NCBI RefSeq assembly: GCF_964204645.1
Contig: NC_134032.1
Span: 64,501-128,500, forward strand
Source: Tubulanus polymorphus
Lineage: Eukaryota > Nemertea > Palaeonemertea > Tubulaniformes > Tubulanidae
DNA: 64,000 nt
Direction of reading: 5' to 3'
Every line of letters starts with the position of its first letter. The stretch's first letter is position 1. Both the position numbers and the translations under genes were made by a program. Positions 1 to 64,000 of this stretch are shown piece after piece. Below the pieces are notes generated by a model that made no database searches, was not told the DNA's origin, and saw only the letters and a list, made by a program, of their open reading frames with translations.

Positions 1-1869
1 TAATAGTTTTTTTCAGCGGGGCACGGCTGAGAGTATCGACAAGTTTTGTATTTCTTTAACAAATATCTGTGAAATTTTTTGCTAAAAATTCATTCTGTTA
101 TTATATCGATGAAAATAAGTGTAGTTATTCATTTCAGTATGAAATTTGGCTCTGTTTTAAGGAATTACTATTTTTCCAGACATCGGATCCAGAATATCAC
201 CTTGCCATCACCATGACAACGCACCAGTCAAAACTAAACAACAATCATTCAGAAATGAAGCCCTGTAGATTCTTAAATTTGGTTTAAAGTTTCCCTATTT
301 TGGTTGAGTAGATTCTGAATGATGCAAAGTTTACTAGAGACATTGGTTTTATCAAAATCATCTCTGGAAGACAGTGCCAATCCTGGAAGGGTTTTAACAG
401 TCACTCAGATATTGTGTTCCACTGCATTCAGATCAAACCAACAGTTCACACTCAATTTGAGAACTATTTTGTGTTTATCTAAAATAAATTTCACGTTTAT
501 TTTGACACTCAAGATATAAATTTCTAAATTTCCAATAGATGGCGTCTGTGATATACAGTTTAATCCAATACGAATACGTATTCGTATTAATCCAATAATT
601 TGGTGGTTCAGCAGATATCCAATAGGTGGCGATCATGTCGTAGTAACTATTCATCAGTATATATCAGACACCCTGGTCTATCATCTGATCAGAATCACTT
701 GGTTTGAACCTGGGATATCCCTCCAAATCCTCTAAACAGCATGAAACATCACAGTCATTTAGAATCAATAATTCATTCATTTGACGTGCAGTCAATTTCA
801 GGTGTAGACGTGTCGCAGGTTTCAGTTATTGAGATCCTCCTCCATTAGACTGAATATAAATCAAACAACATTCATTATAACATCATTAGAGCAATTCACA
901 AAAATCATATCAAATATTCGATATAAATAAGAGTAACTAAAACAAACCTGATCTAAACATCACCTTCTTTTGAGTAGAATAAACAAAACTCTAGCGTTAC
1001 GCCTACATCTGAAATAATACAAAACACTGAAAATCATTATTTCTTCATCAGATAAAAAATGAAAACAGATTCAACAAGATTCAAAATGCTTCTAGTTCCA
1101 AGAATTTTCAGTGGTACAATTTTTTTGTCATACAAGACTTAACGGTAAATTGGTTCAGACTTAGAGCGGGGAACACTATATGAATTTATTCCCACACCGT
1201 CTGAAATTACAAATTTCACAATGAAATTTGCAGCGTGTTCGTTGCTCAGCTGCAGGTGAATCGCAACATTCAAACATGTTTGATATTTCCACAGTAAATT
1301 GAGCCGCAATCTTTGACAAGCTTTCAAATCATGACGGCATCAATGATTTGAGAACGGTGCTGAAAACCTGCTTGGATTTTGGTTAACTCGGTTTTAAAAC
1401 ACCACAGTTTTTAACTTCGAAACTGTTTCTACAAATCTACTGTGGGTTTTTTATTCGTCGACTAAAAGTGGTGCAACGCCGTGCATATCACAGCAGTTTG
1501 TGTCAGTTGCGATCGAAAGCAACTGTTGGCCTACCGTAGACCGGAGTAGAACACGGGCAACTAGCCGGATACGGCTTGCGACGAGTCGGTAGGCGTCGGG
1601 TTGCCGTCGCAAGCCGGCATATGTCGAACAGATAGAGCAGAAACTGGCGGCCTCTCATAGGCCGTTAATCGGCGATAAACCCAGTTGTGTCGGTAGGCAT
1701 CGCGTTGCTTGTCGACATAAGTCAGCCTTAATCCTGCTTTCTCAGAGAACTGCTCTTCCTTCTCTTTGAGATTTTCCTAAATCTGCACCCGTACCTTCGC
1801 CGTGCCCTTCTCCAATTTTCTCAGGGGATCCACGTGATTCGTGAGATTGTAGTCGGGAAAATCTCTTAC

Positions 1870-3571
1870 CTGTTTTGGAATCTGCTCGGTCCGGCAACGG
1901 CGCTTCCCGATAAACTACCGTTCAAACTGGAGCCAGCAATCGCTCTGTTACTGGCCGATTAGCGATCGCTCTCATCGCGGATTATCCCGACTCGGTCGAT
2001 GTGGCTTCCGCTAGCGCTAAGACTGCCAGTCATAGCCATAGACATCTCACCGATACTAGGTCCGATACTGGGGTTCGCTACCCGGTCACTGGTCATTTCT
2101 ATACTGTGAGAATCAGCTACAACAAATATAAACATTCACTCATACTAGTACTGAACTAACTTAAATGACGTCATAGGGGGATTTATATAGCAGCCACACC
2201 AGACAACATGGCTTTATCAGTTAATGACATCATCAAATTATCCCTTCAGAATCCTAGAAAGACAGCTGATTCCGGACCCTGCGCTATATGAAAAGTATGG
2301 TTTAAGTACTTACGGGCGTAAGGCCCCGATGGGCCACTTCCTTCGTTCTGTTCGAACTCAAATCGAACTCCGCCCGGAGTCAGTCGTCCATACGCCGCAA
2401 CCACCGCTGCGACACAGCGATATCGGTACCACGCCGTAAACATACGCCAATAATATCGGTACACCGATACCAACGGCTAAACTAGCGACAACTGGCGCTA
2501 CGATAACAGACGCAGTTACACCACCGGCTATAACCATATTCCTCTTGTGCTGTGGTAGGTGACCGTAACGTGTATGTAACTGAAACACAAGATAAACACA
2601 TGAGAAATAGCATTTTTCATAGTAAAATTTGCGATAAAAATCTAGCGCGTGGTGGATTTAGGTTCCAATTTCCGTTTCTGACTAGCGCCATCAAGCGAGT
2701 AATTTCAGAACTTGAATTTGTCGATATCCTGTATTTCACCCGATAAGCCTTATCATATGTCCTTGTCATTACGGTTAAATGACAGTAACCACTTGATACA
2801 GTTTATGCGCAGTGTTTAGAATTAGGATTTTGACAAATAAAATCAATAAGGATTTATTACTTCTAAGTGTTGGTTATTCAAGGTCACTCTGTGAATTCAA
2901 TTCGAATACAGTCTATATTCAATCCCAGTTTTTGGCTATATTAAATTATTGAAAAACTGGGATTGGGATTGACTGGAATTGACTTTGTATTGAGTTTAAC
3001 AGTTGTGTGGGTTTAATTTCAACATGAAAGGACATTTCAAAGGACATAATAATATCTGTAATGAGGCATTCAATAAATGAACACTTTGAATCCCAGTTCA
3101 TCTGTTTGGGTTAAATTCCTTTAGTTCAACAATTTCCTCAAATTGAAAAACTGTAGTCAGAAAGCTGACCTACCACACATATTCAGCTATCATTTTATGT
3201 CTCACGTGGTCACCCTGTGTGATAGGCTTCACGTATATAAGACTTCCAGTTATGTATCCATGCGTATATGTTCTCGGCATTCAGACCAAAAACTACCTTT
3301 TTGGGCACGAGGCCCTTGTGACTCGTGTGGAAATATAATAATGATCACTAAATTGAGATTCTCACAGACAGACGGCAGATGGATTCCTAATATTAGTCGA
3401 TAATTTACCTTGCGTCCGACCCAGACGGGAATCCCTATGATCATCGCGGGAACTGCGATTCCAGCAACGAGTCCGATACCGACCGGAGCGCCAACTAACG
3501 TGACAAGTTGCCACAATATCTTCTTCTTTCGGCTCCATGGCTTTTTATCCCAGAAAGTGCAGCCAGACGGA
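1870..3571 (-). pseudogene. RNF19/Dorfin-like 3' exon fragment, copy 1
   Basis: Three minus-strand exons are visible. Exon A (3571-3409) follows a TTTTCAG acceptor and ends at a GTAAAT donor. It encodes SPSGCTFW then a glycine-rich membrane segment ending [14 protein letters not shown], almost the same as vertebrate RNF19. Exon B (2579-2314) encodes [12 protein letters not shown] and a second membrane segment ending [17 protein letters not shown]. Exon C (2116-1870) encodes NPSIGPSIGE and TGSLSASGSHIDRVG, also RNF19-specific, before a GTAAGA donor. Exon phases join correctly (B ends phase 1, C restores it). Two lesions break it: a +1 or -2 shift in exon B just after CGVWTTDSG, and an in-frame TAA in exon C after RDESDR. 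No RING1, IBR or RING2 exon lies upstream. In the family these membrane segments anchor an RBR E3 ligase in the ER; here only the anchor part exists. Confidence 0.88.
2920..2965. repeat. Hairpin in RNF19 intron A-B
   Basis: CAATCCCAGTTTTT (2920-2933) pairs perfectly with AAAAACTGGGATTG (2952-2965) across an 18-bp loop. The same hairpin recurs at 15,806-15,851 and again near 25,780 in the matching introns. CCCAGTT/AACTGGG pieces also appear just downstream, so it may be the remnant of a small inverted-repeat element that was duplicated with the array. Confidence 0.7.
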
Positions 3572-4697
3572 CTGAAAATCAACATAATCGACTAAATTAT
3601 TACTCAATTTCTAAGGACTTATAAACCTTTATCATCGATTAAAGGCTAAGCTCGGGTTTACAAGGAAGGACCATAAATATCAATGGATTTATTCTATCAC
3701 TTGCAACCATTTGATTCAGAGCTCTGACAACTAGAGAATCGCCATGTGTGCAGGGGCCAGTTGCATAGTCATGGCTTAGACTTAAGACTAGTCCAAGACC
3801 AACTTAGTTCTATAGCTAATCTAACAACTTAAGACCAGTCCCAAGATTTAAGACCACCATTATAACATCATTAGAGCAATTCACAAAAATCATATCAAAT
3901 ATTCGATATAAATAAGAGTAACTAAACGAACCTGATCTAAACATCACCTTCTTTTGAGTAGAATAAACAAAACTCTAGCGTTACGCCTACATCTGAAATA
4001 ATACAAAACACTGAAAATCATTATTTCTTCATCAGATAAAAAATGAAAACAGATTCAACAAGATTCAAAATGCTTTTAGTGCCAAGAATTTGTTACAATT
4101 TTTTTTCATACAAGACTTAACGGTAAATTGGTTCAGACTTAGAGCAGGGAACACTATATGAATTTATTCCCACACCGTCTGAAATTACAGATTTCACAAT
4201 GAAATTTGCAGCGTGTTCGTTGCTCAGCAGCAGGTGAATCGCAACATTCAAACATGTTTGATATTTCCACAGTTAATTTTGTCGCAGCAAATATTTTTGC
4301 TAAGTCCCAAACACAGTAAATTGAGCCGCAATCTTTGACAAGCTTTCAAATGACGATGGCATCAATGATTTGAGAACGGCGCTGAAAACCTGCTTAGATT
4401 TTGGTAAACTCGGTTTTAAAACACCACTGAAACTGGTTTCTAGAGGTCTGTGATTAGGGCCTGAGATATATCTACCTGAATTGAGCGATCACTTGTTCAC
4501 TTCATCGCCAAACAGTTATTCCTTGAACTTCCTGATGACTGCAGTTTATTAGTAGAGCATCACCCTGAAATAAACATAGAAACCTGTCAGAGAAATCACT
4601 CTAAAATCCAGGGTATCAGCAGGGTCAAATGCTCCATCTGTATTGATAGTAATAGTTTAGGCCTCGATCCACTCTTTATGTTATTGATACTTTTTAC

Positions 4698-5028
4698 TGC
4701 GGTGAGGGCTAGTGGTTAGAGCGTTCAGCTCTGGGAAGCCAGGTCATGGGTTCGATCCCCGTTGTGTCCTCGGGCAAGACTCTTATCCTCACTGCCTCTC
4801 TCCACCCAGTAGTAAATGGGTACCTGGTCTGATAGATGACTCCTGAGCGCTTGTTAGCAGCTCGGTGTTACTTCTACCCAGGGAGAGATGACTGATACAT
4901 GTTAGAGTATTAAAACTGGCCGGGGTAATAATACCGAAAAATGTAAAGCGCTCTGAGCAGCTTGGCTGGATTTAGCACTATATAAGACACATATTAATAT
5001 TAATATTATTACTGAATGATGATGGTTT
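4698..5028 (+). mobile_element. tRNA-derived SINE, copy 1
   Basis: The head is tRNA-like, with an A-box-like TAGTGGTTAGAGC and a B-box-like GGTTCGATCCC. A body follows with GTAAAGCGCTCTGAGCAG and GCACTATATAAGACAC, then an ATT-rich tail. The unoccupied version of the site is visible in sister array units near 9,237 and 11,455, where TTTTACTG or TTTAACTG runs straight into AATGATGG. Here TTACTG flanks both ends, which fits a short target-site duplication. It is non-autonomous; its partner LINE is not in the window. Confidence 0.85.
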
Positions 5029-7230
5029 TACAGCACGCATCAGTGAATAGTGATTGCTGCTGCTGCTCGTGGGGTTAAACCGGAGTGTTTTATGTCGCTC
5101 TCCATCTCGAATCACCTTCATACATCACAAGTATTCGATTCATGAGTAAATTTACTTACTGTATTTCAATGTTGAAATGGTTTGGATACAATCTGACGCA
5201 TCTAGGTTGAGAGAGAAGCTTCTAAATATTTCAAGTGAAAATAGCGATTTATTCGTCCGCCATGCTAGTTCTGCAGACCGCGCAGCTCGAGGTTGACAAG
5301 GACTAAGGCTTTGCGCTCCGAGCACCAACTAAAGAGTTCACGGTTCTAGCCGCGGATGGCTTTAGATACCGCTCCGGATTACTAGCAGGGTAATGAATTC
5401 CATGGAATTAGCAATACGTAGCAATTCTACTGAACTTCCGAGCTATTGTTCGAATAAAACATTCTAAAATTATTACAAATTAATAAAACAATCAAATAAT
5501 CTTTTACGTTGAATTGGTGACTCACAACACGTATTTAACCGAATAGTTTTTTCAGCGGGGCACGGACGAGAGTATCGACAAGTTTTGTATTTCTGTAACA
5601 AATATCTGTGAAATTTTTTGCTCAAATAAACTCATTCTGTAATCATATCGATGAAAATAAGTGAAGTTATTCATTTCAGTATGAAATTTGGCTCTGTTTT
5701 CAGGAATTACTATTTTTCCAAAAATCGGATCCAGAATATCACCTTGCCGTCACCATGACAACGCACCAGTCAAAACAAACAACAATCATTCAGAAATGAA
5801 GCCCTGTAGATTATTGAAATTGGTTTCAAGTTTCTTTATTTTGGTTGAGTAGATTCTGAATGATGCAAAGTTTACTAGAGACACTGGTTTTATCAAAATC
5901 ATCTCTGGAAGACAGTGCCAATCCTGGAAGGGTTTTAACAGTCACTCAGATATTGTGTTCCACTGCATTCAGATCAAACCAACAGTTCAGACTCAATTTG
6001 AGAACTATTTTGTGTTTATCTAAAATAAATTTCACGTTTATTTTGACTCGAGATATAAATTTCTAAATTTCCAATAGATGGCACCTGTGATATACAGTAT
6101 ATTCGTATTAATCTAATAATTTGGTGGTTCAGCAGTTATCCAATAGGCGGCGATCATGTCGTAGTAACTATTCATCAGTATATATCAGACACCCTGGTTT
6201 ATCATCTGATCAAAATCACTGGGTTTGAACTTGGGACATTTCTTACAAATCCTCTAAACAGCATGAAACATCACAGTCATTTAGAATCAATAATTCATTC
6301 ATTTGACGCGCAGTCAATTTCAGGTGTAGACGTGTCGCAGGTTTCAGTTATTGAGATCCTCCTCCATTAGACTGAAAATAAATCAAACAACATTCATTAT
6401 AACATCATTAGAGCAATTCACAAAAATCATATCAAATATTCGATATAAATAAGAGTAACTAAACGAACCTGATCTAAACATCACCTTCTTTTGAGTAGAA
6501 TAAACAAAACTCTAGCGTTACGCCTACATCTGAAATAATACAAAACACTGAAAATCATTATTTCTTCATCAGATAAAAAATGAAAACAGATTCAACAAGA
6601 TTCAAAATGCTTTTAGTGCCAAGAATTTGTTACAATTTTTTTTCATACAAGACTTAACGGTAAATTAGTTCAGACTTAGAGCGGGGAACACTATATGAAT
6701 TTATTCCCACAGCGTCTGAAATTACAGATTTCACACCAGAATTTTCAGCCTGTTCGTTGCTCAGCCGCAGGTGAATCGCACCATTCAAACATGTTTGATA
6801 TTTCCACAGTTAATTTCATTGCAGCAAAATTTTTGTTTAGTCCCAAACACAGTAAATTGAGCCGCAATCTTTGACAAGCTTTCAAATCATGACGGCATCA
6901 ATGATTTGAGAACGGTGCTGAAAACCTGCTTGGATTTTGGTTAACTCGGTTTTAAAACACCACAGTTTTTAACTTCGAAACTGTTTCTACAAATCTACTG
7001 TGGGTTTTTATTCATCGACTAGAAGTGGTGCAACGCCGTGCATATCACAGCAGTTTGTGTCAGTTGCGATCGAAAGCAACTGTTGGCCTACCGTAGGCCG
7101 GAGTAGAACACGGGCAACTAGCCGGATACGGCTTGCGACGAGTCGGTAGGGGTCAGGTTGCCGTCGCAAGCCGGCTTATGTCGAACAGATAGAGCAGCAA
7201 CTGGAGATTGTAGTCGGGAAAATCTCTTAC

Positions 7231-8112
7231 CTGTTTTGGAATCCGCTCGGTCCGGCAACGGCGCTTCCCGATAAACTACCATTCAAACTGGAGCCAGCAA
7301 TCGCTCTGTTACTGGCCGATTAGCGATCGCTCTCATCGCGGATTATCCCGACTCGGTCGATGTGGCTTCCGCTAGCGCTAAGACTGCCAGTCATAGCCAT
7401 GGACATCTCACCGATACTAGGTCCGATACTGGGGTTCGCTACCCGGTCACTGGTCGTTTCTATACTGTGAGAATCAGCTACAACAAATATAAACATTCAC
7501 TCATACTAGTACTGAACTAACTTAAATGACGTCATAGGGGGATTTATATAGCAGCCACACCAGACAACATGGCTTTATCAGTTAATCCCCTTATGACATC
7601 ATCAAATTATCTTTCTCTTTATGGCTAGTCTATACAAAATGTAGAAAAGTTGGCCACCTCCAATAAATCCCCCTATGACATCATCAAATTATCTTTCTCT
7701 TTATGGCTAGTCTATACAAAATGTAGAAAAGTTGGCCACCGCCAATAAATCCCCCTATGACATCATCAAATTATCCCTTATGAATCCTAGAAAGACAGCT
7801 GATTCCGGACCCTGCACTATATGAAAAGTATGGTTTAAGTACTTACGGGCGTAAGGCCCCGATGGGCCACTTCCTTCGTTCTGTTCGAACTCAAATCGAA
7901 CTCCGCCCGGAGTCAGTCGTCGATACGCCGCAACCACCGCTGCGACACAGCGATATCGGTACCACGCCGTAAACATACGCCAATAATATCGGTACACCGA
8001 TACCAACGGCTAAACTAGCGACAACTGGCGCTACGATAACAGACGCAGTTACACCACCGGCTATAACCATATTCCTCTTGTGCTGTGGTAGGTGACCGTA
8101 ACGTGTGTGTAA
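7231..8112 (-). pseudogene. RNF19/Dorfin-like 3' exon fragment, copy 2 (no exon A)
   Basis: Exon B (8112-7847) and exon C (7477-7231) are kept with their acceptor and donor sites. Exon A is absent because the sequence jumps at about 8,350 from the intron straight into a core block. The same +1/-2 shift after CGVSTTDSG in exon B and the same TAA in exon C are present. The sequence beyond the exon C donor is cut short at CTGGAGATTG, a deletion also found in copy 4 but not in copies 1 and 3. The B-C intron carries two extra 82-bp tandem units (7,587-7,750). Confidence 0.87.
7587..7750. repeat. 82-bp tandem repeat inside RNF19 intron B-C
   Basis: Two units of about 82 bp start with a TATGACATCATC motif and run through GGCTAGTCTATAC to CCAATAAAT. 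A third partial start begins at about 7,752. RNF19 copy 4 has one such unit (about 24,993-25,080) and copies 1 and 3 have none, so unit number varies among sister copies. Confidence 0.8.
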
Positions 8113-11100
8113 CTGAAACACAAGATAAACACATGAGAAATAGCATTTTTCATAGTAAAATTTGCGATAAAAATCTAGCGCGTGGTGGATTTAGGTTCCA
8201 ATTTCTGTTTCTGACTAGCGCCATCAAGCGAGTAATTTCAGAACTTGAATTTGTCGATATCCTGTATTTCACCCGATAAGCCTTATCATATGTCCTTGTC
8301 ATTACGGTTAAATGACAGTAACCACTTGATCTGGTTTATGCGCAGTGTTTAGAACTAGGTCAATTTCAGGTGTAGACGTGTCGCAGGTTTCAGTTATTGA
8401 GATCCTCCTCCATTAGACTGAAAATAAATCAAACAACATTCATTATAACATCATTAGAGCAATTCACAAAAATCGTATCAAATATTCGATATAAATAAGA
8501 GTAACTAAACAAACCTGATCTAAACATCACCTTCTTTTGAGTAGAATAAACAAAACTCTAGCGTTACGCCTACATCTGAAATAATACAAAACACTGAAAA
8601 TCATTATTTCTTCATCAGATAAAAAATGAAAACAGATTCAACAAGATTCAAAATGCTTTTAGTGCCAAGAATTTTCAGGCTTAGAATTTTTTTTCTCATA
8701 CAAGACTTAACGGTAAATTGGTTCAGACTTAGAGCGGGGAACACTATATGAATTTATTCCCACACCGTCTGAAATTACAGATTTCACAATTAAATTTGCA
8801 GCGTGTTCGTTGCTCAGCAGCAGGTGAATCACACCATTCAAACATGTTTGATATTTCCACAGTAAATTGAGCCGCAATCTTTAACAAACTTTCAAATCAT
8901 GATGGCATCAATGATTTGAGAACGGCACTGAAAACCTGCTTGGATTTTGGTTAACTCGGTTTTAAAACACCACTGAAACTGGTTTGTAGAGGTCTGTGAT
9001 TAGGGCCTAAGATATATCTACCTGAATTGAGGGATCACTTGTTCACTTCATCGCCAAACAGTTATTCCTTGAACTTCCTGATGACTGCAGTTATTCAGTA
9101 GAGCATCACCCTGAAATAAACAGAAACCTGTGAGAGAAAGTTCTCTAAAATCCAGGGTATCCGCTGGGTCAAATGCTACATCTGTATTGATAGTAATAGT
9201 TTAGGCCTCGATCCACTCTTTATGTTATTGATACTTTTTACTGAATGATGGTTTTACAGCACGCATCAATGAATAGAGATTGCTGCTGCTCGTGGGGTTA
9301 AACCGGAGTGTTTTATGTCGCTCTCCATCTCGAATCACCTTCATACATCACAAGTATTCGATTCATAAGTAAATTTACTTACTGTATTTCAATGTTGAAA
9401 TGGTTTGAAGACATTCTGTCGCTTCTGTGTTGAAAGAGAAACTTATAAATATTTCAAGTGTAAATAGCGATTTATTCGTCCGCCATGCTAGTTCTGCAGA
9501 CCGCGCAGCTCGAGGTCGACTCGGCCGAGCACCAACTAAAGAGTTCACGGTTCTAGCCGCGGATGGCTTTAGATACCGCTCCGGATTACTAGCGGGGTAA
9601 TGAATTCCACGGAATTAGCAATACGTAGCAATTCTAGTGAACTTCCGAGCTATTGTTCGAATAAAACATTCTAAAATTATTCCCAATTAATGAAAAAATC
9701 AAATAATCTTTTAAGTTGAATTGGTGACTCACAACACGTATTTAACCTAATAGTTTTTTCATCGGGGCACGGCTGAGAGTATCGACAAGTTCTGTATTTC
9801 TGTAACAAATATCTGTGAAATTTTTTGCTCAAATAAATTCATTCTGTTATTATATCGATGAAAACAACTGTAGTTATTCATTTCAGTATGAAATTTGGCT
9901 CTGTTTTGAGGAATTACTATTTTTCGAGACATCGAATCCAGAATATCACCTTGCCATCACCATGGCAACGCACCAGTCAAAACAAACAACATCATCAGTA
10001 ATGAAGCCCTATAGATTCTTAAATTTCGTTTCAAGTTTCTTTATTTTGGTTGAGTAGATTCTGAACGATGCAAAGTTAACTAGAGACACTGGTTTTATCA
10101 AAATCATCTCTGGAAGACAGTGCTAATCCTGGAAGGGTTTTAACAGTCACTCAGATATTGTGTTCCACTGCATTCAGATCAAACCAACAGTTCAAACTCA
10201 ATTTGAGAACTATCTTGTGTTTATCTAAAATGCATTTCACGTTTATTTTGACTCAAGATATAAATTTCTAAATTTCCAATAGATGGCGTCTGTGATATAC
10301 AGTTTAATCCAATACGAATACGTATTCCTATTAATCCAATAATTTGGTGGTTCAGCAGATATCCAATAGGTGGCGATCATGTCGTAGTAACTATTCATCA
10401 GTATATATCAGACACCCTGGTTTATCATCTGATCAGAATCACTGGGTTTGAACTTGGGACATCCCTCCAAATCCTCTAAACAGCATGAAACATCAGTCAT
10501 TTAGAATCAATAATTCATTCATTTGACGCGCAGTCAATTTCAGGTGTAGACGTGTCGCAGGTTTCAGTTATTGAGATCCTCCTCCATTAGACTGAATATA
10601 AATCAAACAACATTCATTATAACATCATTAGAGCAATTCACAAAAATCATATCAAATATTCGATATAAATAAGAGTAACTAAACGAACCTGATCTAAACA
10701 TCACCTTCTTTTGAGTAGAATAAACAAAACTCTAGCGTTACGCCTACATCTGAAATAATACAAAACACTGAAAATCATTATTTCTTCATCAGATAAAAAA
10801 TGAAAACAGATTCAACAAGATTCAAAATGCTTTTAGTGCCAAGAATTTGTTACAATTTTTTTTCATACAAGACTTTACAGTAAATTGGTTCAGACTTAGA
10901 GCAGGGAAAACTATATGAATTTATTCCCACACCGTCTGAAATTACAGATTTCACAATGAAATTTGCAGCGTGTTCGTTGCTCAGCAGCAGGTGAATCGCA
11001 ACATTCAAACATGTTTGATATTTTCACAGTAAATTTCATCGCAGCAAAATTTTTGTTTAGTCCCAAACACAGTATATTGAGCTGAAATCTTTGACAAGCT

Positions 11101-11699
11101 TTCAAATCATGACGGCATCAATGATTTGAGAACGGCACTGAAAACCTGCTTGGATTTTGGTTAACTCGGTTTTAAAACACAACTGAAACTGGTTTGTAGA
11201 GGTCTGTGATTAGGGCCTTAGATATATCTACCTGAATCGAGGGATCACTTGTTCACTTCATCGCCAAACAGTTATTCCTTGAACTTCCTGATGTCTGCAG
11301 TTAATTAGTAGAGCATCACCCTGAAATAAACATAGAAACCTGTCAGAGAAAGCACTATAAAATCCAGGGTATCCGCTGGGTCAAATGCTACATCTGTATT
11401 GATAGTAATGGTTTATACTAGGCCTAGATTCACTCTTCATGTTATTGATACTTTTAACTGAATGATGGTTTTACAGCACGCATCAGTGAATAGAGATTGC
11501 TGCTGCTCGTGGGGTTAAACCGGAGTGTTTTATGTCGCTCTCCATCTCGAATCAGCTTCATACATCACAAGTATTCGATTCATAAGTAAATTTACTTACT
11601 GTATTTCAATGTTGAAATGGTTTGGAGACATTCTGACGCATCTTGGTTGAAAGAGAAGCTTCTAAATATTTCTAGTGTAAATTGCGATTGATTCGTTCG

Positions 11700-12600
11700 C
11701 CATCATTCTTAAATGGGACATACTCCACTTGGGAGGGCTAGTTCTGTAGACCGCGCAGATCGAGGTCGACTAGGACTCAGCGGCAAGAGCGCTCCGGACA
11801 CCAACTAAAGAGTTCACGGTAGTGCCCGCGGTAGACTTTACACACCGCTCCGAATTGATAGTTGCGGGAAATAATACCACGAAATAAGGAATTTGTAGCG
11901 ATTTCCGTGCAATAGTTCACAGAAAAATTATGTAAAAAATATTCCAAATTAAATACCAGTATTTCAAGCAAAGAAACTTTATAACTTGGTGACTCACAAT
12001 AGATATTTCACCTAGTTTATCATCGGGGCGCGGCCGACAATATCGACTTAAGATTGAGCTACAATTTCGTTTCAAAAAAGTCCTGTAGAAAATTCCATCA
12101 ACTAGATCACTTAAAAGCCAGACACTGTTTTTTAAGTGACTCATTTCTGGTCTAAAAAGCCAAATGAATCAGTGATATTTTTTATATTCGTTTGATACGT
12201 GTTTGATAATCGTGTCGAATTTCCTACTAAAATCCTGCAACAAACTGGTATCAATCTGAACGGGATAAATACGTTCAGACACAAACAACGTCCGATTGAC
12301 TGGGAGTAAAACGGGACTTCCCGGTTGGAGTAAACATCTAACAGGTGGTGCTCCGGTAGATTTTGTGAAACAGCTGATGACATTTTCATGATCTTTAGAC
12401 GAGTTTGATCGCCGTTATACCGTCGCTGAATGGCACCTATTGTGAAAACTGATTAGGTGTGAAGTGATGCAATGACATTCAGTTGAAAGTCAAACGACGA
12501 GAAGGGCTCCGAGACTGATGTAAACTTTACGAGAGGAATAAACTATTTTTTAGAAGGTATCAAGATGGATCTGGCACAGAGCCAAAGCCGGCAAACTGAC
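11700..12600 (-). other. Possible 5' gene end with conserved minus-strand frame (unassigned)
   Basis: Read on the minus strand, the TCTCGCGAGA element (12,609-12,704) is followed by about 240 bp and then an ATG at 12,389. That ATG opens a frame starting MKMSSAVSQNLPEHHLLD. A sister copy at about 17,720 starts the same way but meets a stop earlier after an 8-bp difference. Further down both copies share a segment reading YPVQIDT and LLQDFSRKF in another frame. This layout (CpG-containing promoter motif, short leader, ATG) resembles a housekeeping-type gene start, but I recognise no protein family and the frames disagree between copies. It may be a duplicated promoter with a decayed first exon. 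Confidence 0.3.
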
Positions 12601-12608
12601 TAATGAAT

Positions 12609-12704
12609 TTTATTTCTGTGTTGTTGATAATCTCGCGAGACAAGCGCTAATATTGTATAAATCTAGTTTCGTTCTCGCGAGATTATCAACAATCCGGAAA
12701 TAAA
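12609..12704. promoter_or_regulatory. Inverted repeat with paired TCTCGCGAGA elements, copy 1
   Basis: TTTATTTC (12,609) and GGAAATAAA (12,696-12,704) bracket two near-perfect arms that carry TTGTTGATAA and its complement. Each arm ends in the self-complementary TCTCGCGAGA (12,631-12,640 and 12,673-12,682), separated by 32 bp. TCTCGCGAGA is known as a core element of bidirectional promoters in vertebrates. Whether it works that way here is inference; the arms could equally be a MITE. Confidence 0.6.
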
Positions 12705-14762
12705 GTGCAACCTGATTTAGAAGGCCTGCCCGGCCCGGGGGCGCAAACCCTATTGATATTGATGAAAGCAAAATACTTGACTGTTTTTAGAGTAAATATA
12801 CAGATATCTTTTCTTAATCTATTTATAGACTTATTCTGAAGAAGAGGAGAACACAAATAACAGTTATCATCATCATCATCATCATCTGTGCGGTCTGAAG
12901 TATCTAGAGGTCACCAAGACTCAACATTACCCCTTTCATATCATTCGAGGTCGAATTTTATATTTATGTGACAAATATCTATGAAATATTTTGCTCAAAT
13001 AAACTCATTCTGTAATCATATCGATGATTATAAGTGTAGTTATTCATTTCAGTTTGAAATTCGGCTCTGTTTTGAGAAATTACTATTTTTCCTGACATCA
13101 GATCCAGAATATCACCATGCCATCACCATGACAATGCACAAGTCAAAACAAACAACAATCATTCAGAAATGAAGCCCTGTAGATTCTTAAATTTGGTTTG
13201 AAGTTTCCCTATTTTGGTTGAGTAGATTCTGAATGATGCAAAGTTTACTAGAGACATTCATCTCTGGAAGACAGTGCCAATCCTGGAAGGGTTTTAACAG
13301 TCACTCAGATATTGTGTTCCACTGCATTCAGATCAAACCAACAGTTCACACTCAACTTGAGAACTATTTTGTGTTTATCTAAAATGCATTTCACGTTTAT
13401 TTTGACTCGAGATATAAATTTCTAAATTTCCAATAGATGGCGTCTGTGATATACAGTTTAATCCAATACGAATACGTATTCCTATTAATCCAATAATTTG
13501 GTGGTTCAGCAGATATCCAATAGGTGGCGATCATGTCGTAGTAACTATTCATCAGTATATATCAGACACCCTGGTTTATCATCTGATCAGAATCACTGGG
13601 TTTGAACTTGGGACATCCCTCCAAATCCTCTAAACAGCATGAAACATCAGTCATTTAGAATCAATAATTCATTCATTTGACGCGCAGTCAATTTCAGGTG
13701 TAGACGTGTCGCAGGTTTCAGTTATTGAGATCCTCCTCCATTAGACTAAAAATAAATCAAACAACGTTCATTATAACATCATTAGAGCAATTCACAAAAA
13801 TCATAGTAAATATTCGATATAAATAAGAGTAACTAAACAAACCTGATCTAAACATCACCTTCTTTTGAGTAGAATAAACAAAACTCTAGCGTTACGCCTA
13901 CATCTGAAATAATACAAAACACTGAAAATCATTATTTCTTCATCAGATAAAAAATGAAAACAGATTCAACATGATTCAAAATGCTTTTAGTGCCAAGATT
14001 TTTCAGTGTTACAATTTCTTTTTATACAAGACTTAACGGTAAATTGGTTCAGACTTAAAGCAGGGAACACTATATATATTTATTCCCACACAGTCTGAAA
14101 TTACAGATTTCACAATGAAATTTGCAGCGTGTTCGTTGCTCAGCAGCAGGTGAATCGCACCATTCAAACATGTTTGATATTTCCACAGTAAATTGAGCCG
14201 CAATATTTGACAAGCTTTCAAATCATGACGGCATCAATGATTTGAGAACAACGCTGAAAACCTGCTTGGATTTTGGTTAACTCGGTTTTAAAACACCACA
14301 GTTTTTAACTTCGAAACTGTTTCTACAAATCTACTGTGGGTTTTTTATTCGTCGACTAAAAGTGGTGCAACGCCGTGCATATCACAGCAGTTTGTGTCAG
14401 TTGCGATCGAAAGCAAGTGTTGGCCTACCGTAGGCCGGAGTAGAACACGGGCAACTAGACGGATACGGCTTGCGACGAGTCGGTAGGCGTCGGGTTGCCG
14501 TCGCAAGCCGGCTTACGTTGAACAGATAGAGCAGCAACTGGCGGCCTCTCGTAGGCCGTTAATCGGCGATAAACCCAGTTGTGTCGGTAGGCATCGCGTT
14601 GCTTGTCGACATAAGTCAGTCTTAATCCTGCTTTCTCAGAGAACTGCTCTTCCTTCTCTATGAGATTTTCCTAAATCTGCACCCGTACGTTCGCCGTGCC
14701 CTTCTCCAATTTTCCAGGGGATCCTCGTGATTTGTGAGATTGTAGTCGGGAAAATCTCTTAC

Positions 14763-16457
14763 CTGTTTTGGAATCCGCTCGGTCCGGCAACGGCGCTTCC
14801 CGATAAACTACCGTTCAAACTGGAGCCAGCAATCGCTCTGTTACTGGCCGATTAGCGATCGCTCTCATCGCGGATTATCCCGACTCGGTCGATGTGGCTT
14901 CCGCTAGCGCTAAGACTGCCAGTCATAGCCATGGACATCTCACCGATACTAGGTCCGATACTGGGGTTTGCTACCCGGTCACTGGTCGTTTCTATACTGT
15001 GAGAATCAGCTACAACAAATATAAACATTCACTCATACTAGTACTGAACTAACTTAAATGACGTCATAGGGGGATTTATATAGCAGCCACACCAGACAAC
15101 GTGGCTTTATCAGTTAATCCCCCTATGACATCATCAAATTATCCCATATGAATCCTAGAAAGACAGCTGATTCCGGACCCTGCACCATATGAAAAGTATG
15201 GTTCAAGTACTTACGGGCGTAAGGCCCCGATGGGCCACTTCCTTCGTTCTGTTCGAACTCAAATCGAACTCCGCCCGGAGTCAGTCGTCGATACGCCGCA
15301 AACCGCTGCGACACAGCGATATCGGTACCACGCCGTAAACATACGCCAATAATATCGGTACACCGATACCAACGGCTAAACTAGCGACAACTGGCGCTAC
15401 GATAACAGACGCAGTTACACCACCGGCTATTACCATATTCCTCTTGTGCTGTGGTAGGTGACCGTAACGTGTATGTAACTGAAACACAAGATAAACACAT
15501 GAGAAATAGCATTTTTCATAGTAAAAATCTCGCGCAGGGTGGATTTAGGTTCCAATTTCTGTTTCTGACTAGCGCCATCAAGCGAGTAATTTCAGAACTT
15601 GAATTTGTCGATCTCCTGTATTTCACCGATAAGCCTTATCATATGTCCTTGTCATTAACGTTAAATGACAGTAACCACTTGATACAGTTTATGCGCAGTG
15701 TTTAGAACTAGGATTTTGACAAATAAAATCAATAAGGATTTATTACTTCTAAGTGTTGGTTATTCAACGTCACTCTGTGAATTCAATTCGAATACAGTCT
15801 ATATTCAATCCCAGTTTTTGGCTATATTCAATTATTGAAAAACTGGGATTGGGATTGACTGGAATTGACTTTGTATTGAGTTTAACAGTTGTGTGGGTTT
15901 AATTTCAAAATGAAAGGACATTTCAAAGGACATAATAATATCTGTAATGAGGCATTCAATGAATGAACACTTTGAATCCCAGTTCATCTGTTTGGGTTAA
16001 ATTCCTTTAGTTCAACAATTTCATCAAATTGAAAAACTGTAGTCAGAAAGCTGACCTACCACACATATTAAACTATCATTTTATGTCTCACGTGGTCACC
16101 CTGTGTGATAGGCTTCACGTATAAAAGACTTTCAGTTATGTATCCATGCGTATATGTTCTCGGCATTCAGATCAAAAACTACCTTTTTGGGCACGAGGCC
16201 CTTGTGACTCGTGTGGAAATATAATAATGATCACTAAATTGAGATTCTCACAGACAGACGGCAGATGGATTCCTAATATTAGTCGATAATTTACCTCGCG
16301 TCCGACCCAGACAGGAATCCCTATGATCATCGCGGGAACTGCGATTCCAGCAACGAGTCCGATACCGACCGGAGCGCCAACTAACGTGACAAGTTGCCAC
16401 AATATCTTCTTCTTTCGGCTCCATGGCTTTTTACCCCAGAAAGTGCAGCCAGACGGA
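14763..16457 (-). pseudogene. RNF19/Dorfin-like 3' exon fragment, copy 3
   Basis: Exon A (16,457-16,295) is intact and reads [18 protein letters not shown], matching the family better than copy 1 at the WG position; its last codon is GAG instead of AAG. Exon B (15,478-15,215) has an extra 2-nt loss near 15,300, so its frame fails even earlier ([10 protein letters not shown] then stop). Exon C (15,009-14,763) carries the shared TAA. Splice sites are preserved throughout. No catalytic RBR exon is present between exon A and the next block. Confidence 0.88.
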
Positions 16458-17949
16458 CTGAAAATCAACATAATCGACTAAATTATTACTCAATTTCTAA
16501 GGACTTATAAACCTTTATCATCGATTAAAGGCCGAGCTCGGGTTTACAAGGAAGGACCATAAATATCAATGGATTTATTCTATCACTTGCAACCATTTGA
16601 TTCAGAGCTCTGACAACTAGAGAATTGCCATGTGTGCAGGGGCCAGTTGCATAGTCATGGCTTAGACTTAAGACTAGTCCAAGACCAACTTAGTTCTATA
16701 GCTAATCTAACAACTTAAGACCAGTCCCAAGATTTAAGACCACCATTATAACATCATTAGAGCAATTCACAAAAATCATATCAAATATTCGATATAAATA
16801 AGAGTAACTAAACAAACCTGATCTAAACATCATCTTCTTTTGAGTAGAATAAACAAAACTCTAGCGTTACGCCTACATCTGAAATAATACAAAACACAGA
16901 AAATCATTATTTCTTCATCAGATAAAAAATGAAAACAGATTCAACAAGATTCAAAATGCTTTTAGTGTCAACAATTTTCAGTTACAATTTTTTTTTATTA
17001 GTTCAGACTTAGAGCAGGGAACACTATATGAATTTATTCCCACACCGTCTGAAATTACAGATTTCACAATGAAATTTGCAGCGTGTTCGTTGCTCAGCAG
17101 CAGGTGAATCGCAACATTCAAACATGTTTGATATTTCCACAGTAAATTGAGCCGCAATCTTTGACAAGCTTTCAAATCATGATAGCATCAATGATTTGAG
17201 AACGGCGCTGAAAACCTACTTGGATTTAGGACTTATGTTGAAATGGTTTGAAGACATTCTGTCGCTTCTGCGTTGAAAGAGAAGCTTCTAAATATTTCAA
17301 GTGAAAATAGCGATTGATTCGTCCGCCATCATTCTTAAATGGGACATACTCTACTTGGGAGGGCTAGTTCTGTAGTCCGCGCAGATCGAGGTCAACTAGG
17401 ACTCAGCGGCAAGAGCGCTCCGGGCACCAACTAAAGAGTTCACGGTAGTGCCCGCGGTAGACTTAACATGCCGCTCCGAATTGATAGTTGCGGGAAATAA
17501 TACCACGAAATTAGAAATTTGTAGCGATTTCCGTGCAATAGTTGAACAGATGAATTTCCTACTAAAATCCTGCAACAAATTGGTATCAATCTGAACGGGA
17601 TAAATACGTCCAGACACAAACAACGTCCGATTGACTGGGTATTAAGCGGGACTCGACCCTTCCCGGTTGGAGTAAATATCTAACAGGTGGTGCTCCGGTA
17701 GATTTTGTGAAACAGCTGATGACATTTTCATGATCTTTAGACGAGTTTGATCGCCGTTATACCGTCGTGGAATGGCACCTATTGTGAAAACTGATTAGGT
17801 GTGAAGTGATGCAATGATATTCAGTTGAAGTCAAACGACGAGAAGGGCTCCGAGACTGATGTGGACTTTACGAGAGGAATAAACTATTTTTTAGAAGGTA
17901 TCAAGATGGATCTGGCACAGAGCCAAAGCCGGCAAACTGACTTATGAAT

Positions 17950-18045
17950 TTTATTTCTGTGTTGTTGATAATCTCGCGAGACTAGCGCTAATATTGTATA
18001 AATCTAGTTTCGTTCTCGCGAGATTATCAACAATCCGGAAATAAA
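17950..18045. promoter_or_regulatory. Inverted repeat with paired TCTCGCGAGA elements, copy 2
   Basis: This is a near-identical copy of the element at 12,609-12,704, with TCTCGCGAGA at 17,972-17,981 and 18,014-18,023. The same flanking sequence follows (GGCCTGCCCGGCCCGGGGGC at about 18,064). Confidence 0.6.
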
Positions 18046-18206
18046 GTGCAACCTGATTTAGAAGGCCTGCCCGGCCCGGGGGCGCAAACCCTATTGATAT
18101 TGATGAAAGCAAAATACTTGACTGTTTTTAGAGTAAAAATACAGATATCTTTTCTCAATCTATTTATAGACTGATTCTGAAGAAGAGGAGAACACAAATA
18201 ACAGTT

Positions 18207-18207
<1 letters not shown>

Positions 18208-18245
<38 letters not shown>
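18208..18245. repeat. (CAT)n microsatellite
   Basis: About 12 consecutive CAT/ATC triplets. The sister site at about 12,869 has about 6 triplets, so the tract differs in length between array copies. Confidence 0.9.
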
Positions 18246-21200
18246 TGTGCGGTCTGAAGTATCTAGAGGTCACCAAGACTCAACATTACCCCTTTCATAT
18301 CATTCGAGGTCGAATTTTATATTTATGTGACAAATATCTATGAAATATTTTGCTCAAATAAATTGATTCTGTTATCATATCGATGAACATAAGTTATTCA
18401 TTTCAGTTTGAAATTTGGGTCTATTTTCAGGAATTACTATTTTTACGACATCGGATCCAGAATATCGCCTTGCCATGACAACGTACCAGTCAAAACAAAC
18501 AACAATCATTCAGAAATGAAGCCCTGTAGATTCTTAAATTTGGTTTCATGTTTCTTTACTTTGGTTGAGTAGATTCTGGATGATGCAAAGTTAACTAGAT
18601 ACACTGGTTTTATCAAAATCATCTTTAGGGGACAGTGCCAATTCTGGAAGGGTTTTAACAGTCACTCAGATATTGTGTTCCACTGCATTCAGATCAAACC
18701 AACAGTTCACACTCAATTTGAGAACTATTTTGTGTTTATCTAAAATAAATTTCACGTTTATTTTGACACTCAAGATATAAATTTCTAAATTTCCAATAGA
18801 TGGCATATGTGATAACAGTTAAATCCAATAATTTAGTAGTTCAGCAGAAATCCAATAGGTGGCGATCATGTCGTAGTAACTATTCATCGGTATATATCAG
18901 ACACCCTGGTTTATCATCTGATCAGAATCACTGGGTTTGGAGCATCCTAAAAATCCTCTAAACAGCATGAAACATCACAGTCATTTAGAATCAACAATTC
19001 ATTCATTAGACGCGCAGTCAATTTCAGGTGTAGACGTGTCGCAGGTTTCAGTTATTGAGATCCTCCTCCATTAGACTGAAAATAAATCAAACAACATTCA
19101 TTATAACATCATTAGAGCAATTCACAAAAATCATATCAAATATTCGATATAAATAAGAGTAACTAAAACAAACCTGATCTAAACATCACCTTCTTTTGAG
19201 TAGAATAAACAAAACTCTAGCGTTACGCCTACATCTGAACTAATACAAAACACTGAATATCATTATTTCTTCATCAGATAAAAAATGAAAACAGAGTCAA
19301 CAAGATTCAAAATGCTTTTAGTGTCAACAATTTTCAGTTACAATTTTTTTTATTAGTTCAGACTTAGAGCAGGGAACACTATATGAATTTATTCCCACAC
19401 CGTCTGAAATTACAGATTTCACATTGAAATTTTCAGCGTGTTCGTTGCTCAGCAGCAGGTGAATCGCACCATTCAAAAATGTTTGATATTTCCACAGTAA
19501 ATTTCATCGCAGCAAAATTTTTGTTCAGTCCCAAACACAGTAAATTGAGCCGAAATCTTTGACAAGCTTTCAAATCATGACGGCATCAATGATTTGAGAA
19601 CGGCGCTGAAAACCTGCTTGGATTTTGGTTAACTCGGTTTTAAAACACCACTGAAACTGGTTTCTAGAGGTCTGTGATTAGGGCCTAAGATATATCTACC
19701 TGAATTGAGGGATCATTTGTTCACTTCATCGCCAAACAGTTATTCCTTGAACTTCCTGATGACTGCAGTTAATTAGTAGAGCATCACCCTGAAATAAACA
19801 TAGAAACCTGTCAGAGAAAGCACTATAAAATCCAGGGTATCCGCGGGGTCAAATGCTACATCTGTATTGATAGTAATGGTTTATACTAGGCCTAGATTCA
19901 CTCTTCATGTTATTGATACTTTTAACTGAATGATGGTTTTACAGCACGCATCAGTGAATAGAGATTGCTGCTGCTGCTCGTGGGGTTAAACCGGAGTGTT
20001 TTATGTCGCTCTCCATCTCGAATCACCTTCATACATCACAAGTATTCGATTCATAAGTAAATTTACTTACTGTATTTCAATGTTGAAATGGTTTGAACAC
20101 ATTCTGTCGCTTCTGCGTTGAAAGAGAAGCTTCTAAATATTTCAAGTGTAAATAGCGATTTATTCGTCCGCCATGCTAGTTCTGCAGACCGCGCATCTCG
20201 AGGTCGACTCGGACTCAGGCTTTGCGCTCCGAGCACTTACTAAAGAGTTCACGGTTCTAGCCGCGGATGGCTTTAGGTACCGCTCCGGATTACGAGTGGG
20301 GTAATGAATTCCACAGAATTAGCAATACGTAGCAATTCTAGTGAACTTCCGAGCTATTGTTCGAATAAAACATTCTAAAATTATTCCCAATTAATAAACA
20401 ATCAAATAATCTTATAAGTTGAATTGGTGAGTCACAACACGTATTTAACCTAATAGTTTTTTCAGCGGGGCACGGCTGAGAGTATCGACAAGTTTTGTAC
20501 AAATATCTGTGAAATTTTTTGCTAAAAATTCATTCTGTTATTATATCGATGAAAATAAGTGTAGTTATTCATTTCAGTATGAAATTTGGCTCTGTTTTGA
20601 GGAATTACTATTTTTCCAAAAATCGGATCCAGAATATCACCTTGCCATCACCATGACAACGCACCAGTCAAAACAAACAACAATCATTCAGAAATGAAGC
20701 CCTGTAGATTCTTAAATTTCGTTTCAAGTTTCTTTATTTTGATTGAGTAGATTCTGGATGATGCAAAGTTAACTAGAGACACTGGTTTTATCAAAATCAT
20801 CTCTGGAAGACAGTGCCAATCCTGGAAGGGTTTTAACAGTCACTCAGATATTGTGTTCCACTGCATTCAGATCAAAAAAAAGCTCAGACTCAACTTGAGA
20901 ACTATTTTGTGTTTATCTAAAATGAATTTCACATTTATTTGACAATCAAGATATAAATTTCTAAATTTCCAATAGATGGCGTCTGTGATATACAGTTTAA
21001 TCCAATACGAATACGTATTCCTATTAATCCAATAATTTGGTGGTTCAGCAGAAATCCAATAGGTGGCGATCATGTCGTAGTAACTATTCATCAGTACATA
21101 TCAGACACCCTGGTTTATCATCTGATCAGAATCACTGGGTTTGAACTTGGGACATCCCTCCAAATCCTCTAATCAGCATGAAACATCACAGTCATTTAGA

Positions 21201-22111
21201 ATCAATAATTCATTCATTTGACGCGCAGTCAATTTCAGGTGTAGACGTGTCGCAGGTTTCAGTTATTGAGATCCTCCTCCATTAGACTGAAAATAAATCA
21301 AACAACATTCATTATAACATCATTAGAGCAATTCACAAAAATCATATCAAATATTCGATATAAATAAGAGTAACTAAACAAACCTGATCTAAACATCACC
21401 TTCTTTTGAGTAGAATAAACAAAACTCTAGCGTTACGCCTACATCTGAAATAATACAAAACACTGAAAATCATTATTTCTTCATCAGATAAAAAATGAAA
21501 ACAGATTCAACATGATTCAAAATGCTTTTAGTGCCAAGAATTTTCAGTGTTACAATTGTTTTTTCATACAAGACTTAACGGTAAATTGGTTCAGACTTAG
21601 AGCAGGGAACACTATATGAATTTATTCCCACACCGTCTGAAATTACAGATTTCACAATGAAATTTGCAGCGTGTTCGTTGCTCAGCAGCAGGTGAATCGC
21701 AACATTCAAACATGTTTGATATTTCCACAGTAAATTGAGCCGCAATCTTTGACAAGCTTTCAAATCATGATGGCATCAATGATTTGAGAACGGCGCTGAA
21801 AACCTGCTTGGATTTTGGTTAACTCGGTTTTAAAACACCACTGAAACTGGTTTCTAGAGGTCTGTGATTAGGGCCTAAGATATATCTACCTGAATTGAGG
21901 GATCACTTGTTCACTTCATCGCCAAACAGTTATTCCTTGAACTTCCTGATGACTGCAGTTATTCAGTTGAGCATCACCCTGAAATAAACATAGAAACCTG
22001 TCAGAGAAAGCACTCTAAAATCCAGGGTATCAGCAGGGTCAAATGCTCCATCTGTATTGATAGTAATAGTTTAGGCCTCGATCCACTCTTTATGTTATTG
22101 ATACTTTTTAC

Positions 22112-22428
22112 TGCGGTGAGGGCTAGTGGTAAGAGCGTTCAGCTCTGGGAAGCCAGGTCATGGGTTCGATCCCCGTTGTGTGCTCGGGCAAGACACTTAT
22201 CCTCACTGCCTCTCTCCACCCAGGAGTAAATGGGTACCTGGCCAGATAGAAGACTCCTGAGCGCTTGTTAGCAGCTCGGTGTTACTTCTCAAAAGGGAGA
22301 GATGACTGATACATGTTAGAGTATTAAAACTGGCCGGGGTAATAATACCGAAAAATGTAAAGCGCTCTGAGCAGCTTGGCTGGATTTAGCACTATATAAG
22401 ACACATATTAATATTAATATTATTACTG
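22112..22428 (+). mobile_element. tRNA-derived SINE, copy 2
   Basis: This is the same element, at the same position in the array unit, as the SINE at 4,698-5,028. It has the same tRNA-like head, TAAAGCGCTCTGAGCAG body and ATT-rich tail. The shared site shows it arrived by block duplication, not by an independent insertion. Confidence 0.85.
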
Positions 22429-24638
22429 AATGATGATGGTTTTACAGCACGCATCAGTGAATAGAGATCGCTGCTGCTCGTGGGGTTAAACCGGACTGTT
22501 TTATGTCGCTCTCCATCTCGAATCACCTTCATACATCACAAGTATTCGATTCATGAGTAAATTTACTTACTGTATTTCAATGTTGAAATGGTTTGGATAC
22601 AATCTGACGCATCTAGGTTGAGAGAGAAGCTTCTAAATATTTCAAGTGAAAATAATAGCGATTTATTCGTCCGCCATGCTAGTTCTGCAGACCGCGCAGC
22701 TCGAGGTCAACTCGGACTCAGGCTTTGCGCTCCGAGCACCAACTAAAGAGTTCACGGTTCTAGCCGCGGATGGCTTTAGATACCGCTCCGGATTACTAGC
22801 GGGGGTAATGAATTCCATGGAATTAGCAATACGAAGCAATTCTACTGAACTTCCGAGCTATTGTTCGAATAAAACATTCTAAAATTATTACAAATTAATA
22901 AAACAATCAAATAATCTTTTACGTTGAATTGGTGACTCACAACACGTATTTAACCGAATAGTTTTTTCAGCGGGGCACGGACGAGAGTATCGACAAGTTT
23001 TGTATTTCTGTAACAAATATCTGTGAAATTTTTTGCTCAAATAAACTCATTCTGTAATCATATCGATGAAAATAAGTGTAGTTATTCATTTCAGTATAAA
23101 ATTTGGCTCTGTTTTCAGGAATTACTATTTTTCCAAAAATCGGATCCAGAATATCACCTTGCCATCACCATGACAACGCACCAGTCAAAACAAACAACAA
23201 TCATTCAGAAATGAAGCCCTGTAGATTATTGAAATTGGTTTCAAGTTTCCCTATTTTGGTTGAGTAGATTCTGAATGATGCAAAGTTAACTAGAGACACT
23301 GGTTTTATCAAAATCATCTCTGGAAGACAGTGCCAATCCTGGAAGGGTTTTAACAGTCACTCAGATATTGTGTTCCACTGCATTCAGATCAAACCAACAG
23401 TTCAGACTCAATTTGAGAACTATTTTGTGTTTATCTAAAATAAATTTCACGTTTAATTTGACACTCGAGATATAAATTTCTAAATTTCCAATAGATGGCA
23501 TATGTGATAACAGTTAAATCCAATAATTTGGTAGTTCAGCAAAATTCTAATAGGCGGCGATCATGTCGTAGTAACTATTCATCAGTATATATCATACACC
23601 CTGGTTTATCATCTGATCAAAATCACTGGGTTTGAACTTGGGACATTTCTTACAAATCCTCTAAACAGCATGAAACATCACAGTCATTTAGAATCAATAA
23701 TTCATTCATTTGACTCGCACTCAATTTTAGGTGTAGACGTGTCGCAGGTTTCAGTTATTGAGATCCTCCTCCATTAGACTGAAAATAAATCAAACAACAT
23801 TCATTATAACATCATTAGAGCAATTCACAAAAATCATATCAAATATTCGATATAAATAAGAGTAACTAAACGAACCTGATCTAAACATCACCTTCTTTTG
23901 AGTAGAATAAACAAAACTCTAGCGTTACGCCTACATCTGAAATAATACAAAACACTGAAAATCATTATTTCTTCATCAGATAAAAAATGAAAACAGATTC
24001 AACAAGATTCAAAATGCTTTTAGTGCCAAGAATTTGTTACAATTTTTTTTCATACAAGACTTAACGGTAAATTGGTTCAGACTTAGAGCAGGGAACACTA
24101 TATGAATTTATTCCCACAGCGTCTGAAATTACAGATTTCACACCAGAATTTTCAGCCTGTTCTTTGCTCAGCCGCAGGTGAATCGCACCATTCAAACATG
24201 TTTGATATTTCCACAGTTAATTTCATTGCAGCAAAATTTTTGTTTAGTCCCAAACACAGTAAATTGAGCCGCAATCTTTGACAAGCTTTCAAATCATGAC
24301 GGCATCAATGATTTGAGAACGGTGCTGAAAACCTACTTGGATTTTGGTTAACTCGGTTTTATAACACCACAGTTTTTAACTTCGAAACTGTTTCTACAAA
24401 TCTACTGTGGGTTTTTTATTCGTCAACTAAAAGTGGTGCAACGCCGTGCATATCACAGCAGTTTGTGTCAGTTGCCATCGAAAGCAACTGTTGGCCTACC
24501 CTAGGCCGGAGTAGAACACGGGCAACTAGCCCGATACGGCTTGGGACGAGTCGGTAGGCGTCGGGTTGCCGTCGCAAGCCGGCTTATGTCGAACAGATAC
24601 AGCAGCAACTGGAGATTGTAGTCGGGAAAATCTCTTAC

Positions 24639-26420
24639 CTGTTTTGGAATCCGCTCGGTCCGGCAACGGCGCTCCCCGATAAACTACCGTTCAAACTGGA
24701 GCCAGCAATCGCTCTGTTACTGGCCGATTAGCGATCGCTCTCATCGCGGATTATCCCGACTCGGTCGATGTGGCTTCCGCTAGCGCTAAGACTGCCAGTC
24801 ATAGCCATAGACATCTCACCGATACTAGGTCCGATACTGGGGTTCGCTACCCGGTGACTGGTCGTTTCTATACTGTGAGAATCAGCTACAACAAATATAA
24901 ACATTCACTCATACTAGTACTGAACTAACTTAAATGACGTCATAGGGGGATTTATATAGCAGCCACACCAGACAACATGGCTTTATCAGTTAATCCCCCT
25001 ATGACATCATCAAATTATCTTTCTCTTTATGGCTAGTCTATACAAAATGTAGAAAAGTTGGCCACCTCCAATAAATCCCCCCTTTGACATCATCAAATTA
25101 TCCCTTCAGATTCCTAGAAAGACAGCTGATTCCGGACCCTGCGCTATATGAAAAGTATGGTTTAAGTACTTACGGGCGTAAGGCCCCGATGGGCCACTTC
25201 CTTCGTTCTCTTCGAACTCAAATCGAACTCCGCCCGGAGTCAGTCGTCGATACGCCGCAACCACCGCTGCGACACAGCGATATCGGTACCACGCCGTAAA
25301 CATACGCCAATAATATCGGTACACCGATACCAACGGCTAAACTAGCGACAACTGGCGCTACGATAACAGACGCAGTTACACCACCGGCTATTACCATATT
25401 CCTCTTGTGCTGTGGTAGGTGACCGTAACGTGTATGTAACTGAAACACAAGATAAACACATGAGAAATAGCATTTTTCATGGTAAAATTTGCGATAAAAA
25501 TCTCGCGTGTGGTGGATTTAGGTTCCAATTTCTGTTTCTGACTAGCGCCATCAAGCGAGTAATTTCAGAACTTGAATTTGTCGATATCCTGTATTTCACC
25601 CGATAAGCCTTATCATATGTCCTTGTCATTACGGTTAAATCACAGTAACCACTTGATCTGGTTTATGCGCAGTGTTTAGAACTAGGATTTTGACAAATCA
25701 AATCAATAAGGATTTATTACTTCTAAGTGTTGGTTATTCAACGTCACCCTGTGAATTCAATTCGAATACAGTCTATATTCAATCCCAGTTTTTGGCTATA
25801 TTCAATTATTGAAAAACTGGGATTGACTGGAATTGACTTTGTATTGAGTTTAACAGTTGTGTGGGTTTAATTTCAACATGAAGGACTTTTCAAAGGTCAT
25901 AATGATATCTGTAATGAGGCATTCAATTGAATGAACACTTTGAATCCCAGTTCATCTGTTTGGTTTAAATTCCTTTAGTTCAACAATTTCCTCAAATTGA
26001 CAAACTGTAGTCGGAAAGCTGACCTACCACACATATTAAGCTATCATTTTATGTCTCACGTGGTCACCCTGTGTGGTAGGCCTCACGTATAAAAGACTTT
26101 CAGTTATGTGTCCATGCGTATATGTTCTCGGAATTCAGACCAAAAATGACCTTTTGGGCACGAGGCCCTTGTGACTCGTGTGGAAATATAATAATGATCA
26201 CTAAATTGAGATTCTCACAGACAGACGGCAGATGGATTCCTAATATTAGTCGATAATTTACCTTGCGTCCGACCCAGACGGGAATCCCTATGATCATCGC
26301 GGGAACTGCGATTCCAGCAACGAGTCCGATACCGACCGGAGCGCCAACTAACGTGCCGAGTTGCCACAATATCTTCTTTCGGTTCCATGGCTTTTACCCC
26401 AGAAAGTGCAGCCAGACGGA
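24639..26420 (-). pseudogene. RNF19/Dorfin-like 3' exon fragment, copy 4
   Basis: Exon A (26,420-26,262) has lost 1 nt in the KKPW region and 3 nt in the lysine run, so it is frame-shifted before its membrane segment, although the segment itself ([17 protein letters not shown]) is still readable in one frame. Its acceptor is TTTTTAG. Exon B (25,439-25,174) and exon C (24,885-24,639) carry the same shift and the same TAA as the other copies. One 82-bp unit sits in intron B-C. The truncation after exon C (CTGGAGATTG) is shared with copy 2. Confidence 0.87.
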
Positions 26421-27250
26421 CTAAAAATCAACATAATCGACTAAATTATTACTCAATTTCTAAGGACTTATAAACCTTTATCATCGATTAAACATCATTA
26501 GAACAATTCACAATCAAATCAAATTAAATCATATCAAATATTCGATATAAATAAGAGTAACTAAACGAACCTGATCTAAACATCACCTTCTTTTGAGTAG
26601 AATAAACAAAACTCTAGCGTTACGCCTACATCTGAAATAATACAAAACACTGAAAATCATTATTTCTTCATCAGATAAAAAATGAAAACAGATTCAACAA
26701 GATTCAAAATGCTTTTAGTGCCAAGAATTTTCAGTGGTACAATCTTTTTTTCATACAAGACTTAACGGTAAATTGGTTCAGACTTAGAGCAGGGAACACT
26801 ATATGAATTTATTCCCACACCGTCTGAAATTACAGATTTCAAATCGAAATTTGCAGCGTGTTCGTTGCTCAGCAGCAGGTGAATCGCAACATTCAAACAT
26901 GTTTGATATTTCCACAGTAAATTGAGCCGCAATCTTTGACAAGCTTTCAAATAATGATGGCATCAATGATTTGAGAACGGCGCTGAAAACCTGCTTGGAT
27001 TTTGGTTAACTCGGTTTTAAAACACCACTGAAACTGGTTTGTAGAGGTCTGTGATTAGGGCCTAAGATTTATCTACCTGAATTGAGGGATCACTTGTTCA
27101 CTTCATCGCCAAACAGTTATTCCTTGAACTTCCTGATGACTGCAGTTATTTAGTTGAGCATCACCCTGAAATAAACATAGAAACCTGTCAGAGAAAGCAC
27201 TTTTTACTGAATGATGATGGTTTTACAGCACGCATCAGTGAATAGAGATC

Positions 27251-27361
27251 GCTGTAGTCAGTAACCTGTCTGTGGTTTAGTTTCACGATCGGATATTTTC
27301 ACGTTGGTATAAGCCCATCCGATTATAAAAGCTTACCACCAACGATTAGGTAACTAACTAA
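27251..27361. mobile_element. Short insertion in array unit (MITE-like)
   Basis: Relative to sister units, where GAGATCGCTG continues directly into CTGCTCGTGG, about 108 bp are inserted here. The insert starts GTAGTCAGTAACCTG and ends with GTTGGT-type complement followed by TAACTAACTAA. The ends are only loosely inverted, so the element type is uncertain. Confidence 0.4.
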
Positions 27362-28289
27362 GATTGCTGCTGCTCGTGGGGTTAAACCGGAGTGTTTTAT
27401 GTCGCTCTCCATCTCAAATCACCTTCATACATCACAAGTATTCGATTCATAAGTAAATTTACTTACTGTATTTCAATGTTGAAATGGTTTGGAGACATTC
27501 TGACGCATCTTGGTTGAAAGAGAAGCTTCTAAATATTTCAAGTGAAAATTGCGATTGATTCGTCCGCCATCATTCTTAAATGGGACATACTTCACTTGGG
27601 AGGGCTAGTTCTGTAGTCCGCGCAGATCGAGGTCGACTAGGACTCAGTGGCAAGAGCGCTCCGGGCACCAACTAAAGAGTTCACGGTAGTGCCCGCGGTA
27701 AACTTTACATGCCGCTCCGAATATATGGTTGCGGGAAATACCACGAAATTCGGAATTTGAATTCCTGATGAATGCAGTTTTTTGGTAGAGCATCACCCTG
27801 AAATAAACATAAAAATCCTAAATCCAGGGTCAAATACTCCATCAGTATCGATAGTAATTAGATCTCGATCCACACTTGATATGTATCACATTTAATTGTT
27901 TCTTGAATGACGAAGTCACAAATCCACTATCCACGTACGCCACCCTCACGCTACTGCTCTACTGAACTTAACGTTAGTTTGAATATGGTCCAGAACTTCA
28001 AGGTTAACTTCAAGCTCGTGGGGTTAAACCCGATTGTTTTATGTCGCTCTCCATCTCGAATCACCTTCATACATCACGAGTGTTCGATTCATAAGTAAAT
28101 TTACTTACTGTATTTCAATTTTGAAATGGTTTGAAGACATTCTGTCGCTTCTGCGTTGAAAGAGAAGTTTCTGAATATTTCAAGTGAAAATCCTCGATTG
28201 ATTCGTCCGCCATGTTGAATGGTACATACTCCACACTGAGGAGGGCTAGTTCTGTAGGACCCGCAGATCGAGGTCTGCCAATGAACGCT

Positions 28290-29270
28290 TACAATATAAA
28301 CTTAAAGGGCAGAGCGAGTTCATAGAAATCCGACCAAAAATCTGGAGTAACTTCTCCAGTAAACAATAAAATGCTGAAAAATACTAGAAATCAAAAGCTT
28401 TTTTGCCATTTTGTTGTTGCGCCTAATTCTGATCGCTAGAATACAATACGTCGAGTTCCACAAATCATGGTCGATGTTTACGTACAAACTGACGATCAAA
28501 ACCCGGCAAACTCGATACAATACAAAAACCTTCCACACTCTGGAGCTCGTTCAGTCTATTCTGGACGCCGTCCTAAACCGTCTCCGGGTGTAAAACTGCA
28601 GAGCTTCATCACCCGTAACAGAACCTGTCTTCTTTACATAAATATCATCATAATGATATAAACTATCAATAACGTGTTTTATTCCTGTCTGATATAGCTA
28701 TTTAAATCTGAAACTACATTTCAAATGTCAAATGTCCTTTAAAAGATCAAAATCAAGATGGCGGCTTTTTCAAGTAAAACCTCGAAATTAAAAAACAATT
28801 TCTACAGTAATAAACATCTGTATTGTCTATATGTGTGACGCGCGTTGTTGTACAAGGACAGCTGGTGACTGATAATAGTAACCGTTTTGTTGACAGACGA
28901 CTGTATTATCTGTAATTGACTTGAATTAATGACACTGATCAAATTTGAATTCCTCCATCTTCACTAGTTGTATACGGTATCGACTGTTTCACTGTTTGAT
29001 TCACCGTAGATGATGTTCGGGAATCCACGCTTTGAAAATACGAACATTTCCCCCTATCACGTAGTTATGTGATTCAATGTCAGTTAGAGCAAATTAAGAT
29101 TACGAAATTGACACTTATAGGGCCCAGGTTTTGGACTACATGTTTACCAGATTTAGTTAACCTTTTGAATATCAGACTGACTGTACATATAATCAGCCCA
29201 CGATAAACCAGGTACCACTATAATAAATACGTGTATTTTGAACATAAGATGTAGAACACCAGAAGATCTC
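28290..29270. other. Non-coding stretch after the array
   Basis: Array similarity stops near 28,290. An open frame at about 28,467-28,661 reads like ordinary protein composition (MVDVYVQTDDQNPANSIQ) but has no recognised domain or splice partner. I see nothing else that can be supported. Confidence 0.4.
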
Positions 29271-29799
29271 AATCTCTCTAGTCAATCTGAAAATTATTTC
29301 ATTTCATCTTCCATTTCTCCTTTTCTATTAGTATTTTTTAAAGCATCGATTATCAAATATTCTAAAAAGTAAGTTCCGCCATTTATATTGAAAATTATAA
29401 ACCCAACAATCATTTTCTTTAATAATGTTTAATTGAACAACTTAATTGTAACGTACAAAATCAACTCGAGGATTTTTTGTAATAAATAAAACCTTAAGTG
29501 AATATTTCAATCGCTTTATGTTTACGTCATACGGTCTGCTTCTGTTTTCTGTTTTATCTGGTCTGTAATCTGTCGAAAAGCTATCATTTTCCTGATAACA
29601 ACAATTTCTAATCAAGGCCCCATTGCCGCCAATAATTAATTACCCCTTTTCCACCAAAATGGCATTTAGGAGACGACAGGAATCATGAAATAGCCCCAAA
29701 CAAAGGCAAAATAGTCGACAAAATAAGCCCAAATAATAGGCAACAACACTAGACCTGGCTCGCCAACCCTAACCTAGATCGGCCGTAACCCTAACCCTA

Positions 29800-29868
29800 G
29801 CGGGACTCGAACCTGCGACCAACAGCATGCCAGACGAGCATGTTAACCACTAGACCATACACCGGTAA
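29800..29868 (-). other. tRNA-derived sequence, copy 1
   Basis: On the minus strand, TAGTGGTTAACATGC (A-box-like) and GCAGGTTCGAGTCCCGC (T-arm/B-box) are spaced as in a tRNA. The anticodon stem pairs poorly and there is no proper acceptor stem, so this is a SINE-like relic and not a working tRNA gene. Confidence 0.55.
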
Positions 29869-29910
29869 CGTAACGATAAACGCGGACTGTAAGTTTGTCT
29901 GGTCATTGTG

Positions 29911-30012
29911 TTAACCAGTGACCAGTCAGGTGTGGTGACCAGTGACCAGTCAGGTGTGGTGACCAGTGACCAGTCAGGTTCGGTGACTGGTGACCAGTCA
30001 GGTGTGGTGACT
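29911..30012. repeat. 24-bp minisatellite, short allele
   Basis: About four units of a GGTGACCAGTGACCAGTCAG-type repeat. The paralogous locus at 48,441-48,688 has about ten. Confidence 0.85.
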
Positions 30013-30859
30013 CTTCACTGACTACCCGCTATTATTCTCTGATTACAACAGTTTCTAATCAGACCTGATCTAAATTGCCGCCGCCAGTAATGAATTAAAG
30101 CCTTTCTCTTCTATCAACGCTATCAAAATTTACCAGCTGAATTTGTTCTATTTTGACAATATTGATGTATTTAACTGATACAGAGACAGAATTAGGCTAA
30201 GGGTCACAATCGACTCGTAAGCCCACATCAGGTAGAGTAAGAAATATCAGAATCTTCGGTGTTAAAATCTCGCAGTATATCACGTGGTTTATTTCAGGAA
30301 TTCTAATATCGGGCGCAGTTTATATGATTTCAGCGATCAATATTTATTCCTACCTTACAGATTCTGCGACTCATGTGTGTGTATGTATGAATTCAGTGAG
30401 GATCCTTAAAGTCAATTTAAACCCTTCAGTTTCAGAAACGTTTTATATTAATCCTGAATGCGATTCCAATTCGAATGATTTCTGAAAAAAACAATTAGAA
30501 ATTGAAAAGATCAGACGCCAATATTATAGATAAAATACCTTTTTGAATTCATGTTAAATGAGCCCACCGAAGATTCATACAATTCAGATATATTAAAGAT
30601 TGATTTTTTTAAATATCAATTACACTATTTCTTTTAATAAAATACACTATATCTCTTAATTACTTTTCGTCAATGCTTTTCCTATTTTTTTGTTTTGGTT
30701 TTGTTTAGCACGAATACGGTTAATAAATCCTTTTTCCGCCGGAAGAGAAGTCATATAGGCTAAACGAATTGGTTTATTTCACTCGTCAAAAATTTGACCA
30801 TATGAGACACTTAAATACAACAATAAATGAGTTGAGAGCTATAAATGTTTATTTAAAAT

Positions 30860-31004
30860 ATTAGAAATATTTCGGGTGGTTGCTACCACCCTTTCCCGGT
30901 CTAAACATTTTTTTCCAATGTTGGTTTTCCATAGACAAGTGGCTGTTTTTATCTACTATTTTTTTCCATTTTTAGACTTAGGAACCACCCGAAATATTTC
31001 TAAT
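30860..31004. mobile_element. MITE-like element with 22-bp terminal inverted repeats
   Basis: The left end (30,860-30,881), starting ATTAGAAATATTTCGGG, is the exact complement of the right end (30,983-31,004). The 101-bp interior is T-rich with no coding potential. A flanking duplication is not clear because both flanks are A/T-rich. Confidence 0.7.
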
Positions 31005-31009
31005 AATTT

Positions 31010-34000
31010 TTAAAATCTTTTTAGCTATCAATTATTTTGGCCATAGCTGTGTTTGATCTAGGTTATTTTCTAAATCTCTCATACGTTTCTTATGACTTGT
31101 AGCTTATATATAGCATTGAAAATACAATTGTGACTTTTTGGGCTGGGCACCAATTTATATGTTATATGTTAATCTAATTATATGTGTATGCCACATTAAT
31201 AAATAAATAAATAATAGAACAATATTAAGAAAAAAAGATTCATTTATGTGGGTTTGATTTTACACTTATCGTTTTATCACGGATATTGTGAGCTACAACT
31301 GATTCATATCATTTCACAAATCTTAAGATCTCTGTTATATATGCCATAGCTCAATAAGGGGGTCGGTTTTTTTATTTTAAATTTTTTAGTCTGTGAGATG
31401 CAATTTAATCACATTTGGCATAAAAATCTATCCATCAACTATATATGGTATTTTGACTCGTTAAAGGAAATATCAGTCATCATCAAATATCATACCATGG
31501 TGGCTGATAATAAGGGCAATTAAAATATTTCTTCACAAAAAACTATTTCGTTTTGAAAAAAATAGATTTCCATCAAAATATATTCACAAGTGAAAATAAT
31601 TCCGCTATAAAAAATAAACCGCATTGAAAATATATTAGCACCTTAAAAAATCGTTATAAGAAATACTCGCCTTCATACAAAAGCGAAGAGAGGAGATTAT
31701 TTTTTAAGTCGTCAAACCTTGTGAGAGTAAAGTCTTAGTCGGGACAATCATCATGTGAAATCATAATGATGACTAAACCATTGAATTCTAATAAGCGATC
31801 AGTGTTGGAATAAGATTGGCAATGTTCATTTCATATGGAAATTGATATTGTGTAAGTAATAAAAAAACAAACTCAGTGCAAATATGAAAGTATAGATTAT
31901 ATATAGGCGTACATGTTAGGAAAGTGAATGAGGCTTATCTCCCTTTACAGGCCGCGTCAACGCTTTATAAGATTGTATGAATTCTTTTTTAACGACACAC
32001 ATTTGGAACGAGTTTTATCAAGTGAACATGAGAATTCATTGTGTATATTAACATTATCATGATACGTCAAATTTAAGAAGGTTTTACAATCGAATTGAAT
32101 GAATGCGCAGTTGCTAAATAATATATTATTAATGGAGAACATTATGAAAAGTTATTAAGTAAAAGCACTGTTACTTAAATAAATACGTCAAACTTAAGAG
32201 GATTTTACATACAAATTAATCAAATCAAAGTAGAGCCATTCTTTGTTAGATGTTAAAAATGTAATCAAAATGTATTACCAAGTTTGTTCTCTGGTGTTAT
32301 TTTGATGTGAAATTGACTAAATTAAAAAGTTAGTAATGATAGACCGGGACATGTTTTCCTACCTTACAAAAATGGGACATTTTTTTCCGGGACACCGATA
32401 AACAATGCTATAACGTACAGAAATAGGTCAATCATGTGACTGATATTGTTTGACCAATAGTAACAGCTTTTCTTCAAGAAATAAAGATATAAAAATGGTT
32501 ATAAATTGATGAAAGGAATTCATGGAAAATATCACGTACTGTGAAAACAACCGGTTCAAACTGGTGACTGGTGACCGTAATTAAATTCAATCGTCAAAAA
32601 GATATAAACGTAAAACGTCTTAAGGTCAGTGTAGAAAGTTATCAAAATCAGTTGTTTATGAGCTGAGATATCGCAGTTTAAACACAGATAAAAAAGCCGC
32701 TTGAACTGTGGTCGGTGTCAAAGTCACGCGAATTTGAGGTGTTTGGGCAGTTGGGTACACTAGGATGATCTCTGTGGAGACAACCACTGCCAGGGCTGGT
32801 TGAAGGCAGAAAGGTGACAATTTCTGATGGTGTTTATTTCAGCCCGTCTGTTGCAATGGCTTTGCACTAAAATAAAATGCTACCGGCGGAATTTCGCGGA
32901 ATTTCGCGGAATTTCGCAAAGCTGCTATTAAAACAGTTGAAAGAAGTTTAATTCATCTTTAGCTAGGCTTTAAATCTTCCGACAATAGTTTGGCCCTAAA
33001 TCGATAACATCGATTAATGAGACGCATTTTATACAATTCTTAAAATTAGCAAAAATATCAGTCTTTTCACTGCGAGTGGTTTTTATCATGTGACATGTAC
33101 ATGTCATATATGTTGACGCACCTGTCATCAATGAACACGTATCTAACCGAACCATCAGAATCAAACGTTGGTTAGGTTAAAATGGCCCAGGTTCCACATA
33201 AAAACTTATTGGTTTAAGTGAGACATGTTAGACTTAATACAACAAGAAAATCTAGGGCCTAAATTACGTGCAAACTATAACCGAGACATCAATAGTTGCT
33301 GCATCTGTACCGGGCAACAGAGGTCTCAACATTCGAATTCTCTTGGTCGTATGCGCATCATTTCAATATCATATATTTAACCGTCCTCGCAATCAAACCC
33401 TGGCAAGCGAGGATGATATTTAACACAATAAAAAGCAGTTATAATAGACCAGTATATACCAGCTGATTTAAAGACTCTTAAATCTGTTCAGCATGTTTAT
33501 GGATTGAAATCAAAATTCTAAAAATGTTAACTTAACCAAAAATGTGTATGTCTGAACCTACATCAGGCGCTAGGTCCTGTTTGAGTCCTGATTATGTATA
33601 GTACAGATGGTCATTAGCTGAATTTATTGTTTAACATATATATTCCTTAGAATGAGCGACAAAATTATATATGAAACCATTAAAAAGTACAATCAGGTCA
33701 ATTCAATTGTTTACTGAAATCTGTCGTTCAGCTCAATGAGTCAAATACTCTTATCAGAATGCATAGAACTTTATCATTTTTATGTCACAAGCAACGTCTC
33801 GATTTTAAAGAGGTGATATAAGCTTTGCATTGATCACAGATTGAACTTTAAAATTTAAAAAAACCTTTATACAAAGTTTATATCTAATCTGGACCGAATT
33901 CCACGGTTCTTAAAATTTATATGTGACTGTTTAGTGAAACAGTAATATCTCCATAGAATCTCAATCCTGACCAAGAACATGAGAACTTTTCAATAATATC
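31010..34000. other. AT-rich non-coding stretch
   Basis: No supported gene. It contains an AATA run (about 31,198-31,215) and a triple CGGAATTTCG repeat at about 32,887-32,917. Short open frames on both strands lack domains, splice context or ordinary coding composition. Confidence 0.5.
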
Positions 34001-34130
34001 AGTTTATTTATTTACAAGACCAACCGCGCAAACATCAAACACAGGTTCAAATCTCAACCAATGAAAATACTGCCTCAAATCACAAGGAGTTCGAATAAAC
34101 AGAAAACCCGTGATTTTATTCACTTTTAAT
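34001..34130. repeat. Upstream repeat shared with the peptide gene (NLR side)
   Basis: AGTTTATTTA, TTTACAAGA, AACATC, CACAGG/TTTCAAATC, CAAATCAC, GGAGTTC and AGAAAACCCGTGATTTTATT occur in the same order at 52,656-52,795. Here the block lies about 600 bp upstream of the NLR first-exon donor. Confidence 0.75.
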
Positions 34131-34565
34131 TATTAGTATTTTATACAGCGCTATCTGAATCTAGCTACATTGATAACTTACGATATTATTTTAGGTTTAT
34201 TTGATCGGACATCTTCAAAGCTTTGTTTATCAAAGTCGATCTGGAGTCTGAGTGAAATGTGGTCACTTAAAATATACTCAAATAACACATGATGCCTTTG
34301 TCACAAGACTCTCAAACTATATACCCTGGGCCGTGACTTGAAATTGAACTCTTACTCGGAACAATTTCTTTGAGATTGTTGTTTTCAGGACCTAAAAATT
34401 GATTTCATTGGACGCTGAAATCTAGTTGATTACACAAATATTTCTTAATGTTACGACCAATCGTGTGGCCCGAAACGACAGCGGTTTTCTACGGGGTCTA
34501 AAAATAATCAGTGTCTTATTCTAATCGAACGACGTAATGTCAGGTAATGTACGGGGTTCACAGGA

Positions 34566-34613
34566 CACGTGAAGATTATTACCTCATATCTAAAAATACG
34601 ATATATCACGTGA
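34566..34613. promoter_or_regulatory. Candidate NLR promoter region with two E-boxes
   Basis: CACGTG at 34,566-34,571 and the palindromic TCACGTGA at 34,606-34,613 lie about 120-165 bp upstream of the presumed first-exon donor. Binding by an MiT/USF-type bHLH factor is possible but inferred. No clear TATA box is seen. Confidence 0.3.
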
Positions 34614-34689
34614 CGGGAGTGCGGTGAAATATTGGTCGGTGAAATCTCAATTTGATCGCAGTTCAGTGTTTTACCCAATGCGCAGTAGT

Positions 34690-34730
34690 TTCTACGGACA
34701 TTTTTCATACAGTTTTGTCACAAACCAAGA
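34690..34730 (+). other. Candidate non-coding first exon of the RHIM-NLR gene
   Basis: AAACCAAGAG|GTACGT at 34,730/34,731 is a near-consensus donor with no ATG just upstream. It precedes intron 1, which contains the 66-bp satellite and leads to the short RHIM-like exons. The start is arbitrary because the transcription start cannot be read from sequence. The second locus shows similarity only from just after this point (about 57,970), so its first exon differs or is lost. Confidence 0.35.
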
Positions 34731-34877
34731 GGTACGTTGTTTTAAATATTGTAGTCATTTTCGGGAATTGTGTTTGAACAGAACGTGATTCTGATTAGGG
34801 GAAGGGAGTAGTTTTTATAAAAATACACACAGAATGAGACATCAGGGAGAATCAGGTAAAAACAAAGACCTGCGTCT

Positions 34878-36533
34878 TGTTTGATATCCGCTATTTACCA
34901 CTAGAAATCGCGTGGTAGACACAACTAGAACACAACTAACGACAGTTTGATATCCGCTATTTACCACTAGAAATCGCGTGGTAGACACAACTAGAACACA
35001 ACTAACGACAGTTTGATATCCGCTATTTACCACTAGAAATCGCGTGTCAGACACAACTAGAACACAACTAACGACAGTTTGATATCCGCTATTTACCACT
35101 AGAAATCGCGTGGTAGACACAACTAGAACACAACTAACGACAGTTTGATATCCGCTATTTACCACTAGAAATCGCGTGTCAGACACAACTAGAACACAAT
35201 TAACGACAGTTTGATATCCGCTATTTACCACTAGAAATCGCGTGTCAGACACAACTAGAACACAACTAACGACAGTTTGATATCCGCTATTTACCACTAG
35301 AAATCGCGTGGTAGACACAACTAGAACACAACTAACGACAGTTTGATATCCGCTATTTACCACTAGAAATCGCGTGTCAGACACAACTAGAACACAACTA
35401 ACGACAGTTTGATATCCGCTATTTACCACTAGAAATCGCGTGTCAGACACAACTAGAACACAACTAACGACAGTTTGATATCCGCTATTTACCACTAGAA
35501 ATCGCGTGGTAGACACAACTAGAACACAACTAACGACAGTTTGATATCCGCTATTTACCACTAGAAATCGCGTGTCAGACACAACTAGAACACAACTAAC
35601 GACAGTTTGATATCCGCTATTTACCACTAGAAATCGCGTGGTAGACACAACTAGAACACAACTAACGACAGTTTGATATCCGCTATTTACCACTAGAAAT
35701 CGCGTGGTAGACACAACTAGAACACAACTAACGACAGTTTGATATCCGCTATTTACCACTAGAAATCGCGTGTCAGACACAACTAGAACACAACTAACGA
35801 CAGTTTGATATCCGCTATTTACCACTAGAAATCGCGTGGTAGACACAACTAGAACACAACTAACGACAGTTTGATATCCGCTATTTACCACTAGAAATCG
35901 CGTGTCAGACACAACTAGAACACAACTAACGACAGTTTGATATCCGCTATTTACCACTAGAAATCGCGTGTCAGACACAACTAGAACACAACTAACGACA
36001 GTTTGATATCCGCTATTTACCACTAGAAATCGCGTGGTAGACACAACTAGAACACAACTAACGACAGTTTGATATCCGCTATTTACCACTAGAAATCGCG
36101 TGGTAGACACAACTAGAACACAACTAACGACAGTTTGATATCCGCTATTTACCACTAGAAATCGCGTGTCAGACACAACTAGAACACAACTAACGACAGT
36201 TTGATATCCGCTATTTACCACTAGAAATCGCGTGTCAGACACAACTAGAACACAACTAACGACAGTTTGATATCCGCTATTTACCACTAGAAATCGCGTG
36301 GTAGACACAACTAGAACACAACTAACGACAGTTTGATATCCGCTATTTACCACTAGAAATCGCGTGGTAGACACAACTAGAACACAACTAACGACAGTTT
36401 GATATCCGCTATTTACCACTAGAAATCGCGTGGTAGACACAACTAGAACACAACTAACGACAGTTTGATATCCGCTATTTACCACTAGAAATCGCGTGTC
36501 AGACACAACTAGAACACAACTAACGACAGTTTG
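34878..36533. repeat. 66-bp satellite, 25 units, two unit types
   Basis: The unit contains GATATCCGCTATTTACCACT, then AGAAATCGCGTG, then either GTAGAC (type T) or TCAGAC (type D). Order along the plus strand: TTDTDDTDDTDTTDTDDTTDDTTTD (13 T, 12 D). Other differences are almost absent (one ACACAATTAAC variant in unit 5). Because 66 is divisible by 3 and lacks stops, the minus strand gives a 571-codon open frame, which I regard as a by-product. In type T, TACCAC and GTGGTA within the unit can pair; type D breaks that pairing. Confidence 0.97.
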
Positions 36534-36723
36534 GGCTGAAACTGATACAAAATTCACAATTACAGATTTCAGACTTTTATCGTTTTTGATGGAACTTTAT
36601 ATTGCTATACAAATTCATGTAACAAAAAACTCTAACTCTAAATCGATAACATCTAATTAGGTCAGAAAAAATGTGCTGCACTTGTTGAGATGAAATGACA
36701 GAATTCTAAATTTTGTTTTTCAG

Positions 36724-36819
36724 TAAACGTTACAATGGCGGAGAGTAATCCAGGAATAAATGCAGAAAATGTTCGCGATGACGAGGAGCAAACCGTCGAT
36801 AGACCTGCTGAGAATCTCG
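36724..36819 (+). CDS. RHIM-NLR short exon 1 (RHIM core missing)
   Basis: The exon follows a TTTTTCAG acceptor and ends at CTCG|GTAATT. It enters with two bases of a split codon and leaves with one (phase 1 on both sides). An in-frame ATG at 36,735 begins MAESNPGINAENV; the exon ends DRPAENL like its paralogues. The Gly-x-x-Asn segment seen in exons 2-4 is replaced by an acidic RDDEEQTV stretch. Spliced straight to the NACHT exon it would give 946 residues. It could supply the start codon without the amyloid core, a possible non-assembling isoform. Transcript use is inferred. Confidence 0.65.
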
Positions 36820-37102
36820 GTAATTATAGATTTTAACCATCGGAGTTCAGTTCAGTACAGAATGATGTGACTTGAGTCTAAATGTGATCTCGTATATAAA
36901 TCCGGTGTAAAGTTTTGAGGCGAAAGTAATATATTGTCTTTAAAGATTCTGAGTACCAAAATGGACCCACCAACCCGATTGGTTTAAATCTTTGACTAAT
37001 ACTGTCAGGGTCTGGTTCTATAATCGGTATTTTGAATTATGGTCTCTTATCAGATCTGGTGACACAGTTTGTTTATCAGTCTCGAGTAGGAATAAAAATA
37101 GA

Positions 37103-37124
37103 TTAACAGTATAAATACTGTTAA
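37103..37124. repeat. Palindrome between RHIM exons
   Basis: TTAACAGTAT and its exact complement are separated by AA. The same palindrome recurs at 38,765-38,786 and 60,460-60,481, always in the intron segment that follows a short exon, so it travels with the exon module. Confidence 0.75.
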
Positions 37125-37454
37125 CAGTAAAATAAGACCGCCGGGTGAAAGTTACCGTGATCAGATACTATCACGTTTCAATCCTAACCCTATAATTCAA
37201 AATGGGCCTGGGCCCAATTTGGCCCGACCAAAAACGTCGGACCAGGTGCGGGTCAACTGGTTCCGGTAGTGACTCACTTCGCTTTGTTTAGTATCAAGTT
37301 AGAGGTTTGCGTGTGAATGCAATCTCTAAGGCCAATTTGACTCGAACCTGATCCGTACCAATTTTGCCGCCCGGGTCAAATCGTCTCCCCGTGATCGCGG
37401 CTATAGTCGTTAGTATCGAGTTGCACAATATCAGATATAATTGATATTAGGTGG

Positions 37455-37539
37455 AGGATTGCTACATGTAGGAGTGAACTCATCATGGGTTAGTTGAGTT
37501 CAGACATAGGATTCAATGACTCTCCAATGTAGCAATCCT
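37455..37539. repeat. Short inverted repeat, MITE-like
   Basis: AGGATTGCTACAT (37,455-37,467) and its exact complement (37,527-37,539) bracket 59 bp. The same structure lies at about 58,675-58,757 in the second locus. It is probably a small relic element copied with the locus. Confidence 0.55.
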
Positions 37540-37862
37540 GTAATGAAATGAAATGTAAGTTAATCAAATTTCTGAACTCATTAATACCGATTTTAATTGT
37601 TTTAAGCCCGATGAAAAATATATGATGTCATTATTTTGAAGGCTTAATGTTTTATTAACATTGTCAGTAGTTCTCATAAATTTTCCTCGGCCATTTTTTT
37701 CCTACATTCCATTATCCTTTATCAGTAGCGGAAACAAAGAAAACTTCAGTCTGAATATGAGTAGAGGCTGATTGTGTAAATACTGGACACAACAATTAGG
37801 TCAGGAAAAATGTGCTGCACTTGTTGAGATAAAATGACTGAATTCTAAATCCTGTTTTTCAG

Positions 37863-38006
37863 TTCGTGGTACTATGGCACAGAGTAATCCAGGAATAAAT
37901 GCAGACAATTCTAAAATGCGTAAAAGCGGTGACAATAATACGATGACAGTGACTCAAATTATCCCTGCAGTTACTCAAGCCAGCAACAGACCTGCTGAGA
38001 ATCTCG
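37863..38006 (+). CDS. RHIM-NLR short exon 2 (RHIM-like)
   Basis: 144 bp, phase 1 to phase 1, acceptor TTTTTCAG, donor CTCG|GTAATT. The ATG at 37,874 opens MAQSNPGINADNS, followed by KSGDNNTMTV, VTQASN and RPAENL. The GDNNTM part fits the Gly-x-x-Asn-x-Met half of the RHIM core, but the two residues before the glycine (Lys-Ser) do not fit the usual hydrophobic-Gln-hydrophobic lead. It may be a weakened or diverged amyloid motif. It can join the NACHT exon or any other short exon in frame. Confidence 0.68.
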
Positions 38007-38344
38007 GTAATTATAGATTTTAACCATCAAAGTTCAGTTCAGTACAGAATGAGTATATGGCTAGCGAGACTGGTAATATTTGTGGCTAGAATGTGTTTCA
38101 TGTAGTTTATGTCTTATTATTAACAGGCGAATACTGCTCACAAATTCATACATTTCATTATTGTTATTATTGAGATCTCTTGGGTTGCTACACTTGTATT
38201 ATAGTAAGCTTTTATCATTGTTATCTGGTCTTCTGCATGTGATATGTACTAATTTACAATTTGGCCAACCAGCATATTTCTTTCAGGAAAACTGTGCTGC
38301 ACTTGTTGAGATAAAATGACTGAATTCTAAATTCTGTTTTTCAG

Positions 38345-38482
38345 TAAACGTTACTATGGCGGCGAGTAATCCAGGAATAAATGCAGATAATTCTAATTTA
38401 AGTATAAGCGGTGACAATAATACAGTGAATCAAAATATCCACGTAGTTACTCAAGCCAGCAACAGACCTGCTGAGAATCTCG
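38345..38482 (+). CDS. RHIM-NLR short exon 3 (RHIM-like)
   Basis: 138 bp, phase 1 to phase 1. The ATG at 38,356 opens MAASNPGINADNSN, then LSISGDNNTVNQNI, VVTQASN and RPAENL. Gly-Asp-Asn-Asn-Thr-Val matches the second half of the RHIM core; Ser-Ile-Ser replaces the hydrophobic-Gln-hydrophobic lead. The copy in the second locus (60,039) reads SIIGDNNTV, closer to the consensus. Joined directly to the NACHT exon this gives a 960-residue protein. Confidence 0.7.
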
Positions 38483-38986
38483 GTAATTATAGATTTTAAC
38501 CATCAGAGTTCAGTTCAGTACAGAATGATGTGACTTGAGTCTAAATGTGATCTCGTATATAAATCCGGTGTAAAGTTTTGAGGCGAAAGTAATATATTGT
38601 CTTTAAAGATTCTGAGTACCAAAATGGACCCACCAACCTGATTGTTTTAAATCTTTGACTAATACTGTCAGGGTCTGGTTCTATAATCGGTATTTTGAAT
38701 TATGGTCTCTTATCACATCTGGTGACACAGTTTGTTTATCAGTCTCGAGTAGGAATAAAAACAGATTAACAGTATAAATACTGTTAACAGTAAAATAAGA
38801 CCGCCGGGTGAAAGTTACCGTGATCAGATACTATCACGTTTCAATCCTAACCCTATAATTCAAAATGGGCCTGGGCCCAATTTGGCCCGACCAAAAACGT
38901 CGGACCAGGTGCGGGTCAACTGGTTCCGGTAGTGAGTCACTTCGCTTTGTTTAGTATCAAGTGAGAGGTTTGCGTGTGAAGGCCAG

Positions 38987-39121
38987 TTTGTGGTGCTTTG
39001 GTACAGAGTAATGTAAATAAAGTGAATGTAAATGAATCAATGGTTCAAATGGGTGGCAATAATACGATGAATTTTTACCTTGGAGATACACAAACTATCG
39101 ACAGACCTGCTGAGAATCTCG
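38987..39121 (+). CDS. RHIM-NLR short exon 4 (clear RHIM motif)
   Basis: 135 bp, phase 1 to phase 1, acceptor AAGGCCAG, donor CTCG|GTAATT. Residues VQMGGNNTM (39,043-39,069) match the RHIM consensus [I/V]-Q-hydrophobic-G-x-x-N-x-[L/M], and NFYLGD follows. RHIMs form the amyloid cores by which RIPK1, RIPK3, TRIF and ZBP1 assemble. The only ATG is the codon immediately before VQMG, so a longer N-terminus needs exons 1-3 upstream. The acceptor has a weaker pyrimidine tract than those of exons 1-3. From its own Met, splicing to the NACHT exon gives 945 residues. The RHIM call is by motif; amyloid assembly is inference. Confidence 0.75.
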
Positions 39122-39527
39122 GTAATTATAGATTTCTACCATCAGAACTCGTGCTTGAGTCCAAATGTGATCCTAAATCATAAGACGGGTCCGAAGTCTT
39201 TGACCATGTCTCTAAAGATCGTTCTAAATCTTTAACTAAAATGATAGAAAATTATTTCAAGACATTCTATCCACCAGGTGGCGTACGATTGTTTAAGCCC
39301 AGTTGGGACTTTAGTCCCAGTTGGCTGTTGATTTCACTTTTTGCCCGTTCGTCCGTAGATGGAATCCAGTTATTTCGGATTGTCCCTGTTCACGATCAAG
39401 ATGGCTGACAGGCAGCCAGTTCATACATATTTATTGCTATTGGAAGAACTTGTGACTGACACCTACTCAAAATCTAGTAAACTTACGATCAGTTTTTATA
39501 GCCACATTTCAGGCATGAATTCCTCGA

Positions 39528-39836
39528 TTGTTAAACATTAAAAATTATATCTCAGCAACAAATTTAGTTTATGGACGACAAAATAAAATTGATAATATTA
39601 CTGTAATTAATCAAATATTATTAAATGAAACATATTTAATTACTGAACTAATAGATACTTTCCATAATGGCTCCAGAAATCCTAAAATATTCAATACAGT
39701 TTTAGATTATAAAGGTAATTTAGATGAAAAAATAATGAATATTCTTGAAACTCCTTTTAAAGAAAGAAATGATGATTTAATACTTTCTAAAGGTTACAAT
39801 GATTTGATTAACTTGAGAATTGAAAAACGAAAATAA
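39528..39836 (+). other. AT-rich open frame in NLR intron, copy 1
   Basis: A 102-codon frame with no ATG at its start (it opens after a TGA and first reads LLNIKNYISATNLV). It is rich in Asn, Ile, Lys and Leu, with strongly A/T-ending codons, unlike the NACHT exon 3 kb away. The copy at 61,222 encodes the same residues throughout. I recognise no family. It could be a fragment of an inserted, foreign or mobile gene, or chance in AT-rich DNA. Confidence 0.3.
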
Positions 39837-42707
39837 CATAATTTCAATCTTAATAATAAACAGATTACTTATAATGAAAATTCATCAAATATTGGAATTG
39901 GAATGACTTTAATCAATATCCTTTATCTTTTATAAGTATATATATCTCCACAGCGCACATCAGCATAAGAAAAAGTTAAAATTTGGTCGATCGGACTCAA
40001 TATGGCCGTCCTGAGACCTTTTTGTACCTATTTTTGGTCTAAATTCCGAGACCTGTAGCTTCCTAATTGTTTGGTATTTTCTGTTGAAATTTGTGATGGG
40101 TATTTTTTTGGAAAGGGGATTTCCTGACACATCAGACAGGTTTTTTTCATCATTCAATTTTAACGTAATTTCTTGCACACATATGAAAAGAGGTGTTTTG
40201 GGGGAAAATGTCATTTTCACATAGTGGGTAAGTGATTTTAACTTAGTCTTGATATTTGGTCGTTATCAGCATTGTCATAGGACATGGAATTTCGGTCTTT
40301 TGTTCAAGCCACCAGGAGAATTAAATATTGAATTGAATAAAATTTTCCATTTATATTGGTAACTCTGCATATTTTGTAAACGCGATCAATGAATTGATTT
40401 AAAAGTTGATTTGCTTAAATCAACTCGTTGATATCAGGACCTATAAGTTTTTTTCAGTGAGCGCTCAAATAAAAGCTGTTTTCGAACAAGCTGGAACAAA
40501 TATTTTCTTTTAGCTAATTTTTCTCAATCGACCGGAAATTTTGAGACCAAATCAGCGAGCATAGAAATTTTAACGACGCCAGTCGCAGCAAGTCGCACAT
40601 GTTCTACTTACTGCGACGCGATCGTCGCAATAAACCTACGGCTACGCCCTCTCGTGACTGGGAGATGCGCGATTTTATCCAGTAATACTGGGATTCGAAC
40701 CCACAATAGTTGTGAGATGCGTTTTGAAATAATTTTTTTTGAAGGATTCGTAGAATTTCTTATCGAGAATTTAATCTCTTTCATTTGTTTTCAAGCTGCT
40801 TTGACCATAAAGACCAGTTATTTTAGCTCTAAGTCAATGACTATTACTAAATAGCTGTGTTGAAACCCAATTTTCCCTAATAGGCCAGAATTCGAAACTT
40901 TTTATCTTTGCGTGGTTTGGTTCCAATTTTAGTTACCACGTGACAATCGCAAGTACGATCCTATCTTTATATCAGGAAATTTCACAATTTTACCGGCCCC
41001 TGCTTTATTGAAATCAATAACTATGGAAATAAGGGTACTTAGCCATTTGAAAAAAATGGCAAATAAAGATATATAGGCAGTTCTAGTAAAACAAGGACAG
41101 ACTTCGGGGTTGGGAATCGGTAGTCCAGACCCTGCCTTCAAAATTGAACAATGAAAATGTAGATTAAGATTTGTAAGAATTATGAACTTTTGAATGAGAT
41201 GAGCAAAAATTCAAGTTGAATTATCGGGAAGAGGATATGAATGTTTATAACTTCACCAGCGCGCATTGTTGCTTTAAATTTATGAATGAGTGATATCATA
41301 GAAAAGTTAATTATCAGCTGAGTTCATCGATATTTTTACCTTATTTCTATCTTAATCCAATCCAGAGATATGAACGAAATAAGAAAATTAAACTGAGGAA
41401 AAAATTGGGACAAGAATTCAACAATGCGGACCCGGTGGGTACCCAAAAATGGCGCCTGGCAACTGTAAAAAGACTTATCGCGTCGCAACCGACTTACACC
41501 CGGCTTAAAATATCTCAAACTGATTTCATTTTTGTGGTCGGGTCGCGTAGCAACGCCGACCACGATGTTTTAGTGGTTCGACTTCATTTTCCCATTTTTT
41601 CTGTTATTTGACACAAGATACGTAGCTTTGTAATTAGTTCAGGGAAATTTGTTGCACTTTCCTGGGTTTATTGAAAGAACGAATGAATTTATTTCTAAAA
41701 GAAGAAATCGAAGGAATTCTGTAAAATAATAATTATTTTCCCGCCTGATGTCATATCGGGATATCCCTTGTCTTTTGCGCACCGATATGGCTGATCGACC
41801 TTTCTAAAAAAGTAATTCATACTCGTTGAAGTGTGCCGCTACTTATTGTATTGTATATCCCAGGCCTAGAAACAATTTCTTGATGAAATCTAAATTAACA
41901 AAGTATATTTGGTTTACCTGCGCAAGGACTTAAAACCAGCACTTCTTATGCGCGTAAGCAGCTAACATTTGTGTTTAGAAAACCATAGTTCATCGTGTAT
42001 CACGTGACTAATACAGTTTTCCGATCCTCATTTCAAAAGTTAAGAACTAAATGAAATGAATTGTTGTCATCTGATTAACTCAAACTGAAATTCTGAGAAA
42101 GATGAGAAAGATTAATAAACATCTTGTCCTGTGCTGAAAATTGCATGTTGATGCGCGGCGTAGTTTGCAGTATTTACTGCGGAGCTGTGATGATAGCGCC
42201 CTTGTTTTAGTAACACGTGAAGTTCACCAAAATCAATGAAGCCGTTTATCTTTAGATTAAGTATAATTTTAAAAAAAGGTGAAAAAGCCGACTTTTTTAA
42301 AGGTGACTTTTTGGAAATGTTTTCCTCGTGTAGATTGAAAATAAAGGATTTTTCCACTCGTGTAGATGGGACCTTGAATGTCTCTGATCGAACTTGTTGC
42401 TAATCCGACCCCACAGAAAGATTCTTTCTGGTGCATATTTTGTCACCGCAATCAATTGCAAAGTTTTAGCTCATGACATGATGTATGATTGTGGTGAGTT
42501 TCAGGTTCGTTGGTTTTTGTTTAAGGTCACTAGGGGGCGTTGAATAGCAGAATAACTCATTAGTTCCTTGGTACCTAGGCATATTTTGTAACTGCGGTCA
42601 ATTGTACAATTTAAGCTCATGACATTTTCTATGATTCTATGATTTTCAGGCAAAATCAGCCGCCATAGAAATTCTAAAAAAATCTCAAACTGGTTTTATT
42701 TTTACAG

Positions 42708-45463
42708 ATGTTGATCAAGTTCAGAAGAACCTGAAAGAAACGTATAAACGAATGATCGATGATGAAAATTACAAAGAGGTTTCGTGGAGCGATGAATTCG
42801 TCAATTTCAACGACTTCTTCGCCCAAGAACACGCGAAAATTCGAGCCCAAAAACGAAACCCGAAGAAAAATGAAGGAAGTGAGGAGCAGCCAGTTATTTT
42901 ACCCGATCATTTCGAGAAGCTTTTCACTTATAAAGAGAGTGATGTGAAACCCGTGTGCCTCGTAGGTGAACCCGGTATGGGTAAAACAACTCAGATTGTT
43001 AATCAAGTGTTGTCATGGGAGCGATCACCGTTTCTGAAAAGATTTCCTATGTTATTCTATATACCGTTAAATGAACTGCCCGCTGATAACGCGTGTATTT
43101 ATAAGTACATTTACAAAAATCTTTTGAGTCGAGAAATCAGAAAGGTTCTGCCGATTGATAGTTTTAAAGAATTCGTTGAGGAAAATGCAGAAAAATCGAT
43201 ATTTTTTCTAGACGGCTTCGACGAGTTGAAAAACGATAAAGCGAAAATAGACATCGTACACGTGACCAATAAATTACCGAAAGCGCATATCGTCATAACA
43301 ACACGTGAGTCCGGGGGCAGCATGATCGTCACTGATCCCAAATTCACCGTTGTATCGATATCCGGCTTCAAACAGGAAGAAGTCATCGATATTCTGGAGA
43401 GAAAATTCCCCGAGTGCAATCCATATCAGCTATTCTACAGGCTTAAAGCCGCAGCGCCACCTATATTTAAAAGTATCTACTACAACCCGCTGATACTACA
43501 TATGTTTTGTTTTCTGTATATGGACGAGGAAGAAATTACGATACCATCAAAACTCACCGATATCTACATCGATTTGACATGTTTTCTAATCAGTAAACGC
43601 GAGGGCCTCGAGTTGTCGAAGGAATGTTTTTTCCGCAATATCGGAAATTCTGAAGCGCTTAAAGAAATTTGTCAAGTCGCGTATGAGACGCTCATCGAGC
43701 ATCAAAACAGCTTCACCGAAAGTCGTCTTGAACTCGACGAATCGAAAAGGACGGCTTTGACGTGCAAAGAGATGTCGCCGCGACGGAAATCAGACCGCTC
43801 CGTCCAGCTACGGTTCATACACAAATCTGTGCACGAATTTCTGGCGGCGGTACACTCGGTCGTGCAATTCAACAACAGTAATGAAATACCCTGGAAAACA
43901 CCCTGGAATAAATGCGCGTTTGAACAACTACCGGACGAACTTGTGAAATATGGTGAATTATACCCGAGATTCATGGCAGGGCTGCTGTATCGTTACAAGT
44001 TTAACCGCGGCCTCGGTGAACTTTTCAAGACTTTAATAGATGAACATTTAAAAGCAGTCACAATAATGGATGAGTACGAGCCCTTGGTTACGGTTACTAG
44101 GGAATCGGCAGATATGCCGCTCATCCCCGATTACGAACGCTACATCGAACTCCGATCCGAAAGAACTGTTTTATCTCATCAGTTATCTGATCAGTTGTTA
44201 ATCTGCATGGATGAAGCCGACTGGCCGGACGACGCCATTAGTGAAATAGTTCCCTACATGCAGAAAATGTTGTCCGTATCTGCATATGGCAGATCGTGGA
44301 TAAACATGCTCGCAAAAATACTCGAACACAAACAATGTCAGATCGAGCTAGTTTACATACTGGGTATTCACGAACTGGAACCCGACGAATACCGCGTATT
44401 AGAAACAGCCATAGCGAGTAACACTAGTCTTCACGGTATGATAATAGATGCAGACTGGTCAGCAAAACCCGATCAGTACTTGACTATGTGTAAGAAGAGC
44501 AACAGTATAAATTGGTTTGTGCGGCTAGGGGGAATCCACACTGGTGAATGTTACAAGAAACTCAATAATGAATGGATTATTACAAGTCACGTGATTGAAT
44601 CTGAAGCTGACGCGCGGTTGATCAGTGGTGATACTAACACACACAATACAGTGGAGAGTCTGATTATTGATGTTAGTGCGGAAAGTTTAGGTAATATTTT
44701 AGTCAATATTCACAAATCGTATCCACCCATAAAACATCTATATCTCAGATCTCTGCTACGGCAGGAATATCAGCTCGATAGAAATACAATCAGAGGGCTG
44801 ATAAACATCATTCCGAGTTTGAAAACCTTATGTCTTGGTGGAGTAATATTCGATAAAGATTTGATCGGTTCGGAGGAATTGAATGATTTTAACAACACAT
44901 TAAAATCGTCAGACATCGAAACAATTCGGCTCGGACGGCAAGGACTGGACGAACTAACGACAGATGAATGTGCAGCAATGAGTGATAGTGTCGGTTCAAT
45001 GCAGAAACTAAAACGTCTTGGCATTTACGGATTTAATTTACCAATACACCGCGTTCTAGGTCACCTGCCGCGGCTGACTGTATTAGAAATAAAGTTGCAG
45101 TCAGAAGCTGATGTTGACGCACTTGTTCGGTATCTATCAACAGATGCGGTAAATCAGCTGATACAAGTCCGTATTGATAGCTGTCTCGATAGACCGGAAC
45201 AGAACAATCGTATCTTTAAACAACTAAAACACGTCTCATCAATTCGTTATTTAAAGTTCTACAGTTCACTCCGAGCGCGGATTAATACACAGCACGATAT
45301 CGATTTATTCGTCAAATCAATCGTCGAATTAATCAATAATCTTCCGCATCTTTCTGACCTGTGTATCGACTGCAGGAGCACCGACCGCGATACGACGAGA
45401 GATTACATCATATCAGAACTTAAAAAACTCAATAAAAGAGTGAGAGTAGGAATAGAGATATAG
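42708..45463 (+). CDS. NACHT-LRR receptor, large terminal exon of RHIM-NLR gene
   Basis: The exon opens after a TTTTTACAG acceptor, and its first two bases complete the codon left by any of the short exons (CTC G|AT). Numbering from Met at 42,752 (903 residues): a helical linker (1-60); NACHT ATPase with Walker A GEPGMGKTT (72-80), FYIPLNEL (102-109), Walker B FFLDGFDEL (151-159) and sensor IVITTRE (180-186); a helical region with NPLILHMFC and FIHKSVHEFLAAV (354-366); then degenerate leucine-rich strands from about 660 (LKTLCLGG, IETIRLG, LKRLGIYGF, LTVLEIKL, IRYLKFY, LSDLCID). NACHT proteins act as ATP-driven oligomerising switches in the cytosol; the LRR end senses ligand. There is no internal stop or frameshift. 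An AATAAA follows 3 nt after the stop codon. Confidence 0.95.
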
Positions 45464-45465
45464 TA

Positions 45466-45471
45466 AATAAA
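45466..45471 (+). terminator. AATAAA poly(A) signal of the NLR gene
   Basis: The hexamer lies immediately after the TAG at 45,461-45,463, which implies a very short 3' UTR. No equally good signal is seen in the next few hundred bases, though a distal unconventional site is possible. Confidence 0.4.
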
Positions 45472-45479
45472 TCAAGAAT

Positions 45480-47150
45480 TTATTCAATCAAGTTAAAAAA
45501 ACCCGAGGATTCGATCTCGCACAAGATATCGTCAAGTGTGAGATATGGACTAATTATTACTTCATGTATCTTTTCAATTTTTGTTCTCTTCTTACTGATT
45601 TTAATCGTTTCACCATTTTTATCTTGCTCGCTGTAGTCAATTGTTTATATAATTGTGTATTTCGTGTCTATTTTATTGTTAACCAATGTTTATTCACTGT
45701 ACGGGACAGAGAAGGTCTCAACCTAGCTATCCAAGACCAATCTTTGGGCATTTTTGGGTAGAGCTTGGCACCCGGGCTTAAATGAAAGGTGAGACTCCCC
45801 CCACCCCCTGAAACACCTGTCTGCCACTATGTGATTTTTCACTTTCGACCTATAGGGGGCGCTAAATACGAGGTATTCGTTAGGAAGGAAAATCGTCAAA
45901 TATATTGCAAATTAACCTTAAAAGGTTGTTAACCTTTTGCGCGTCAGCAGAGTATGGTTTCATATATATATATACGCTTATACATGTTTTGTCAAACCCA
46001 GGAATCCAACGTTTAAAATCATATATTGTTGGCTGCTGCCTAGCAACCTAATGTGGGCGCTGTTCACAGGGCTGAAAATTTCTGTTAATGCAAAGACACG
46101 GGAATTATATTAATCAGTTTTAGTTAACTAAATAATAACATAATTCATTTATTGCCCGTGTTTCACATGACGAATCATAATGACCATCATTGTTGAAACG
46201 TCGTTGCTATGACACCATAGATTTAGATTCAATTAATGGATAAATGGATAACCGACTTTCCTGTTGCTGTGGGACATCATCATCAAACAAACTCCGTTAC
46301 CATGGAAGCACATACTGTTAAAGGTTGTACTCCAACATTGTTGACTGTCTCCATGGTAACCAAGGCGGAAAATGCCTATGAAATTATTTTGGTTACAGTC
46401 CGATCTCGAGTTGTCGCAGAAAAGTGATACTGGTATCGATTGCTATGTTTTCCGGGTCGCTCTACCCGTTTTTGGGCAGAGAAAAAAGCTACAACTTAAA
46501 TAAAATGAAAATCTAGTAGTCCGACCACTAATAAATAGTTCTGGAATCATCATATCCCATATAAATCCATTGTATTTTGATGAAATGATCATGACTTCAT
46601 TTGCAGCTAATGATTCAAATTTAGGTTTGCTCAAAATATCCTTGGAAACGACAATAAGGCAAAAAAAAATTGATACCTTGTTTCTCCGCTCTGCTGAGCT
46701 TAAATGTTGACCCGGCCAGCCGCCTATCTACCCTATACATTACTTTTTTAAAATCGTGATCAATTTTACCATAACAGACCCGGCCGCTATAGAAATGAAC
46801 TGTTTATAAATTTTATATTTTAAAAAAATGACCCGGCCGCTATGGAGAAACAAGGCATCTTTTTGTTTAGCCTAATGGGTGTTGTTTTAAAATCATGTCT
46901 CAGATCTTTGCCATGGATGAAGCAATGCAGCTGAATGGAGTCAGTTAAGAGGAAAAGGGTGTTTGATGGTGAAGAGTGTTGTTTGTTTTGTGAAAAGAAG
47001 GGTACGGAAAAGTTGTTACTTGGAAAAGATGGTGCCCTTAAGCCCAATATATTCTGCTGAAAATAAAGACTGTGTCATCTAGTTTATACAGATTGTTGTG
47101 TGGTGTTTATTTGGAGCTGGGCATTTTTCATTGTGAGGAGATAGGACTGG
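45480..47150. other. Intergenic, no supported gene
   Basis: AT-rich sequence with an (AT)n run near 45,964. GTTACCATGGA (46,296-46,306) and its complement (46,350-46,360) form an inverted pair resembling RFX X-boxes. GACCCGGCCGCTAT occurs twice (about 46,780 and 46,830). Short open frames have no recognisable content. Confidence 0.45.
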
Positions 47151-47210
47151 GCCCGGTCTAATCTTACACAAGTTTCCATTTCTATATGGACTGGGCCCGG
47201 TCTAAGAGAC

Positions 47211-47528
47211 GGGTCGCGACTAAGAGACGACTCAACTGTGATCCGGGTCGCGACTAAGAGACGACACAACTGTGATCCGGGTCGCGACTGAGAGATGACA
47301 CAACTGTGATCCGGGTCGCGACAGAGACGACACAACTGTGATCCGGGTCGCGACTAAGATATGACACAACTGTGATCCGGGTCGCGACTAAGAGATGACA
47401 CAACTGTGATCCGGGTCGCGACTAAGAGACGACACAACTGTGATCCTGGTCGCGACTAAGAGACGACACAACTGTGATCCGGGTCGCGACTGAGAGATGA
47501 CACAACTGTGATCCGGGTCGCGACTAAG
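47211..47528. repeat. 34-bp minisatellite, about 9.4 units
   Basis: The unit is GGGTCGCGACTAAGAGACGA followed by CACAACTGTGATCC. Variation is confined to the middle (AGAGACGAC, AGAGATGAC or AGATATGAC), with one unit 2 bp shorter. Each unit carries the palindrome TCGCGA. Just upstream, GGACTGGGCCCGGTCTAA occurs twice. Confidence 0.95.
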
Positions 47529-48337
47529 CTGATCACAGTGAGTATTGATAGCCTTCTCCCAAAAACCGTAAACCAACTTTCGACGCATTTCAAAGAATTC
47601 ACAATTTTCATTTTGAAAAAACCAATTTCATTTTTCCTCGCAACGATAGAATTAAACACAGATTTTAAAATATTCGGGTAACTGCGATAAACTATTATTA
47701 GATATTCAATTTTTACTGATATTTACCGCTGCTATATTAGGTTATTGCCCTTAGTTTGCTCCTCATATTAGAATTCCACTTGGGCCGATCTCAATCCCTC
47801 TAATCGGTCAGAAAATTATATGTTATTATGTAATAAATATATCTAATTCCTCCTTTTCTATCGGTATTTTTTGAAGCATCGATTGCGTTATCAAATATTC
47901 TAAAAAGTAAGTCCCACCATTGATATTGAAAATTATAAAAACAAAACTACCATCATTTTTGAATACTAAGTTGTTTAATTGAACAAGTTAAATCTAGCAA
48001 ACAAAATCATCTCGAGGATTTTTTGCTAAATAAAAGTTAAGTGAATATTTCAATCGCTTGATGTTTACGTCATACGGTCTACTTCTGTTTTATAAAAGTC
48101 GAACAAGTTTATCTTGCTTGTGAAATATCAAAAAGTTATGATCTTTCTGATTTCAACAATTTCTAATCAGACCCGATCGCCCCCGGTAATAAATTACGCC
48201 TTTCCCACCAAAATGACATGCTGGGAAGAACAGAAATAACCCTTAATCTCCCTAACCCTAGCTCTGGTAACCCTAACCCTAGTTCGACCCTAAGCCCTAG
48301 CTCTGGTAACATTAATCCTAGTTCGATCCTAACCCTA

Positions 48338-48403
48338 GCAGGACTCGAACCTGCGATCCTCAGTATACCAGCCGAGCATGTTGACCACTGGACCATAGAT
48401 CAG
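48338..48403 (-). other. tRNA-derived sequence, copy 2
   Basis: On the minus strand, CCAGTGGTCAACATGC and GCAGGTTCGAGTCCTGC mark the D and T arms. CTCGG/CTGAG forms an anticodon stem but the loop is 8 nt. There is no acceptor stem. A relic, as in the paired copy. Confidence 0.5.
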
Positions 48404-48440
48404 TAGTGACTAACCGAGTTTGTAAGTTGGTCTGGTCAGT

Positions 48441-48688
48441 GTGGTGACCGGCGATCAGTCAGGTGCGGTGACTGATGACCAGTCAGGTGTGGTGACTGAT
48501 GACCAGTCAGGTGTGGTGACCGGCGACCAGTCAGGTGTGGTGACCAGTGACCAGTCAGGTTCGGTGACCAGTGACCAGTCAGGTGTGGTGACCAGTGACC
48601 AGTCAGGTGCGGTGACCAGTGACCAGTCAGGTTCGGTGACCAGTAACCAGTCAGATGAGTGACCAGTGACCAGTCAGATGTGGTGACT
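48441..48688. repeat. 24-bp minisatellite, long allele
   Basis: About ten units of a GGTGACCAGTGACCAGTCAG-type repeat. The plus-strand frame reads VTSDQSG repeatedly because 24 is divisible by 3; I do not consider it coding. Confidence 0.92.
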
Positions 48689-50339
48689 CTTCACTGACTA
48701 CCCGCTATTATTCTCTGATTACAACAGTTTCTAATCAGACCTGATCTAAATTGCCGCCGCCAGAAATAAATTAAAGACTTTCTCTTCTATCGACGCTATC
48801 AAGAATTATCAGCTGAATATCTTCTATTTTGTCAACATTGTTGTACCGCGTCTTACCTACAGCGCCTCCTAGTGGAGGAGGAGAATATCCATCCTATAAC
48901 CTATAAACATCCGCCATCTTAGAGGAAGCAATGAGTAGCATGTGAACTCTTCACAGACACCAAAACCTGAAAGAAGTGAAATTAAATTTCATTTTGATAA
49001 GTCGTTACATTTACATCGGAGCCTTAGTTTCTTTCAGGCCTATTTCTAAGTGAAATGTTCGTTTGGTTGAGTTTATCGTCACAACTATAACGAATTCAAC
49101 AGTGAATTTTAAAACTTTGAAATTTAATTTTATCGACAACGAGAAGGTTGTGAAATTGGAGGAACAGACCTCGCAAAATTACAATACACAGAGACCTACC
49201 TAGAATCGGCGTGAGGAAAATAAAACAACACGAAATGACTTCAAAATGATGACTTAAAAAGTTCGTAGCCACATCCAACATTTATAATCTACATATAGAA
49301 TAATTGTAATAAATTGTTGAATCTAATTCTGTTTTATGTAATGGATTTCTATGTTTGCAATAAAACACTGATGTTCAATGGTACAAAAACAACCGCTTCT
49401 ATTACGAGATTAATTTGAGAGGAGACCTCAAAATAACAAGGTGTGAATGATTTAAATGTAATAATTATTCAATGATTTGAATCATCAATTAAAAAAACCG
49501 CGTCTCCTAAAAATATACGCGAGAAATATCGACATCAAAAACAGCGCGACCAAAATCAGTAAATTAATTCAACCAAATAAACCAGAAACCCAGGTACCAC
49601 AGGAATAGGACCCGACCGGGTGAGGGGGGGTGCTGTCTGAACCTGAAACCAGTTGTACGTAAGTAAATGTCATTTGTATTTTATAAGAAGTAGAGTTCAA
49701 CAGTTCAACTCTTCATCTTAATCAAATCACACTTAACTCACAAACTGTCAAACATTTTCAATCAAGTTCATTGTAAATAAATGCAACTTTTATTGTTAAA
49801 AAGTTCCACTTGAAATTACAACTGCATTTTATATCAACAGCTGAAATTATGTTCTAATTCACAGATTTATCAACTAACTATTCTAACCTAACCTATATAT
49901 TCGGCCCACCTATTCAGGCTCGGGTTTAGGGGTTAGGGAGGGGGATACTGAAATAGAGACATGTTATACAGTCACACCGGAATTCTTCAGTCACTCTGTC
50001 ATCATCATTCAACTTCAGATTCAATCTTCTGTGACTAGGGGGTCTTGTTCTTCACACTGAAATAGAACATACAGGCCGCACCTGAATCGGGCCACTCTGT
50101 TGTGTGCTGGGGGTGAAGACACGTACTCTGTGGCCTAGTCTTCTGGGGTCTTGTCTCAGCGATGACCCTGAAATTGTCATTTTTATTTCAACTAGACGTT
50201 TTTACATGAAAGTCGTTTTCTTATAAAACAAAAGATTAGAAAAAAACGGAAATTCTGAAATAAAAGGAAAACACCTGAAAATAGAGAGAAACCCTGGAAA
50301 TAGAAGCGTAAAATACAGGATCCTGAAATAAAGATATTA

Positions 50340-50770
50340 GGCATAAATAATAAACAAACTGCTTTCTCTATCTGCAAGACCAGAGACCCAGAGACCCCAC
50401 AGGACCCTGATACAAATATCACCCAAATTTCTTTACTTTAACTAACACATTTCGTTGGAAATTTTACTAATTTTCATGCCTTTCTAAAAACTTACTAACT
50501 CACAGAGTAAGTTCCTAATAACTAACTAAACCTATAAAACATAATTTCAGCTGTTATTTTTTTCTAACTCACAGTTTATCCAATCATGTGTGTGTAATGT
50601 ATGAATCCAGGGATCCTCAAAATTATAGTCAGTTTTTATCCTCGTGTTTTTTATAATAGTTCACAGTTTGTTATGAGCGCAGTTTGTTGTAATATCGCAA
50701 TAATCCTGATTTAAATTGAACTCCGATTGAATCGATTTCATTCCAAATTCCGTGAAGCCTGAAAAATAAA
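50340..50770. repeat. Segment duplicated at 51,470-51,890
   Basis: Both copies contain AACAAACTGCTTTCTCTATC, GCAAGACCAGAGA, ACATTTCGTTGGAAATT, GAGTAAGTTCCTAATAACTA and CATGTGTGTGTAATGTATGA-type sequence in order. The last landmark also occurs near 30,370. This looks like an old dispersed element and not a gene. Confidence 0.75.
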
Positions 50771-51469
50771 ACAAAGAAGAAATTCAAACAACCATAGTCG
50801 AAATACCGATAAATTCATTTCCCGGGCAAAATCCCCTCACAGCTTCGCGCCTCACTGCACTCGCTTTACGGGGGGGGGGGGTGCCCCTTGTAATCGAAAA
50901 GGTACCCCACGTATGTTGCCCCCCCCTAAAAATAAACCCTGCATCTTCCCTTGTATCTAGATAGTCTATTAGTAACAAGAAGAAATTCATATACCGTTTA
51001 CATTGCTGGGTTTCACACGTGTGAAAATCAACTCACTTTTTCACGTAAATATGTTGAAATTTGCGATGCGGAAATCTCGACAAACTCACCTAACAATCGC
51101 ATTCATCTTATCCGTATCAGTTTTTTCGTTTCTGAATTGTTTTTTTATCGTTTAATTTCGTGTTTTATGATGTAAATTAAACCGCGATTGTGACGGATTC
51201 TAATGAAGCGGGTTCCTTGCTCGCTTTGCACTCGGCTCGTGCGCGGCTGGTCATCGCGGCCGGCGATTGGCCGCATAATTGATGCGGGGCGCAATAAGTA
51301 ATTCTGATTGGTCAAGTGGCGCGCATAGCTAATGATGACCTGAACTGGACAGAACCGGTTTCGGTGACCCTGATGATGATACATGTACAACTGAATTCAA
51401 CATTGCGCAATACAGCCAGGCTAACCTGTTATTTATCTATTTGACCGACAGAGACATTAGTGAAACCGT

Positions 51470-51890
51470 TAGTGAAAATAAATATATTAGGCATCGAAAT
51501 AAACAAACTGCTTTCTCTATCTGCAAGACCAGAGAACCAGAGACTCCACAGGTCCCTGTTGCAAATAGCACCCAAATTCCTTTACTTAAACTTACACATT
51601 TCGTTGGAAATTGTACTAATTTTCATGCATTTCTTTAACTTACTAACTCACCGAGTAAGTTCCTAATAACTAACTAAACCTATAAAACATAATTTCAGCT
51701 GTTAATGTTTTTTCTAACTTACAGTTTATCCAATCCTGTGTGTGTAATGTATGAATGATTATCCTTGAGTCAATTTGAATCCTTGTGTTTTTTGATAAAA
51801 GTTCAGTTTATTGAGCACAGTTTATATCAATCCGGAACTAGTTTCAGCGCGATTTCATTCCAAATAAATCCTGAACAAGATAACAATTCA
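51470..51890. repeat. Second copy of the 50,340-50,770 segment
   Basis: Same order of landmarks as the first copy, with scattered substitutions and small indels. The small open frames inside it differ between copies, which argues against coding. Confidence 0.75.
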
Positions 51891-52655
51891 AATTCCATTG
51901 AATTTCCAGTAACGGCTCAGTTTTTGAGAACGGTTTATCTTTCGTTTCAGCGAGATAACATTCAGAATAAATCCTAATATGTTCACAAGAGGTGTCTAAT
52001 TGTTTACGGGAGACAGTTTGAGCACCTCTGTCCAGACTGGTAAACCATACACCATCGCGATAACCTCCAGGTGCGAACATATACAAGACACCCAGATGTA
52101 GTAATCTGCGCGAACGACAAGAATTGTCGAACACAATGAAGCTTCATATTTCATATTATCTAACTATTGGGTCACTGGTCATAATCCATCTTCGCTCTAT
52201 AAACTGCGCGGTGACTCTAGTGAAGATACCAATCCATTCTGAACTGCATGAAGTATATATCGGTATAAATCACACATCTCTAATAGCAAAATGATTTAAT
52301 TTGAAAATTGAATAATTAAATTTGCCGCTAAAACCGGGTCCACCTTCCAAAACATCCTCATTAATGATAGGACGCATAATTAGTCATACTCGTCGATGAT
52401 TGGCTAATTGGTACGAAATATGCGTAATGTAAACTAGATGAAACCGGTTTCGATGGGACCCGCGCGTCACGTGGGCATTTTGACACATTTCACGAGATGT
52501 TGCTCATTTTCTACTGAAGGTCATTGAATCTGTATCGGAAGTCATCGAATTTATTCTGTAGCGTTGAGTGTGAAACACAAAATCCAGAGTTCCACATTTT
52601 TTGTCAAAGAAAATTTATTATTGGATGTTTTTATGTATTTAATTGGAAGGAGATG

Positions 52656-52795
52656 AGTTTATTTAATTTACAAGATAAACAGTTCAAACATCGAACACAG
52701 TTTCAAATCCCTGAAAAATTAAAAACACTTCTGATTTCCTGTTCAAATCACGAGGAGTTCAAAATATCAGAAAACCCGTGATTTTATTCACTTTT
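52656..52795. repeat. Upstream repeat shared with the NLR gene (peptide side)
   Basis: Matches 34,001-34,130, ending in AGAAAACCCGTGATTTTATT. It lies about 100 bp upstream of the peptide gene TATA box. Confidence 0.75.
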
Positions 52796-52893
52796 TCAAT
52801 TTCTGATTCGACAAAAAAGGATCGATTGTAAATTTCTGCTTTGATAATTTCACCCAGTTTGAGATGAGAGGCGGGTGGTGCGGACACAGTCAA

Positions 52894-52899
52894 TATAAA
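52894..52899 (+). promoter_or_regulatory. TATA box of the cysteine-rich peptide gene
   Basis: TATAAA lies about 50 bp upstream of a consensus donor (TTCGAAG|GTAAGT at 52,950/52,951). A short first exon of roughly 25 bp from an initiator-like TCATCGAC would fit, but the start site is inferred. Confidence 0.45.
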
Positions 52900-53454
52900 C
52901 CAATCAGTTTCATCAACATTTCATCGACTTGGAATCGTTTGTATTCGAAGGTAAGTTCAATTTTGATGCTGTTGAATCATCGAGTCAACATTGATCTGAT
53001 ATTTTGTTGCTGTTTCTAGACAGAAATGATAAAATATTTTTGAAATATCAAAACTTATTTCTATTTGTAGGATTGTGTATTTGATTCTGTTAAATTTTGC
53101 TAGGTTTTATGATCAATTAGAGATGTATTGAATATTTTTGATGACTGCTGGAAATCAGTCCAAATATCTCGGATTTATTTGTTTCTATTCCAGCTTTGTG
53201 AATTTCTCGTATAAATCCGTGATTTGTCACCAAAACAAAACCGCAGTTAAGTAAGTTACTCGTTTCTTGTATTAAACATTCCGTTCCAATAAGGAACAAG
53301 TACCCATTTTATCTGTTTACAATATTTTCACTTTTTTGACGGTAAAAATTTGCGAATTAAGTGCGAATAACGAAAGGATTAAATCGACCATTCTAGTAAC
53401 TGTTACAGTGTTATATCTCAGTGGCTATTTTTAACATTTCAAATTCACTTTCAG

Positions 53455-53732
53455 ATTGTTTACTAAAACTCTGTTCATCGCCTTGGCCTTGTTTATGGTC
53501 GTTGGAGCTTCTGTCGCGGCAACTGAAGTTATTTCGTTAGGTTTTTTTAAAACACGAGTTTATATTTTGCTTACAAGTTAAATCAATATAGATCAATCTA
53601 TTTACAGTAATTCAGATTGAAAAGAGAGGAACTCCGTGTACATGTCATGGGAAAACCGGCACATATTGGTTTGGTGGTTGTTGCGACTCCAGATGTTGCA
53701 CTGCCTTCTTGGGAGTTTGTTGTCCTAACTAA
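53455..53732 (+). CDS. Secreted cysteine-rich peptide precursor (defensin/BDS-like), start site abnormal
   Basis: Two coding exons: 53,455-53,540 (acceptor CACTTTCAG, donor TTAG|GTTTTT) and 53,608-53,732 (acceptor TTTACAG, stop TAA). They join in frame through a split codon. The first encodes a hydrophobic signal-peptide core (LFIALALFMVVGAS); the second begins after a Lys-Arg cleavage site and encodes a mature peptide of about 35 residues with eight cysteines spaced C-x-C, CC, CC, CC. The C-x-C start, a TYWFGG segment and the terminal CC resemble the sea-anemone BDS/APETx defensin-like fold, which has six cysteines; the match is by pattern only. The exon opens ATTG where an ATG would be expected, and no other in-frame ATG precedes the signal core, so the copy may be start-less or have an undetected upstream exon. 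Host-defence or venom-like roles are both possible. Confidence 0.6.
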
Positions 53733-54117
53733 GATGTTTTGTTTCCGATATTTCGCTAATTCCTAAAGGAATTGAATTCTAATCGTATAAAAAGTGGATA
53801 CAACATAATCTTCTGACCTCTTTTCTCTGTTCGCTATATACTTTATCGTCCACTAGGGGGCGTAACGTGGTCCGTATTCAGGTGTTTGTGTTGTTTGCAA
53901 ATTTGTCAACTCTCTTTGATTGTACACCTAAAACTACGGCCCCGACATAAAATCGACGCATTCGAACAATCTGAGCGCCGCAAATTTCGTGCCGTGGCTC
54001 CGAGTCTCGATTTACTATTACAGCCTGCAAGTGACATCACAGATCATATATTTGACAACTGATCAGTGAATTCGTGATGAATATAGGAACGCCTTTATCG
54101 CGAAAGAGAACGAACTG

Positions 54118-54402
54118 TTAAACAGGTATCAGTGTTAATTTGATAAAGTGCAAGGAATCACTGAGACACAAAGCGATCGGATAGATAGCGTGAGGTAAAC
54201 TGCGGAATCTGCGACTTATCGCTATCAGGAACGCTCCTAACGTGAACAAGACAAGCAGACCAGTGACACAGTACAGTAGATTCCAGACCCGTTTATCACA
54301 GACATGAGAACGATGTAACCAAGAAAAGGTCGTCGACCAATCCGCATCTGAGTTGAATTCATGATTCGTGCGGATCAGGGTCGCATCCAGCTTACCTTCC
54401 AT
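54118..54402 (-). CDS. Two-helix membrane fragment, possibly Frizzled-like
   Basis: A 94-residue frame whose reading extends about 15 codons further upstream without a stop. A polar stretch is followed by VWNLLYCVTGLLVLFTLGAF (helix 1), the basic turn SRRFRSLPHA, and a second hydrophobic stretch ending at a stop after LTLIPV. The FLI…RFR…P…C spacing loosely recalls the TM1-TM2 region of class-F receptors. No cysteine-rich domain or later helices are nearby. It may be an exon fragment or decayed copy, and chance is not excluded. Confidence 0.3.
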   Translation of the reverse strand: MEGKLDATLIRTNHEFNSDADWSTTFSWLHRSHVCDKRVWNLLYCVTGLLVLFTLGAFLIAISRRFRSLPHAIYPIALCLSDSLHFIKLTLIPV

Positions 54403-54741
54403 GCCTTCCGGAAGGAAGGATACGAATTTCCAAAATACCCTTTTAAAATCAAAGCATTAGATTTCTGTGAAAACAAAATCAACCCCGAGACGATTGGTGA
54501 ACACAGATAAAAAGGGCACCATATCCAATGAAAAGGGAACATAAAGTAAAAAGGACAAATAAAAGCACACTTTGTATGGGCCTATTATACGATGACAATT
54601 TGTTTCAAAGGGCCCAAATTCCGGATGATCTCATGAAAAAGGGCACTGTTACTGGTCAACCCTAGGTCCCCGTGACAGTTAACGGGGCGGCACCATATCC
54701 AATTTAAAAGGCATGAAAAGTAAAACGAAAAAAGGCATTTT

Positions 54742-55541
54742 TTGGGCCGATGCTGTGAGAAGAAAATGTTCTGCTCCAACACTCAAGACCGCGACCAACA
54801 CCTTCAACAACTGAAAAATGCGTTCCACCAACTCCAGTACAACCCTGAAATCATCGACCAACAAATCACTCGCGCTACTCACATACCCAGAGAAACAACA
54901 CTCCAATCCGCAACGTCTAGAGAAACTGAGCGAATCCCCATCGCAGTCACCTACAGTCCGCGCCTGCGCAGAATCCAACGAATCATATCAGATCTCCAAC
55001 CCATAATCGAATCATCTACGCGACATACTACCACTGAGACCAGTCATCGCGTACCGCAAACCAGCTAACCTTAGAAAACTCCTCATCAGCAGCAAACTAT
55101 CCACCGTAGAAGACTCAGATAACAAATACACGAGCCCCTGCAATAAATCTAGATGTCAACTCTTCCCTCTCATCAACTCATCACCGACCGTCACCGCAAC
55201 CAACAACCAACAACTCAAAGTCACTGAACCCTGCACATGCGACTCCACCAACGTTGTTTAGCCCTGGAACCATCTACATCGGAGAAACTGGACAAACATT
55301 ACGTCAACGCTTAAATGGTCACAAATTTGATATCAGACACAAGAAAATGGATAAACCTATCGGCGAACATTTCAATCTTCCGAACAACACCATCAGTAAC
55401 CTTAAAGTGACCGCGTTACATAAAATGAACACTTCTAATAAACAATCGCGCAAATCATGGAACAAAAACTTATTCAACGCGGTGATCCTGTTAATCTTGG
55501 CCTCAATCGCGATCTAGGATTCATGTCCCGATACAGAACCT
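54742..55541 (+). mobile_element. Penelope-like element 3' fragment with GIY-YIG domain
   Basis: The frame from 54,742 reads RATHIPRETTLQ and PIAVTYSPRLRRI, the connector typical of Penelope RT C-termini. After a shift near 55,020 it continues as LRPVIAYRKPANLRKLLIS and PCTCDSTNVV. After a second shift near 55,255 it reads GTIYIGETGQTLRQRLNGHK, the GIY-YIG endonuclease, ending at a stop by 55,517. The reverse transcriptase domain is absent upstream, so this is a 5'-truncated, frame-shifted relic. Penelope elements use the GIY-YIG domain for target cutting. Confidence 0.85.
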
Positions 55542-55771
55542 AATTTCGTTTGTTATTAATTGTAACCGGACTTCCATTTCTTGTTATTCGTTGCTCTTAG
55601 ATACCATCGGTTTATTTTACTTTGATATAGTTTCATTTTGATTTATTTCTCTTTGATTTGTTTTAGTTTGTTGTTCCTTAATTAATTAATTATCTACTCA
55701 CTCACTTAGTTATTAATTATCATCATTTATAATTACTCTTCTCACTCAGTTCTCCGTAATTAAATTTCGAC

Positions 55772-55922
55772 CTTACTCCTAAACCTAACTCCTAACCCTA
55801 ACTCATAAACCTAACTTCTAACCCTAACTCCTAACCCTAACTCCTAGCCCTAACTCCTAAACCTAACTCATAAACCTAACTCCTAAACCTAACTCATAAA
55901 CCTAACTCCTAAACCTAACTCT
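55772..55922. repeat. 14-bp telomere-like minisatellite
   Basis: About ten units of CTAACTCCTAAACC with variants (TCATAAACC, TCCTAACCC). The unit resembles a degenerate CCCTAA repeat. It lies just downstream of the Penelope fragment; Penelope relatives can target telomeric repeats, so the adjacency may be meaningful, though the tract is imperfect. Confidence 0.85.
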
Positions 55923-56079
55923 AATTAATTATAACATAATATTATTAGTCTATTCCTAGTTAAAATAAAATTCATGATCAGTAGTAAAGTAGTGATTTTG
56001 AACGTCTGGAAATGTCTGAACATAAACTGTGGAATTTTATTATCATCATTTGTTCATTTTAAACTGTTGAAAAAATGTG

Positions 56080-56163
56080 GTTAGAAATCGTTGGTGGCAT
56101 TTTTAACGGTGGAATTTTTTATGGTGGCATTTTTTACCGGTGGCATTTTTTTATGGTGGCAAT
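56080..56163. repeat. Short GGTGGCATTTTT repeats
   Basis: Four to five imperfect copies of GGTGGCATTTTT separated by 4-9 bp (AACGGTGG, TATGGTGG and ACCGGTGG junctions). Not coding. Confidence 0.7.
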
Positions 56164-56686
56164 AGTTCCGTATACCATTTTTTAACTGCATTAGCCCATT
56201 ACTGTTTATCCCTAGTTCAAGACTCTATTTTATGCTCTTCACATGAGTCCAAGTTCAAATCGGGTAGTAATTAGTCGTCTTTGAGATGAAGAGGTAAATA
56301 CTATTTATATAAGGGCAAACAAAAATTGCATTCAGCTGTTTCTGGTCAGCGCGCGCGGTCGATCTAGAACCCCCGTCGGAATTTGTTTTTTCGGAAAGAA
56401 AATCGGCTCCGAAATTCGAGCACCGTGCGCTAGCGCCATCTAGTGAGCGATGTGCTCAAACGCGGAAGTAAAACCATAGAAGTGTTCACGCAGAAGCAGT
56501 CAAACGAAACGAAACAGGTTCATATGAGTCCAAATATTCATTGCTATTGTCCGGTATCAGACCACAATTGGCCTAAAAATAGTACCTAGAGTGAAGAGGA
56601 GGTCCCCGATAAATATTGCAATAATTTCTGCGAATGGGATAGGAAACGAATTTCGGTTATCTTATAATGAATTCCATTTGCAGGAG

Positions 56687-57425
56687 CAGGGGCGTAGCCA
56701 CCTAAAATTCAAAATGGCGCGACAATCGGGAGCGCACATCGCGATGTCTTGTAGGGGGGTTTGGGGCCCTCCCCCAAGAAAATTTTGAACATTAAAACGT
56801 CTGAGATGCGTTCTGATGGCTGAGAGCTCATATTTGAATAATTTTTCTGTAGATAATATAATCAATGCCTCTAAGCCAAGGTTATCTCAAGGTTATAGCA
56901 CAAAACGGGGGACCTGGGGGCACTCCCCAGAAAATTTTGATTTTTCAAGGTTCTAAGATGCAATCTTTAAGCATATTTGGGGCTTAAAGTCTATCCCCCT
57001 TGAAGTTTCTATACTAGCCCGCAGAATACTTGCCCGCAATAAAACATTCATGTTAGTACAAGAGCCTGTCAAAATCACGAACTAGAAAACTAGAAGGGCA
57101 AACCTGAGTACCCCTCGATACAAGTGGTAGGCTGGATCTGAATTCGGCAACTTTGATACTGTGAGATCAGGTTCATGGTCCAGATGTGATACCGTAAACA
57201 CTTATAAACAAAACTCGCTGGAGTCACTGGGTTGGATGTGGCCTACACCGAAAATCTCATTACCAACGCCTCTGTATTAGCACCACTGACATCTTCAAAA
57301 GAACTTGATACCCCCCCCCCCCCCAATGTAAATACAGAATAACGTTTATTATGACGTTTTAGCATAATGGGTTTTTCAATCATTGGTGCGACATATGTCC
57401 GGTAATATTTGTGGCTACGCCCCTG
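56687..57425. mobile_element. Sequence between hAT-like inverted ends
   Basis: CAGGGGCGTAGCCAC at 56,687-56,701 and its exact complement at 57,411-57,425 face each other. This terminal sequence is typical of short hAT-type elements in animal genomes. An 8-bp target duplication is not visible outside the ends, so the pair could be two separate insertions in opposite orientation. The interior includes TTTGGGGCCCTCCCCCAAGA and a 14-C run at 57,311-57,324. A 128-codon minus-strand frame here overlaps the repeat and is not convincing. Confidence 0.5.
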
Positions 57426-59075
57426 CATTGATCCTGAGAAAGAGACAGATCGATGATGAAATAAGGGATTCCCTGGACTTTTTTTGCTTGGAGTAAGGGT
57501 ACCAAACACGGTGGGGATTCCCTTAGATATTTGGCTCGGATGGCATCCCTGTACTGGGATACCCCTCCTTTCTAAAGGTTTGATTATTTCAAAAGTTAGG
57601 TTGGGTATGTGGGGCGAAAACCACTTCAATGCGTAGCTAAGATGCTGGCCTATGAGCCATAAGCAGGATTTCCCCTGAATTTACGCGCTTGTATATGAAC
57701 TAAACTCTCGAATTTCTTGTTTTTATTATAGGATATAGAAGATTTTGGAATAGTGGTCTGAGCTCGTCTGATAGTGAATAAAAACCAAAAGATATCAATT
57801 TTGCAAGGGCCGGCTACTGTACGTGCGTTTGGACTTGTTCCTGTCGACTAATCCATCACACTCGATAGTCAAAGTAGGATTTTTTGTGCAGAAGGGCCTG
57901 ACCAGAAACAGAATGTTTTTTTTGGCCTAAATATCTTTAATTTACTGTAGAAATATTCTAGTCAATTTAGTGAATGCGGAATTGTGTTTGAACAGAACGC
58001 GATTCTGATTAGGGGGGAGGGGGGCGTCGGTTCATAACACAGAATGAGACTAGTTTTATATCTAGAGTTTATCAGGTTAAAACCTTACATCCTTTTATAT
58101 CTAAACAACAAAAAAGTGCAAAAAGTAGAACTCTTAAACTTTTGCATCACAAGGGCGAAATTGATAATGTATGAGTTTACATAATCGTTGGTGGTAAACT
58201 TAGATCTCAGCATTTCAGAGTTAATGATGATTTTAACGAGATTTTCTGACATCAGTGATAGATATCTTTATCGTGTAATATATAATACATGTAGTTCATT
58301 TACTCGCAATCATTATTTTAAACGATTCCCAGCCCTCTTATTACGTCACTACTAAAATAAGAGTGAAAGTTACCGTGATCAGATACTATCACGTTTCAAT
58401 CCTAACCCTATAATTCAAAATGGACCTGGGCCCAATTTGACCAAAAACGTCGGACCAGGCGCGGGTCAACTGGTTCCGGTAGTGACTCACTTCGCTTTGT
58501 TTAGTATCAAGTGAGAGGTTTGCGTCTGAATGCAATCTCTAAGGCCAATTTGACTCGGACCTGATCCGTACCAATTTTGCAGCCCGGGTCAAATCGTCTC
58601 CCCGTGATCGCGGCTATAGTCGTTAGTATCGAGTTGCACAATATCAGATATAATTGATATTAGGTGGAGGATTGCTACATGTAGGAGTGAACTCATCATG
58701 GGTTAGTTGAGTTCAGACATAGGATTCAATGACTCTCCAATGTAGCAATCCTGTAATGAAATGAAATGTAAGTTAATCAAATTTCTGATCTCATTAATAC
58801 CGATTTTAATTGTTTTAAGCCCCATGAAAAATATATGATGTCATTAATTTGAAGGCTTAATGTTTTATTAACATTGTCAGTAGTTCTCATAAATTTTCCT
58901 CGGCCATTTTTTTCCTACATTCCATTATCCTTTATCAGTAGCGGAAACAAAGAAAACTTCAGTCTGAATATGAGTAGAGGCTGATTGTGTAAATACTGGA
59001 CAAAACAGTTAGGTCAGGAAAAATGTGCTGCACTTGTTGAGATAAAATGACTGAATTCTAAATCCTGTTTTTCAG

Positions 59076-59171
59076 TTTGTGGTGCTTTGGTACAGAGTAA
59101 TCCAGGAATGAATGCAGAAAATGTTCGCGATGACGAGGAGCAAACCGTCGATAGACCTGCTGAGAATCTCG
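59076..59171 (+). CDS. Second-locus short exon 1 (chimeric)
   Basis: 96 bp, phase 1 to phase 1. The first 28 bp (CGALVQSN) match exon 4 of the first locus, while the remainder (NPGMNAENVRDDEEQTV, then DRPAENL) matches exon 1. Like exon 1 it lacks the Gly-x-x-Asn core. An internal Met lies at NPGM. Recombination or gene conversion between paralogous exons explains it best. Confidence 0.65.
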
Positions 59172-59264
59172 GTAATTATTGAGATCAGAGTTCAGTTCAG
59201 TACAGAATGATGTGACTCGAGTCAAAATGTGATCTCGTATATGAAACCGGTGTAAAGTTTTGAG

Positions 59265-59885
59265 ACGTGCGACTGAGTCACACGTTTATGCCTGACTTTG
59301 ACAAAGCAGCTTCCCTTCCTGCGTAATGAATGTCAATGAAATCAACTTTTAGAATCATTTATTTTTTACATTAAAATCCATGAAAGAAAAAACTGATCCT
59401 AATTACATTCATTCCAATGTAAGACTGTCGAGTATGCGCCTCTTCCTCCGGCAGGTTAAAACAGTATTCAGTGATTTAGAAGATACAAGTCTTCTCGTTG
59501 CAACATCTAACATAAGTCTGTCTTTTGCTGACACAGTTTTTTTTCTACGTAAAATCCTTGAAAGAAACCGATGCTGGTTACATTTCGATGTCAGATTGTC
59601 GAGTGTGCGCCTCTTTAAAACTAATCCAGCAAATTAAGACAGTATTCTTCAGGCATTTTTAGAAAATAAAGTCAGTGATTTGCGGATGGCGACCTGTTGT
59701 GGCTTGTGATTTGATATCTCAGTCGATGACCGACCCTGGCGCGTTATCTGAATGCGTTTTTCACACGATAAAAACCTAATAAACAATTTCAACTGTGTTT
59801 TGTAACGTCGCCGGAAATCTCTAAGGAGGTCAAATTATCTAATGTTCCAAATGCGAACTTGTGATGGAGATGTTGAAGTTTAGTC
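59265..59885. other. Unique insert in second NLR locus
   Basis: Contains a diverged direct repeat of about 180 bp: TTACATTCATTCCAATGTAAG and GTCGAGTATGCGCCTCTTCC recur as TTACATTTCGATGTCAG and GTCGAGTGTGCGCCTCTTTA. An 85-codon open frame runs through both copies, but I recognise no domain and no splice sites support it. Confidence 0.45.
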
Positions 59886-60038
59886 TATTATCCTTTATCA
59901 GTAGCGGAAACAAAGAAAATTTCAGTCTGAATATGAGTAGAGGCTGATTGTGTAAATACTGGACAAAACAATTAGGTCAGGAAAAATGTGCTGCACTTGT
60001 TGAGATAAAATGACTGAATTCTAAATTCTGTTTTTCAG

Positions 60039-60176
60039 TAAACGTTACTATGGCGGCGAGTAATCCAGGAATAAATGCAGACAATTCTAATTTAAGTATA
60101 ATCGGTGACAATAATACAGTGAATCAAAATATCCACGCAGTTACTCAAGCCAGCACCAGACCTGCTGAGAATCTCG
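60039..60176 (+). CDS. Second-locus short exon 2 (RHIM-like)
   Basis: The counterpart of first-locus exon 3, 138 bp, phase 1 to phase 1, with ATG at 60,050. It reads SIIGDNNTVNQNI, then AVTQAST and RPAENL. The Ile before the glycine makes it a better RHIM-type core (I-G-x-x-N-x-V) than exon 3. Confidence 0.68.
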
Positions 60177-60680
60177 GTAATTATAGATTTTAACCATCAG
60201 AGTTCAGTTCAGTACAGAATGATGTGACTTGAGTCTAAATGTGATCTCGTATATAAATCCGGTGTAAAGTTTTGAGGCGAAAGTAATATATTGTCTTTAA
60301 AGATTCTGAGTACCAAAATGGACCCACCAACCCGATTGGTTTAAATCTTTGACTAATACTGTCAGGGTCTGGTTCTATAATCGGTATTTTGAATTATGGT
60401 CTCTTATCACATCTGGTGACACAGTTTGTTTATCAGTCTCGAGTAGGAATAAAAACAGATTAACAGTATAAATACTGTTAACAGTAAAATAAGACCGCCG
60501 GGTGAAAGTTACCGTGATCAGATACTATCACGTTTCAATCCTAACCCTATAATTCAAAATGGGCCTGGGCCCAATTTGGCCCGACCAAAAACGTCGGACC
60601 AGGTGCGGGTCAACTGGTTCCGGTAGTGACTCACTTCGCTTTGTTTAGTATCAAGTGAGAGGTTTGCGTGTGAAGGCCAG

Positions 60681-60815
60681 TTTGTGGTGCTTTGGTACAG
60701 AGTAATGTAAATAAAGTGAATGTAAATGAATCAATGGTTCAAATGGGTGGCAATAATACGATGAATTTTTACCTTGGAGATACACAAACTATCGACAGAC
60801 CTGCTGAGAATCTCG
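60681..60815 (+). CDS. Second-locus short exon 3 (clear RHIM motif)
   Basis: The counterpart of first-locus exon 4, with the same residues and the same VQMGGNNTM core (60,737-60,763). The acceptor AAGGCCAG and donor CTCG|GTAATT are kept. It is expected to splice to a NACHT exon beyond the window. Confidence 0.72.
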
Positions 60816-61221
60816 GTAATTATAGATTTCTACCATCAGAACTCGTGCTTGAGTCCAAATGTGATCCTAAATCATAAGACGGGTCCGAAGTCTTTGACCA
60901 TGTCTCTAAAGATCGTTCTAAATCTTTAACTAAAATGATAGAAAATTATTTCAAGACATTCTATCCACCAGGTGGCGTATGATTGTTTAAGCCCAGTTGG
61001 GACTTTAGTCCCAGTTGGCTGTTGATTTCACTTTTTGCCCGTTCGTCCGTAGATGGAATCCAGTTATTTCGGATTGTCCCTGTTCACGATCAAGATGGCT
61101 GACAGGCAGCCAGTTCATACATATTTATTGCTATTGGAAGAACTTGTGACTGACACCTACTCAAAATCTAGTAAACTTACGATCAGTTTTTATAGCCACA
61201 TTTCAGGCATGAATTCCTCGA

Positions 61222-61530
61222 TTGTTAAACATTAAAAATTATATCTCAGCAACAAATTTAGTTTATGGACGACAAAATAAAATTGATAATATTACTGTAA
61301 TTAATCAAATATTATTAAATGAAACATATTTAATTACTGAACTAATAGATACTTTCCATAATGGCTCCAGAAATCCTAAAATATTCAATACAGTTTTAGA
61401 TTATAAAGGTAATTTAGATGAAAAAATAATGAATATTCTTGAAACTCCTTTTAAAGAAAGAAATGATGATTTAATACTTTCTAAAGGTTACAATGATTTG
61501 ATTAACTTGAGAATTGAAAAACGAAAATAA
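61222..61530 (+). other. AT-rich open frame in NLR intron, copy 2
   Basis: Matches 39,528-39,836 residue for residue. Neighbouring intron sequence between the two loci shows scattered substitutions, but over so short a span absence of change proves little. Confidence 0.3.
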
Positions 61531-64000
61531 CATAATTTCAATCTTAATAATAAACAGATTACTTATAATGAAAATTCATCAAATATTGGAATTGGAATGA
61601 CTTTAATCAATATCCTTTATCTTTTATAAGTATATATATCTCCACAGCGCACATCAGCATAAGAAAAAGTTAAAATTTGGTCGATCGGACTCAATATGGC
61701 CGTCCTGAGACCTTTTTGTACCTATTTTTGGTCTAAATTCCGAGACCTGTAGCTTCCTAATTGTTTGGTATTTTCTGTTGAAATTTGTGATGGGTATTTT
61801 TTTGGAAAGGGGATTTCCTGACACATCAGACAGGTTTTTTTCATCATTCAATTTTAACGTAATTTCTTGCACACAGATGAAAAGAGGTGTTTTTGGGGAA
61901 AATGTCATTTTCACATAGTGGGTTAGTGATTTTAACTTAGTCTTGATATTTGGTCGTTATCAGCATTGTCATAGGACATGGAATTTCGGTCTTTTGTTCA
62001 ACCCACCAGGAGAATTAAATATTGAATTGAATACAATTTTCCATTTATATTGGTAACTCTGCATATTTTGTAAACGCGATCAATGAATTGATTTAAAAGT
62101 TGATTTGCTTAGATCAACTCGTTGATATCAGGACCTATAAGTTTTTTTCAGTGAGCGCTCAAATAAAAGCTGTTTTCGAACAAGCTGTAACAAATATTTT
62201 CTTTTAGCTAATTTTTCTCAATCGACCGGAAATTTGGAGACCAAATCAGCGACCATAGAAATTTTAACGACGCCAGTCGCAGCAAGTCGCACATGTTCTA
62301 CTTACTGCGACGCGATCGTCGCAATAGACCTACGGCTACGCGCTCTAGTGACTGGGAGATGCGCGATTTGATCCAGTAATACTGGGATTCGAACCCACAA
62401 TAGTTGTGAGATGTGTTTTGAAATAATTTTTTTTGAAGGATTCGTAGAATTTCTTATCATTTGTTTTCAAGCTGCTTTGACCAAAAAGACCAGTTATTTT
62501 AGCTCTAAGTCAATGACTATTACTAAATAGCTGTGTTGAAACCCAATTTTCCCTAATAGGCCAGAAATGCGACACTTTTTATCTTTGCGTGGTTTGGTTC
62601 CGATTTTAGTTACCACGTGACAATCGCAAGTACGATCGTTTCTTTATATCAGGAAATTTCACAATTTTACCGGCCCCTGCTTTATTGAAATCAAAGTTTT
62701 CAGTAACTATGGAAATAAGGGCACTTAGTCATTTGAAAAAAATGGCAAATAAAGATATATAGGTAGTTCTAGTAAAACAAGGACAGACTTCGGGGTTGGG
62801 GATCGGTAGTCCAGACCCTGCCTTCAAAATTGAACAATGAAAATGTAGATTAAGATTTGTAAGAATTATGAACTTTTGAATGAGATGAGCAAAAATTCAA
62901 GTTGAATTATCGGGAAGAGGATATGAATGTTTATAACTTCACCAGCGCGCATTGTTGCTTTAAATTTATGAATGAGTGATATCATAGAAAAGTTAATTAT
63001 CAGCTGAGTTCATCGATATTTTTACCTTATTTCTATTTTAATCCAATCCAGAGATATGAACGAAATAAGAAAATTAAACTGGGGAAAAAATTGGGACAAG
63101 AATTCAACAATGCGGACCCGGTGGGTACCCAAAAATAGCGCCTGGCAACTGTAAAAAGACTTATCGCGTCGCAACCGACTTACACCCGGCTTAAAATATC
63201 TCAAACTGATTTCATTTTTGTGGTCGGGTCGCGTAGCAACGCCGACCACGATGTTTTAGTGGTTCGACTTCATTTTCCCATTTTTTCTGTTATTTGACAC
63301 AAGATACGTAGCTTTGTAATTAGTTCAGGGAAATTTGTTGCACTTTCCTGGGTTTATTGAAAGAACGAATGAATTTATTTCTAAAAGAAGAAATCGAAGG
63401 AATTCTGTAAAATAATAATTATTTTCCCGCCTGATGTCATATCGGGATATCCCTTGACTTTTGCGCACCGATATGGCTGATCGGCCTTTCTAAAAAAAAG
63501 TAATTCATACTCGTTGAAGTGTGCCGCTACTTATTGTATTGTATATCCCAGGCCTAGAAACATTTTCTTGGTGAAATCTAAATTAACAAAGTATATTTGG
63601 TTTACCTGCGCTAAGACTTAAAACCGGCACTTCTTATGCGCGTAAGCAGCGAAGATTTGTGTTCAGAAAACCGGTTCATCGTGTATCACGTGACTAATAC
63701 AGTTTTCCAATCCTCATTTCAAAAGTTAAGAACTAAATGAAATGAATTGTTGTCATCCGATTTACTCAAACTGAAATTCACAGAAAGATGAGAAAGATTA
63801 ATAAACATCTTGTCCTGTGCTGAAAATTGCATGTTGATGCGCGGCGTAGTTTGCAGTATTTACTGCGGAGCTGTGATGATATCGCCCTCGTTTTAGTAAC
63901 ACGTGAAGCTCACCAAAATCAATGAAGCCGTTTATCTTTAGATTAAGTATAAATTTGTATAAAAAGGTGAAAAATCTGACTTTTTTAAAGGTGACTTTTG

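Follow-up and report, generated by a model that had tools for sequence, protein, structure and literature searches.

The analysed window, a stretch of 64,000 nucleotides from the 267.8-Mb Tubulanus polymorphus assembly (C8:64501-128500), contains the NLR gene LOC141909594 and the cassette exons of the next NLR gene, LOC141909593, all on the plus strand. In LOC141909594, four short cassette exons, E1 (36724..36819, 96 nt), E2 (37863..38006, 144 nt), E3 (38345..38482, 138 nt) and E4 (38987..39121, 135 nt), precede a NACHT-LRR exon (42708..45463) with its stop codon at 45461-45463. E1 carries an ATG at 36735, reads MAESNPGINAEN...RPAENL and lacks a RHIM-like core. The cores of E2 (RKSGDNNTM) and E3 (SISGDNNTV) retain the G..N but not the tetrad as found in RIPK-type RHIMs (PMC12119088), and among the four exons the tetrad is present only in E4, with the core VQMGGNNTM at 39043-39069. 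E4 has TTG in place of the ATG found in E1, E2 and E3, and no start codon. The NACHT-LRR exon matched the NCBI protein P0001 (LOC141909594 isoform X2, uncharacterized, 1039 aa) at 100% identity over its full length. Twelve other T. polymorphus proteins (P0002-P0013) showed 58-88% identity to it, with 72-100% of its length covered, and 9 of the 22 proteins among the matches listed were remote (23-26%).

Inspection of the exon boundaries showed that the lengths of E1 to E4 are multiples of 3 nt and that each cassette is symmetric, with phase 1 at both ends, indicating that any cassette can join any other and that cassettes can chain. All four end with CCTGCTGAGAATCTCG, followed across the boundary by GT, and all join position 42708 in one frame; the last base of E4 together with the sequence from 42708 onward reads D-V-D-Q... 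in frame to the stop codon. P0001, an NCBI model read here as protein sequence, consists of E1 (its first 28 aa), E2 (second block), E4 (third block) and the NACHT exon, with E3 skipped and with the junctions VRGTM and VCGAL matching the prediction. The proposal of the initial annotation that E4 encodes VQMGGNNTM and splices to an intact NACHT-LRR exon without breaking the frame is borne out exactly by the isoform X2 model. Among the other NCBI models read in the same way, P0003 (LOC141909593) follows the order E1'-E3'-NACHT', and P0004 and P0006 are different cassette chains; a model in which the short exons act as alternative first exons was ruled out, as P0001, P0003, P0004 and P0006 all chain cassettes.

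The cassettes are duplicated within 58353-64000 and serve LOC141909593, the NACHT exon of which lies beyond the window. The duplicates comprise E1' (59076..59171), the first block of P0003; E3' (60039..60176; SIIGDNNTV), its second block; and E4' (60681..60815; VQMGGNNTM at 60737), which P0003 skips. Positions 59977-63999 are 97.7% identical to the stretch that starts shortly ahead of E3 and reaches into the intron downstream of E4. Substitution counts in the core were set aside, as the changes are too few and the counts for the flanks are distorted by an indel. The E4 acceptor (gaaggccag) has no T-rich tract, in contrast to the copy at C56:63449, which has kept one; it is weak-looking, and E4 may be spliced inefficiently. 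This difference in acceptor context, together with the skipping of E4' in P0003, would fit a dying exon in LOC141909594, with a damaged acceptor and a gene that works via isoforms lacking the RHIM, RHIM signalling being left to sister genes; however, the NCBI isoform X2 model contains E4 with the exact junction, and we regard this explanation as unlikely.

The domain analysis of the NACHT-LRR exon gave a NACHT match of 57.3 bits (Pfam cut-off 26.7) and an LRR_14 match of 18.4 bits, below the cut-off of 40. The LRRs were evident from the AlphaFold prediction of P0001 (13 sequences; mean pLDDT 53.9, pTM 0.51), in which the LRR part is good and the NACHT part poor: from residue 631 the block pLDDT is 59-91 with alternating strands and helices. 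Residues 1-120 were predicted without secondary structure (block pLDDT 22-29), like a free RHIM region. The top PDB rows of a Foldseek search included NLRP14, NLRP7, NLRC4 and mouse oocyte lattice chains, with query-normalised TM-scores of 0.13-0.30 because the domain arrangement is unpredicted; ribonuclease inhibitor was also among the matches. A Pfam search of the P0001 N-terminus returned no PYD, CARD, other death-fold match or other recognised effector domain. Taken with the structure models, the locus encodes a NACHT-LRR receptor with a predicted disordered N-terminal string of exon-encoded cassettes.

RHIM cores in RIPK1, RIPK3, TRIF and ZBP1 follow the pattern [VI]Q[VI]G..N.[ML]. The E4 core VQMGGNNTM fails this strict pattern at the third position of the tetrad, and the relaxed pattern [VI]Q[VIML]G..N.[MLIV] matched the six frames of the window twice (E4, and E4' at 60737), with a mean of 0.07 matches in 100 Markov-simulated windows. 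The Pfam RHIM profile (PF12721) scored 7.6 bits on the P0001 N-terminus, exactly at SMVQMGGNNTMNF, against a cut-off of 20; in the same search the positive controls human RIPK3 and human RIPK1 scored 36.6 and 25.2 bits. The description of E4 as a near-textbook RHIM is therefore not upheld by profile. The Pfam profile gave no match in the four isolated exons, in E4 joined to the NACHT start, or at the N-termini of P0004, P0009, P0012 and P0013, and the scores for P0023 and for the cassette piece of that protein, 10.5 and 12.8 bits respectively, were below the cut-off. With a three-sequence vertebrate RHIM profile, E4 scored 5.1 bits, equalled by 65 of 10000 shuffles, E2 5.4 bits (7/10000 as high) and the P0012 N-terminus 7.0 bits (2/10000), with E3 at 0.0 bits (725/10000) and the P0013 N-terminus at 1.1 (383/10000). 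The highest of 2801 short window frames, SSGIQIP on the minus strand from 27792 (7.9 bits), is unrelated. PDB sequence searches with E4 or the P0013 N-terminus returned nothing at E<=10. Taken alone, E4 barely qualifies as a RHIM.

The low Pfam score of E4, the shuffles that reach its profile score and the unrelated frame that exceeds it would all be expected if the cassettes were a disordered tail whose VQ.G..NT. likeness is chance or vestigial and without function. So would two observations from the whole genome, in which the Pfam RHIM search found no match at the default E<=0.001 and the VQ-type tetrad was missing from 11 of 19 cassettes. Against this reading, however, stand paralogue cassettes that exceed the Pfam cut-off, the comparison of the cassettes with a RHIM profile, and an extended match between E4-type cassettes and a RHIM exon on C7, all given below, and we hold it to be quite improbable.

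The genome search with one E4-type cassette yielded 10 matches, and a search with a composite cassette, the query of which contained the VQIG core, yielded 41 at E<=10, internal repeats and weak ones included. The E4-type copies at C56:25387, C6:17608479 and C6:18094782 read KMVQIGDNNTMN, with the core VQIGDNNTM, which fits the strict RHIM pattern. An independent genome-wide PF12721 search at E<=10 gave 9 matches, 5 of them above the cut-off, and three of these five are E4-type cassettes of the NLR family, namely the same three copies, matched at C6:17608530 and C6:18094833 (22.3 bits, genome-wide E 0.0485 each) and at C56:25435 (21.9 bits, genome-wide E 0.0638). The C6 copies, being near duplicates of each other, are taken as a single lineage, so that the three places represent two distinct E4-type relatives. 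Two hand-joined pieces, each a cassette with a NACHT start, scored 21.2 bits by hmmscan (E 2.1e-4 over all Pfam). In control genomes PF12721 matched in 1 of 14, below the cut-off.

The hhalign comparison of all 19 cassettes with the three-sequence vertebrate RHIM profile gave an E of 1.3e-4 and a probability of 53%, with the cores aligned; no result as good came from 400 column shuffles. Compared by themselves, the 8 VQ-type cassettes gave E 1.2e-5 and 81% (0/400 shuffles), a set that was chosen by motif and is hence circular. The 10 S/R-type cassettes gave no signal (22/400 shuffles as good), and one cassette (DQIS) is neither VQ-type nor S/R-type. The suggestion that the short exons generally bear RHIMs thus did not hold, as E1 has none and the 10 tetrad-less cassettes lack a profile signal, though E2 singly beats all but 7 of 10000 shuffles. 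Partial cores were also seen elsewhere, as VQIGDKCTM in P0012, as repeated VQIGDK with a final AQIGATNTI in P0013 and as a shorter form in P0009; the P0005 model is without a RHIM because its first residue is already the final one of a core resembling the C56:25387 cassette.

To place the cassettes relative to NLR bodies, 16 stretches of about 10 kb beside cassettes were compared with the NACHT family. A long match was found in 7, as a single open NACHT frame in four (L047, 963 aa; L049, 961 aa; L052, 999 aa; L055, 932 aa) and as a broken frame in L041, L053 and L054. L054 belongs to the P0023 cassette at C6:17524467, so the P0023 gene looks broken. L044-L046 contained short matches to the start of the NACHT frame and nothing longer, and no NACHT match was present in 6 of the 16 (L042, L043, L048, L050, L051 and L056), some of which are second stretches of one place. 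L047 and L049 correspond to the two C6 VQIGDNNTM copies, with the cassettes 2.3-2.5 kb upstream of intact NACHT frames; the protein match search with the NACHT exon returned no protein for these copies. From order and phase, the strongest RHIM cassettes would join the downstream NACHT exon. As a family, the E4-type cassettes of these NLRs are supported, in this one species, as including RHIMs. The profile check that left the window E4 at 7.6 bits was positive for the three paralogue cassettes (21.9-22.3 bits, cut-off 20), and the claim of a RHIM borne by an animal NLR family itself stands on these two distinct relatives at three places, two of which precede intact NACHT frames.

No matching-motif effector neighbour was found in the window, where the core pattern is limited to E4 and E4' and no PF12721 genome match is listed. 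Searches for an effector fused to a cassette, which detect only proteins with shared exact 5-residue words, matched 6 of 123 candidates of 571-1818 aa, all of this NLR family and P0001 included, and 1 of 8000 scored proteins of about 162-515 aa, namely P0023, a partial NLR.

The PF12721 search also brought up possible partners for a RHIM-tipped receptor. At C3:26755833 the profile scored 26.2 bits (21.7 by hmmscan) on VQLGNSNTM in a 434-aa frame. A TIR domain, suggested by eye in this C3 protein, is not claimed, as Pfam, PDB and PADLOC returned nothing and the single-sequence model was poor (mean pLDDT 38.5). At C8:4552388 a C-terminal core VQLGNGNTM scored 22.2 bits (19.4 by hmmscan). The C8:4.55 Mb core sits in a dense run of same-strand ORFs and may belong to an integrated element. 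At C7:3977744 an exon reading IIHVNKCKNVQIGNNNFATVYMG scored 17.9 bits (16.5 by hmmscan), below the cut-off; a death-domain exon (Death 48.8 bits, second best of 34) follows 719 bp downstream in the same orientation, giving the C-terminal order of RIPK1, RHIM then death domain. No kinase was seen near C7:3.98 Mb among the matches listed (135 of 480 candidates scored). On inspection, the remaining three weak PF12721 matches showed no full core in a convincing exon.

The C7 exon was aligned with 10 cassettes. For each of the 5 E4-type cassettes, E4 among them, the alignment spanned 26-29 columns and none of 2000 shuffles did as well; counts here and below are uncorrected for the 40 comparisons made. 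Among the weaker cassettes, C9_5584269 was equalled by 18 and E2 by 54 of 2000 shuffles, and C9_3605976 (194/2000), E3 (1000/2000) and E1 (1085/2000) were not significant. With the human RIPK3 piece the counts were 21/2000 for E4 and 0/2000 for C56_25387, and with the human RIPK1 piece 68/2000 and 48/2000, weaker than with the C7 exon; the C3 RHIM gave 25/2000 for E4 and 0/2000 for both E2 and C56_25387. The C7 exon (acceptor tttatttcag, donor gtaagt) can be read, by inspection, as phase 1 at both ends, like the NLR cassettes. The extended match and the shared 1-1 phase make exon capture from a RIPK1-like gene plausible; reverse transfer or common descent may instead relate the C7 exon and the cassettes.

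Arrays of cassettes on a sensor would also be expected of an integrated decoy, in which the RHIM cassettes bait pathogen proteins that bind host RHIMs and output takes another route, and the VQLGNGNTM core of the C8:4.55 Mb stretch, if that is an integrated element, would be in keeping with this. The element nature of that stretch is, however, putative, and a P0001 N-terminus free of any other recognised effector domain speaks against this reading; we give the decoy little credence.

We consider it probable that these genes encode RHIM-tipped animal NLRs, some cassettes being RHIMs, that seed homotypic RHIM assembly with a RHIM partner. The LRRs would sense a ligand, upon which the NACHT would open and oligomerise; the RHIM cassettes, brought together in this way, would then stack in register and serve as a template for RHIM amyloid shared with a partner that has a RHIM of its own. 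The likeliest partners are the C7 gene with its RHIM and death domain (RIPK1-like), the 434-aa C3 RHIM protein or both, and this assembly would lead to cell death or to an output of the NF-kB type. By including either RHIM or degenerate cassettes, alternative splicing could tune or switch the coupling, and the cassette mix may set signal strength. Oligomerisation, amyloid formation, partner choice and output are proposed here on the model of RIPK1/RIPK3 and of the fungal NWD2/HET-S and PNT1/HELLP systems (PMC7889193). Single changes in the tetrad of human RIPK3 are reported mostly to lower NF-kB activation, two of them abolishing it, with ZBP1-dependent death kept, and VQMG is not among the tetrad variants named there (PMC12119088). 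A bolder reading, tentative and possible rather than probable, is that nemertean NLRs captured the RHIM exon of a RIPK1-like gene by phase-1 exon shuffling and multiplied it into arrays from which splicing can select, one receptor locus thereby being able to offer RHIM, degenerate-RHIM or RHIM-free tips, an animal amyloid NLR signalosome that might act as bait for pathogen RHIM proteins too.

The RHIM is the motif used by animals for amyloid assembly of cell-death and inflammation signals. Amyloid-tipped NLRs are known in fungi and prokaryotes, and RHIMs of animals have been described on kinases, on adaptors and on PGRPs of arthropods. RHIMs in a family of animal NLRs would connect these two groups, making it testable whether the fungal and bacterial design persisted or was reinvented in animals. 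A 2021 review remarks that the short amyloid domains used in mammalian signalling do not occur in architectures of the fungal or prokaryotic kind (PMC7889193). No RHIM-bearing animal NLR was found among the listed titles and abstract starts of the open-licence PMC literature, which does not imply absence from print. A published survey is reported to have detected no RHIM in two other nemerteans, covering the transcriptome of Lineus ruber and the genome of Notospermus geniculatus (PMC9835746). RHIM-type sequences are now placed in a nemertean; the fusion may be lineage-specific, or it may have been missed in that survey, as E4 is at default Pfam settings.

Compared with known systems, the paralogue core VQIGDNNTM resembles VQVGDNNYL of RIPK3, but in contrast to the RHIMs of RIPK1, RIPK3, TRIF and ZBP1 the motif here is N-terminal on a NACHT-LRR receptor and in exon-encoded arrays, with E4 below the cut-off. 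Zebra mussel and other spiralians are reported to have RIPK1 homologues (PMC12119088); the C7 gene shares with such RIPK1-like proteins a RHIM-like exon followed by a death domain and is a candidate partner. The NACHT-LRR body is common to this family and to vertebrate NLRs (NLRP, NLRC4), from which the P0001 N-terminus differs in having no Pfam match to PYD, CARD or another death fold. The likeness to the fungal amyloid NLRs (NWD2/HET-S; PNT1/HELLP, with the PP motif) and bacterial BASS-NLRs is that a STAND receptor carries a short motif of amyloid type on its N-terminal side, and PP, BASS 3 and RHIM have been described as related (PMC7889193, PMC12261475). The T. polymorphus family differs from these in being animal and NACHT-LRR, in having no adjacent matching-motif effector seen, and in carrying its motif in chained exons on a receptor whose C-terminal repeats are LRRs and not WD40 or TPR.

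Three T. polymorphus proteins related to the NACHT-LRR protein of LOC141909594, namely P0007, P0008 and P0010 (the last on a contig that matches C6 in size), are paralogous NLRs that differ from it at their N-termini and then share a D/N-V-x-Q-like start of the NACHT body. One type of front end in this set is Ig-like, with a match to Ig_2 in P0007 that remained below the cut-off (16.1 bits, cut-off 27), and by eye it includes a membrane-spanning part. The second type, of about 305 aa, was judged by eye to be helix-rich, and its Pfam search gave nothing above cut-off. Front ends seem to be exchanged on the NLR body.

RHIM sequences were also found elsewhere in the genome. In the piece with the C56:25387 cassette, a paralogue of the window's VQMGGNNTM exon, Effector-associated domain 10 of Pfam was matched in addition to RHIM, but below threshold, at 11.4 bits against a cut-off of 24.1. 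A 434-aa frame on the minus strand of C3 (L057:820-2121, C3:26755833) has a RHIM scoring above cut-off, preceded by a predicted long helix; searching its first 184 aa against the genome gave no second good match (next E 0.4). At C8:4551600-4559300 (L058 and L059), long open frames without obvious introns are densely packed on the same strand, and the run is perhaps an integrated element. A 231-aa frame within it ends in the RHIM core VQLGNGNTM, which scored 22.2 bits in the genome search and 19.4 in hmmscan.

Within the window, two hydrophobic frames occur in three copies each on the minus strand of the first 27 kb (2358-2657, 7891-8190 and 25218-25517; 3250-3591, 16172-16477 and 26100-26393). 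Pfam at E<=0.01 assigned no family to the first copy of either, and together they may constitute a separate tandem array. At 55110-55517 lies a frame that resembles GIY-YIG weakly, scoring 17.9 bits against a cut-off of 22.6, and is possibly a retroelement remnant. The first cassette exon, E1, begins about 190 bp past the end of a minisatellite of a 66-bp unit (34879-36533; about 25 copies, 97% match), which accounts for a 584-aa open frame on the reverse strand.
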